Shown here piece after piece: positions 1-64,000 of a stretch of DNA of 64,000 nt. The stretch is from contig NC_090698.1 in NCBI RefSeq assembly GCF_040954835.1, positions 66,037,284 through 66,101,283 on the forward strand. The letters run 5' to 3'. A model generated the notes under the pieces. That model did no database searches, was not told where the DNA came from, and saw nothing but the letters and a program-made list of their open reading frames with translations. The DNA is from Lepisosteus oculatus (taxonomy: Eukaryota > Chordata > Actinopteri > Semionotiformes > Lepisosteidae). Within the stretch, counting starts at the first letter, position 1; the number at the start of each line of letters is the position of its first letter. The translations under genes and the position numbers were made by a program.

Positions 1-3000
1 GCATTTTACTGCTAAATGGACTTTTTACTGCTTTATATTTACATAATGACTAGTTTGGTCTTTTAACTCTCCTACAATATAACAAATAACAATGCATAAG
101 TGATGTTGCTCTTTTACTCTGCACTTGCCCCAGGCCTTGTAAACTGTGACAGACACCACGTAACATATTAAAGTGCATGGAAATTCCAGAAAAGAGGCAA
201 CATTTTGAAACTGTTTGAGTGCCGTTAATGTGGCAGATAAGGTCAATCCATGTTTTACAGGGAACAGAAGCAGCATTTGTACTTGTACAACAGATAGACT
301 TGTGCACATGGTAGGTTTACTTGTTACATGGCTGAACAGTTCAATCATGGTAAACCTAAACTAGCAGGCTCTTCTACATACTGTGGCAACAACCCTACGT
401 TATAGCAGTAAGGCAAACAAGAGCAGACAGTCCAAAAATAAAACAGCAGTGCAGGACTGATTTCTCAGATTAAACACACACTGAAATATGTTTTTACATT
501 ATTATGCCTACATTGTAGCCATTTTGCAATTACAACACCAACCTCCAAAAAGGGGACTGATAGGCAGATAAGACACTAATAGTGAAAGAGAAACATTTCA
601 CATGAAACACATTAGTGCACAAGAAATAAATATTTTTTAATCAAAACAAAGATTGTCCTGTTATTCTTGCAAATAATTGAATTTCCAGCTCATACAGAAA
701 TAATCCCCAAAATATTTGATCAAAAGGTGATATCAGCCCAGCCACATCTATATTTCTCTAGCTCTCTCTTGCTTTTCAGGCAAGGCCATTACAGAATATC
801 AATAAAAATGAAAAAAGCAGTTTCTAAGAGTTTTAAGTTTTCACCCATGCTAAAAGTTGGCTTTATTTAAGAATGACTGTGCCATTAGTCACTCAGCTAT
901 CACGTCCTTGAAGTTGCCCTGAACAATCTTTTAACATCCACGACAGTATCCTATAAAGTGAGGCAATTATGTCTCCTTCTGAAAAGAGTAGGTTCTTTGA
1001 AAATAGACCGACAGCTTCTCCAAGTCAGAGTTACAAGTTCATCAGAAAGACCCTTAACCAGCATCTTCATACGCAAAACCACACTTCAAACTGTTTGAGA
1101 GAATAAGCCAGGCAGTCGTGTCTGGAGTGGTGTCAAGGGTTCAGCCCCTTTGCCTGAATCATCCTGCCTCAAGCTGGACTACAGCGTTCACAAGATGGGA
1201 GCCAGGGAGACAAACTGGAAGAGTCTTACTTCCCAGCAGGCAGCCTGCACATGATGTGAATGGTAGAAGCCCACCGATAAAGAACCTGAAAGGCAGCTCA
1301 TAGACACCGGACAGCTAAGAAAAAAAAAAGCAAAACACTTTCCAGTGTGATGAGCCATGCCAATTGATAGGCTTTAAAAAGGACACCTTTTGCAGAAAGG
1401 AGAGTATCAATGTGTGGCCCATAGAAGTGCAACACCAAGGGCAGCCTGTCGCAGACTCAGTCAGAAACTCATAATAGCTAGTGGCAGCACTGTCTGAAAG
1501 CAATTATGCCTTAATTATACAAATAAGGACCCCGCCACTAGATCACTAGTAACTTCCATACAAAAACACCTAATCAAAGTCATGGGCTGCACCTCAAACT
1601 AATTAGACAGACACTGGACACCCCCACACACACAAAATACACAGGACAATTTTAAACAATATCACAGCATTTTTAATGTACGAAGAACAATAGATTCAAT
1701 TATTCAGAAATGATTAATTTTATGCTTGACTAATTCATTGATTATATCTCTGGTATACCACTCCCACTGCTTCCAGAGTAATGGCTTGCAACCTGGAATG
1801 AATGTGGAGCAGTGGAACCACGGTTTCTTTCTCATGACCCAGGCTAATAAGAGACGTGCACGGAGTATGTGGTCCACTTCATTGTCAGGCTTTAGTCTTG
1901 CTGGTTTCATCAGAGTGATTTTGTCACGAAGCGTTTTTCAGGACCCTATGCAGATGGCAGAATCCGGAAAGGAGTGGAACAGACACAGGGGAGAGAAGAC
2001 TAGGAGCGGGGCTGGTAGACGAACAGGGGGGCATGTTGACGGTGTGCTGGTGCTCGGGGGTGGGGGGCGTGGTTCAAGGCAAACAAGTCCAAAGGGAGTC
2101 CGTAGGAAAATCCAGAGTAGGCAAAAGTCCAGAGCCGGGTAATCCATCCATGACAGACAAGACAGAAATTAAAAGCGGGAGCAGGATCAGGCGAAGGGTC
2201 GGGGGAATAAAAAGGGGTAACAGGGCCAGGTGCTCCAACCCTGGACCAAGATGGTCAGGACGCCGTGGTGAAGCCTATGCCGTCGAGCCTCTCCTGGACT
2301 CGCGGGTAGGCGACCTCCGGGCGTCCATCTTCCAAAGCTGAGTCTGGATTGGTAGGAGCATCTAAGTTTTTAAAGGAAAAGGCTGAGACAGGAGGCAGGT
2401 GCAAAGAATCAAGACAAACAAGAAAGAGCCGGAGCACCCTTAAGAGGTAGGTCTTACGATAATGACAGATGTGGAAAGGAACTTGTTTCCCGATGAAAAT
2501 GTCATCATGGAGGAGAGACACTGAAGATGAGGAGTTTGAGCCCATCACCAAGGGGACACCGGAGCACCAGGACTGGACGAAGTCCATGCTTATGTACTGT
2601 GAAGAGGACAGTGAAGAGAAAAAGGGCTTTTGATGTCGACAAGCCTCATACGTGGAATTTGGAGAGGGGTCTGAGTGCAGTGCTTTACAGAAACACACCA
2701 AAAACATCCACAAAAAATAAAAAAAACACTTGCCAAGCTGCCTTTTGCCCACACAAAATCCCCACCAGAAAGATGAAATGAAACTGATGGTGGTGAGCAG
2801 GAAGTGGAAGAGCAGACACAGCCCCCCACAGGAAGTCCACCAAGCATGGCAGTACTCTGGGTAATGGGTATCAACAAGATGGAGAATATTCGTCTCCTAA
2901 CTGATATGAGGATCTCATCCAGGCTAATCACGTCAAAAAGGAAAAACTGGAGAGTGTGGTGTATTCCAGAAATAAATTATTTTTTTAAACAGAGCATGAA

Positions 3001-4369
3001 TGCCTGTGCAATGCATTCTAGGCAAAAGGCACTGGCCATCATAACGATCTACAAACACTCAAACTGTTAGTGTGTGAAGGGCCAGTTCTCCCCATATGTT
3101 GAGTGTTTCTGGACCCCCTGTGCATAACTCCTCTGTGTTGGGGTATTTAGAACTTCATCTGCTGTCCCAAGAGGGATGGCTGCTGTAACTCAGGAATACC
3201 AACGCACACAGTCAAATTCTATGGGCACAATAATGTGAGAGATCGCATGATCTTCAGAAACAGGTAAAAGAGATAGTCAGATACAAAACAAAATTGAACA
3301 AGATGCATTCAGGAGGGCACTCTGCAAGATTCCTAACCTCCTTAACAGATATCCTGTACTGCTGCATGTCAGTGCAGTTTCATTAAAGATAAGCTGATGC
3401 ATTTAAATTCACTTTTAGGGTTTTTTTTTATTTATTGAAACAATACATGGAAGGTTTAAGATTTATTAAATCTGTTAAAGAGGTCAGCAGAAGCTATAAA
3501 AATTAACAAAGTTGTGAATTTATCCTTTTCCTATATTCTATGGTTTTCTGAAATAGGGGTACAGCTAAGAGCCTTTTGCGCTGGTTTTGCTTGTTTGGCA
3601 AATGTTTTTCCAGTTTCCAGTTTATTTCTTTGTAAATCTTGCTATTTTAAAAAATGTAAAATATAATGTTTAAAGGCAACATTTTCCTCTAACTAATAAC
3701 AATTCGTATACTTGTTTGCTTCAAATAAAGGAAACACATTCTTTCAGTAACGTAACTTTTTTCAGGAAAAGGCTAGTTAAATCATTGATTTTATTGATAA
3801 AGTTCCTTCATCAATAAAATTCCTTAAAGGATATTGGTATATACAGGATCGTTTAGTCACTTTATTTAGCTGTGCTCAGCTCAAAGGATACACTACACAG
3901 CTGGTCACTCTTCTTTAAGAGAAAATGGAGAAGCATTCAAAAACAACTTATCACAATTTCATTGGGAAGATTCTTCTTAATCTGCAGTTTGTGCTGACCA
4001 CACACTGTATTAAGCAGTGTTTCCACACTGCTGGTGGCCCAGAAAAGATTTTTTTGTTGTTGTTTTTACTTTAAGATGTGTACTTTATGTCCTTCTGGGA
4101 CAAATGTCTTCCCTGGATTTCTGAGTGTCATTGAGCAGGCTAATTGTATTTCTTAATGCTTAATTAATGATGTGATTGCTTATGTCACTATAGCATATGG
4201 ATCACTTATTTCACAAGTATCCACGAGGTCTTCATATTAAGAATAAATACTAAAAAAAGTCAAATATTGGATGACATCTATTACGTTGGGTTTTTTTTGT
4301 AAATTAGAGTCACCGACTACTTTTTGCAACACCCATCATTTGGAATCGCTACTTGTTTTTCATGCACAG

Positions 4370-4600
4370 CAACCCCGTACAGGAGGTTCAGTTCTGATTG
4401 GAGGAGAGGCACAGGGATTCCTGACAGTAAAGACAGACCAGTCAACCGCTTGCCCCCGACCCCCCGCCCTCAACTGGTTGTGCACTGCTGCTTCAGGAAT
4501 CCTGGCTAGTGACACGATCCAGGCTGCAGCCCACAACACCTCTATCATAGATCCTGACCTGCGCTGAAGCAGGCGTCTTTACCAACTGCGCCACTTGGGC
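4370..4600 (-). repeat. tRNA-derived SINE-like element
   Basis: Read on the minus strand, the element begins at 4600 with a tRNA-like head containing GTGGCGCAGTTGGTAAAGAC, which resembles a pol III A box. It continues into an anticodon-arm-like segment and then a body with a GC-rich C tract near 4450. I infer an old tRNA-derived SINE; the family name is not certain. Confidence 0.5.
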
Positions 4601-5789
4601 ATTTTTTGACTCTCCTCATGCCGTATATCCAGTATTCTATGCCACTCTGAAATATAGGAAACAAGAGCAATCGCTCCTAGAATCCCCTGCGTAGCTCGGA
4701 TTCTGTGAATGTAAGTCATACAGGATGCTACCTGGTCTGATCAGGATGAGTCACACGGGCCTTCCCATTTCAGTCGATCGCAGCAAACCATCACAGCGTG
4801 AAGGGGGATACTGACTGGGATTTGAGATTGCGAGACAGGAGCCTCTGCATTAAAAGGCTCCCATGATAAGTCTATCCTTTCCAGTTCCCCTTGCCAAGAG
4901 GAACACTGCGGCTGGAGGTCTGACACCTTCTGAAGACATTCCAAAGGACTCCAGCACATTCAGGCAGATGATATGAAAGGGATACGGGGGGGGGGTGTGG
5001 GCTCTGCCAGGTTTTCATGTACTCTGGGTAACATGGTGTTCCAGAAACCAGAAAAGAAAAGGGAAAACATTGTCACAGTCCAAAGAGCATGCCAAACAGC
5101 GGGATACTGCCAAAGATTTGAATTTATTTATGAGAGAGAATAAAAACAAGGTGTAACTTGGTTCTTTTCAACACCAGTGGACTAAAAGATCCATATAATA
5201 TGGTTTGACTTACATATCCATGTCTGTCATACATTATTAATCACAAGCAGCTGAAAATACACGTTTCGTATACTGACTTACTTTCTCCTAGGAAAAGGGC
5301 AAGAACCATGTTACCTGCCACAGAAAACTGACGACTTGTTTCTGTTATATTGGTATCATGTTATTTTCTTACACACCTCCAGTTCTTGTTGCCTGCTGCC
5401 AGCTGCCTGCCAAGTCATGGGAGACTCTTAGGCAACATACAGCTCTGAGGAAGATAGCTTTTGAGACACAGTGAGGAAAACAATTGTTGATTGCTATAAT
5501 ACACATAAAACAACACCGCACGTGTGGAATATCACTCTCAGGAGCAACAAATGGTCAGTATGCAGCTCTTGATCAGCATAACTAGCACATTCAGTGAACC
5601 TGTTAAAGCGACATAACCCACTAAAACACACAATAGTGTGAATTCTCTTGCCAGCCAGTCTTTTGACCTACAATAGCTGAATTCAACCCTCTTTGGAAGG
5701 GATAGTTTGAGAGCTAGGCCTAGGACTAGGACTGAGAGATGGTGATTGAATTTCGTTTTCCATTCTGTCCTCAAGATGCACTTTGTCCA

Positions 5790-6030
5790 ATCCAGAGTTA
5801 TGGTGAGATGGAGCCGAGCCTGGCAGCCAATGGGTGCAAGACAGGATACACCCTGAATGGGATGCCACTCTATCACAAGACGCACACACACAAACACATG
5901 CACATGGCCGACTATTTACTGATGCCAATTATCTTAGACAGCATGGTCTAAGGGTGTGAGAGGACACTAGAGCATCCAAAAAAAAAACATGTGGCCTCAG
6001 GGAGAACATGCAAACTCCACACATTAGGTG
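5790..6030 (+). repeat. Dispersed fish repeat, copy 1
   Basis: The segment carries the series GGATACACCC, GGGATGCCACTC, a CACACACA stretch, GATGCCAATTA and GAGAACATGCAAACTCCACAC. Related copies lie at 16590-16770, 33150-34130 (interrupted), 34826-35075, 44407-44730 and 60640-60735. This is a very common ray-finned fish repeat whose other strand ends in GGATGGATG. It is diverged, and I could not find target-site duplications. Confidence 0.6.
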
Positions 6031-6149
6031 CCCCAGGTTGGAACTGAATAGAAGTTGTGAATCAGTCATGCAACGCAAAATTACAATGCATTTGAATTAT
6101 TTGACTAAAATCCAAAGTGCACCAGAACGCTCACGAAACAATAGCTACT

Positions 6150-6570
6150 GTATCAGTGGGGTATGGGGAGTGGGGAAGAGAACAGAGCTAGTTCATAGAT
6201 GGGGATTATTAGGATGCCATGATTGGCAAAGGCCAAAGGGAAATTTGGCCAGGATATCGGGGTAACATCTCTACTCTGCTCGAGAATCACCCTGAGATTT
6301 TTAATGACCATGGAGAGTCAGGACCTCAGTTTTATGTCTCAACTGATGGACGGCACATTTCTTACAGTATAGTGTACCCATCACTATACTGGGGCATTAG
6401 GACCCACACAGACAGCAGGATAAGTGTCACATGCTGGCCCCACTAACACCTCTTCCAGCAGCAACTCTAGATTTCCCAGGAGGTCTCCCATCCAGCTACT
6501 TACCAGGCTCATACCTGCTAAGCTCCAATGTGTTTGCTTGTTGTGAGTTGCAGGGTGACTGACGAAGCAC
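6150..6570 (-). repeat. 5S-rRNA-derived SINE, copy 1
   Basis: On the minus strand the element starts near 6555 with a 5S-rRNA-like head: GAGCTTAGCAGG resembles the 5S A box and GGATGGGAGACC the 5S C box. The body follows, with the self-complementary CAGTATAGTG / CACTATACTG pair, then the shared central part ending near 6150. Copies at 31578-31950 and 54920-55470 share head and body. The copy is diverged and probably inactive. Confidence 0.7.
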
Positions 6571-8497
6571 AGGTAGGCCTCACCCAACAAGCTGTATATC
6601 CCTTGTTACCTGCCAGCTCTGCAGCATCATTCAGGAGATCCAGCACGGATTGGTGGAGAAACACCAGTTGTGGGTTGCAGGCTGATACAGCTGCTGGCTA
6701 TATCTAGGAGCTAACTGACTAAATTCAGATAGTGGCATAGCCTGGATTTGAACCAGTGATTTCCAGAGTATAAAGGACAAATACAGTGAGAATTTCTACT
6801 GACATGAGTCAGTGAGATAATTTAACAATATTTTTTACTTTTGTTATTTTGTGACTTGTTGCTGGAGGAATGACTTTTTTTAACTTCAACATGCTCAAGC
6901 ACAAAGTTTGAGCTTGTAAGAATAAAATATTAAACCTCATTGCAGTTTACAATTTGGCAAAAACAAAATGTAGTTTAGGCATGCAGAGGAGGGACAGAAA
7001 TATGTATTTTATTAAACTCCTACTGTGTTTGAGAGAATGACAGAACTATAATCTCTTCGAAATAATTTGCTAAATTATATTTTCTGTCTTGGTGAAAGGA
7101 TGGACTAAACCAGTTGGCAAGCAAAATGCATGTTGAAAAGGTTGAGCATTAACTCTTGAGGGTCCATTTAGGAAGTACACGTTCCTTTTGTGCCTGGAAC
7201 CTTAAGCTGTGTCATAGTTTAAATTTGGCAAATCAGAATAATTATCTAAGCATCTAGAGAAGGGAAAGTAAATTGCATTTTATTAGCCTCCTACTGTATC
7301 CAGATGAATGACACGGCTATAATCTGCCTGAAATATTACATCAGGGTTTCATTTTTTTCTCCTACTGTGAGACTAGACCACTTATTGAGTAAAATACATA
7401 GTACAAAGGTTAGGAGACCTCTGAGAGCCTTGTATTATTGTTTTTTTTCCTCTGACAACAATGGTGCACGTTCACAACTTCCCTCTGCGCTAATGATATA
7501 GTATTAGTTACACTTAATCGATTCACTGGAGCAACACATCCATTGCACACTTTGTCACCTTCTTTAAGATCAGAAAAATGAAAAACAGCAAGACTGATGA
7601 TTATTCCTTTGTGACAAAATATTACACATTTAAATTCAAGCTCATACTAATTGAGAGCTGTTTTGCATTTTTCAGGTTTTATTCTTAAACTGCCGCAGTA
7701 TGGAATGATGTTCCTGTCATTACTTTTGCTGCACAATAGTAAAGGTAGTACCTTAAATTTCCCGGATGACAAGTTTAAATTTTTAGACTGATCGGTTTGG
7801 ATAAGAAGCCCATCATACAGCACCAAAATTATGTTTAAACTAAAAGGCAAACATTTTAAAATCTCTTTTCCTCAATTTTGCAGGGGTAATGAAGAGTCCA
7901 AGAGTGGTTCATATAAATCACACTGCACAAACTGTGAGACTGACTGAACAACAGACCCAATTTAAAACAATTGTTTCATCACTTATTGTCCCAATATATG
8001 GACTAAGTTGAAGTCATTACAAAAATAGTAAATTAAGACAGAAAAAATAATAATGAAAATTTAAGTAGTCCTGCTATTTAACACAAAAGTGAAGAAAGTC
8101 AGAAAGTTCTGTGATACAAAGTAGTAGTGTACTTATCATATATGGAATCTCTTGGTGACCTTATCATTCTGTCAATGAAACTGGTGTAGGCAGATGTTAG
8201 CAAACTTTTCATGGATTCACATCAAATGAATAATGTTCTGGTGTGCATAAAGTCATGAAATATAATTTCAAACTATTACGACCAAACACTTGTTCCACAA
8301 TGAATGATATAACATTTTCACATTTAGCTCTTTAAGTGACAAACATGTCTCAGGCAAATCTATTGTATGTGTTTTGCCACATCATAAAATTCAAAGCAGG
8401 TTGCCGTAAGTCAAGGGAGCTCCATTTTCCATTTGCCACACTTGCTTGGCTGCCTCAAGAGTTTCATCACATATGCTGAGAACTGTATTTTGTCATT

Positions 8498-8499
<2 letters not shown>

Positions 8500-8550
<51 letters not shown>

Positions 8551-8554
8551 CTCC
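8500..8554. repeat. (CT)n microsatellite
   Basis: An uninterrupted run of about 23 CT units is followed by a slightly degenerate CCTCTCTCC end. The antisense reading produces an Arg-Glu repeat that is not a gene. Confidence 0.95.
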
Positions 8555-11500
8555 ATCCCGGCTAAATATGGCTAAACATTTGACTAGTAATGATAATATA
8601 AGGGTTGTAAATGGGCAAATCCAAACTTTTACAATGATTAATGGTAAAAAAAACATGTTTTTTCAAATACATTTGGAATAGAAAATCAAATGATTTTAAT
8701 ACACTAAAGTATTTTGAGTATTGCACTGATCCTGCAGATTCAGACCCTGAATACAGATATTCAGACCCTGAATTATGTCTTGTTTCAGTGAGAAATCAAG
8801 CTACACAACCGCTTCATTTTGTGCCTGTTAAAATTCCTCTACCTCTCCCCAGTGACATGAATTGGTTGTGGAACACCGATTAATAGCAGGAGAATTTTAA
8901 GCTAAAAGACACTTTTTGATATAGTCTGTACTCATATGAGAGACCACACCAGTTCTATTCTCTGCCCTTGCTATTGAGCCTGCAGTACTTTAGGACTCTG
9001 GACATAAAAGCTGCTTTACATCAATCCCTCACAGCTGCTGTACTTAAGCAGTTTATCAAAAGAAGAAATCCTTGTGCAGTCTCTTCCTCAGTATCAAGTT
9101 GGACTTGTGAAAAAGATCTTCTACCCCTTGTGTAACCAAGCTAAGCATTAAGTGTCTAAATGACATAGATTTGAAAAACAAGTGATCTTCCAATTGACAT
9201 ATTGGGTTTGTTCAGAAAACCCACTCTTAATGGTCTTGATAGTGCTTGTAGTTAATAAATTAAATTAATAGGTAGCTGGAGTTCACTTCTTTGATAATAT
9301 TTATGTTCACAGATAACACATGTAATCCCTATGTAATTTTTTCTGTCCTAATTGTAGGTTGTAAATTAGCAAAAACTACAATGTACAGTATAGGTGGCAT
9401 AAATCAGGAAGTACTCCATATATGTATTCAAGCAAAGGAAATAGATTTTGTTTAAACTAATATATTAAACTGGAATGAACTCAGGATTTAAACTGATATA
9501 AACTGATCAAGGAATAAGAAGTGTTGTAATTTATGCTGTTAAACAGAAAAAAAAATCATATCAGTATCATATTGCTGTCTAGGCAACAATAACTAATATT
9601 TTAAAATAGAAACATTGAGCTTTAATGGAAATACTTCCTGTAAACAAAATTGTCCTCAATTGCAAGGACAAAATCAAAAATCAAAGTGGTACTCTCTCCC
9701 ACCAATGTGCCATACACACAGTACATGATGACATGTCCTTGTAATAAAAATTTGAAATGTCATATGGTTGCGACATAACATGAAAGTACAATTTAAATCA
9801 TCTTGCACAGGTTGAAAATGGGTCACTTTACTCTTAAGTCATACTCTCAGAGATATGAAAAACATTTCTATAGAGTTAAACTCATATATAAAGCAAAAAC
9901 CAGTTATTGGAAGGATTTAAGAACTAACGTATGCTTTACAACAAATAAAAGACTCAACAAAATTAAAAATGGGAACTGAAATATCAATTTGAAAGCCATT
10001 CTTTTTTATAGAAGAAGTTACTCATTTCTAACATCGCCTGCAACAACATTTAGCTCTGGCATTTGGAACTGGCACCAGTCCATTATACAGAGCTACACAT
10101 GTTGATACTTTGAAGAGAATATGGTTTATGTTAAAGCTTCTGTTGCTTCTGTCATTTAATACACGAAACATCGTTCTCCGCAGGCTTTCAGATAAACAAC
10201 AGTACACTGCAGCATCAAATTTTATTTTGCATTGTTAAATACCACGTAACTTGTTTTTGTGTTACATAACCCTTGATATGTGAAAACTACTCACGTTTTT
10301 TTTCTCCCTTTTTGCTATGTGCATAACATTTGTATAACGTCTTTTTACAAACAAGCTTTTTTTTTCTGTAAGGGTGAACAGAACTGTCGAGGCCATGCTT
10401 GTAAATGAATGCCGGAAAATACTTTTCCAATGAGGGTATCCTCTTAATGAAAATTGACCAAATATTGTTTGTGCCAAAATTCCATCTCGCCGCGATATCC
10501 TGCTTTAACTCTCTCGGGATGCAGTTTGTCCAGATGGATGACTTCACAGTAGCATTGTCAGTTTCAAACAGGTGTCTAGACTAATACAGTATGTCTGATT
10601 CCTCAGTCATTTCTTCCCAGTGTTTTGCAAACCCATCAGGAGCAAGAATATGTAGATTTGGAGAGAGGGACCTACAATGTGCTCCACAAGGATTCAGGGG
10701 ATGTAATTTAGGAAAGGAATCTTTTATTTTAGTGTATGTGTACCTTTTTTACTTTACCATTACTTCTCCCAGGAAACCATATTCTTCACCTTTTTATTTG
10801 TCTGGTACCATGTGAGGCTCTGAGAGTACTAGGTCAAAAGAGTTAAAGCTATATTTCTTTGATAAGATCTTAATAAGTGTATAAAAAACTACAGGGTTAC
10901 ATGTCTCTATCTCATGTCCACCACCAAACAGACCAAGAAAGCAATTTTAAAAGCTGAATGTCACATTTTTTTCTCTCATATATATATAGAAAACTTAATC
11001 AAAAGGCAGAAATACCTGAATGGAATATAAGATTTTTTTTTTTTGCTGTGTTTTATGGTTCTGGGTGAAAACAAAATGTGACAGATGTCTTTTCCTAAGC
11101 AAACACATTTAAATACGCCATGAATGTGTTGAGATACAAGTTTCTAATTTCCCCCATAAGCCTTCCAGAGGAAAAAAAAAACGGAAACGTGTAGTGTTTG
11201 AATTGTTCATATAAACCATTTTAAGACCTAGTCGTTTTTGCAAACAATAACAAAGCATGCACAGTACAGAGTTCATGCAGTAGACTATACCATTCAATAC
11301 TGTGTTACTTGTTTAGACTGGGAACAATTATAGCAGATGTTGTGGAAAACATAACAGGTAATAGCTGAAGAGCTCGATTCATTACAGAAAAGGCCTTCGG
11401 ATTCAATGCTTTCTCAGACGTCTAGGAAAATATGACATGGCATAGCATGACCAGGTGTGAGGGATGGACTTCGGGATATTTCCGTCAATTTGGCTTAGAC

Positions 11501-11772
11501 AAAGAAATACCGGGACTCCTGCACACGCGGACATTTCCACAGCTTATATTTTACAAATAACACAACACAGCAAGACAAATAAATTGCAGAAAATACACAA
11601 AAACATAAGAAAAAATACACGAAAAATATAAAATATTTGAATATTTTATTATTGTGAAAAGAAAACGTTTCACGAGTTTCATGAAGTCAGCTATCTGCCT
11701 TACATCCGATGTGATCAAGACGAATGGTGAATATTAAAAACCGAAGGATCGTTGTTTCCTGAAGTTAACGGC

Positions 11773-11803
11773 TTTTGTTTGTTTGTTTGTTTGTTTGTTT
11801 TTA
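11773..11803. repeat. (TTTG)n microsatellite
   Basis: About seven tandem TTTG units end in a T run. Confidence 0.9.
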
Positions 11804-12709
11804 AATGTACACTCAACGGAGGATTCGTTGTCCAAATGCTTTTATCACGTAATTATCATACTAGTCTAACAAAAAAAACACGTAACCTACAATGTCATTG
11901 TTTTAGAGTATACATTTTTTGCTGATCATCCTGAGATTATTTATTTTTTTTGCTGATGATAATCTTGGCACACTACATACTGTATGTACTATAAAAGAGC
12001 AGGGTAGGGGAGGGTGAATTAGAGAAAATAACTAAAGTCCGAATGCAGGACATATTTCCAGCCGCACCACACAATTAAGGTGGACTTCATTCAGCTTTCA
12101 ACAAACAGGTGCATCCAATAAAGCAAATTACTATTCATTGTAACCTCCTGGTGATGTAACCCGAATTGGAGAACTCCCTAAATGCAGGAAATGACAAAGT
12201 TCCAGCAAAGCTTTTGAAATCCCGTTGAACTCTTTGGAGGTCTCTAGCAGTGATACCATATATCTGATCGAAACAAATGCGTTAACCCTCAAGGATTTTT
12301 TTCGTAAACAAAAATAACGATGTTGTTCTGCTGTAATCACAAAATAATACTTTCTCCAACCTAAACTGTCACCAGGAGGTGGTTTTCATATACAGTAGGG
12401 CCTATTCACGCTTTACAACGGTTTGATATAGTCTATATATAGTTATACTGTATAGTCTTATATAAAAGTATGAGGTTAAATGGTTCATGCTAGTATTCAG
12501 AACTATGAAGTTTAATTGTATTTAAATAAGCATCGTCAACTTTTTGAAATGCTGGTTATCCTCAAATTTCAATTATTGATTTTCACCTTATATTAAAATA
12601 TGTATTATATGGTTCCTTTGTTAAAAATGAATATTACATATAGTTTAACTATTTGGGGGGAAATAAAATATACTTTCATTGTTTTAGGATCATGGCATGC
12701 ATTTTTTTG

Positions 12710-12711
12710 TA

Positions 12712-12743
<32 letters not shown>

Positions 12744-12835
12744 TGCTTACACTTATATAGCGCTTTTCTGGACACTCCACTCAAAGAGCTTTACAGGTAA
12801 TGGGGTCTCCCCTCCACCACCACCATTTGTAAATA
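12710..12835 (-). repeat. (AAT)n microsatellite joined to a SINE tail fragment
   Basis: A pure AAT/TAA run at 12710-12743 abuts TTACACTTATATAGCGC and CTGGACACTCCACTCAAAG, then a CACCACCACC stretch. The same junction occurs at 54925-55020 and, without the AAT run, at 62458-62545. These are 3' tails of the long form of the 5S-derived SINE seen at 54920-55470. The microsatellite probably grew from the SINE's terminal repeat. Confidence 0.75.
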
Positions 12836-12869
12836 TTGATCAGCTGTCTTTACCCACTAGACCTCTCCA

Positions 12870-13085
12870 GAATTAACTTATTCATGCGAACCAGAAGCGA
12901 GAGCAGGCTGTGTGGAACTGCTTTAAAAACGGGAGGCATTTGTTTACACAAACGGTTGTGGGAGCATGGAACAAGCTACACGGTCACCGCTGGAGCCCAT
13001 ACCCTGACTTCTTTCAAAAAACATTGGACGAGATCATCGAATGAACTAGCTACTGACAACCAACCAGGCAAGATGATCTGAATTC
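12870..13085 (+). repeat. Unclassified dispersed repeat, copy 1
   Basis: The segment includes ACGGGAGGCATTTGTTTACAC, TGTGGGAGCATGGAACAAGC and a CCAACCAGGCAAGATG end. A diverged partner lies at 51700-51930 with the same order of blocks. The 81-residue open frame across it has no recognisable domain, so I treat it as transposon-derived. The class is unknown to me. Confidence 0.5.
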
Positions 13086-14119
13086 GTCGTAGTATTTTTA
13101 ACGTCGTCTTATGTATATCATTGAAACCTTTTTCTAAAATGAAGTATAATCTTTTTACTACTGATATTGAATATTGATTTTTTTTTCATTGTCAGGATGA
13201 CTTACTTTTTTAGCGATTTGTGTATCCACAAATCAAAAGAAACTGTTTTTAGAGAAATTGTATCAATCTATGAGTGTTTATTGACACCTTGTGGTCAAAA
13301 GTTTAAATTGCAGATTTTTTATCTTATTATCAAGTCTTTCCTGTACAGCAAATGAAAATGATCGAAGTCTCCACACTGTGGGCCCAAGAGCGTCCTTTGA
13401 GAGAGAGAAGAAAAGATTGTACTAAAATACAATACTACTATTGTAGAGCATTTTAGTAACCTGTAATGAAAACATCCAGCAAATCAATAAAAAAATAAAG
13501 GTTTTGTTAAGTACACCAGAAAAGCCATATTTTGTACAGATGCTAGCCTTTTCAGTTTCATTGTTTCGCTCGCAGTTCATGGTTGGAAATTTTACTGTGT
13601 CACATACTTAACTTTTTAACAGGATAACAGTGTAGGTGTCTAAATGTTTAACGTGAACTAGTTTAAATACAAATGCTGGTCCGGTTCATCTCGGTTATAA
13701 AACACTGGGCTGGTGAGTTTGACCAGAGGTTGTTAACCTGACCATTAGATTAAATTAGATTATTTTTTATGTATTTAATCTGAATTTATTGTCTCCGAAA
13801 CCCAGTGACGCTCCTGCAGCTGGGTTAGACACACTTTCAGTACGCCTTCTGTTTCCAGCTGCAGGTAGGAACATTTACGAACTGTTTTTTTTGCAGTACC
13901 ATATTTTGAACAGCTGCATTGGAAAATGATTCTGACAATGGTTCCCCGCAGTGGCATGCAGGTGATACCTCCTTCCAAAGAGAGGAAGTACATCATAGAG
14001 CCTCCCAGGAGCGGGAAATTACTGACACCTGACTCATCTGCTCTCCGCTGTCAATAGACATCCTGGCTCTGAGGCTGAATTTTACCCAGGGGCAGAGGGA
14101 GACCAGACACAGCCATTGA

Positions 14120-14690
14120 GAGGGCAGATGAAGTTACATGATTTGTTGGTCTTGTCTGGACAAATCCCTGGTAAGTCTGCTAATAATCACAGAAACAAGC
14201 TCCTACAATAGCAGAGCCTAGATTCAAGTACTACAGCGTGTTTCGAAAAGTCCCCTTTTCACAAGACAATATCAAGTCATGCCAGGGGAGTTCAAACTGA
14301 GCAGGCAGTTCTCGAGGAGAAAAAGGCTACTCAGTGCTCCCCTTTTTTTAAAGGGGAAGCAGTTTGGCCTGGGTTGCAGTTATGTGGGTGCAGACTTTGA
14401 AGGTCAAAGGGGCCCGAGACCCTGGAGTTCAGGGGTCACAACATCTAAAAGAGGCTTAAGACTACGCTGGGGCTGATGAGGGCAGGTGAAGAGGGAGAAG
14501 TGCTTGTTGATCTCGCCTGGACAAATCCCTGGTAAAGCTGCTAATAATCACAGAAACAAGCTCCTACAACAGCAGAGCAATTGGATCTGGGTGTACAGAG
14601 CCCAGATTCAAGTACTACAGAGTGTTCAAAAACTCCTCTTTCCACAAAAAAAAAACAAGTCACTCCCCATGCCTAGACTTTGGACTACAG
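14120..14690 (+). repeat. Local direct duplication
   Basis: A unit of about 150-190 bp occurs twice in direct orientation, at about 14120-14290 and 14480-14690. Both copies contain CTGGACAAATCCCTGGTAA, CTAATAATCACAGAAACAAG and AGATTCAAGTACTACAG. The second copy has about 20 extra bases in the middle. The spacing between equivalent points is about 360 bp. Confidence 0.85.
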
Positions 14691-16589
14691 GGCCTGCACA
14701 GGCTGTGAAGACAACTCGATTCCAAAGTGGGCCTTTTGTTTACAGATACAAAGCTCTACAGTCTCCCCCTGTAGATTCCTGCTGCACCAAAGAGGGCACA
14801 AGGGGGCAAGAATTAAAGAAGAGAGATATGAAAGAAGAAATGGAGGGAAACATTAATTTAGCTGTTCTGGAATGAGGCAAGCCACTGCTCTGCAGAGCAT
14901 TCCACAGTGGAATGTTCTAGAACAAACTAAGAAAAGCAAGAGACAGAGGCACAAAGAATGGGGAAGACCGTAAGCCGTCAGTGTGGACCTTGGCGATGAG
15001 GTATGTTCCAAGCGTCATAATTTGTCTTGTGTACTCAACGGAGAGGAAGTTTTTAGATCAAGTGTGAAACCAAAACTTCAAAAACTTTGTTCATTAGTGC
15101 TTATTTGTTTAAAGAAAAACCTATTCAACAATTATTTCTTGTTATACACCACCCAGTTTGTTGACGCCAGTTCTGTCTTTGCATCTCGACTGACAACAAT
15201 GACCCCTATGTATCCATACAGGGGAGGATTAGGACAGGCAGGTTATACTGACCCACAAATTCTTAAAGCCAATCACTTCACAGGCTCCACCCCCATCCCT
15301 GACTGGACGAAAGGCACAATTCACTACGAGCCTGCATATGACCAGGAAGTTGCAAGGGTTAACTTCAGCCAAGAATGCCCAGGCCAATTGATCCCAATCA
15401 TATTCATGTAAGAACATAAGGAAGGTTTTGAGTAAGAGATGGCCACCTGAACCATTTAGCTTGATTTCAAGCAGGAAATCGATCTGACGATGTTGTCCTG
15501 CCCTTTCCTGATTGGATCCTTGTGTCACTAAGAGGACTGGTCACAGCTGGGAAGTGACAACATTCTGGACTCAATGTGAGACAGCTTGATCCACTTGCAC
15601 AGAAAACGAAACCTTTGCTGGTGAAACTAAACGCTTTTCACATGCACACTTCAGCATTATAGACAACAGGTTATAATAACTCCTGACCATGATCAAGCTT
15701 TGCATCCATCAAAACAAATATATGAAGAATGTGATTGTGTAATTCTAGGAACACACAGATTTTCCTATGTTAGATTTTGTAGCATTGTATTCTCTCAACA
15801 AAGCTAATAGGAACCTAATGAACAAGACAGCTCTTCGAGTTTCTAATCTGTCTTATGTTCTTAAGGAGCAGCAGATCACCAGTTTGATAAATCCAGAGTA
15901 GGTAGTGTCTGTCATATATCTCAGACTGATAGCGTCATGGAGTAACTCTAAAATGCAAAGGTAAGCTGTGCAGATAAGACTGCCTTCCACTCCACATAAC
16001 CATTGTGCTGACGGAGCCTTTGCTGGGCCTGATGTAACCTCAACCAACAGCCTTCAGTGATGGGACTGATGTGTGTCCATACAGAGCAAGAGCTCAAGAA
16101 GCCCAGAGGCCCTCCATCTGCACTCCAGTTTCCACTCATCGCTTTCCATCACATAAAGCAATGAGATAAAGCACAAATTCCACCACATTTGTTGGTTCCG
16201 TCTTTTAATTCTTTGAATCGCTTCTCTGGTATATCCGGGAAAAAAACTCTTTGTACACATGTAATTGTTTTCCTTTTAATCAAATGTGCCCTTTAATGTC
16301 AGTGTAATCATGCGAGTACATCATTTCACATTTAGCTTCAACTTAGCCTCAGAGAAAACTAAATTCACAAAATCTTTAAAATAATGGTTTACTATGAATG
16401 TGGTTTAAAACAATCATGAAGATTTTAAAAACCGCATGCGCTGAGACTTGACATTTGTGTATTAAAATTGAAGGGGTGAACAAAGCTGTGAGAAAAACAA
16501 CCGCATAAAGACAGGAATTCCTAACCAAAAGATAAAGTGGGGACACCTTGTTTATATAATGTTTACATAGTAAAATTATGTTTTTTTAG

Positions 16590-16770
16590 GTTCTCTCTGT
16601 GTTCATGTGGGTTTCCTCCCTGAGTCCAAAGATATACTGGTATGTTAATTGGCTTCTAGGAAAATTAGCCCTGGTGTGAGTGTGTGCACATATGTTTCAA
16701 TGTGTCTACCCTACGATGCACTGACATCCCATCCAGTTTAAATCCTGTCTTGTGCCCGTTGTTTGCTAAT
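16590..16770 (-). repeat. Dispersed fish repeat, copy 2
   Basis: The copy is inverted relative to copy 1 and parallel to the one at 44407-44730: GTGGGTTTCCTCC, GAGTCCAAAGATATACTGG, TTAATTGGCTTCTAGG, GATGCACTGACATCCC and TGCCCGTTGTTTGC in order. Strand is given relative to copy 1. Confidence 0.6.
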
Positions 16771-16993
16771 CTAATAACCAGTTGTCAGATATATTTGTTT
16801 TAGGTCTCAGGTTTTCACCTTGTGTAGTGTTTCATTTCAGTGGAGTATAAAACTGTACAACTGAAAGCCCATGAGGACTCCACACAAAGACAGGAATAGA
16901 CGTCAAACAGCATTTTTAAGTCCAGCTGTGTGGATCCTGAATTGGGATTCTCCAAGGAGATCCACACATTAGTCTGCTGGACAATCTATATCG

Positions 16994-17493
16994 GAGGTTC
17001 TCAGTCCTGGTCCTGGGGGACCCCTGTGCTGGTTTTTGTTCCAACTGGGCCTTTGATCACCAGTGCTAATTAATTAGCAGGCACCAATCTGCTGGCTGCT
17101 TCAGACTTTTTTTTTTTGCACTCAGTTCTTAGTTTCAAAACTACCCTAATTAAAGTGCATTATTTCCAACAACTTCACCACAGAACTGTATTCACTCTTC
17201 TCAGCTTGCTAATTAAAAATTGACTGCCTTATCTGACAGCTCTTATGTGGTGATCAATTGATGATGAACAGACACAGGTGGGAATGACACCGAATCACAC
17301 TCCCGCAGTGTTCTTCCTTGTGCTTAAGTCCAACTGGTTATATTTCAGCTTACACACCTTTACGAGAGTAGTCCTGAAACTCACTAATTAGCACAGTGTA
17401 CATACCAATTACAGATCTCATGCAGCTTTTAAAGAGCAAAAATCAAAAACCGGCAGACAAGGCAACTCCAGAAGCAGGATTGAGAACCACTGA
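16994..17493. mobile_element. Non-autonomous DNA transposon (MITE) with inverted ends
   Basis: The left end reads GGAGGTTCTCAGTCCTGGTC. The right end, read on the other strand, reads AGTGGTTCTCAATCCTGCTT, so imperfect terminal inverted repeats of about 25 bp bound a unit of about 500 bp. It encodes no transposase. I could not identify a clean target-site duplication. The GGTTCTCAATCCTGGTCC type of end is common among fish MITEs; the superfamily is uncertain. Confidence 0.65.
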
Positions 17494-17805
17494 TTCAGGC
17501 ACCAGGGCTAGTCAGGAATCCAATTTGTACTGTTGGCTTTATGAACAAATAAACTCACTTGAAATCACAGCCCTATCAACATTAATAGTACTCCCCGAAT
17601 GAGTTTGTGACAGGCTAAGGAAATTATTAATAGAGTATTAGTTGTGTTGCTCCCTCAAAAGTGTAATTCTTGTTCTTCAAGTTCATGAGATTTGTTTCTA
17701 ACTAGCACATGGGGGGGAGTAATAATTGCTTACCAAAGTGTTACTCAAGCCTGAGACTCAACAAAAACACATTAGCAGCCAACTTGCCTTTGAAAAACAA
17801 TTGAT

Positions 17806-17811
17806 TTTATT
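17806..17811 (-). terminator. TXNL1: TXNL1 polyadenylation signal
   Basis: AATAAA on the minus strand, about 180 bases past the TXNL1 stop codon and the first such hexamer downstream of it. This would give a short 3' UTR of about 200 bases. Longer transcripts using later signals cannot be excluded. Confidence 0.6.
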
Positions 17812-17991
17812 TACAATATCAGCTGGATCACAATAAAAATGTTCAAATGACCTGCCCTAATAGAAGCAGTGAATATACTCTTGGAAAATGGAAGTTAATT
17901 TGAAACAGACCTTTCTGTTTCTATTTAAGCTATCCAGGTAATATTGGCAAAGAGGTCCTTGGAGTAAGTGCAGCAATGTGTCTCTTTGTTT

Positions 17992-20900
17992 TCAGTGACT
18001 TTCTCCTTTCTTGCCGACAACCTATACAGAAAACAAAAGCATGTTGAGAATAAGTTCAACCTGATTTCTCCGCCTGAATGCAGAACATTAACATGTAGGA
18101 TGCACTAGTCTACAAATCTGCTAGGTAAATCTAATTAGCATGTGCAGCCTTATTCATTAATATCTAATTAAACTTCCACCCCCTTGAAATAAAGCTTTCA
18201 AAACACTCAATATAGTCCCATATTATCTCATAAGTAAAAAGTACCAGTTGGAGGTTTACTTATCCTGTAAGAAACACCTAAGAAATGGTATAAATAAGAG
18301 GGACTTTTGTCAAAAAGGCTAACATAACAATATGAAATTAATGTCTCTTTTTACGCTGCCTGAAGACAAAATTAAGTTTGAAAAAACTAACCACAAGTAT
18401 CAAATTTAAGTTGTGTCAATAGAATTGAAACTGTGCTTCAACAGAACAACATCAATCCACGTGTAGGGACACACATTGCCATCTGAGATTATATAAATTC
18501 GAATTCACACATGTTGTAAGAACATTCGTTTTCATATTAAAACAGAATCCATTTTTTTATTCTAGTCGCATAAATTAAATTATGAGGATTTCTTAATCCC
18601 AAAAAAGAAGCATCCAAATAGAAATAACTTCATAAACAGTAACACCACAAAACGTATCATTTTTAAGGGAGTATTTTAAATTACAATTTCAATGCTTGAA
18701 ACGTATGGGAGAAAGAAGCTAAACATCAGCAAAAACTGCAAAGACAAATAAAACATCAAAATGTTAACTGTATCAGCATTCACTCTGGCCCTAGTCAATA
18801 CTTGATGAAAGCACCTCTGGCAGCATTTTTCAGATGCTACTTCAGTTGTGAATTGCAGCTTGTGGATAGGTCTCTACCAACCCTGCACACAGCAAGTTTT
18901 GCCATTCTTCCCTGTAAACTTGATCAAGCTTGGGAATTATTGATGGATAATTTCTATTTTGTGTTGGATTTAAGTCAGGATTTTGACTGGACCACTCAAG
19001 CACGTTCACCTTCCTCTTCTTAAGACACACTAATGTAGCTTTTGCCTTGTGTTCTGAATCATTGGCCTTCTGAAAGGTTAATTTTTCTCCCAGTGACAGG
19101 TCTTTAGTAGACTGAAGCAGGGTTTTCTATAAGACTTTATCAATTTCCCTTCCTAATATTCATATTAATTTCTATTAAACACGTTGGTCACAAGTATCAT
19201 TCACGTTTCCCTGTACGTTACCTTACGTAAAGCACATACAGGGCATGGCTTTGTGTATTTCAGACCACGCATTATTTACACTGTAAGTCTAACACATGCA
19301 TGCTCAATAGATACAACCTGTGCAGTTCACCAGTCCAGCCGGATATAGCCTCACTTGTGTATACACAGTATGAAGTGCTTATCTTTGTTTTGCTGTTTAA
19401 CCAGGCTTTAACACATTCCCTATTGATGAGGTGATCTTACTTCAATCCGAGATAAGGCGATTTTTTTCCTGATTTTACACTGTACACTTCCACGTATAAA
19501 GTCTTCCTACTGGACTGTTACCAAAGTCAATTTAGCCTCGTCCAGTGGCAAAGCATGTGAAGCAGAAGTAGAAAAGTGGCTGCGCTGAGCAAGCATGCTA
19601 TAGAAAGGAAGGTGGCGACACAAGAAATGTGAGCGTCTCCCTTTACAAGTTACATTATTTGAGAGGATTAAATCATGTTAATTTATGAATTCATTCAATT
19701 TAGCAAAACTAAACCAGATAAACAAATATGAATCGGAAAATGAACGAGATAAATATGCACGTACAGCCTAGGGAATTACACAACATGGGCTGTAGCTTAC
19801 CAATTTTTACCTGTACAAGTAGTGTCACTTAAGAAACATGGGATAAAAATTAAGAATAGCACCTACATTTTAATTTTGTTGCAGATTAGCAGTACAGAAG
19901 AAATGTAAATATCACTTTGGCCACAAGAGGGTGTCAAAACCCTGCTTTTTCAACAGCTGGAGGCAACTAAAGAGGCATTGAGGCCCAGTTCTTGAAGTCT
20001 AGAAGGCCTGCTGTCATGCAGACAGTACCAACATGGCTGACTCGAATCCTAGGTGTGACCTCCTGAATCTGCTCCCAGAGAAATTACATCATATATATAA
20101 TCTTCATCACTATCATCATCAGTGGGGAGGAGAACAGAGTAATAAAGTCAGTTGTTAGATGGGGATTATTCAGAGGCCATGATACGTTAAGGCCAGGGGG
20201 AAATTTGGACAGGACACTGGGGTTAAAAGCAGCTTAAAGAACAGCTAACCACATAAATTAAATGAAAAAATGGTGATCACTTACCTGTTCCTCAAATATA
20301 TATTTAAATTGATTCATATCTAAAATAAAGTAGTACATTGAGGTATGCCTACAGCTTGGGGAAAAGTGTGTGTATACAAGACGAAGATCTTAAGGCAGTA
20401 TTTTTGGTCAATGGAAAGGGGGAAATTGGACATTACCATGAGCCCTGCCTCAAGTCTGACTTGACAAAGGCTATAAGGACACGGTGGAAATCCATATGAG
20501 GATGCAAGGAGAGCTACTGGAATTCAATTCAAGCTGCTCAGGTGTGTTTAAATCTCTCTTTAGTATTAAAAGTGCTTAGAGAGCCAGATTCAGATGCTCA
20601 GATAAATGGCTGGCTGTGTGCACAAAAGGAGAGACCCAGTCTGAGTCCACTGATTCCACTACACTGCTTTTACTCTCATCCGGAGAGTCTCAGGTGTGTG
20701 CCCAACTAGAGTGGCGATAGGATAAAATCACCTCATCCCAAACTCAAAATCTGGTAAACTGTCCAAGCTACTTTCTCATTAATTTCCAGCAAACAATGAC
20801 AAAGCTGTGTTTCTCATAACAAACATGCAATCATGCTGTTCCTCACCCGTTTGAAGTCATTCATGTTAGTGGCTTGTACTGGGGTTCCAATAAAAGTTAA

Positions 20901-23900
20901 ATAATTTACTTTCGTTGTTTCTTCATCCCCTTGGTTGGACTTTATAAATAGCTTAAAGGAAAAAAAAGAGTAAGAATTAACAACAAACATGTTTTATGAA
21001 CACCAATCCTATCAGTGCAGTAAAATTGCTTTAAAAAAAAACTTGTTTAAAATGCTACACCATGAAGTACATGCTTAATAGTGGTGATGAAACCATAATC
21101 CTCAAATATTTGTGAAAACTCGAACGCCATAGGTAATGTAATAACATATTTCATTTAACGCGGAACAAATCATGTCTGAACAATATCTGAAACAAAGCAA
21201 AAATATTAATGTTATAATGGCACTGAAAACTGTCCAGGTTTCAGATATTATAGATGGCGCTGTGGAAACAGAAGACCATATGAAAATGCGTTCACAGCGC
21301 TATTAATGAATCCACTTGTAAATACAGCTTACCCTTTTTAATAAAATATCGTTTATAGTGTATATATCCCATTCAAATGTTTCAATTTCCATGTTACTAA
21401 ACCATTTCAATCTAACTTCCTTTATGTTCACACTAAGACCATACAAGTCCCTGCTTCAAGGTGCAACATAAAGTAGTGGTCACATGCTTTGCAGGAGATA
21501 GTCCTGGAATTGATTATGAATGTGAAGACCAATCAATGGTACAGCTCATCATCACAGCTTGCTTAATGCTACAGAAATCAGCAAAAGCAATAGCCTAATG
21601 AGCCACAGCATGGGCATGCCCCTGCTTTACAGTATGCTTAAGACAATTATGTTGATTGCTGCCATATCACTACGTAATGCTTACCGGAACAGAAAGTACT
21701 CGCGCATTAAAAATTATTGGGGGCTATAAGTACTTTGTTGTGCACAGCACTCGTGTTGCAATTCAGTGTAAGAAATAAAGCCTTTACAGTTTCCCTGAAA
21801 TAATACGACTGGGGGAAATCTACAACAAGAAATGCAATGTGATGTAGATGCATTAAGGTTAGGCTTATAGTACTATTTTACCTTAAGGAAGGGTTGATGA
21901 TAAACCCACCTAAGTGTACTTTCTACATAAATGAACAAAAGCTTGTAGGAAAAATAAGTAACACACTTATGTCAGTTATGCCCCAGCTTGTCTTTTTTTT
22001 TGTTTCATAAAAGATGAAAGGGATGCATGCAGCTTTGTTGAAGTATTGAAGTCTCAAACTTTTTTCTGGAGAGTCCAGTATCTTCTGGCTAACATTCAGT
22101 CATTCAGTCTTTATGTAACTGCATAATTCTCATATTTCTATACAGACTCAGAGGTGTTTTATTGAGTATTGTACATTTAATATTTTGAATAATGAATTGT
22201 AAAAGTCCTTACGAAATATACTTCATACGTCTAAGAAAATAATTAGGTTACTTGTTGAATGGACTACTACAAGTTGGAACAAAAACCAGAAGACACCAAA
22301 CGTTTGAGGAATTGAATTTGAACTCCCTGGTTTAGATCAGTCTGACAAAATGAAAGTCTTTTCACTATTACACATAGTCAGCCAATGCAAGTTACTTCCC
22401 ATGTATGTTCATTGATATAGTGAAGTTGTATGATCACTGAGCCCATTAACTTTGGACAGTTAGTTTGTAGGTCATAGAAACCTACTTATAGCTTGTTTAC
22501 AGAGACTTTTCAACAGAATGTTTTAACACTTATTTCTCCGGCATTACATAAAATGTTTATGTCTTCAGTGCCCTTTAATTAGATTAAAAATGAACCTCTT
22601 GTCGCTAAATCGAAGAAAAAAATCAATATACGTGAACTGTCAATATGTGAAGTCACTTAATAAGAGTCTTGGGCAGTTAAGTGTGGCAAGTATGGCTTAT
22701 ATGTATTATATCCCAAACCTATTCTTGACTGGCCTCAGATCTAATGACTGAGAAGGCCTTGACATACAGATAACATCAGTGTCAAGCTCATCAAACCGCT
22801 GGGCGACCACACATGCTCTATAGATGTCATCCTGGACAACACCCTTTCCAGCAGGACAGAAGTGCTGCAACATTGAGTGAAGGTGACCACTCAGTGCCAT
22901 TAAGCAGTGGTCAGCATTAACCCTTCCTAATAAGGGAACGGTTGTACCCAAACCATGCCAGCTACATGTCTTGAAACTCCATTGGTAGAGGCATGGAGAA
23001 GGATGATTCATCAGACCACATCTTATTTCTCCATTACTCAGCAGTCCTTTTCCTGTGCCCTCTGAATCACTGGGCGCACAGACATGCACTTCCAGGTGTG
23101 ATTTGTGCAGTGCAACCGGAATATGGTATTCTGCTCTGTGGAAATCTCGGCAGACCATCATTTGATTAAAGAGGCTGCTCATGTCCTTGGTTGAAATTCG
23201 CAGGCAACTGATCTGCAGTTGTTCTCCTGTTTTGCTATCCACTTCAAAGGAAAGCTCATAATCATAATCCTGGGTCATTCTCCATTTGTTGCCCTTGGAG
23301 TTCCAAGCTGACATCACTTTAGACAAGGTTGCTTGTGAAACATCACCAAGTTGTGCTTTTCTGATCACTGACACTCCTGCAAAATAACCTAACATTCACC
23401 CCTCCTTCAGCGTTACAGAGGTATCTTCTTGTAGCCATAGTTCCAAGCTAACAGACCTGTCCTTCATTTTCATAATAATCCTAAACATGCAGGGACATTA
23501 TTTGCTTAATTAAGGCATAAGCCATACTTGGTTGTAAGCCCTTGTTTTTAACTCGTTTACCCATGTATTTCCATTTGTTGCCCACGTATAACATATGAAT
23601 CCTACACTGTGTGGGAGTGTCTATAAATGCAAAATGTATACCTTCCAAACAAATACAAATGTTTGTCTTAAATTTCCTTTACTGAAGAACCTACGTCTCA
23701 GAATTTAAAATCTGAATGAAATTATCCTGACAATTTCTGTAAATCAGACCGTTTCATCTAAAAAATTTGGAACAAACATTACAATTATCCTTAACAGCTA
23801 TACAAAACAGAAATTCCACTAATGAAACGGCCAGTGAATTTTTTACTTACAGTTACGCTGTTAACGTTCTGAAATTTGACGTAACGCAGCGGTATAATGC

Positions 23901-26900
23901 CCTCTTCCTTCACGTCATCTTCTGTGAGGTCTAGTTTTTGGGTGGCTTCACTTCTTTCAGCATCGTCGAAGTCCATAGAGCGGGGCAGGTTTATGAAGAT
24001 TTTTACACACTTTGGTGCTTGAGCTGTGTGCACAAGCAGAGGAAAGAACAGTGTGTTTCAAAATGCATCCAAAGGTACACTTCCCCAAGAGAAATTTGAC
24101 ACCTGTGTCTGTTAGCTGCAATAACCTGTCTTTGCCACAAAATTGTGCTCCTGTAGCATATACGTTACACATTTCTTATGGCAAGTGGCAGTGATTTTAT
24201 TTATTGAATCTGTTTTGTTGCATTGTATAAAAAAATACAATAGGGATTACTGTCCCACATTAAAGGTTTTGAAAGTAATAGAGAACATTTTCTGATTTAA
24301 ATAGAATACCCATAAGACAGGTATATATGCAGGTAAGCATTTAATGTCATGAATCTTCATTTGGAATTTGTTTTACAAAACATTTCCCCAAACCTGCCTC
24401 TTGAACTAAAAGGTGATCACTGCTTTTCCTTAATATGGAGCTGAGGCATGAACAAGGTTCACTTTTCTGTGAATCTACTGCCTGACAAGTCATTTCCCAG
24501 TTGACAAATCACACTTTGGATCCCAATACAAACACTGGACATTCCCTTTTAATAACTAACTAGTAAAATCTGGTGCCATTTCATTACAGACTTTTGTGCA
24601 TTCTGTAGTTTTATCCAAGTCGTTTTGTGTCGTCCCATATTGCTTAACAACACTGATTATAATTCAGCAGGTTATCCCTAGCCAGGTAGAAATGTTATTT
24701 ACATTCATAGCGCCTTATAAGGCTTTCAAAATCCCTTCTCAGATGAAGGCCATTGTATTATGCCCCTGTGCAGATGTCAATGGTGCAGTACTGCATTCAG
24801 TAATACTGTAACAAGGGAAAGTTAAAGCCAATCGCTGGGGATCAGAATGCCACACGATACAGTACTGTATAGTGTATTAACATTGCCATAGTACAATTTT
24901 GTACAGTAATGTAACAGCAATAATGGGAACTGTGGTAAATGAGTGCGTATAACAGTTCATTCTGGGTTGCGTGCATTTCAGCCTATGTTAGGTTGCACAG
25001 AATATAACCCTTACACACCTCATTGAGTCTCTGTACTGACACATCTATGATGGCACCTATTAATGCACAATGTTCAAAGTGTGCACTCTTCTGCCTTTTT
25101 TTAAGCTGCTGCTCACATTGTGCTATAATAGACTGTACCACATCATGCGGTCATTTGTCAAAGATGGCAACATGGTTTGAGACTTTTACTAACCAAAAGC
25201 CTGATGGCTCGTGCTTGCTCTGCAGTGGTGAACAACTTTTAAAGCACACAGGGAAACTGTGGAAGGTGCTGTCAGCAAATGACTAATACCTGCCACATTC
25301 ATAGCCAAGAAAATGCGACAGCATGATATTCAGTAAAAGTCACTTTCTGAATCCTGCTCAATCTCATAAAAAAGCCTTACCAATTTCAGGGCTGTGAAGT
25401 TTCATTGAAAACAGTTTGACAGGCTGAGTGAAGGCCATCGTAATCAGTAGCTAGAAGCGAAAAGAAAATACGTTATTTTTTCGGTCAGTGACTTTTTTCT
25501 GTGTTGTTTATTTAAACGAAAACTTGTTTTGTTTTGAAAAAATTATGAAGCAGCATATATTTGGGGGATCTGAAATGACGTATTCCACTCTTGCACACTC
25601 CACTGTCTACATATTTTCATTATTTTACATTACTTTAATCAGTTCTGATTTGGGAGTATGACCCAAATGGTCATGGATGGCACACTAGCTAATAAAAACC
25701 ACGTCAGAGAATCTGAAAAATCTATGCATTTCATACTATATCTTAGATGGTCTACAGATATAGTTGTCATATATATAAGGTTACTAAATTCCCTGCTCTG
25801 GATCCAAAGCCATAAAAACCACTATGGCAATGTCCTAGCTGGCACAGTGGTATGCATTCAGATACAAACAGGTATCCCGTGGAGTTTCAGGAAGTCATGC
25901 ATGATGATGAATAAATCATGCTTGTTGTGACCAAACTGCATTGTGTGCTTTTGATTTCATGCCATTTTTACTGCCCAGGTAAAATAGCTCTTTGCATCAA
26001 GAAAGGCTGAGATGGTGTGCTTCTAGGAAAGAATTTAAGTGACAAGATCAAACGGTCAGCAACAGCAACGTAATCCTAATATACACAGAAGGAATAAATT
26101 GATTGTTTAGGTCTTAGCATGGTAGACGGCATTCTGCAATGCATTACAGTAGGAAACATTATACTAGAGATGTAGTACTACAGCTGCAGATTACAACTGT
26201 TGTTCTGACAAGTGATTTCCAATAGTGTGAAAATACATAACTCAAAACATTTCACTTCATTTTTAACATCTCCTATTTCATGAAAGTAGTCCAAGATAAG
26301 TTTAGCGAAACAATTGAGTTAAAAACGCATGACAAGTAAGGCTGGAAAACAGCAGTATTTTTTTATATTTCAGTCAGTCAATGTCAAATGTTTTAACATT
26401 TTAGTCAACACTGTACATGACAAAAGACATTCTTTCATTAAGTGAAAAATATGTAGCCATTTTAAATCTTTAAAAGGAAAAAAGACTAACTGGTGAGAAA
26501 CTTGTTTACCGAAGCCTTTCATTCTGCCTGTTAGATATTCATATACAGAATTCAAAGAGAGTAGACTGGTTTTCGGGAACCAAAAGCCTTCTGTACAGGA
26601 TTCATTAAAAAAAATAATATCACAAAAGTCCACACCTGGTGGTACAGACAAATGAGACAGAACTTATTAGCAGGCGCAGTATAGAAGGTACTTACGAATA
26701 TGGCATTTCTCACAATAGGCGAGAGGCTACTCTTGCATTTCTCCTCTTGAGATGTGATCTCACAGGCGACTTGCATTCTCCCACAATGCCCACAGGAAAT
26801 CCACCCCATGGCAGACCCATGTCCACAGCACACAACATTATGACGTGAACCGCATGAGCTACTGACTCACCTGGTCATCACAGTCCGACTCCAAGAAAGA

Positions 26901-29732
26901 GGGGTCTTTCTGTAAGCAGTTCTCAAAGCCATTCTCATCACTTTCATTGAGGCATTCACACCCAGATTTGTTAACGAAGGGCATGAGGTCCATCTGTAAT
27001 GCCAGACAAAAGATATGGACTTTTGGAGGTAAGAGACTACTTTTTCCACATACAGCATCTGGGCAGAATATTAGTACATTTACTAATACTGACACAGACA
27101 TTCCTTCGCTCATGCTACTGGTAGGAATGCACTCAGCCTCCCAAAACATTTTCTGTCACTGGATTTAATATTAAACGAACATCCACCCATCTTGTCTATA
27201 TTCTGTCAAAAGCTTGCCATTAGGCATAAGCCTTTCCTTTCAATTGTCAATTTTTAAATATGCAAGAGAACAGCTCTTCTACCTCGAACAGCTTTCGCTC
27301 AAATCTGTCACAATCAATACCTGCAGTAATCTCACAAACATGTTTTCATCAAAGAAAATGTTGGGGACATGAAGTCTGGATGGGAAGGGCCACAGATCCC
27401 ATCACTCTATTTGAGGAAATGGAATAAAAAATAATATGGAGCAGGCCTATCAAACATCAAATGCCTATTTCCACATCTGCCTCATAATCAATGCTGTGCT
27501 TATAACTGGTGCTTGTGGTAGTACTGTCAACACAGGAACCACTAAAATGTACCCAGTTAACACACAGCTTCTATGTGTAAAATAAGAGTAGGAGGTTAAG
27601 CTTTGGGTTAAAGGTAGTGTAAGAGAACTGATAGGCACTTATACCCCGCTGCACTGTAGTGGCACAGACAACACCCTCCAAAAGCAAAACTGTCAGTTAT
27701 AAAGGCCGGGGTATGTGATAAATCATTGTTTATCGCCCAGTAAAGAACAACTTTATTTTTCCTGAAAACTGAACCCAAGAACCGGTAACGATGGATCCTG
27801 CGCAATCCCTCCGCCCACCAGCTAGAAAAATAATTTTGACAAAAGAACCCCACTGGCAGACATTTTGTCAGAAGCCGAGTCATCGGAGCAAACTTCTTAG
27901 CGGCCCCCTCATGGCAATCTTTATACTTACGTATCCTTTGGGAATATCGGAATCCTCGTTGCTTCCAGGGTCATTTTCTAGATGCTGTTTTATCTTCTCC
28001 TCTAGCCCTGAGGCATCCGCCCCCTGGTACTGATCAACCTTCACTTTGTTTCGGAAGAACAGAAACGTAGGCGTCGCCGATATATTATTTGCAGCAGCAG
28101 TGGCCTGAATGAAGAGCGGGAAGCACATATAAGCTTGTGTGACACACACACATAGAAGTAGCACTGCAACTATGCACGCAGAGGTGGTCCGACTACATGT
28201 TAGTGGAGTTACAGTGCAGTTTTCCAGGTGATTATCTTACAATGTTCCAGCCCAACTCACCTGGCACACATGCACGTCCACCTCCAGGAACATAGCCTGT
28301 GGGTATTTATTGCTCAGCATATTAAAAGCAGGAGCTATTCTTACACAGGGCCGGCAGCTGAAAGAAAGGCAAAAAAAAATGTCAGTAAGCATCACTGAGA
28401 GCAGCGCTGAGATTCTAAGAAGTAGAGGCTTGCTGACGCTAAGGATCATCCCAAAACGTTTTTCAGTTACAAATGACTTAATGAAACTAAAAAGAAGCTG
28501 AATCCATGAAGCAGAAAGAATCCATGAAGCATTTACTAGGACAAATACTGAAGCATCATCAACATTCAAGTAGGGAGCTGCGTCAGCATGCGTAGGCTGC
28601 AAAGGAACAAGTAAAGATTTATTCCATGCTGAAAAGAAAAAAATACGTTACGGCTGTAGTCTTCTTCATACCCGAAACGTTGTTTCTCTTTTCTTCTCTT
28701 TTCAGCATGAAATAAAGCTTTACTTGTTCCTTTATAATCAACATTCTGCAACAAAGTAACAACTGAATTCGGAATTGGGACCGTTTTCATTAAAACCAGT
28801 CAGGTGTTTACAGAATAGATTACTTTGTATTTTAACGTTTTATCTATTGGATAATCCAAAACGCTGGTGTGTATAACTTTGTAAAGATGCTGCTTATCGA
28901 TTTGATTAAAGTCACATTATATCTGAAGATTTACCAAATGAGCTTGAAAAAAACTGAGACGTTTCTAGTTAGCTATTAAGTAGTTCATCAATTATTAACA
29001 TGAATGAAACACGTTACGTAAAACTACAAATTACTGGAACCAATTTCATCCAAGATTCACTCAACTAGAGTCTGCGAGAGACTGGCTAAATGTTATACGA
29101 TTCCATGTTCGCGCGGTGTCAAAATATTAGTGTCGAAATATTGGGGGGGGGAATGAAATCCTGAATTAGAAACAACAACTTCTAATGCAATGAAACAAAG
29201 CGATAGATACTTGTTAATGCAAATACCAAAGCACAGACTTACACCACGACCGTAACACGATCACCAAAAGAAACAGTTTCACTTTTAAATTCAAGGGTAG
29301 CAGCTCGCTACATCCGAGATTCAAATTACTTCTTAACGTTTGATCACGACTTCGGTAACAGCCCCGTTTTTATTAATTGAATTCTTACTGACGTACTTGC
29401 TACCCCACTTCAATGTAGCTTTGTATTACCAATACTTTGAGAACACGAAATACTCTTTTAACTTCAATGATCAGAGAAATATACTATTTTTATTTTATTG
29501 CTATTAAATATTCACGCGTGTGCATTCATTTTATTTTATTGTTTTCCAATCATGTTAATGGAATTACTTTCTTCGCTAAGAAAACAATGCCCCGGCTCTC
29601 GCAATGAAGCCTGGGACTAGATTTCCGCCCTTACCCAGCCATAGTGAACTTGACTACGGCGAGTCTGGAGCCGGCGCTTGTAAGTTCAGGCTGGAATTCA
29701 GAATCATTCCCGATTACCTTCACCCCGACCAT
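17992..29732 (-). CDS. TXNL1: Thioredoxin-like protein 1, complete in 8 coding exons
   Basis: TXNL1 is a cytosolic thioredoxin that docks on the 26S proteasome through its C-terminal PITH domain. Coding exons on the minus strand: 29635-29732, 28261-28357, 27931-28104, 26871-26993, 25381-25450, 23851-24023, 20847-20951 and 17992-18021. All have AG/GT borders and join in phase to 289 codons plus stop, the length of human TXNL1. The thioredoxin domain is about residues 1-105; its redox site, split between exons 1 and 2, is C34-R-P-C37, where human has C-G-P-C. The PITH domain spans about 115-285, with blocks such as GCECLNESDE, FINLPRSMDF and LRYVKFQNVNSVT. The tail VVGKKGESH matches the human tail. 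Start chosen: MVGVK, the family start. No frameshift seen. Confidence 0.97.
18780..19140 (-). mobile_element. Tc1/mariner transposase relic in TXNL1 intron 7
   Basis: On the minus strand a 62-residue frame (18842-19030) contains VLEWSSQNPDLNP, the hallmark block around the last catalytic acidic residues of Tc1 transposases. It is followed by YREEWQNLL and LVETYP, also typical of the Tc1 C-terminus. Stops and frame breaks surround it, so it is a dead fragment. No intact inverted ends were found. Confidence 0.8.
20095..20230 (-). repeat. 5S-derived SINE body fragment in TXNL1 intron 7
   Basis: The blocks CAGTGGGGAGGAGAACAGAG, AGATGGGGATTATT and GGAAATTTGGACAGGACAC match the middle of the minus-oriented copies at 6150-6270 and 55080-55180. 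Head and tail are absent. Confidence 0.6.
22687..23530 (-). mobile_element. Degenerate Tc1-type transposon in TXNL1 intron 6
   Basis: A 229-residue minus-strand frame (22706-23395) retains pieces of a fish Tc1 transposase: a helix-turn-helix-like start (SQATLSKVMSAWNSKG), a VVQDD block near the second catalytic acid, and ICMSRPSQSLDLRPVKN corresponding to the usual WPSQSPDLNPIEN. Key residues are changed and part of the middle is scrambled, so it is a pseudogene. Inverted ends of 14 bp (CAAGTATGGCTTAT at 22687-22700 and its complement at 23517-23530) frame it. It shares the TXNL1 transcription strand. Confidence 0.8.
28574..28740. repeat. Fold-back repeat in TXNL1 intron 1
   Basis: Arms 28601-28636 and 28698-28733 are inverted copies differing at 2 of 36 positions, around a 61-base centre containing CCCGAAACGTTG. 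The lead-in GGAGCTGCGTCAGCATGCG also opens a second copy at 48760-48905. It should form a strong hairpin in the pre-mRNA. Confidence 0.85.
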
Positions 29733-29860
29733 TTTACGTAACACGCAACAGACCGCTCACAAAGCAAAGTTCCCAGAGTAATGTGTTAAAAAAATTATAC
29801 TTTTCCACAGAACGAAGCTAAATAAGCCTGACCCTAAGCAAAATAAAACAATATCATAAA
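29580..29860 (-). promoter_or_regulatory. TXNL1: TXNL1 first exon and promoter region
   Basis: The region around the TXNL1 start codon (29730-29732) is richer in CG dinucleotides than its surroundings, as expected for a housekeeping gene. I see no TATA box. The transcription start is not defined; this is placement by position only. Confidence 0.4.
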
Positions 29861-30904
29861 GTCACTTATCATGCATCAAACACTTCTCGGCAAATCGCCT
29901 GCTTGACGGCAACAATGCCACTAACCAATCGGATCCTTCCGATTCAAAAGGGGTGGGATTATCGCCCTTAGTAACGGGGCAACTGCCCTGGTGACTCTGG
30001 GAAATGATTCGCGTAAAAGACTGCAGATAGTCGCAAAACTGCCGAAAAGTCTTCAGCAAGCGTGTTGTCTGGAGTAAAAGGAACTTTCTGTTTCTGCAGA
30101 GTCACGAGTGTCTTTTTGTGACATGGAAAGGCGATGCGGTATCCAGAGGTTAAAGCCAGGATACATTTTTTCTTCATTGCTGTAGCCCATTTTTCAAGGA
30201 AACTGTATATACTGTCTGTTTTATAGGTTGGAGATTAAAAGAATGCTGAACAATGTAGTTCATTTCACTGAGGGAATTTTCCAAAATGGAGTTACTGGGA
30301 TTGTAGAACTTGAATATTAAGTCTCCCAAGACACGGAAGTAATCCTGCGATCTCGTATCAGCCTCTCAAACCAGAACAATTAGTAGATTCTGATTCGTTT
30401 TAAACTTTAAAAGTAATTTACATTTTTTTTAGTCTTACACGTTTTAAGTATCCTTGCTTACCAATATGGTTAGACACAACTGATTTGCTATGGCTGTTTA
30501 AAACTCCGAATTCTTCATCTGAATTTTGGCATCCGGTTTGATAATTCAAGAAACGGCAGATTGATTGTAAATCGTATCGATTGGGCAGCATGTACTTCCC
30601 AAGTGTTCCATGTGGACTTCTGTGTGTTATTTTTTGTGTGTGTGCGCATGAAATAAAAATCTCTGGGGCTCATTAATGGTACCTAGGACCTACAAGTGAG
30701 CAGGCCCGCTGACCTGCCCTGCTAAAACCCACGTGTTCCTTTCTTCCTACCTGAATTTGGACACCCCATGCAGGCTTCTCGAGGGATGCGACTGGACACA
30801 CGTGCTGCTTGCTGATTGAAGGGTGATGCTGCGACATTCTGTACCACAGTTATTGATTACGTGACCTCTCCCCTTTCCTAGCCCCACTTGTTTCATGTGA
30901 TAAT

Positions 30905-31185
30905 GATAATGTTGCTTTATTAGCCCTCTACAATTTCTTGCATTAGGAATTCGTCTTTTCGCATACCCCAGCTGCTCTCCATGAGACACAGACACACAGA
31001 CAGGGAGAGAAGCTTAGGGTCAGAGCACAGGGTCATTGTACAGCGCCCCTGGAGCAGTTGGGGTTAAGGGCCTTGCTCAGGGGCCCAACAGAATAGGATT
31101 CCTCTCCCAGCTGTGGGATTTGAACCAGCAAGCTTTCAGCCACAAGCACAGATCCTTAGCCACAGAGCCACAGCTCTGCCCATTC
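30905..31185 (-). repeat. V-SINE-like tRNA-derived SINE, copy 1
   Basis: On the minus strand it reads as a tRNA-like head (GCTCTGTGGCTAAGGATCTG, then a B box near 31125), then the core GGGCCCCTGAGCAAGGCCCTTAACCCC, then a 3' tail ending in AAATTGTAGAGGGC. Copies at 41608-41885 (plus) and 57264-57536 (minus) align throughout. The core matches what is known of the V-SINE superfamily. Confidence 0.75.
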
Positions 31186-31577
31186 AAGCAGGGGGAAGCC
31201 TTTCCTCCCCCTCTTTCACCCCATGTGTGTCCAGTGGATGCCTGTGTGTCTTTCTCTGCCTTTCCAGCTGTTTTCCTCTGCCCCTGATCCGCATGACCCT
31301 CTGGAAACGTAAATGGCAATCAACCTGTGTGAGCCTGATGCACCTGCTCTGGCCTGTCTTTCTTCTCCGCCTGCACTGGGCAAAAAGGAGCCACTGGGCT
31401 TGTGGAATTAAAATATTAAGTCTTTTAATATCTGTTTTCATACAGGACACAGGAATTCTCAAATCCCATACTTCTTGTAAACCAGAACAACGGGTAGATT
31501 CTGCAGCATGCAGGAAAAAAACATTGTCGTAAAAACATGTTTAAAATACTTTAAACCCGTAAGGTTTTGTTGGCACC

Positions 31578-31950
31578 TATATATCCCTGCAACCCACTGA
31601 AGCTCAGCAGGTGGGAGCCTGGCCAGTACCTGGATGGGAGACCTCCTGGGAGAGCTAAGGTTGCTGCTGGAAGAGGTGTTAGTGGGGCCAGTAGGGAGCG
31701 TTCATCCTGCAGTCTGTGTGGGTCCTGATGCCCCAGTATAGTGATGGGTACACTATACTGTAAGAAAGGCGCCGTCCTTCAGTTGAGACATAAAACTGAG
31801 GTCCTGACTCTCGGTGGTCATTAAAAATCTCAGGGTGATTCTTATTTGTGAGTGGAGGACGTGTTCAAAGTGGAGAAGCGGCTTCACTGACGCGGCTCCG
31901 GCAGTATAAAACAGGTTGATTTGAATAAAAGCGTCCGCCAGATAATAATT
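31578..31950 (+). repeat. 5S-rRNA-derived SINE, copy 2, alternative tail
   Basis: The head is 5S-like: AAGCTCAGCAGG (A box, 31600-31611) and CCTGGATGGGAGACC (C box, 31629-31643), separated about as in 5S rRNA genes. The body shares CAGTATAGTGATGGG and CATAAAACTGAGGTCCTGAC with the copies at 6150 and 54920. The tail differs from theirs: it ends AATAAAAGCGTCCGCCAGATAATA, which resembles the 3' end of L2/CR1-type LINEs. Confidence 0.8.
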
Positions 31951-32253
31951 GTCGTACGTTCTCCTTACCTTTTATCATTTAAACAATTCTTTACACAAAT
32001 TTTACACATTTGAATAACCCCCCAAAAAATGTTAGGTAGAAGCATATACGGAGAATTCAAAATATGCGTTTTTCACGTTGCCATTGGCTAGGAATTGATA
32101 CTGCGCACCTCGTCTGCAGTCTTTCAGTTCCAAAAAGCAAACTACTGTACAAACCGAAACAAAGTTTCTGAGCAGAGCTAGGTAAAATACCAGTAAGATG
32201 CCATACAAATTGATTTTATTGACACTTGTATCGTTTCACTCTCCGGACAAGGG

Positions 32254-32275
32254 ATCGTTCTCGCGCGAGAACGAT
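32254..32275. promoter_or_regulatory. 22-bp perfect palindrome upstream of predicted gene
   Basis: The central bases are TCTCGCGCGAGA, flanked on both sides by matching ATCGT/ACGAT, giving 22 bp of perfect dyad symmetry. It resembles the TCTCGCGAGA element found in many vertebrate promoters, with one extra CG in the middle. It sits 92 bases before the predicted start codon at 32368, in a locally CG-richer stretch, and fits a promoter or 5' UTR site. Confidence 0.5.
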
Positions 32276-32367
32276 TTTCAATTTTTCAACTGACACATTT
32301 GGCGAAGGAGGGAGAAGTACAGTATAACTGTACGGAGGGGTTTTGTTAAAAACAGACAAACACGCAA

Positions 32368-35300
32368 ATGTTTAAAATGTGCCTTTCTGAGAAGAATCTC
32401 GTGAGTTTGTTTCTGATGACCTTTGTTTTACAGTCTGCCGATGCCCTCATTTCAGGTAAATTGCCAACACTCCTCATCTCGCTATTTAATGAGTAGTTAG
32501 GTTTTCTTCGCTAAAATGGGACCCACTAAAAGGCCTCTTGCAATTTAAACAATTAAATCTAAATTTTGCCTCATGTACAGTAGAACCTTGCGGTTTTTTG
32601 CACCCCCTTTTTATTCGTGCCCAACCTTTTGAGACCCCAGTTTTACTCGTTTGTGCGGAGACAGGCAAGCCTATCATCACTGATCATTTTGAACCGGTTT
32701 AAAAGATGAAAGGGGAATTTATTATTTAATGTTTTATGTCAATGTTGCTCAAAAGTTTGGTATTTTAGTTAGGACCTTCATATTTTTCTCAGTATTGTGG
32801 AAGATGAAAAAAGTGCCACTTGGTGTAAACCAAAAAACGTTTTTTTTATGTCCTGTTCCCTAGAGAAAGTACCCATCTTATTTCCAAAATTCCAAAAGGG
32901 TAAGTATATGTCAATTATTTTACCAATGCTGTAATTAAAAATACTGTACTAAACTGTTCTGCGTATGACCCTTCAGTGGTTAAAAAAGTAAGTTGTTTTC
33001 TTATTTCAACAGTTTTATATTTGCTTCCACGATAATGATATATCAGCCTGTTTCTTGCTTCTTCTTTCTTAAAGGCCAATGGCCCTTTACAATAGAAGGG
33101 CGTGAAGAGTAGCTTGGTAACATCATCACTTTCACTAACCACTTATTTAACTCGGGGTCATGGTGGCCTGGAAGCTATCCTGGGAAGTACTGGGCACAAG
33201 GCAGGTGTCACGCCCCACACTCTCCCTCGCAAACGACGTTACATTCCCGGAACCTCTGCTTCCCAATCTCATCCCTGATTGAACCCAGCACATTCTCACA
33301 TGCATCAGATTCCTCAAATTCTCACTCCCAAACCAATCATCCAATCACACCCCTTTCCTTTCAGTATTTAAACCCCCTTCGCACACCTTCCCATGCTTGC
33401 TATTGAGAAGCCTTTCTTAGTATTCTCCAGTGTGTGTTCCCAAACCTTTTGACTGATCTCCTGTTACAAATCTTCTGCTTCCTCCTCTTGACCTCGCCTT
33501 CTGGATTTTGCCTTTGAATTGTTTTGGATTTCTCTCGTTACCGGACCCTCTGCCTCCCTTATCGACCCAGCCTTTGGATTTTGTCTTTTGGTTTGTCCCT
33601 TTGCTACTGTGTCCTGTGGGATTCCGGTCATGCACAAGGATCCTTCTATTCCACGTATCAGTTCCGTGACAGAATAGTGAGCCTTATTAAAATGGATCCA
33701 GCGGACCAGAGTCAACTTCCTATTCTCCTTGAACACTCCTGGAACCTGGACCTGCTAACTATGGCAGTCCAGCAACTAGCTGACCACTTTGCACTTCCAC
33801 CGTCTCCCCCACCTGCAGCTCCTGCCCCTGCACCCCCGCTTCAAACACAACTAATCTTTTACCCCCTCTCCTCCCGGGAAAAATTTGATGATGACTCCTC
33901 CAGTTGTCAGGGCTTTCTGACTCAATGTCAGATGGCTTTCCACATCCGCCCAGACTGCTTCCCCACTGATGCATGTGGGAATGTGCTGGGTTCAATCAGG
34001 GATGAGATTGGGGAAGCAGAGGTTCCGGGAATGTGACCTTGTTTGCGAGGGAGAGTGTGGGGTGTGACAGCAGGATACTCCCTGGATGGGATGCCAGTCC
34101 ATTACAGGAATAGCTTGGTGCCTTGGCTAAATTGCACAATCTGCCCTTCCTACATTTCCACCTAATTTGAATTGGTGAAGTAATTTCTAGCTTGTATAGT
34201 GTACAAGTAATTATTTTGTTAGTGTTATTTTATAAACTTAAGTGTATGATGATCCCTTATATAACAACAGGAAAAGACTAGAAGATTATAATTAAAGAAA
34301 CTGGAAGCAAACAAACTTGTTCTGTTATTTTTGTTATTAATTAAATATTTCTAATGCAATGTGCGAGATTAATTGAATAGATGATTTGTATTGGGAATGC
34401 CAAATAACTACAGTAACCTATCACACTTACGGACATATGGAATGAGGAGGTAATTCTACATCCACCATCAGGATATCCAATAACACAGGTCTGAATTTGT
34501 TGCATGTTTTTTTTATATATTTTTTTAATTTAGATATTTCAGCAAAGACTTACTCCAAACAAAGAAGGCATTATGCTCATTCTGAATTTTTGAATCCACA
34601 TTCTGTGCCAAAAGGCTCAATTATTGGTCCAGACAAAAACAAAACCGGACAAATAATTGGAAGAGGTGGTGTAAGTATCTTACTTTTGTACAGCTTCATT
34701 TTGTACGGATGAAGTAGATTGTATGAACATGGAGCACAAAATCAACATGATCTACTTATTTGTTTCAACTAACTGGTTTAGAGGCAGAACACATGGAACA
34801 TCCCATATCTGTTCTTTAACAACATCCATTCATACATTTTTCTAACAGTTTCTCCCAATTCAGGGTTGTGGAGGAGCTGGAGCCTATCCCAGTAAGTAAT
34901 GAGCACAAGGCAGAGTACACCCTGGTTGGGCTTCCAGTCCATCAAAGTGAACATACAGACACAAACACAGATACACATGCACCTAGGGCCAATTTTCCCA
35001 GAAGCCAATTAACCTACCAGTATATTTTTGGATTGTGGTAAGAAACTGGAGCAACCAGAGGAAACCCAAGGGAACATGCGTCTTTAACCACATAGGTTTA
35101 TAATATAAATGTTTCTGAGCAGTGATGAAATGGGCATGTTTAAGTAAGATAGAAACCATTCTATTGTCTTTGAGAAGTCTTCAGCTGTGTTTTTTAAACT
35201 TTAAAGTGATTATATTTAGCAACTACTGTATAACTATTTGAAAAATGTTCTTTTATGTTTTTGCACATCTAATGTTTTGGTATCATTTTCTTAATTATTG

Positions 35301-37090
35301 TAAGATATGCAATTAGATAAGCTTATTAATCTGTAGTTAGGTTTGTAAGGTGCTAAGCTATAAATAGATATTCAGTCATTAGTATACTGTACATGCTCTA
35401 TATGAAAACTAATTTTTCCCTTTGGTCTTACCCATGTCCTACAGACCTTATTGTATTCTTATTTCTGGTTAGTACTGTACATTGGTTTGCATTAGCCTTT
35501 TCTCACATTCTTCAGCTTTTGGTGAATTTCACCCTGCTTATTCTCAGTAAACAGGATTGTGAATACATCGAAATACATCATTTTGTTTTTAAAATGTGAC
35601 TTTGTCTTGAAAGTGGTGCTCCCTTAATCATCAGGATGGAAGCCTACCATACATCACCCTTCATGGCTAATTCATGCACTATAAATTAGATTAATCTTTT
35701 TTAAAGCATAGGTTGACAGATAATTCTATATTCTAGAGGTGCATAGTAATACTGTGCCTGGTTATTTTGAAATTAATTATCTTGACTTTTTACCTCTTTA
35801 AAAGACGTAGAGGGATATATTTTTTTAAATAAAATGAATAACTCAGATTCCAGTAATTACTTAGTTGTCACTGATCTTGTGTTAATTTATTATAGTGAGT
35901 GAGAACACATAATTCCAGCTTCTTAAAAAACCTTTTTGTGTTTGTTACATTTTTTGCTATTTAATCTGATTAACCTGTATAGTACAGTATATCTCTCTTT
36001 CTATGTTAAACTACTTACAATAACAATAACAATGTAAATTAAATTGTTTATAGAAAACACAATTTCTGTTTTCAGCAGCTTCAGCATTTATCTGTGGACT
36101 ACATTGAACTTTTTGAATGTACTATGTATCTTGAATGTGCCATCTATTGCTTTGTGCTTTTGTATGGATTATTGCATTTACCCATTTGGAAAACTGTAAG
36201 TACTATTTTGAAATCCAAATATTGTTTTTTATTTGGTCATAATAATGGAGATTGCCATAGTTTTTACTGAAATATAGCACCCAGCTGTAATAGAACATCC
36301 TGGAGTGTGAACAGTAGTTTAACTATCTGTGCTATGGCCATAATCAAATGAGCTAGACTAAACATTTAAATCTAGAAGTATGCCCTCTAGCACCATAAGG
36401 GCTTGACCTGTTAAAAGTTTTACATCAATAAGTTTGTATTGCAGCCTTCTCTGTTTTTTGCCAAAATGAAGGTTTTCGTTGTGTTCCTTGTAAAATCCTT
36501 GGTAGATGTTAAGATTTCCACAGTTCTCAATCTCAAGTATTTTTCACAAACAATATAGTTAATTTTAGAAGTCAGCTTGAGCAAATGAATGGCCCTTGAC
36601 TACTGTTTCTTCCTCAATCTAATTCATTTGAATAATTACAATTAAATGTTTTTTGTTTAACATTTCATTCCAATACACATTTCATTTTTGGAAAAATAAC
36701 ATTTTAAAACTTTTCTACACATGTACCAACAGTTGAGCCACACATTTGCAGATACTGTATACAATCTGTTTCCCAGCATAAGAATGAATGTCTCTTCAGT
36801 AGGTAATGCTTTCTAATGTTGGGAAACTGTCTGGGCTCATTAATATTCATATCACAATCATTCATAGTAGCTCATACAAAACACAAAATTCATGTGTATC
36901 TGACTGTCTGCTTTTTTTCTTTTCTATGCAGATGATTAATAAATTGAAGAAGAGAAAGGTTGAACCAGAGCTTGACATGTATAACATGGCAACAGTCTTA
37001 GATAAAAAAGATTCAACTAGCCTTAAACAAATGGCGTTTGGATCAAGTGCAACTATGATGATGTGTGTTGAGTCTGAAGAGTTTCTATGA
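32368..37090 (+). CDS. Predicted small type I membrane protein, family not recognised
   Basis: Four exons join in phase: 32368-32455, 34534-34670, 36076-36195 and 36932-37090, with donors GTAAAT, GTAAGT and GTAAGT and ordinary AG acceptors, giving 167 codons and TGA. Residues 1-26 look like a signal peptide with an A-D-A cleavage motif. The outer part has a basic K-Q-R-R site (38-41) suited to proprotein convertases, and one N-K-T sequon at 65-67. Exon 3 supplies a probable membrane span (about 96-113, CAIYCFVLLYGLLHLPIW). It is followed by a positive stop-transfer stretch (KLKKRK) and a Ser/Met-rich acidic tail ending EEFL. AATAAA lies 15 bases after the stop. It stands between TXNL1 (opposite strand) and NARS1. 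I do not recognise the family. Exons 1, 2 and 4 look good; exon 3 is the least certain. Confidence 0.5.
33148..34130 (+). repeat. Dispersed fish repeat, copy 3, split by a retroelement
   Basis: The left part (to 33205, ending CTGGGCACAAGGCAGG) and the right part (from 34070, GCAGGATACTCCCTGGATGG) rejoin into one copy of the repeat also seen at 34826-35075. The retroelement at 33206-34069 therefore inserted after this repeat. Confidence 0.75.
33206..34069 (+). mobile_element. Ty3/gypsy-type fragment with inverted LTR ends
   Basis: The element starts TGTCACGCC and ends GTGTGACA, flanked by a 5-bp direct repeat GCAGG (33201-33205 and 34070-34074) as expected of integrase-made insertions. The left LTR-like part runs to about 33668 and is followed by a plus-strand frame (33693-34036) that opens MDPADQSQ and contains REKFDDDS and GFLTQCQMAF, resembling the start of gypsy Gag. 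No protease, reverse transcriptase or integrase is present. The last 104 bp (33966-34069) are an inverted copy of the first 103 bp (33206-33308), not a normal second LTR. It is a truncated, non-coding relic. Confidence 0.8.
34826..35075 (+). repeat. Dispersed fish repeat, copy 4, in intron 2 of predicted gene
   Basis: The blocks GGTTGTGGAGGAGCTGGAGC, CAAGGCAGAGTACACCCTGG, TTCCAGTCCATC, CCAATTTTCCCAGAAGCC and AATTAACCTACCAG occur in order, the full middle of the repeat. It lies 155 bases downstream of the exon 2 donor. Confidence 0.8.
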
Positions 37091-37104
37091 CCTATAAAGC
37101 ATAC

Positions 37105-37110
37105 AATAAA
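37105..37110 (+). terminator. Polyadenylation signal of the predicted membrane-protein gene
   Basis: AATAAA begins 15 bases after the TGA at 37088-37090. This supports exon 4 as a terminal exon. Other AATAAA hexamers further on could serve longer 3' UTRs. Confidence 0.5.
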
Positions 37111-40100
37111 ATATAGTATACCATAAACCGCTACAAAGAAATGTACTATGCGATTACATTTATGTTTGAAAAGTGTATTTTTATTTTATTGTTACTTTTT
37201 TCGCAATGTAACATTTTAAAGATCACATACTGTAGCAGTAAATATAAAAGATTAATACTAAAATATTCAAAAAATATCATATTATATTTTTTATAATGCT
37301 TTTGTTACTAGAATTAATTTTTAAATTTGAGGAGATGCATTATGTAACCGCTGTAAAAAAGGAAAGTGCTAGATACAGTATATTCAAATTCATTGTCAAT
37401 ACCAAGATTAAGTTTACTTAGTAGATATGCATTTTTCAACTGAATGACATGAGTTATTATACAGTTATGTAGTAATAAAGTATGAATTAACTATATGGTA
37501 AATTGGAGGGGGAAAGACTAGCAATAAAAGACTTAAACAGGCTTACTTGCAAATTGCAAAAAGTCACAGAACTTACCAAAGATGCCTTAATATACAGTGT
37601 TTTTCTCACATTTAAAAAGAGATTTGTGAAATTTCTGAATCTCAGCTATGAAATGCTTTGCTCAGTTTCCAAGAGCCATAGTACTTAGCATGGGTTGGTC
37701 CCAGTTGGTTTAGTTTTACAATGTAAGCAATTTTGCTCAGTAACCAAAATCCGTCCTTTGACTTCTTAAGATGACCAGAAACAGAAACACTGAAAGTAGA
37801 AGAAGATAATAAAATGAAAAGACTGATAATAGGTAACTAAAATGGGTCATGCTCACTTTTTGTATTACTGCATCATTTTAAGAATATTTTCAATTAAAAT
37901 GTATGTACTTAGGCAAAACAAAATAATTCAAAATTAAGCCAACTATTGTTCAAACTCAGTATGTTCACAGATGCAACTCGATCCACTTAACCTAGTGGGA
38001 AAACCTGAATGGATACAAATGAGCAGTTTTTGATGTGCCATGTATTAAGAAGCAACTGTTCCATACTAATCTGTTTGAGTCATGGAAGTGATTCTCCATA
38101 GGAGAATCTCCATAGGAGAGGAAATGCATTTATCAGTTTTTCTGTATACTGTATTTGAAAAAAAATTGCCTTTATCTTGGAAATATTTCTAAGATGAACA
38201 GAAACTACCATAAGCACGTTCTTACATGGGAATCAACAACAGTTCTTGCTCAAACTATGCATGTACATTATGTATTGAGGCACTGCGACATACACTATAT
38301 AAAGAAAATAGTTCAGGTCAATGTACAGAGCCTTGCAGGAATCTACATGAAATTTGTGATAAATATGAAGTATCATTCACTTGAGTGTACATGGATTTGC
38401 TTTGCTTTAAACCAAGGAAGGACACAGCCTGAGAGGCCATCTTTGGTTTCAAAATGATTAATAGGTATCTGATGGTTGATACTGTCATAAGTATACGTAA
38501 AAATAAACATTTTATACAGCTTTTGATGAAGCAGATGCAATTTGACTTACAGTATGATGAGGGGTTCAGCAATACTGACAAATGAAAAATATGTAGTGGA
38601 AAAAAACCATTTTGGCTTACTTTTCATCTACTGTTGACAATCTCAACCGTTAAAAGGAAGCTAGCTTTATTTAACTTAAGGCCATGGGCTACCTGCTTCT
38701 GTTCATGGGGTTGGGTAGCATGGGTTAATGAATGGAGCCAGATGACATCTCGTTTCCAGTAAATCAGATTTTATCAGGCAGTGACTCCTGTACGCCAACT
38801 CAGCAACAATAGAAGAACACAGCATTGATTACAGGTTACAAATTGAAGACAGCAGAATAATCTCCTTTAGTACTTCTAGAATTCTGTTACCTGGGAAAAC
38901 TGACTTTTGAAGTGGAAACAAGGTTTCATGGATACTCAGCAACTGTATTATTTAACAAGATTTAAAAAAAATCAACTTTGAGAATGAGGGAATGAAATAC
39001 ACAGTGTGTATGTATAATTAATAGAATACCAACAAATCTGAAATACTGCTTCCCAATGCCACTGGGTATAATATGAATCAGTAAAACATGGCATAAAAAT
39101 ATTTTACATGTATTGGCAAACCGCAACTGACACAAAAAATAAATAAAAGCAAGCGTATGTACACGTTTCTAGGAAAATGTACAGTAAGTTTCGATTCAGA
39201 CGATACACCAACTTGATTACTTGCAGTGGTCCTCAAACTGTTGTGCTCAGAAGGGGAAATTTCAAAGACGTGTCTAATAACAGCACAGCCCGATTTTCTG
39301 ATGCAACTATTCAGTGCGCTTGCACGACGGAAGTGTTTGGAATGCTAAATATTCTGAGTAGCGTGAGTTAGTGTGTGTATTCCGAATTATCTATTTACAT
39401 GCATCTGGTTTTCTCATATTTCGGGTTTATTTCCCCTTACTGTAAGTGTAAACTATCAATTAAATATAAGAAGTTTTGCTTCCCAATACAAACCAAAGAG
39501 CATGATTTTTTGTAATAAACTACTTTTATTACACTTGTTTTTCCACACCCTGGCATTTTACGTTTCTTTAACAACTGTTACTAAAGCCGTACTGTAGCTT
39601 TTACACCAGATCAAAAGCACCTACCATACCTGATATCATACTGTACATACCCCGGCTGTCGCACCTACGCATCCGTTTAACTTTTGTGGCTTGAGCCTCA
39701 TCATGGGCATGAATACGCCCGTTAAGACTCAGGTCTGGGGAACTATTGAGAAACGTCTCACCCCCAATATCTAGAATACCCAGAGCAAGACTGTTCCCTG
39801 AGACTGTATACATACAGTACATGTTGAATTTAATTTTCTTAATACTAGTGGAATATGACGGATTTTGAGAACAGCTCAAGCATTGTTGTTTCCATTCTCT
39901 TTTTAACTACGGCGCCCCACCTGTTTACAAATAACCATCGACAGCTTTGTTTTCGGTACTACGGAAAACAGTTTAGAGTTGTGATGTGCAGATGTGTTGT
40001 ACTATATTAACATTAAAGCAGTAACAAGCGAAAGCGAAAGTATTCCATCAGAAAGACTTCCTAATAGCTTTGGGGTGTCTATCTGACGTTATCCTGCAAT

Positions 40101-40385
40101 TCAACCGCCCATGAGCGTATTGAAGGTGGAGCGACTGCAAAATATAAGTCTAACAGACAAATCAGCTTTCAGAGTTTGACGCTAACAGGGCAACGATGAA
40201 AACACACCAATAAAACAGCAGGGCGGAACCGTATTGCATTAAAGCTAGTTTGTGCCGAGACGGCCGGTTGAGGCACATGCACATACTGTACGCTCGGTAG
40301 GGTAGGCGTATGAAAGGCAGTTCTGTTTTCTGTTTTAAACACATATGACATAAAAGGTAACGTGTAAACCATTCGTGACGAGGAC
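37111..40385. other. Intergenic stretch before NARS1
   Basis: AT-rich DNA without a recognisable exon or repeat family. There is a short tandem of GAATCTCCATAGGA-type units near 38093-38120. The last 300 bases before 40386 are richer in CG and probably hold the NARS1 promoter and 5' UTR; no TATA box is evident. Confidence 0.5.
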
Positions 40386-43300
40386 ATGGCCGACGAAATC
40401 ACTGAAAACGCTGAGGGACTTGCAATCGGTAAGAAGTCACTTTTTTACATTAGCTACAGTAGGTAAGCAACTCTGCGTGTTGCATCATCTTGCGCTGACT
40501 GCAGTCGCCTCTGAGGCGGGTGTAGAAAAGTCTTTCCTTTGAATCAGTTGCGGGGAATTCTTAAGTACTTGATTTCCCCCCCGTAGATCCCGTGGTTTTC
40601 AGATGTTGTGATATTTCTGTATTTTGTTTTCATTTTGCCAGTCACCGATAGCCGTACTTACACACTCGCTTCCCTTGAGATATCAAAGGCCCTCCTGATA
40701 ACGCGCAAGCTCGGTGGTGGCCATTCATCATCAAGTACAGCGATCTACTGTCAACTGCTTTTTTCATATTAAGTAACCTAGAGGATTTTAAAGCTATTCA
40801 AGAGGTAAATATTATGAAAAAGAATGTGTTTAAACCTTATAACACAAAAGGGAGAAAAGGTATTTGAGATTGGAGGTCCCATATGTATAGTATGAACAGC
40901 TAATGTTACCATCTGTATACAGTCTGTTGACATTCAATAAGTAGGTTTCTTCAGCTACGTAGATACAACGTGAAGCAAATATATAGGACTGATTTAGGGT
41001 CTCGGTACTCCGTTGGATTAAGAAATGTAGGGAAATCGTCAGCAAATATATTGTACAGCGCTGGTAAACCGGCTCGAACAACCTGCAATGGTGGTCGTAT
41101 GCGTTACAATATCCTGGTAGTGTCTGGATAAAAGGCAAAAGGTTTAGTGCCTTTTACATGGCACTTGGAACATGGGGGTTGCACATCAGTTACAGGCTCA
41201 CGGGAGAGCTAATGATCTGTTTGAACCATCCTAGTCCGGTTCTTGTCTCAGTGATATCACTGAGATTGCTCCTGTGAATGTTTTACTTATTGCGTCTCAC
41301 TTGGGGAGGTCTAAGCATTCTGCCCCTTGATTTTACTGTGGCTTTTGAGACAGTTCATCTTTCACTGGCTCTCCAGTTCCTGTACACATTCTTGTCTATC
41401 GCTGGTTCCACTCATACCTGACTCATATCTGATCGACAGACGGCTCCTGTCAATCATGGTGTGCAGTAGGGCTCAGTCCTGGGTCCTTTGCTTTTTATTA
41501 TTTATGTTCTTTATATTCTTTCTTTATATTCTTCCTCTCGGTCAGCTTATGTGCAAACATAGTCTTCAGTTTCATTGTTAAGTAGATGATAGTCAGATTT
41601 ATGTTAAAACCTCGGTGCGGTGGCTCTGTGGCTAAGGATCTGCGCCTGTGGCTGGAAGGTTGCCGGTTCGTATCCCGCGGCCGGCAGAGGAATCCTACTC
41701 CGTTGGGCCCCTGAGCAAGGCCCTTAACCCCAACTGCTCCAGGGGCGACGATAAATGGCTGACCCTGTGCTCTGACCCCAAAAGCTTCTCTCCCTGCCTG
41801 TGTCTCTCATGGAGAGCAGGTTGGGGTATGCGAAAAGACAAATTCCTAATACAAGAAATTGTATATGGCCAGTAAAGTGATCTTATATTAACCTCTTCCC
41901 CCACTGATCTCATGACTCTGTCACTTATCCATTGTCTGCGTGACATCAAGCTGTGGTTGACATCACATTCCCTGAAGTTAGTGACAAAACAGAGATTTTA
42001 CTGGTGGGCAGCATATGTCAGTTGGAAAAAAGTTCCCGAGTGCCTGATTCATGCTTTTGTAATATCGAGGCTTGATTTCCGCAACTCATTACTCATTCCT
42101 TAACAGTCTTAACAGTCTCAGTAAGACTTCTGACTCACACTACACTCTGGTAATTTATCACTCCTGCACTTAAATCTCTATATTGGTTGCCTGTAAAATC
42201 AAGTATTCAAAATAACATCTTGTTACTGACTTTCAAGGCTCAGAATAATCCGGCTCCATCATAAATCTTTGAACTCCTTCACATTTACCCTCCCTCCTGT
42301 AGGCTCCACTCAATTAAGGCTGGTTCTTTAGGTCACTGAACCTAAAACTAAATGTTTTCTTGATGACTAAAGTTCATTTTGTCCTTAATGTTATTTACAT
42401 TAAGCTCTCCGGCTCATTTTCAGCAAAACGTTGGTCTGTGGTAAAGATGATGATATTAAATCAGTAGGTTGAATCGGTTTTGTGCCACAACTTAATTCAC
42501 ACGTGAAGAACTTGATTCACGTATGTGTAATGGATTTGCATGTTTTCCAAGTAATGGGACCTTGTGGCTTATACTTAAGTAGTAATGTATTATTGCACAT
42601 TTTTATCAAATATGTAAGAGGTCACAGAAAATAATTTTACTTCATGTGTATGGCAATAGGCTACCACAGTATGTGGTGAACTCAATAATTGTGCATATGT
42701 GTGAAACCATTCTAGAACGGTGCAGCAGTGTGTAAAGTTGCGAAGCTAGATTCCAGTTAACTTGCTCATTCAATTGACCAACAGAACGCTCGAGAATGTT
42801 TTCATCTTTTCTGCTGATACAGGAGAACTGTATGTCTCTGAAAAGGAGGGAAATGATTCTGACGCTGATGGAACGCAAGAGAAGCCTTTTAAAACGGTGT
42901 TAAAGGTAAATGATGAACCTTTTTGAGGTACCTTTGTAGAAAGACTGAAAAACTGCCTGTTTCCGTTCCAATCAAATTTGGCCCAAACAATATTAAAATG
43001 TATATAATTCAACCCACAGGATACGTATTTAATATAGATATTTAATGCAAGCCAAGTCATTACCAATTTCTATCTGCTGATATTATTCTTAACATAACAC
43101 TAGATAACATCTCATATAAAATGGGGCAGGTCAGTGTGGTACACTGTTGCTTGCTAGCACTATGAATACTGACTTTATCTTTGCCAATATGAATTGAATC
43201 CACAGCTATTGATGGTTAAGCAGTACAGAAGTCAAAATTAGTAACAATTTATTTTCATTCTGAGGTGATGAATGATAAAAACTCTATAGCTCGCACAAAG

Positions 43301-46300
43301 TTAAAGAAATCCTTAAGCTTCCTGACTTGTCGTCTTGAGTTTTTTTAGTTCTGCTTATTTGCAAAATACAAATAAGCCATTTGTATCATATACCGGATTA
43401 CCTTATTCACACTGATATTCGTAAAGCACTACAAATTTGTCAAACACAGCATGTACAGCCATAGTTACAATGAAGATATGTCTATAACTTTTTGTGCACT
43501 CAACAGTTAAATAAAAGGTTGAATATTGTATAGGAATGCCCAGTGCTAGTATAAGAGCTTCTCAGAAGTTTTAAATCTATCATTAGCCAAAAATAAAAAA
43601 TGAAAAGGCTTCTCATTGACAAGCAGGAGAGACATTGATGAAGTTTGATTTTTCTTTATTTCACTCAATGATTTTGACAGCTGTTTTGCTTTCAAATCCG
43701 CCTTCAAGACTGTGGCTCTCTGGAACTGTTTCTTAACAGTGATTGTTCTGTGCTTTTTATTTCCTATCCTACAAACGTCTGCATTAAAAGTGGAAATTAA
43801 TGATGAAATAAAAGGATCTAAAAACGTATTTCTTCCTCCCTCATCATTTTCTAGGCCTTATTGTTTCTTGGGAAGGAACCTTTTCCAACCATCTATGTGG
43901 ACTCTCAAAAGGAGGATGAGGTAATGTACCCATGGACTGATGAGGCAGCGCCTGTCTTTAATCAGTGGTTATCCTCTCCCTCAAATTCAGAACGGTAAAA
44001 TTTGCATCTGCTGTATCAAATCCAAAACGTAGGATTTCTATCATAGGGTATGAGCCTTGAAACCAATTAAAATATTTCTCAGACCTAATAATGACGAACT
44101 TCCACAGTGGAGCAGCATGTTGGATCTCGGTATGGGAGACTGGAGTCTCTGTAGTCTTCCTGTGTTTCTCTCGGTATAAGCTGATTGCAGCCTGTCCCAC
44201 CTGCAGCAAAATACTGGGCGCCTTTGTTTATCCTGGTGTTCCTTTCTTCTCTTTCTTCTCTTCACCAGCGCTGGGTTGTCATTTCAAAGACACAGATGAA
44301 GAATGTCCGCAAACTCTGGCAGAAGGAACAGATGAAGAACACCGCTAAAGATAAAAAAGAGGTAAGCGATGGGGAGACTCCCTGTTGGCCTTGATGCATA
44401 GTCGTGTTAGATCAACTAGCTGGGGTGAGATGGTGGTGCAGTTGTTAGCATTGCTATCTCACAGCACTGGGGTCCTTGGTCATCCTCTCCGTGCGGAGTT
44501 TGTATGTCCTCCCTGTGTTCACAGGGTTTCCTCCAGGTGCTCCTGTGGTCCAAAGCCATACTGGTAGATAAATTGGCTCTGGTGCTTGTATTTCTGACTG
44601 TGCGCCCCCTTTGATGGACTGGCGTCCCGTCCAAGGTATATCGTGCCCTGTGCTTGTCGCTGGCCGAGAGAGGCTCTGGCTCCCCTGCAGCCCTTTATAG
44701 GATTAAGTGGTTAGAAAATGGATGGATGTACTGACTCCCGAAGTGGTCTTGCTTGTCCAGGCAGAGGATGCTCTCCGGCGTGAGAAGAACCTGGAGGAAG
44801 CCAAGAAAGTCGTAATCCAGAACGATCCCAGCCTTCCCGAGCCGAAAACAGTGAGTTCTGGAATGCTTTTCTCTGATTTGGGAATCGGCGTCCTGTGGTG
44901 TGATCTTGACTGCCTTCATGATAATAGAACAGCTTTTTTTCTCTTGTGTGATTAAGATGATGAGATAGCATGAGGGAGAATTGTCAATTGTCTGCTCCCA
45001 TTTCCAGCTGTACTGGAGCAACAACGCGTCCTATATCTGGGAAGACAGAAGTTTTGGCTGTCAAGAAATTGCCTCCTACTTTATAAAAGCTACTAGTTCA
45101 GACACACTTGTCTACCATTCCAGTCAAGTGCTAGTACATCTATTAAAATGAAGATGTTTTTTTTACGTTTGTGGCTAGAATGATATTTGTTCTCGATTTC
45201 AGGTAAAGATCCTTCATTTAGAACAATATCGGGATCAACGAGTCCGAGTCTTTGGATGGACTCACAGGCTGCGACGCCAAGGTAAAAAGCCAAGTGCCAA
45301 TTTCCATAATTAGTGACGATATTCTTCTGGTTTTTCTTTTTTTTTTTGTGGTTGCTAGGGAATTAAATTCACTTAAATGCCAGAGCCAGCAGAACTGTTG
45401 TGAATGTACTCTTTTATGTGAAAGAACTCTGTTTTGTATAGATATGTTGCAACATGAGCAGTGAGGTTACATGAGTGGGGTGTGAAATTTTAATAGAATT
45501 AAAACCCCCAAAAATGGTTTCAACTGTCCTTTTTGTAAGCTTGTGAGGGACCGAAGCGGTTTCAAAAGAGATTATTGTTCCCTCTGTTCTGCAGACATGC
45601 AAAACATATCTTTTCCTCAGGACGACTATAGTCTGTTGGAAGTGCAACACATTCTGCTGGGCAGCTTGTTTTTACAGCCGTGGATGGCACCAGGTTATAG
45701 GGAACTTGAGTTTTATTAATTAAAGTAAAATACTGCTTACTAATACACTTCGATGTAGCTGATGCACTGGCAAGTAAAACACTGATGGAAAAATAAAATG
45801 TATGTAAAAGTAAAACAAAAATAAAAGTAAACAAAAATACAAAAATAAAATAAAATAATAAAAGTAAAACAGAATAGGCAGGTCAGTTTTTGACCTGCCT
45901 ATTCTGTGGACATGGAGGTTTCCGTTTTAACAGGTGACAGGCAGCCCGTCAGTCACTGCTTGCAGACATGGAGTTTCTGCCAGAATCTGTAGACCGATAA
46001 TTACTGCCTCTGTCCTCTTCAAAAGCTTGCAACCACATGTCCGTCTTTTCCTAGCGTGTTGAATATCAAGCCTGCTGAAATTCAAATGGTAAAACACAGG
46101 AAGCAATTTGTCCTGCTTATCTATAGAAGCACAAGGACAGTTACAAATGAGAGAAGACTATGTGACCCATTTGGCCCATTTGGTAGTACCTGTGCCTGCA
46201 TCCCATCGTTATTTTGGAAGTCTGGAGAAGTCAATGGAGATCTATGAGCTACTCAAACCCTCTCTAGTAGAGAGATACAGATAGAGGCCAGTGGCCTGAG

Positions 46301-49300
46301 GAATTAAGTTATTTTGTCCTGACAGAAGACTCAGGGGCACTCCTGGACCCTGGGTACTAAATTCTTGTGGTAGAATGTCTGTTTCTGGGTTTCAGTGCTT
46401 CTGTGGTCTCTTTGCTGTGGATTGACAACACACCCCCATTCCTCATCCTTTAAAAGAGATATTACAAACTGTGGCTTTGGTGCTGCTGGGAAGCAGTGTA
46501 TTTCTTTTGGGAAACAGCCTTGACTTAGAATGACTTTCTGTTTTGTTTTTGTTTTTTAGGGAAGAACTTGATGTTCATTGTAGTGAGGGATGGCACGGGC
46601 TTTCTTCAGTGTGTGTTGACGGATCAGCTGGTACGGTATTATGCTCTCACCCCCAGTACGGTTGTCTGACATACTGCAATGCATGACTCTTTAAACCTTG
46701 ATCTTCGGTCCAGAAAGAATAGTGTTACTGTTATTTTAAATAGTCTTCGTCATCACGCAAAGCCTCATGAGACAAGATTGTTAGTAGTGAAACGCCAAAC
46801 TGGATGTTCTTATCCTTCTGTCCTTGATTATTTCTTCCTGGTGAGGAACTAAGGGTTGATTCTTCATCAGGAAGCAGGTTTAAATAATAGGGCCCTGACA
46901 AGAACTGTAACACTACGAGAGATGATGTCAACATCGCTAAAAACATTCTCAGACTGCCAGGCATGTAGATGTATTTTCCTAAGGTTAACATTGCTGAAAG
47001 TGTTTGGGGGAAAAACGTTTGAGATCTGAACTTAGATAAGTTAGCCGTTGTCGACTAATTTTATTCTGGACTTGGGTTACCTTGTTAGGACAGGTGTGAG
47101 TTCTGTCTTGGCTCACCTTCAATAAAACTGTTATTTGATGGTTCGTATCCTATTTATGACACCCCCCCCCTCAAATTACAAGTGTGTTAAAGTAGAATTA
47201 CCCTGCTAAAAGTCAGCGGAACAGGATAATAAGTGCTATGATCTCTTTTTTTTTAATTGAAGTTGTCTTTATTGGTATAAATTGTGAATAGTGGTGAGAC
47301 TTGTTTTGTTTTTAGTGTCAAACCTACAATGCATTGGTCCTGTCCACTGAAAGCACTGTTGCACTCTACGGAACATTGAAGGCTGTACCAGAAGGAAAGC
47401 AGGTAAAACATTGATATCTGCAGATTTTTTTTAAGGGCTTAAGAAAATGCCTGTGAAGTGTTAAAAGATGTACAATATAACAATCTGTGAATGAGTAACA
47501 CCAGTAGCAAGTCTGGCGGAGCTCTTTTAGGTTACAATATTTACAAGGCAGCAAAAACCACAGAATCGTCAGATATCTTACTGAGTCTAATTGATTGCTT
47601 TTTGTAGCAAATATTTGTTCTTCTTAATACCAGCGTTTGTTAATAATAAGCCCCATTTTTCTCCCCAAAACTCCTTTTTTTAAAGTCATACACTTAAATT
47701 TGCATTAAGCATTAGGAATGTGCAATAGATTTTGGTGTTATAAATAAAAAGGAAATGGACCCAGTGTCATAGTTGGCATTATGTAGAGAGTTCAACAGTG
47801 TTTCTAAAATTAATATTTTGTAGTCGTAAGGTTCTAGAACTGTTGTAGGAGCATGGATACCAGCTTGTCTACCCGGACTGTGAGGTGAGATGCCCTTGCT
47901 AGGTGTGGTGGCTCTTGTTTGGCAGGCACCTGGAGGACACGAGCTACATTGCGATTACTGGGAGCTGATAGGATTGGCCCCAGCAGGGGGCGCTGATAAC
48001 CTGCTGAACGAGGAGTCGGACGTAGACGTCCAGCTCAACAACCGCCATATGATGATCCGTGGAGAGAACATGTCCAAGATCCTGAAAGTGCGCTCCGTGG
48101 TCACGCAGTGTTTCCGAGACCATTTCTTCAGCAGGGGATACTACGAGGTGAGTAGAGCCTTGAGCGGAGTTATAAAGGAGAGCAGCTGTCTCGCGTGGCG
48201 TTTGTGAAGCATTTGGAGACACAAGGGCTTTCTGTAACGGTTGGCGCAGATTTAATTGAACAAATCTGTCAGAAGGGCTGGTTCGCATAGGTGTCGGAAA
48301 AAACTGCACAGCAGATGTCCACGGTGACTTGATCTGCTTTCTCCACCAAAATCTCGCAGTGTGTTTTCTCCTCGGAAAATTAAACCACAGTGAGAAATGT
48401 TAAAGGGAAACAACTGCAGTCCCGATTTCCAGTTAAGCATGGAATTGTGAAGTTTGTGAAAGTACTGTTTGCTGTCACAAGCTAACATTGAAGTTCCCAC
48501 GAGTTGGGATGTGAAATGGCGCTTCCTGCTCGCTAGTCGCCACAACGACTAATGTAATGCGATGCGCAGCAGATAAGAGCGCAGACATGTTCCAACGTGA
48601 TTGGGATGCAGAGTTTAAAAATAAGTAGTATTTGTCGGCCAAACTGTCTTGAAATCAAAAAGAATATTTCTGTTGGATTAAAAGAGATGAATTCACAAGC
48701 CTGCTTCTTGACAATGTAATAAGGCCGCAGCAAGTCACCAGAAGTCTTGTTACCTCCGGTGGGGAGCTGCGTCAGCATGCGCAGGCTGCAGAGGAACGCG
48801 TAATAGGTTTATTCCATGCTGAAAAGAGAACGAAAACGCAACGTTTCAGCCGTGGAGCCTTTGTCAGGTGTGACTCTCTTCAGCATGGAATAAACCTAAG
48901 TCTTGTTACCGCGTTCTGAATCGCAGAACACGGCGCAGCACATACTGTACCTGGAAATTTGGTCTATTTTTTCATTTCACCTTTGTTGCGGTTTGTAACG
49001 CACTCATCAGTGCCAGATCTCTCTAAATATAAAAATAGCATTGCAGTTCCCCTTTAATCCCCTTGTGTTCCCATAGATCACCCCCCCCACCATGGTGCAG
49101 ACGCAGGTGGAGGGAGGCTCCACCTTGTTCAGTTTTAACTACTTTGGAGAGGAGGCCTATCTGACCCAGTCGTCTCAGCTCTACCTGGAGACCTGCATTC
49201 CAGCGCTGGGGGACACGTTCTGCATCGCTCAGTCCTACCGCGCCGAGCAGTCCAGGACGCGCCGGCACCTCTCCGAGTAAGATCAAACCCCTTTTGTCTT

Positions 49301-52300
49301 CTTGCGCAAGAAAGTGGCTGCTTCCAGCTTGTAGTTTCCGGGACCTTTTCCTGTCTGGGATTAAAAGGCACGATATACTGGATCATCTCCGTCACACAGA
49401 CACACACCCTGTTAGATGTAGAGCAGGGCTGTTCTATTCCTGCACAGGAGCCTGTCCATTGAGAAGTCAGATAAGAATACCTCGCCACAGATGGATTGCA
49501 AGTACTGCTTCCTTACAGCTGACTTACAGCTGACTTCTGGTTCCCATTCTTAACTTATGAAAGAGTCCTCGTATTACTGTATCACCTCCGGCTGTGAGGA
49601 CACTTAACAGGAATAAGTCCTTTTAAAAATGCCTGGATGGCAAGAGAAAGGTGACCGGAATTCTCCTCCCGGAGGAAAAAATCGAAGGTGGTTTTCATTT
49701 CAGGAGATAAAGACAAGAGTTTAAAACTTGTAGTTCTGGTTCAGAAGTGAGATAACCCAACTTAGTAATTTTGAGTTTAAGGCATTTAAGTGTCCTAATA
49801 TCTAACCAAACCTGTGTCTGTGGGTTGATAGTTTTGAAGCGATACTGAGACATTAAGAGGGTAATTCATAAGGAAGGGATGCATCTTTAGGGAGTCCTGT
49901 TTACACAAGCAGAGACTTAATTAAAGAGCAGAAAAAGACTGAAGTTGGAATGAGTGAAGGTGCTACTCTGCAAGCTGCTTTGTCAGCCTTAACTTCGGGT
50001 GCCAGTCTTGAATTCTCCCTTTTGAAGTGTTAAGGGTTTGGAAAGCTAAAGCGCACACTTCTATGCTTTTCCTACCTCATTGAATTTAGCCGTGATATTG
50101 TTTTCAAACATTGTTGTGTAGTAGGTTGCTGATGGTCTTTTATGGGCTCTCTGCCTATCCTTTTTGAAATGGGGAAATAGTCTTTTCAGGAAGATCGATT
50201 CAGAATGCAATAGTTCATCCTCTGGTCTAAAAAGGTGCAGTTTCACATACAATAAAGGGTCCTTTGTATTACATAATGAAATTTCCACCTCTTCATAGCT
50301 GAAGCCTTTATTCTGCAGTCTTCTTTACTGGGGAAGATCAGGCAGAGCCGTTCCAGCCTTATTACCACTGATGATGTTGTGCTGAATATTCTTATTTAAG
50401 TGTTAACCTTTTGTGTACCAGCATGTACTTTGTCTTTAGTTTTTTCTATGGAGCCCTGGTGTCCAAGAAGCTTGTTAAAGAATTCCAAACGTTTTTCCCT
50501 AAAAGTTATTTTGTAAACGGAGTTTATGTGCTCCAGGCTCCTGGTCGCGTTGGAACTAAAACTGATATTTTATACATACTTCTGCGGAACCCTGTCTTCA
50601 TAAAGGTTTTTTCAACCTAAATCTGCCATGTACCGCCTGTCATACAGCAGGTATAATTATACTAACATACTTTCCTTTAGTCCTTCGCTCTGCCTCAGTG
50701 CATGATGTTATGCTTCACAATTTACAGCAAATTGCCACAAATATATTTACAGAGATATGCACTGCCAGATGATCGCAGGAGGTGTATGTAACATCTTCGG
50801 GCTTCTAACAATCTTTTTTTTAAAACAAGATGTATCAGTCTGTAATGGGTGTTTTAATTGAGCAGCAGCGGAAGCCATTTGTGCTGTTACCTTGACGCCG
50901 TGCGTTTGAAGTGGCTCTGGTGCAGTAACTGATCTTTTCTGTTTGTGCCTAAATAACTGCTTGAGTACATAGGGCATGACATTTTCTTGAATATCCACTA
51001 AATATAAAGAAGTACAGGAAAATGTGCTAGTAATGTTCGTAGTCTACATTCCAAATCATAGGCCTGGTTGGCTGTACGTTCCTACTGGAGTTTGCAGAAA
51101 AAACCTTACCAAAACCGTTTCCATGTGATCTTGTTCATAAAAATACTGAGGTATTTTGGGGCACCTCCCTTGAAACTGAAGAGCTGCAAGGGAGAGCTAA
51201 TGCAGTGTTACTGAGCGTAGTTTTATGTTTTAATAGACAACTGATTTCCATGTTCATTTTGAAATTGTAGAGCTGCAGTATAGCAGTATAGGAAACGGGA
51301 TGATATTGTCTCCCCCCCCCTCCACAGGTACACTCATATCGAAGCGGAGTGCCCCTTTATATCTTATGAGGACCTGCTGAACCGTCTGGAGGACCTGGTG
51401 TGCGATGTGGTGGATCGAGTCTTGAAGTCTCCCGCTGGCGCTCTCCTCTATGACATCAACCCTGTAAGTTCCTCCAGAGTGATTTACATTTGACCTTTCT
51501 CCCCTAGACCTTTTTTTTTGTCTAAAAACATGGGTACTCCTGAAAGTCAGAACAACTACAGGCAATAATTGAAGCCATGATGCTGAACTCCAAGAGGCAA
51601 TAGCCTGCAGATGAGTATTTTTCTTAAAGAAGAACCATGCCCTTAAAGTAAAAGAGGATGGAATGGAGGTGAATAATACATCTAATAAAGCCCAGAAGGC
51701 ATTATTGGAGGGAAGGTGCCATTGGAATAACGTACAGGAGGCACTTTTTTTACACAGCTGTGCGGGAGGCTAGTTGTCAGGCATGTTGTCGAAGCAGATT
51801 CAGCTTCCAGGAAATGACCAAACAAGATCTTCAGAATATTTAGCTCTCGGCAACCAGACTGGCCCAAGATAGATTGGCCGAATGTCCTCCTCCAATTTGT
51901 AGGCTTTGTTTTTGGATTACAAGATCTTTTATTCGCAGCCGCAAAAGGGTCCATTCTGTAGTCTTGTTTTTTTCTGTGCCTGAACCCTTTTTATTTCAGA
52001 AGAAAGAGGTTTTACAAGAGACGTCTTGCATTCCCTCCATGCACAAATCCTAATCCTTGGAGTACACTTTCATGTTCCATAATGCATCGGCGTGTTTTTT
52101 TTCTTCCTCTCGGTCTTAATAGCTCGCGCTACAGAGCGTACTTGCTACATTTGAGGAGTTGAACTTTTCCTTTAAACTGAACTTTGGCAGGTATTTCTTT
52201 TTCTCACTCACCTCAGTTGGAAATTGCAAATTCATTCGGAGATTTATTTATCTCTGCCTACTGTACCTGTGAGAGGGGGGAAGAGGACTGTGCAGGTTTT

Positions 52301-55300
52301 GCTTCGAAATGGGCGCTTGTCAGAGCCATCTGCTGGTTCTCAAGCTGAAAATCCCTCAGTGGCCGCTTAGCATTGACTGGAAAGGTGATGCTGCTCTAAT
52401 TGACAGCCCTGAAACCCCAGAGGTGCACAGCAGGTCTGGGGGGTCGCTTGTGCATGACAGGCTCATGCTCAGCCAACCATGGTGGTATTTCACAACTTGT
52501 GCGCCAGTCATGGATAATCCCAGTCACATCTGGCTAATAACATGGCTCAGATTTTTAAAAATGTATTAGAAGCATACACAACGCTTATTGTTTGAGTTGC
52601 CTTTTCGTTTTTAAAGGGGAACTGCTGTCCCAGTTTTCTCAGACCGGTTATTAAATCTCAGTAACAAATTTGCCGTTCTAGAAAAAGATTACAAATTTCG
52701 AATTAAGTGCAAAATTGTGAACTTTGTGAAAGTACTACAAGTTACTGTTGTCGCAAACTCCTGGTCATGCTATAGACGAGAGCAAGAGTTCCCCCTTCTT
52801 GCTTGCTAGTCACTGTAATGACTAGTGTAATGTGATGTCTGCTGCACAACCTGTGCTTATTTGCTCGTACATTTCACTGCAGAAATGTTCCAACGTAATC
52901 CATTGCAGAGTTAATGTAAGCAGTGTTTGTCGGCAAAACCATCTCAATATAGAAAGTAATATTTCCGTTGGATTAAAGGAGATGTTTTCACAAGCCTGCT
53001 TGTTTACAATGTCATAGAGCTGCACAGGAGGTCCCCTTTAACAGCATTGAGTGGTAAATTGAATGTGAAAGATGCAGTGTATTTAGAGTTTCTGAGCACT
53101 GCTGTGTAAGCCCTTTCTTTCAATACTTATGATTCATTCTTCCCTCGACTAGGTACTTTTCTACAAGGAAAACTGACTGTATTAGTAGCTGCATATGTTA
53201 GTGTAACTTGTTGATTCCTTATAAAAAGTGCAAATTGTAGTTTGTGTGTGCAGGGGGGGTTAGAAAGTCAAATGCATTAGTTAAAGCTTTATTTAGAGAA
53301 CTAATGCCCGGTTTCTGTTTCTTACAGGACTTCAAGCCCCCTAAAAGACCTTTCAAGAGAATGGACTACACTGAAGCCATCACATGGCTCAAAGAGCACG
53401 ATGTCAAGAAGGACGATGGCACTTACTATGAATTTGGAGAGGTCCGAGTTTTTTTTTAACTAGATGTAGCTTTAACACCGTCTTCCTACTGTTTATTTCC
53501 ACAGCTGCTCCAGAAGAGAATGCCTTAATGCATCAAACGTTTGCCAGGAAAGAAATGTTGTTATGAAAACTATTTCTGTGCCTAATTCGTTTTCTAATTA
53601 TTGTCCTGCCAGAGATTTAACATGAAAGCCTAAAAAAAAACAAACCTCATGTCTTTGTCTCCTAGGATATCCCTGAAGCCCCAGAGAGGCTGATGACTGA
53701 TACAATTAATGAGACCATCCTGCTGTGCCGATTCCCAGCTGAGATCAAGGCCTTCTACATGCAGCGCTGTCCCGAGGACCGCCGCCTCACTGAATCGGTC
53801 AGCTCCTCCTCGTGCCTTTCCCTGGACACGGACTGAATCAAAATCATGAGCACACCTGGTCTTCGGCCCGTTCATAGAAGCATTTCGTGTTCTGGAGAAG
53901 TGTAGCAATTTGAAATTCTTCAGTGTCTTTCAGTTTAGAATTTCAGACCTTTCTTCATGTTGGCAACATTCCATCACTTCGGCGTGCGTTTGCATTGACA
54001 CCTCAGAGAGAAGGCTGGGTGGACGAATTAAACTTCGCCACTCGATAGATCCCGGGCTGCCAGGCACATAAGTGAGAAGAAAACGCAGTCAGTTTAATGC
54101 TGTGCTCCCCGGATTAATGAGAATTGCTGTTTGCTCTTGAAGTAATGTGGAGTTCAGTGACGTTTCTGTGTCCTTTGGGTAGGTGGACGTACTGATGCCC
54201 AATGTTGGGGAGATCGTTGGGGGATCAATGCGTATCTGGGACACGGAAGAACTCCTTGAAGGATACAAGAGAGAAGGCATTGATTCCACCCCTTACTACT
54301 GGTATACGGATCAGGTGCGTACCAAAACCAACACTACTGGTACGATGCTGTAGAGAGCAATTGTCCTCCACGGTATTGTAACAATCGTACTCTACAATTA
54401 CAGTTGTCATCGTACTTTTTATAAGAATAGACCGTTCCTTTGCATTACTATTTTTAAACTCTAACTCCTTTCTACAACTATCGTTTCATTGTATGGGCTT
54501 ACCAAACGATATCCAATAGCAAATATTTCACTCAATATTTAAATCCTAAATCCTGACCTCCTCTCGTTTGTAACGTTTCATATGTTTGCACATTCATCTT
54601 TTGTTGATGCAAGCTCTGCAGCAACATGCAGGAGGTTGAATGCTATTTGGAGGATGGCGTGTCCCTCACTGATGTTCCTGTGAATTTTCAGCCGTCTGGG
54701 AAGTGTCATTAATCAGCTAATCCAAACCCTACCTGGGGCAGCACTTGTCTAGTTGTGCACTACCGCTGGGGCATCCTGCATAGCTACTGAGATGACCCAT
54801 GGTCAAGCTTGACATCTGCATCGTATACTTCTTGCTGTGTTCAGAAGAAGATCTTCACTAGCTCAGCTTCTTAGACATCAGGCATTGTTATAGCAGAATT
54901 GAGGAGGTATAGTAGTGGTGGTAATAATAATTCCTTACACTTATGTGGCACTTTTCCAGACACTCCACTCAAAGTGCTTTAAAGGTCATGGGGATCCCCT
55001 CCACCACCACCAATGTGCAGCCCCACCTGGATGATGCGACAGCAGCCAAAGTGCTCTAGTCCTCTCTCCACACATCAACTGTCAGTGGGGAGGAGGACAG
55101 AGTGATGAAGCCAATTCATAGATTGGGAACCATTATTGGGAAAGGCCAGAGGGCAATTTGGTCAGGACACTGGGGTAACACCCCTGCTCTTTTCAAGTAA
55201 CGCCCTGGGATATTTAATGACCACAGAGTGTCAAGACCTTGTGTTTATTTCATCTGAAGGACAGCCCCCTTTTTACAGTATAGTGTCCCCATCACTCTAC

Positions 55301-55724
55301 TGGGGCACAGACCCAGACAGACTGCAGGGCGAGCGCCCCCTAGTGGCCCCACGAACACCTCTTCCAGCAGCAACCTTCGCTTTCCCAGGAGGTCTCCCAT
55401 CCAGGTACTGGCCAAGCTCACACCTTAGTGGGTCGCCAGCTGTGGGCTGCAGGGTGATATAGTTACAGTCCTCACATCCCTTCGCCTCAGTTCACTAGGT
55501 TCTGAAAACATGTGAGCTGGCAGCTTTGAACAGTGATGATCAAATTGATGGTCTAAAAGCATTTCTCCCATTTTTTTCTCTCTCTCTCACAGAGGAAGTA
55601 TGGGACTTGCCCTCATGGGGGTTATGGTCTGGGCCTGGAGAGGTTCCTGACCTGGCTACTGAACAGACACCACATCCGAGACGTGTGTCTGTACCCTCGC
55701 TTCATCCAGCGCTGTAGGCCCTGA
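40386..55724 (+). CDS. NARS1: Asparaginyl-tRNA synthetase, cytoplasmic, complete in 15 coding exons
   Basis: NARS1 attaches asparagine to tRNA-Asn in the cytosol (class IIb synthetase). Exons: 40386-40428, 42823-42905, 43855-43920, 44269-44361, 44761-44850, 45203-45281, 46560-46630, 47316-47402, 47926-48147, 49077-49276, 51328-51463, 53328-53441, 53666-53797, 54183-54314 and 55593-55724. They join in phase to 559 codons; human is 548. Residues 1 to about 120 form the vertebrate N-terminal extension ending in a charged helix ([12 protein letters not shown]). About 130-205 is the OB-fold anticodon-binding domain ([16 protein letters not shown]). The catalytic domain follows, with motif 2 around R333 and E335 ([20 protein letters not shown]) and motif 3 at 526-534 (GYGLGLERF). 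The start gives 14 residues encoded by a separate first exon; human begins differently. FECH follows on the same strand. Confidence 0.98.
41320..42420 (+). mobile_element. L2-like LINE reverse-transcriptase relic, split by a SINE
   Basis: Broken plus-strand frames carry pieces of an L2/CR1-type reverse transcriptase: a [10 protein letters not shown]-like block near 41327, [17 protein letters not shown] followed by VDDSQIY (the usual YADD with its first residues altered) near 41530-41610, [12 protein letters not shown] near 41950, [14 protein letters not shown] near 42050, and [12 protein letters not shown] near 42175. Stop codons and frame changes make it dead. The V-SINE-like copy at 41608-41885 interrupts it. 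It lies in NARS1 intron 1. Confidence 0.75.
41608..41885 (+). repeat. V-SINE-like tRNA-derived SINE, copy 2
   Basis: The tRNA-like head has an A-box-like GTGGCTAAGGATCTG and a B box GGTTCGTATCC at 41665-41675. The core GGGCCCCTGAGCAAGGCCC and a tail ending AATTGTATATGGCCAGTAAA follow. Both pol III boxes are nearly consensus. Sequence resembling TATRTTAACC flanks both ends and may be a decayed target duplication. Confidence 0.8.
44407..44730 (-). repeat. Dispersed fish repeat, copy 5, in NARS1 intron 4
   Basis: A near full-length copy: GGTGGTGCAGTTGTTAGCAT, GTGCGGAGTTTGTATG, GGTTTCCTCCAGGTGCTCC, GGACTGGCGTCCCGTCC and a GGATGGATG end at 44720-44728. The opening resembles a tRNA-like SINE head and the GGATGGATG end an RTE-type tail. 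It ends about 30 bases before the exon 5 acceptor. Strand is relative to copy 1. Confidence 0.7.
45869..45907. repeat. Perfect 17-bp hairpin in NARS1 intron 6
   Basis: ACAGAATAGGCAGGTCA at 45869-45885 is the exact complement of 45891-45907, around the five-base loop GTTTT. An A-rich tract of AAAATA and AAAGTA units directly precedes it (about 45785-45868). No coding or known RNA gene is associated. Confidence 0.9.
48400..49057. mobile_element. TTAA-flanked MITE in NARS1 intron 9, copy 1
   Basis: The left end is TTAAAGGGAAAC at 48400 and the right end GTTCCCCTTTAA to 49057, so inverted ends carry TTAA at both outer edges, as piggyBac-type insertions do. Internal blocks (GTGAAAGTACT, GCTAGTCGCC, TGTTCCAACGTGAT, TCTGTTGGATTAAAAGAGATG, CACAAGCCTGCTT) match the copy at 52611-53041. 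A fold-back repeat (48760-48905) is nested inside. The right end stops 19 bases before the exon 10 splice acceptor. Confidence 0.8.
48760..48905. repeat. Fold-back repeat nested in a MITE
   Basis: The second copy of the repeat at 28574-28740. GGGGAGCTGCGTCAGCATGC opens it. Arms at 48804-48828 and 48876-48898 (TTTATTCCATGCTGAA and complement) surround AACGTTTCAGCCGTGG and GTCAGGTGTGAC. Its presence lengthens this MITE relative to the copy at 52611. Confidence 0.85.
49077..49276 (+). CDS. NARS1: NARS1 exon 10, motif 2
   Basis: This exon encodes residues 279-344 and part of E345. It begins [10 protein letters not shown] and ends with the class II motif 2 strand-loop ([19 protein letters not shown]), which contacts ATP and the tRNA acceptor end. 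The donor GTAAGA splits the Glu codon, completed by the first base of exon 11. Its acceptor lies just beyond a MITE. Confidence 0.95.
51700..51930 (+). repeat. Unclassified dispersed repeat, copy 2
   Basis: A diverged partner of 12870-13085: ACAGGAGGCACTTTTTTTACAC, GCTGTGCGGGAGGC and, at the end, GATTGGCCGAATGTCCTCCTCC, the conserved close of this fish repeat. It lies in NARS1 intron 11. Confidence 0.55.
52611..53041. mobile_element. TTAA-flanked MITE in NARS1 intron 11, copy 2
   Basis: The left end is TTAAAGGGGAACTGC and the right end GGTCCCCTTTAA, with TTAA at 52611-52614 and 53038-53041. Its internal blocks match those of the copy at 48400. It has no transposase gene, so it needs enzyme from elsewhere. 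The TTAA target suggests the piggyBac group. Confidence 0.8.
54920..55470 (-). repeat. 5S-rRNA-derived SINE, copy 3, long form, in NARS1 intron 14
   Basis: Read on the minus strand it opens with the 5S-like head (CTGGATGGGAGACCTCCTGG near 55388-55410). The body with the CAGTATAGTG element and GACACTCT-type block follows, then a middle segment (CTCTGTCCTCCTCCCCACTG). The tail has CACCACCACC-complement and TTTGAGTGGAGTGTCTGG, then AAGTGTAAGGAATTATTATT. This is the most complete long-form copy in the window and ends about 120 bases before exon 15. Confidence 0.8.
55593..55724 (+). CDS. NARS1: NARS1 exon 15, motif 3 and stop
   Basis: The terminal coding exon encodes residues 517-559. It holds motif 3 (GLGLERF, with the conserved Arg533 that binds ATP) and ends in [12 protein letters not shown] followed by TGA at 55722-55724. 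The polypyrimidine tract before the acceptor is a (TC)n run. Confidence 0.97.
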
Positions 55725-55895
55725 GCGTTTTCCTTATGCTGCCGCCTTGCCCAGAACAGCATCTCCTACTTGAGCTACATGAAATTACAGTGGATAATGC
55801 ACTAACAACGTATGAAGCGATAATAGTTACCCAAAGACCATGATAATGTACGCTTTCCATTCTGATTCCAATCTTAGTTGTCCAGCATCATTGCC

Positions 55896-55901
55896 AATAA
55901 A
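55896..55901 (+). terminator. NARS1: NARS1 polyadenylation signal
   Basis: AATAAA 172 bases after the stop codon, followed by a TG/T-rich stretch (TGTCTTCTGTCTC, then CTGTGGGTTTTTT), as expected downstream of a cleavage site. Confidence 0.75.
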
Positions 55902-57009
55902 TGTCTTCTGTCTCACTTGGCCTCTGTGGGTTTTTTAAGTGTGTGATTTGTGTATACAAGGACCGTTTAATGTTATGATTAGTTATTTATTAGTTTACAT
56001 TTACAGTGAATTCTGTAAATGGAAGAATGTTAAAGAGGGATGCGAGTTAACAAAAATAAAAACCAGGGTCCTGATGATTCATACCCCTCTACACAACTGT
56101 GACCCTATAGTTGTCACAAAATCCATCCATTCAGTGAAAAATCCCACATAGTTGTGGAGAGTGCGTTTGGACTCCACAGTCAAACCCAAAGAGCTATGAG
56201 GTAGTCACACTAATTGCCACATTACTGTGCTGTCTTCTGCAATGAGATGTTTAGAGATACTTGTTCATGTGACTGATTATAATCAAACTGTTTTATTATT
56301 TCATGTTTCATTCAAATTTGGGATTTGTTTTTCCTATATTGCAGCATTTTTCACAAATGTTACACCAGAAAAAAATATTTTTTAGTATCGGAACATACCA
56401 GTAAACGATTTCTGAAACGCATAATCTGAAATATTAACAATCAGCACCCGATTACCTGCGTAGTGTGTAAACATCACTGCCTACTCTAGTGATTTTACTG
56501 GGAATGAAGATGTTCGGTGCATTTTTTTTTCTCTTGACATTGTGTTTTGCTCTTGCTGCTACCATTTTAAACGTTTCTGTGATTTCTCATGATGCTTCAT
56601 GGTTCTCATTAATTTTATTTCAAGGGGATTTCTATAAATCCTTTGTCAGGCCCATAAAGGCTGTCTCATGGCAATATTGTGTGAGGTGGCTGGCGTGCAC
56701 TATGATCTGTGCAGGAATGTGAAGATTAATCACAAGGTTTATAAAAACTAGGCCACTTGTTAAGCTGACATTCACACTGCAAGATGCTATGTTACCTTAA
56801 GACCACCAAGACCTTGTTTTACGTTAATGCATTCCATTTGATAGATTAGATTTATTTTGTGGAATTTTGAAAGTAGGGTCACTTTTTAGGAAAGTTCATT
56901 GAAGCACTACGGGTCTACATTCTTGAAAATAGATGGTATTAAAATGTTAACATCAGTAACGAGGGAAGCAGAACTTTAATCTATACAGTTTTCAGGCCTC
57001 TCCAGTGGT

Positions 57010-57240
57010 GTGAAAAAGTGTTTGCCCCCTTCCTGATTTCTTATTTTTTTGCATGTTTGTCACACTGAAATGTTTCAGATCATCAAACAAATTGAAATAT
57101 TAGACAAAGATAACACAATTAAACACAAAATGCAGTTTTTAAATGAAGGTTTTTATTATTAAGGGGAAAAAAAATCAAACCTACATGGCCCTGTGTGAAA
57201 AAGTGATTGCCCCCCCTGTTAAAACATAAATCAACTGTGG
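57010..57240. mobile_element. Tc1/mariner-related fragment upstream of FECH
   Basis: The segment opens CAGTGGTGTGAAAAAGTGTTTG and includes CATGTTTGTCACACTGAAATG, ATCATCAAACAAATTGAAAT and TACATGGCCCTGTGTGAAAA. I recognise this as the end region of a widespread fish Tc1-type element. It is truncated near 57240, shortly before a SINE. Confidence 0.6.
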
Positions 57241-57263
57241 CCTGGAAATGGGTAATTTTGTTT

Positions 57264-57536
57264 GGATAAGATAAGATCACTTTATTGGCCATATACAATT
57301 TCTTGCATTAGGAATTTGTCTTTTTGCATACCCCAGCTTGCTCTCCATGAGACACACAGACAGGGAGAGAAGCCTGGGCTCAGAGCACAGGGTACAGTGC
57401 CCTGGGAGCACCTGGGGTTAAGGGCTTTACTCCGTGGCCCAAGAGTAAGATTCCTCTGCCGGCCACGGCATTTGAACCAGCAACCTTCCAGCCACAGGCA
57501 CAGATCCTGAGCCACAGAGCCACAGCTCTGCCCTGG
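57264..57536 (-). repeat. V-SINE-like tRNA-derived SINE, copy 3
   Basis: Minus-strand copy: the tail complement at 57270-57310 (ATCACTTTATTGGCCATATAC), the core near 57405-57450 and the tRNA-like head ending near 57530. It aligns with the copies at 30905 and 41608. Confidence 0.8.
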
Positions 57537-58199
57537 ATGTCTGTATTACTATGAACTATAAGAAAAATGGAGTGTAAATGCTAACTGAGCAACATTACTC
57601 ATTTTCTTCATGTATGGTTTCGTTTCCTTCAGTCATTAACACTCAGTCATTACTTGACCTAAAGCACAGTTTGGCCTGCCCAATGGCTCCAATGGAGAAG
57701 AGACCGGTTGAAGGTTAAATTGTTGGTGTGAGGTTGAGGTAGACTGTAAGTTTGTGTGTTTTACCTTTGGGTTAATCTATAGCCGCAAGTGTAGAGGACA
57801 CAGTCAAGTATTTAAGGAATGGAAATTATCGGAAATCATCCCTTTGTGTATAAAATATTGCCCTTGCCTTCGTATTGATGTAATATTTCTAAAACCACAA
57901 AAACGAATGTTTAAAAAGATGTATTTTAATCCATTAACACCCCGCGTCACATTTGTCACCCAGTATATGAAGATAATAGTGTCGCCAGCTTCACCTGTCA
58001 CTAATTGATCATGGCATCACCGAACAGTGTGAGTCCCGGACTGACTGATTAGAGATGGTACATTTTATTTATTTTATTTTATATTATATATATTTATATA
58101 TATATTTTGCCACGGCGTAACAGAAATTAAAAGCACAATTCCCCAAAAAAATGAACGGGGCCTGACAATTTCATATCTTCGCGGGCCCCGTGACGGAAC

Positions 58200-58653
58200 G
58201 CGTTCTCATCCGGAGAACCTTATCGGAAATATGACATGTAAATTACACGTCCTGGTCCCGTCCAAAAAAAAAAAAAGAAAGACTAAACCTGAAAAATAGA
58301 TGTCACTTCCTCTGGGGCTGGCGTGAATGAACAATGGTCTCGCTCTCTCTCTCTCCGCGCGGCACGGTGTCACCTTCAGCGCAGCTCGCACGTGCGGGAG
58401 GTGGAGCCTCCGGCTGCTCCGGCTGCTCCGGCGGGGCGGGGCCGCGCCGCGCCGCTCTGTCACAGCGCTGCAGACTGTGAAGCCGCGCTGTTCTGTCCCG
58501 CAGAATTTCACGCTTCTGCCCGGCGCTGTGACCGACCCGACTACACAGTTCCGGCCACCTCGGCGGCGAGAAAAGCCACTGGCTCGGAATTGGGAGGAAC
58601 TAAATTCCTGCAGTTGAGCTGGCCAAGGAGGGACGCTTTTGACATTACACAAC
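58200..58653 (+). promoter_or_regulatory. FECH: CpG-rich promoter and 5' UTR region of FECH
   Basis: The stretch from about 58340 to 58600 is the most CG-dense part of the window, with runs such as GGGGCGGGGCCGCGCCGCGC that include Sp1-type GC boxes. It ends at the FECH start codon, 58654. No TATA box is seen near the expected distance. Both strands are open for 100-150 codons here because of base composition; I do not regard those frames as genes. Confidence 0.65.
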
Positions 58654-61600
58654 ATGGCAGTCTTGGGAAGTCGACTAATGTTTCAATGTAAGTTTTTTTT
58701 TTTTCAATGTAAGGGAACGTATTCAAAGCGATTTCAGATACGCGTGTTCGGTCCGAAGGCTTGTCGGCTGGGTATCATGTGATTGCTTTATGCTTTTCTT
58801 AACAGTTGGGTATTTTGTTTCCAGCAATTGAAAATCGTTCCCACCCCCTTATCTGATGCTTCAGTTGAGTTTTAATTGCCTGAGCTGCTCTTACGAAACG
58901 CAACAAAATCGCCGATGTGTTTTGAGGCAAGTAGAAGAGTTTCTGCGACATCAGACGCAGGAATGCAGGTTGCTTAAAAAGTGGCTGTGAAATAGCGAAG
59001 TTAGTAGCTGGTCAGTTTTAAAGTTTGGTGGCAGATTTCATAAATCGCTTGACGTGGTCATAACTGTTAATTGCTCGCCCGAAAGTGCATGTGGTATTAA
59101 CTCGTTCAAATGATGCGATCACGAATTTGAAACAATAAGGTACTTAATGCCTACAGTCATGGTCTACGGACCCCAAATTGGATTTATATTGCCACAGCCC
59201 AGGTAGAAAATAAGAGAGGGTGGACATCCCTGTATTAAACTTATTCTTATTATTATCATTGTGATCATTTAGTTAAACTAGGTTTAGTATGATACACTGC
59301 ATAAGCAGAAAAAAGATATTGGCAGCCCCCCTTCGAAGTCAGTGCTCTTGTATAAACTTGTCATTCAAATTACACAACCCGTTTTGACCGCTTGCATAAC
59401 TGGTAGGTTCTGCCGAGGAGAAACCTGGAAGGAAGTGGAAATGATCCCGCGACGTAAAAGCCCCGTGCAACAGCTTTCTAATAAATATTTTCCAGTAAAC
59501 ACTTCATTTGCTTCCGCTGTTGTATGTTTTGCCCAGTTTTGTTATTTTGTTTGAAGGATTAACGCATCATGCAAAACCTTCATCCATGCATCGTACACTT
59601 GTGTTTCTACTGTACTACTGTAAGCACCACAATACGATGTTGCTCAGATATAAAAATGTAGTAGACCTGACCGTCAGAGTTTCTTGTAATGCGTACTGTA
59701 TCTCAGGAGCTGCCGTTTTTTTCTACAGACCTAAAACTCGGACGTACGTCTTTAAAAGATCCGTGTAAATCCATATTGGTATTGGTTAAATCATACACGA
59801 TGGTTCTGTAATGCATCCTGAACTCAGAATCCAACAATACTCGTCCGGCCGAGAACCCGAGAGAGGTGGCAGCCCTGTGAATTTCAGACGGTGCACCCAG
59901 ACTTACCCCGGCCAGCAGGATTTAAGTAAATGTTTCTATTCTTTATTATGATCTCATTTTTTATTTACGAACATAGTTCCTTTTAGTTTATTGCGGGACT
60001 GACCATCCCTGGCTCTGCAGAGCCCCAATCAATCAGGTTTTATGGCTTACCCGTAGCTCATCAATCTTTAAACAGTTGTAAGGAATTTGTTTTGACCCCT
60101 GAAGCAGGCGATTTTTATGTAGTTTGGAGGCCACTTAAAATGAAATCACTAATACCCCATAACGCAGAAGGATCACAGTATTCCATTGCTTTACCTCATC
60201 GAATCAAATAATTTACCGTTGATTAAAATTTAATGTGTTTCATGTCTTTGCAAATTGATGACTTAAGAGTGAACTATATGACCTGGTTTTAATTTAATCC
60301 CGAACCCTAACGATTTAATTGATGTGGATAAGAAGTCAAATCAACTGTGTTTTCCAGGTCTAAATCGGCCACTAGTTTAAAGGTGGTAGAACAGTGTTTC
60401 CCAATCCTGGTTTCTGGGACCCACAAACTTTTTGTGGGGGACACACACTTACTAAGCACTTATTGAAGTGCTGGATATATATATATATGTTCCACTGCAT
60501 GCAGTAGTACACTGGCATGTCATAGTGTCATTGGTAAGGACCCTAAATAGACCTAATAATACATTTAATTTGGACTGTTTCATTGTTTTCAGGTCTTAAA
60601 TAACTAGCGGGCTGTCTTTTAACTATTGTGTTCATCCATTCATTCATTTTGGAACCACTTTATCCAGTACTGGGTTGTGGGGGAGCTGGAGCCTATCCCA
60701 GCAAGCAGGAGGTGCAAGGCAGGACTCACCCTGTAAGAGGCGCTAATCCAAGAGGAAAAGAGGGGCAATGCTGGAAATAAATATGGGTATCTAATGCAAA
60801 TTAAGCCTGATAAATGAAGAGCTTTTTTGTCAAAGTTAAATGCTCATACAGGGGACCCGTCTTATGTGGTTTCGGTCTTTGTTGAGCTCAGTCAGTACAG
60901 AGGCACGGCGCTGGCTCTGCCTCACAGAACACACACCCTGTAAGGGTTTCCCAGCTCTTACAGACACAGCGGGCTCAGAGAGAAGTCGGCATTTGACACT
61001 TGCTTGTCCTGTTCTTGTCCTGACAGTTTGCCCTGGTTGACGATATGTTAGTCCTGTTCTTTGATATGTGATTACTCCTTCCCTGAACAGCGTGTAGAAA
61101 GAAAAAGATGCTGCAGTAGTTGAAATAAGTCAGCTTTATCCTGCTTTAAATTAAGAGATCCCAGCCATTACTCTTCACACCTTCCACAACGTGGTTAAAT
61201 AGGAACATTGTAGTGCTGGATGTGTGCCATATATATACAGTGTGTTCCACTTCATGCAGTATTAGATTGGCACGTTGTAATGTCATTGGTTGCCAGGCAA
61301 GACATCTGAAAGTCCCAGACCACCTCAAGGCTATGCAAGTACAGGCAGTGATGTCTTGTTTTTAAATAGGCGATGGACACAGTGGCTCCTGGGAAGGAAT
61401 ATCCCATGATGAGACATTAGAAATCAAATGTTTCAATTTGAAAAAGGCCACTCCTATTGACAAATTACAGTCCAGTGTCACGATTCTCCCAGTGCTGTGT
61501 GTTTCACATTCTATGGGTTGTGGGATTAAGACTCTTTACTAATTAATCTACTGTACCCTGCGTGGAACAGGTCTACTTCACCTCCAACACCAGTGTGTTT

Positions 61601-63118
61601 CTTTACCAGAAAAATAAAGTTCACAGGGTTTGGATATTGGCTAAATGTTATTGGTCTCTTTTTGAGTAATTGATCATTAATTGTGACTTTGGTGCATAAA
61701 TATAAAATCACCTCATTACTGAGAGATGATTGGGAAACGATGATGAGGGGATTTACTGGGGCTGTTGAATGCCTAGTCTGTTAAAAACCAAGGAAGAAAC
61801 ACACAGAAAGGGAATCAGTATGTCCTGTTTATCAAGAGAGCAATTCCTTTCACATTGGTATGTTGTAAGATGGACCATGTTGGTGCACTTCTGCTTGCTT
61901 TATGGCGATGTATCCAGCCTGCACTTTCTGACCTGGTTGCAAATGTTGCAGCTTAGCTCAATCCTTAATTGACAGGCCAACGATGTGGGAGGGTACGAGT
62001 CTCAACACCTCTTCACGATCGATAGGGAGCCCAAGTGTGATGGCCTGCACTGGAGCATCCTGCCGATACAGCACTCCACTTGTTGTAATTGACTGCTCAG
62101 CGCTACGGTGATCGGATCCAGGGCCTTCGCTGGCCTCCCCTCTTTCGTGGGCTCTTCGTGATGTGGCAGCGCTCTGACAGGGCAATGCATGTTCTCGGGC
62201 GGCACGGGCAACAGCGGCTTCTTGTTGAGATGAGAAGGTGACAGTTATGCTGTGGACGCCCAGCTCATGAGGAGTTGAGGACAAGGGACATCTAGGGCTC
62301 AGAGACCAGTGAACAGGCCGGACAAGAGGATTGGGACAGAATCCCACAAGACCGCACCTGCAGCCTGGTGCAGAGCACGAGTCGCTGATGTACAGTTTGT
62401 ATTGCCTCCAACAGTGGTCACCCTTCTCGCCATTTATTTAGATACCTGCTTTGATATCCATACACTTATATAGCAGTTTCCTGGACACTTCACTCAAAAC
62501 ACTTTACAGGTAATGAGGACTCTCCTCTACCAACACCGATGTGCAGCCCCAGATCTTCTGATCAGCTCTGTTGGTTAATCAGATGTTAATGATTAAGCAA
62601 ATCATTAACTTTGATTTACGATAATGAAAATCAATATTTTCATTATCGATAATGAATTTACCTATGCCATGTGTGCTCAATAAAATGAGAGATCACCACC
62701 ACCATTTTTTTCTTGTTACCCTGATAATACCTTTTGTGAACTTGTTACAGGTAAAAGTGGTACATTTCTGCCTTGATGCTCAGCATATAAACATGTATCT
62801 GTGCCCAGAGGTATGCATCAGCTGAATTAACTGCATGACCACATTGCAAGACATCCAGTCTCTCTGAAACAGTCAACCCTGCAATCCTTGTACAGGCGAA
62901 ACGCCCTGCTTATCTCCTTAAGGCCTGTCTTGTGTGGTTCGGTTTGCAGTACTAACTGTTCATCTGTCTGAAAATTCAATTGAACCTTTTCTTCCAGTGG
63001 CCAGGTGCAGCAGGGACAGGAGCTGGTGCATCAGTACACAGTACAGGTGGCAGTCCACAGCAGCTGCTGCAGTAAAGAAACCAGCTGTAGGAGCCAGCCC
63101 CCAGATTCGGGAAAGCAG
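58654..63118 (+). CDS. FECH: Ferrochelatase, first two coding exons only (runs past the window)
   Basis: Ferrochelatase inserts Fe2+ into protoporphyrin IX at the mitochondrial inner membrane, the last step of haem synthesis. Only exons 58654-58687 and 62998-63118 are in the window. They join in phase (1/1), with exon 2 ending in phase 2 at donor GTCTGT. The 51 complete codons begin MAVLGSRLMFQLARCSRDRS and run through YRWQSTAAAAVKKPA to PQIRES. This is rich in Arg, Ser and Ala and nearly free of acids at the start, as expected of a mitochondrial presequence, and it resembles the RWKSGAAAAAV region of human FECH. The catalytic domain lies outside. Position after NARS1 on the same strand supports the call. 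The rest of the window (63119-64000) is intron 2. Confidence 0.78.
60390..60735 (+). repeat. Repeat cluster in FECH intron 1
   Basis: A CCCAATCCTGGTTTCTGGGACC block at about 60398 is followed by an (AT)n stretch, then another partial copy of the dispersed fish repeat (TTTATCCAGTACTGGGTTGTG, GGAGCTGGAGCCTATCCCAG, 60655-60735). The 60465-60545 piece recurs at 61214-61300. Confidence 0.55.
62455..62560 (-). repeat. 5S-derived SINE tail fragment in FECH intron 1
   Basis: ACACTTATATAGCAGTTTCC, GGACACTTCACTCAAAACAC and GATGTGCAGCCCCAGA match the tail region of the long 5S-derived SINE at 54920-55030. Confidence 0.65.
62619..62648. repeat. 13-bp perfect hairpin in FECH intron 1
   Basis: CGATAATGAAAAT (62619-62631) pairs exactly with 62636-62648 around the loop CAAT. 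It is AT-rich and of unknown meaning. Confidence 0.8.
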
Positions 63119-64000
63119 GTCTGTTTCCGGCTGAAGCTGATTTTTTCAGCGTACTCATGAATGAATAGTCATGAGACTTGCACTGCATGCACGTATAGAC
63201 TTTTCAGAATGACCTAAATCTAAGAAGGCACCCCCCCCTGCAGTAGCACATAGTGTCAGCCTGCACCGTACAGCTGTCCAAATATACATGACTCCACTGT
63301 CTGATGAATCTGAGCAGTCTTTCAAAGCCACTCAGCATTTTTAGAGAACAAATCTTCATTTTTGTCATGTGTGAAACATGGTAAGACAGGGCTGTAGAAA
63401 GAGTCTTGAGCTTCACCCATCGTGAAGAGCAAGTCCCTTGATCTTTTTCAACCCCATTCTGTTAATACACTACTTGGGACCCTCACTGTTTAAAAGCAGG
63501 CATGGAACTGATCTTTATTTATTCAGTCCCTTTTATACTGCATGTCATTCTGTGATATTGCAGCATGGGGGACAGGTGATGGATGGGTCTGTGGAATACC
63601 ACTGAAAGGGTAGATGGGAACATAAAAACATGCTGCATGACTTTTGCAATGGACACCACAGATAGTTATCCATTTGGGTCTCACTGCCTGTGTTTGCCAT
63701 GTGTAGTAAGGCTGGCAACTCTGAAGTAAGGGGGCCCTCACACTGGACTCTTTCTCTGTCTCGCATTCAGCAATGCAAAACGTCTTTCTTGCATCCTCGT
63801 TCACCGTGAGTGGATCTCGTCCCATCACTCACATTTTAAAACTGTTCGGAAAGTGACCCAGTTTTACCACTTATTGCAGTGTAAAAAAATGCCTTGCTGC
63901 CTCGCTCTCATTAGCGAGAGGCATGTGCGAAGATCAAACCTGACCTTGTCGCCATGCCAGTGCAGTACTGTATTTTTATTTAGAAATTTCCTTTTAAAGT

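Follow-up and report, generated by a model that had tools for sequence, protein, structure and literature searches.

The interval between TXNL1 (minus strand) and NARS1 (plus strand) in the window analysed here, 64,000 nucleotides of DNA from Lepisosteus oculatus, raises the question of whether a series of four open exons within it represents a gene or an accident of AT-rich DNA. An initial annotation had placed here a gene of unrecognised family that would encode a small membrane protein of type I, and its naming of both neighbours was borne out. The candidate gene is a supported prediction, with its transcription and splicing predicted from the sequence. We hold with about even confidence that it is a real single-copy protein-coding gene of this fish, encoding a small type I membrane protein in four spliced exons.

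Exon structure and predicted product

The features of the locus are as follows.

31701-32800, no strand: CpG-rich, promoter-like stretch with a maximum CpG o/e of 1.08
32254-32275, no strand: 22-bp perfect palindrome holding TTCTCGCGCGAGAA, a possible promoter element
32368-32455, plus strand: exon 1, with the start codon and predicted signal peptide; phase 1 at its end
34534-34670, plus strand: exon 2, predicted ectodomain with K-Q-R-R and N-K-T
36076-36195, plus strand: exon 3 of 120 nt, encoding the predicted membrane span, with phases 0/0 and a CAGCAG acceptor
36932-37090, plus strand: exon 4, with KLKKRK as a basic stop-transfer, followed by the tail and the stop codon
37105-37110, plus strand: AATAAA, a possible poly(A) signal, 14 bases past the stop codon

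A recheck of the frame and splice sites found the four exons, their phases, the 167-residue frame and the AATAAA all where the initial annotation had put them. At the three introns, AG precedes and GT follows the exons, the joins fall in phases 1, 0 and 0, and the joined frame comprises 167 codons and a TGA. An open frame thus runs through spliceable exons of agreeing phase, as is expected of a protein-coding gene. Within the locus, the donor of exon 1 scores 4.4 bits (rank 3 of 281) and the acceptor of exon 4 scores 5.9 bits (rank 2 of 263). The donor of exon 2 scores 2.0 (rank 13 of 281), and exon 3 has an acceptor of 1.9 (rank 25) and a donor, GTAAGT, of 2.0 (rank 12). The acceptor of exon 2 is weak (-1.8 bits, rank 60 of 263), lying below all 14 TXNL1 and NARS1 exon acceptors recognised by eye (0.4 to 7.1), and this weakens the case for a gene. 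Exon 2 is part of a longer open run, 88 codons without a stop, and exon 4 has many stops in both other frames. The CAGCAG acceptor of exon 3 allows an alternative start at 36079, giving a product of 167 or 166 residues. Because six AATAAA occur on the plus strand between 32368 and 38500, the one at 37105 is weak evidence when taken alone.

In the order of its predicted parts, namely a signal peptide, short ectodomain, span, basic stop-transfer and short tail, the product resembles small single-pass type I membrane proteins. It also shares with them the basic residues past the span and a phase-1 intron after the signal-peptide exon, an arrangement common in secreted and surface proteins. In contrast to these proteins, the candidate is without any sequence relative in Pfam or the PDB. 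The N-terminal hydrophobic stretch has a KD19 of 1.73 at residues 11-29, and its A-D-A cleavage motif was judged by eye. The only predicted membrane span, which comes from exon 3, has a KD19 of 1.81 at residues 94-112 and is followed by KLKKRK. Hydrophobicity alone is cheap evidence: among 1086 stop-free stretches of AT-rich DNA, 197 attain a KD19 of 1.6.

In the proposed scheme, transcription would begin close to the palindrome, within the CpG-rich stretch, and the RNA, with its four exons spliced, would be polyadenylated past the AATAAA at 37105. The signal peptide of exon 1 would bring the product into the secretory pathway and be cut after A26, a position set by eye. The ectodomain would be short and basic with one N-glycosylation sequon (N65-K-T), the exon 3 span, at about L94-W113, would anchor the product, and a tail of ~54 residues would face the cytosol. 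Such a product is predicted most likely to be a surface or secretory-pathway accessory protein. As a 0/0 cassette, exon 3 could drop out of the transcript with the frame intact, so that a secreted form of 127 residues may also be made. The suggestion that a convertase acting at K-Q-R-R (residues 38-41) could release the outer part of the protein is not supported. The site lies near the predicted mature N-terminus, and because its last residue is the 15th of the mature chain, a cut there, if any, would trim only a short propeptide and leave the remaining ectodomain on the membrane. A convertase-released surface protein needs a cleavage site between ectodomain and membrane, and K-Q-R-R does not lie there. 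Nor is a lysine at P4 the most favourable context for furin.

The CpG-rich stretch and palindrome

Exon 1 begins within the CpG-rich stretch, and its ATG is the first beyond the palindrome, 92 bp after it. That both elements directly precede the first ATG supports the presence of a gene. When CpG o/e was scanned in 600-bp windows over 264 kb, the median was 0.31, compared with the maximum of 1.08 at 31701-32800; values of 1.26 and 1.09 were obtained for 31850-32100 and 32100-32350, respectively. Such peaks are common, with 24 in the 264 kb at 0.65 or above and nine reaching 1.0, the stretch at 31701-32800 being among both. The evidence from the CpG content and the palindrome is weakened by this and by the unplaced first exons of NARS1 and FECH. 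The case for a separate gene is further weakened because the stretch could belong to TXNL1's own, divided by an inserted repeat. Some of the 24 peaks are without any known gene.

The palindrome is the longest of the six perfect palindromes of at least 18 bp in the 264 kb. The 1.2-Gb genome contains the 14-base core of the palindrome a single time, so that it is not a repeated element; the backward control occurs twice per strand, and the rarity of the core alone proves little. The element resembles the CGCG-element promoters (TCTCGCGAGA; PMC6192621, BANP) in its CGCG-core palindrome, TCT/AGA flanks, CpG-rich surroundings and location near the likely start. In contrast, the palindrome here is TCTCGCGCGAGA, which is longer by two bases (CG), and by word count this longer form is absent from the main text of PMC6192621. 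The exact TCTCGCGAGA does not occur in the 264 kb, and the palindrome is thus not counted as a CGCG promoter element. In the account given in PMC6192621, CGCG elements are able to drive transcription in both directions, and a single A inserted into CGCG abolishes activity.

Coding evidence and alternative readings

An initial coding score that weighted third positions by fixed values was biased towards GC-rich DNA, placing true AT-rich exons low in the ranking, and local models took its place. Exons 2 and 4 are protein-like in composition, with z values of 2.74 and 3.19 that are matched by 0.9 and 0.2%, respectively, of 1292 real stop-free stretches. For composition given openness, exon 4 was matched by 0 of 2000 simulations and exon 2 by 0.35%, and six chosen TXNL1 and NARS1 exons passed the same test. 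Exons 1 and 3, matched by 9.7 and 80% of the simulations, respectively, have no distinctive coding composition, and exon 3 (z of -0.8) is indistinguishable from noncoding DNA rich in AT. A composition model built for soluble proteins puts membrane spans at a disadvantage; among 1500 stop-free stretches made by simulation, 23% attained the membrane-aware score of exon 3. In a DNA search with 40 of 5042 candidates scored, repeat matches fell in introns 1 and 2 and the exons were free of them. Across seven copies of the repeat in intron 1, a pattern search identified no ends, which were then read by position. The confinement of repeats to introns, the agreement of frames and phases, and the composition of exons 2 and 4 all support the gene.

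Chains of exons were counted as qualifying if their six sites summed to at least 14.4 with none below -1.85 and their four exons were at least 80 nt, with 501 nt in total. By these thresholds, which favour the candidate because they were fixed at its chain after it had been seen, the locus minus its two repeats contains two qualifying chains on the plus strand and none on the minus strand, and 2 of 200 simulations contain one. One of the two plus-strand chains is the NAGNAG variant of the chain annotated initially. A home-made gene finder gave the masked locus a score of 23.6, which was reached in 0 of 300 simulations, and the antisense a score of 3.0. While these results support a gene, comparison with real DNA weakens it. 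Qualifying chains are present in 12 of 73 AT-rich stretches (GC <0.39, non-overlapping with the locus, gene-bearing and repeat-bearing ones kept), and 17 of 102 other real stretches, unmasked and some with real genes, score at least 23.6.

The alternative that survives best, although unlikely, is that exon 3 is optional or no exon. Exons 1, 2 and 4, perhaps with a small exon, would then encode a basic protein of some 96-127 residues that is secreted and has no membrane anchor. The top chain of the gene finder drops exon 3 and includes an additional small one, which, together with the composition of exons 1 and 3, weakens the four-exon gene; the z value and membrane-aware p of 0.23 for exon 3 point the same way. 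Because exon 3 has 120 nt and phases 0/0, its skipping preserves the frame. However, exon 3 possesses a GTAAGT donor and a usable acceptor, its span has a suitable length, and the KLKKRK that follows would lack an obvious function in a protein with no membrane anchor. Moreover, its composition was judged by a model ill-suited to spans, and the 96-residue chain of the gene finder starts inside the signal peptide. The initial annotation is upheld in part: a protein-coding gene is the best-supported reading, while the membrane anchor depends on the least supported exon.

Somewhat less probable again is a noncoding divergent RNA from the CpG-rich promoter beside TXNL1, in which the frame would be accidental. 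TXNL1 is divergent from the candidate; its coding exons begin at 29.7 kb, and it has its own CpG-rich stretch. Moreover, no relatives of the product were found in Pfam, the PDB or the rest of its own genome. CGCG elements can also act bidirectionally (PMC6192621), though the palindrome here is not an exact copy of one. In contrast, exons 2 and 4 are protein-like beyond mere openness, and simulations seldom produce an equally good chain (2 of 200). The least probable of the three, in which the open frames line up by accident in AT-rich DNA that is not transcribed, is consistent with the equally good chains in 12 of 73 real stretches, the span-like hydrophobicity of 197 of 1086 stop-free stretches and the score of 5.2 for the annotated chain itself at the same gene-finder setting, but is opposed by the location of the locus, which immediately follows a long palindrome in CpG-rich DNA, by the composition of exons 2 and 4 and by a locus score found in 0 of 300 simulations.

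Relatives and gene order

The family of the product had not been recognised, and this holds for Pfam, with no families up to E 10, and for the PDB, with no match below E 1; the best PDB match, an ankyrin-repeat protein at E 1.3, is attributable to chance. Because neither holds a sequence relative, there is no named family for comparison. In a prokaryote collection, 19 pattern matches with exact peptide words, which reach close relatives only, included no relative. A small-RNA host gene is not indicated, as Rfam has no family at gathering score in the window. With 10 candidates scored, tblastn against the species' own 1.2-Gb genome found each of the four exons once, at the locus, with frames intact; beyond the locus there were three chance matches only (E 3.1, 6.2 and 9.8). 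The single copy with intact frames supports the gene, and the lack of relatives in Pfam, the PDB and its own genome weakens it. Overall, the orphan gene is probably real though unnamed. If confirmed, it would add an unnamed small secretory-pathway gene to a fish genome and offer a clean test between an old gene lost in tetrapods and a young one that arose next to a promoter already in place.

The literature matches listed gave no pointer to a gene in the TXNL1-NARS1 interval. In human, WDR7 sits beside the TXNL1 promoter, where the candidate lies in this fish. It is quite doubtful, and less probable than any reading above, that a lineage-specific vertebrate surface protein occupies the place of human WDR7, and that inclusion or skipping of exon 3 switches it, in frame, from an anchored to a secreted form. 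The order of genes at TXNL1-NARS1 in this fish appears to differ from that in human.

Exon structure and gene order

The candidate locus between TXNL1 and NARS1 is probably a real gene. The four exons proposed in the initial annotation stand. AG precedes and GT follows at every intron, the phases are 1, 0 and 0, and the frame has 167 codons before its TGA. A possible poly(A) signal, AATAAA, is present 14 bases 3' of the stop. Both proposed neighbors are confirmed by database matches, a PDB chain named TXNL1 for the frame at 27883-28236 (reverse strand; E 1.4e-31) and cytoplasmic asparagine-tRNA ligase for that at 47884-48204 (forward strand; E 3.1e-45). The features of the region are as follows.

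About 29732, reverse strand: start of the TXNL1 first coding exon
32368-32455, forward strand: exon 1
34534-34670, forward strand: exon 2
36076-36195, forward strand: exon 3
36932-37090, forward strand: exon 4
From about 42.8 kb, forward strand: visible NARS1 coding sequence
Beyond the window, forward strand: ferrochelatase gene (Pfam, E 4.8e-10)
Beyond the window, reverse strand: homeodomain gene (Pfam, E 1.4e-11)
Beyond the window, reverse strand: alpha-2,8-sialyltransferase gene (PDB, E 1.5e-40)

The last three genes we take to be FECH, ONECUT and ST8SIA3. Over roughly 20500-151000 in window numbering, carried on past the window into the downstream loci, the order is TXNL1(-), candidate gene(+), NARS1(+), ferrochelatase(+), ONECUT-like(-) and ST8SIA3-like(-). 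In human, WDR7 is the head-to-head neighbor of TXNL1, with NARS1 at the opposite end of that block. Compared with this order, the block here seems to be inverted; WDR7 was not located in it.

The donors of the proposed exons score 4.4, 2.0 and 2.0 bits (ranks 3, 13 and 12 of 281) and the acceptors -1.8, 1.9 and 5.9 (ranks 60, 25 and 2 of 263). For comparison, 14 acceptors of TXNL1 and NARS1 exons recognized by eye score between 0.4 and 7.1, and the donors of these exons between 0.6 and 9.6. The exon 2 acceptor, at -1.8, is the weak point of the candidate gene. The exon 3 acceptor is CAGCAG, in which 36079 scores slightly above 36076 (2.7 vs. 1.9). A possible additional small exon lies at 32864-32899, with a good acceptor (4.1) and the strongest donor in the locus (6.7 bits).

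Coding evidence

The strongest coding result is composition conditional on openness, which asks whether a stretch already free of stops is protein-like. The composition of exon 4 was reached by 0 of 2000 simulations, that of exon 2 by 0.35%, exon 1 by 9.7% and exon 3 by 80%, and that of the four exons jointly by 0 of 2000. For six chosen TXNL1 and NARS1 exons, the count was 0 of 500 each. Among 1292 real stop-free stretches from regional blocks of GC 0.40 or less, the values were reached by 0.2% for exon 4, 0.9% for exon 2, 37% for exon 1 and 74% for exon 3; known genes were not removed from these controls, the frame of exon 4 itself contributes its final 45 codons (fourth highest), and the control length of 45 codons differs from the exon lengths.

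The composition model, built for soluble proteins, is unfair to signal peptides and membrane spans. A membrane-span block raised exon 3 from -9.0 to -1.3. Even so, 23% of 1500 simulated stretches score as high, so composition neither supports nor excludes exon 3. The four-exon membrane form has about an even chance of being correct. A real gene in which exon 3 is absent or optional, rather improbable by itself, adds a further, smaller chance that the gene is real; at 120 nt with phases 0/0, the exon could be omitted to leave 127 residues, without the span.

A small matrix-based gene finder was written for this analysis. Among 102 real 5.1-kb stretches, its top four scores fell on TXNL1 and NARS1, and the unmasked stretch with most of the locus came sixth (31.4), although unmasked runs on the locus built exons from the intron repeat. 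Masking of two repeat stretches gave the locus a score of 23.6 and its antisense strand 3.0. None of 300 simulated sequences of local composition reached 23.6, while 17 other stretches of the 102 did, these being unmasked and some containing real genes. The masked score is thus less striking against real DNA than against simulations. The chain chosen there comprises parts of exons 1 and 2, the whole of exon 4 and 32864-32899 in frame with exon 1. Exon 3 is missing from it. Under this setting, the exact four-exon chain scores 5.2.

In a direct count, two four-exon chains on the forward strand and none on the reverse equal or exceed the proposed chain in quality. Of 200 simulations, 2 hold such a chain, as do 12 of the 73 real stretches with GC below 0.39 and no overlap with the locus. 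Long open frames by themselves are weaker evidence. In 20 of 1000 simulations, the open runs were at least 95, 88 and 75 codons long, and 8.3% had at least three runs of 75 codons or more; the locus has four.

CpG-rich stretch and palindrome

In 600-bp windows across 264 kb, CpG o/e has a median of 0.31, and 24 peaks are 0.65 or more. Nine of these reach 1.0, among them 31701-32800 (1.08), before and across exon 1. The TXNL1 first coding exon sits within another such peak (27601-30900), and peaks at 38901-41300 and 57601-60400, upstream of NARS1 and the ferrochelatase gene respectively, we infer to be their promoters. At least one further strong peak, at 11101-13700 (o/e 1.06), accompanies no gene that could be named, and therefore a CpG peak alone does not prove that a gene is present. 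Where CpG o/e dips between the peaks of the locus and TXNL1 there is a GC-rich, CpG-poor stretch (31560-31900), which by eye is SINE-like, resembling the 3' part of 5S rRNA, and has no Rfam match at gathering score. The two CpG-rich stretches may thus once have been one.

The start codon at 32368 is the first ATG downstream of a perfect 22-bp palindrome, ATCGTTCTCGCGCGAGAACGAT (32254-32275), the longest of six of at least 18 bp in the 264 kb. Its 14-base core has no second occurrence in the 1.2-Gb genome, and the reversed core, used as a control, is present twice per strand; such a word is thus rare anyway, and it is not a repeated promoter element. The CGCG element TCTCGCGAGA drives CpG-island promoter transcription in both directions, and insertion of an A into CGCG is reported to abolish its activity (PMC6192621). 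The palindrome is similar, yet longer by CG, and is therefore at most a putative element of this kind.

Predicted product and intron 1 repeat

The predicted product contains the following parts.

Residues 1-26: plausible signal peptide with A-D-A at its end
Residues 27-93: ectodomain, basic (pI 8.9 over 27-90), with sequon N65-K-T
Residues about 94-113: membrane span
K119-K124: stop-transfer, KLKKRK
Up to L167: tail

Release of the outer part by a convertase, as earlier suggested, does not fit this arrangement. The last residue of K-Q-R-R is the 15th of the mature chain, and a cut there would free only LISDISAKTYSKQRR. No relatives were found in Pfam, PDB, prokaryote genomes or the gar's own genome, a result without bearing on fish at large, and in their absence function is not approachable. 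One more orphan small membrane protein would not be surprising.

Intron 1 carries a repeat (33206-34069) with a 5-base duplication, GCAGG. It consists, in order, of an LTR-like piece of ~466 bp, a piece that by eye is gag-like, with no match in Pfam, and an inverted ~104-bp segment of the LTR end. Beyond the gag-like piece, the seven copies read at their ends all share a further sequence. The copy at the locus therefore appears to be a truncated one whose LTR end is inverted, possibly a product of self-integration. Over the whole window, TACTGTA is over-represented: it occurs 27 times, a ratio of 1.45 to the number expected from its 6-mers.
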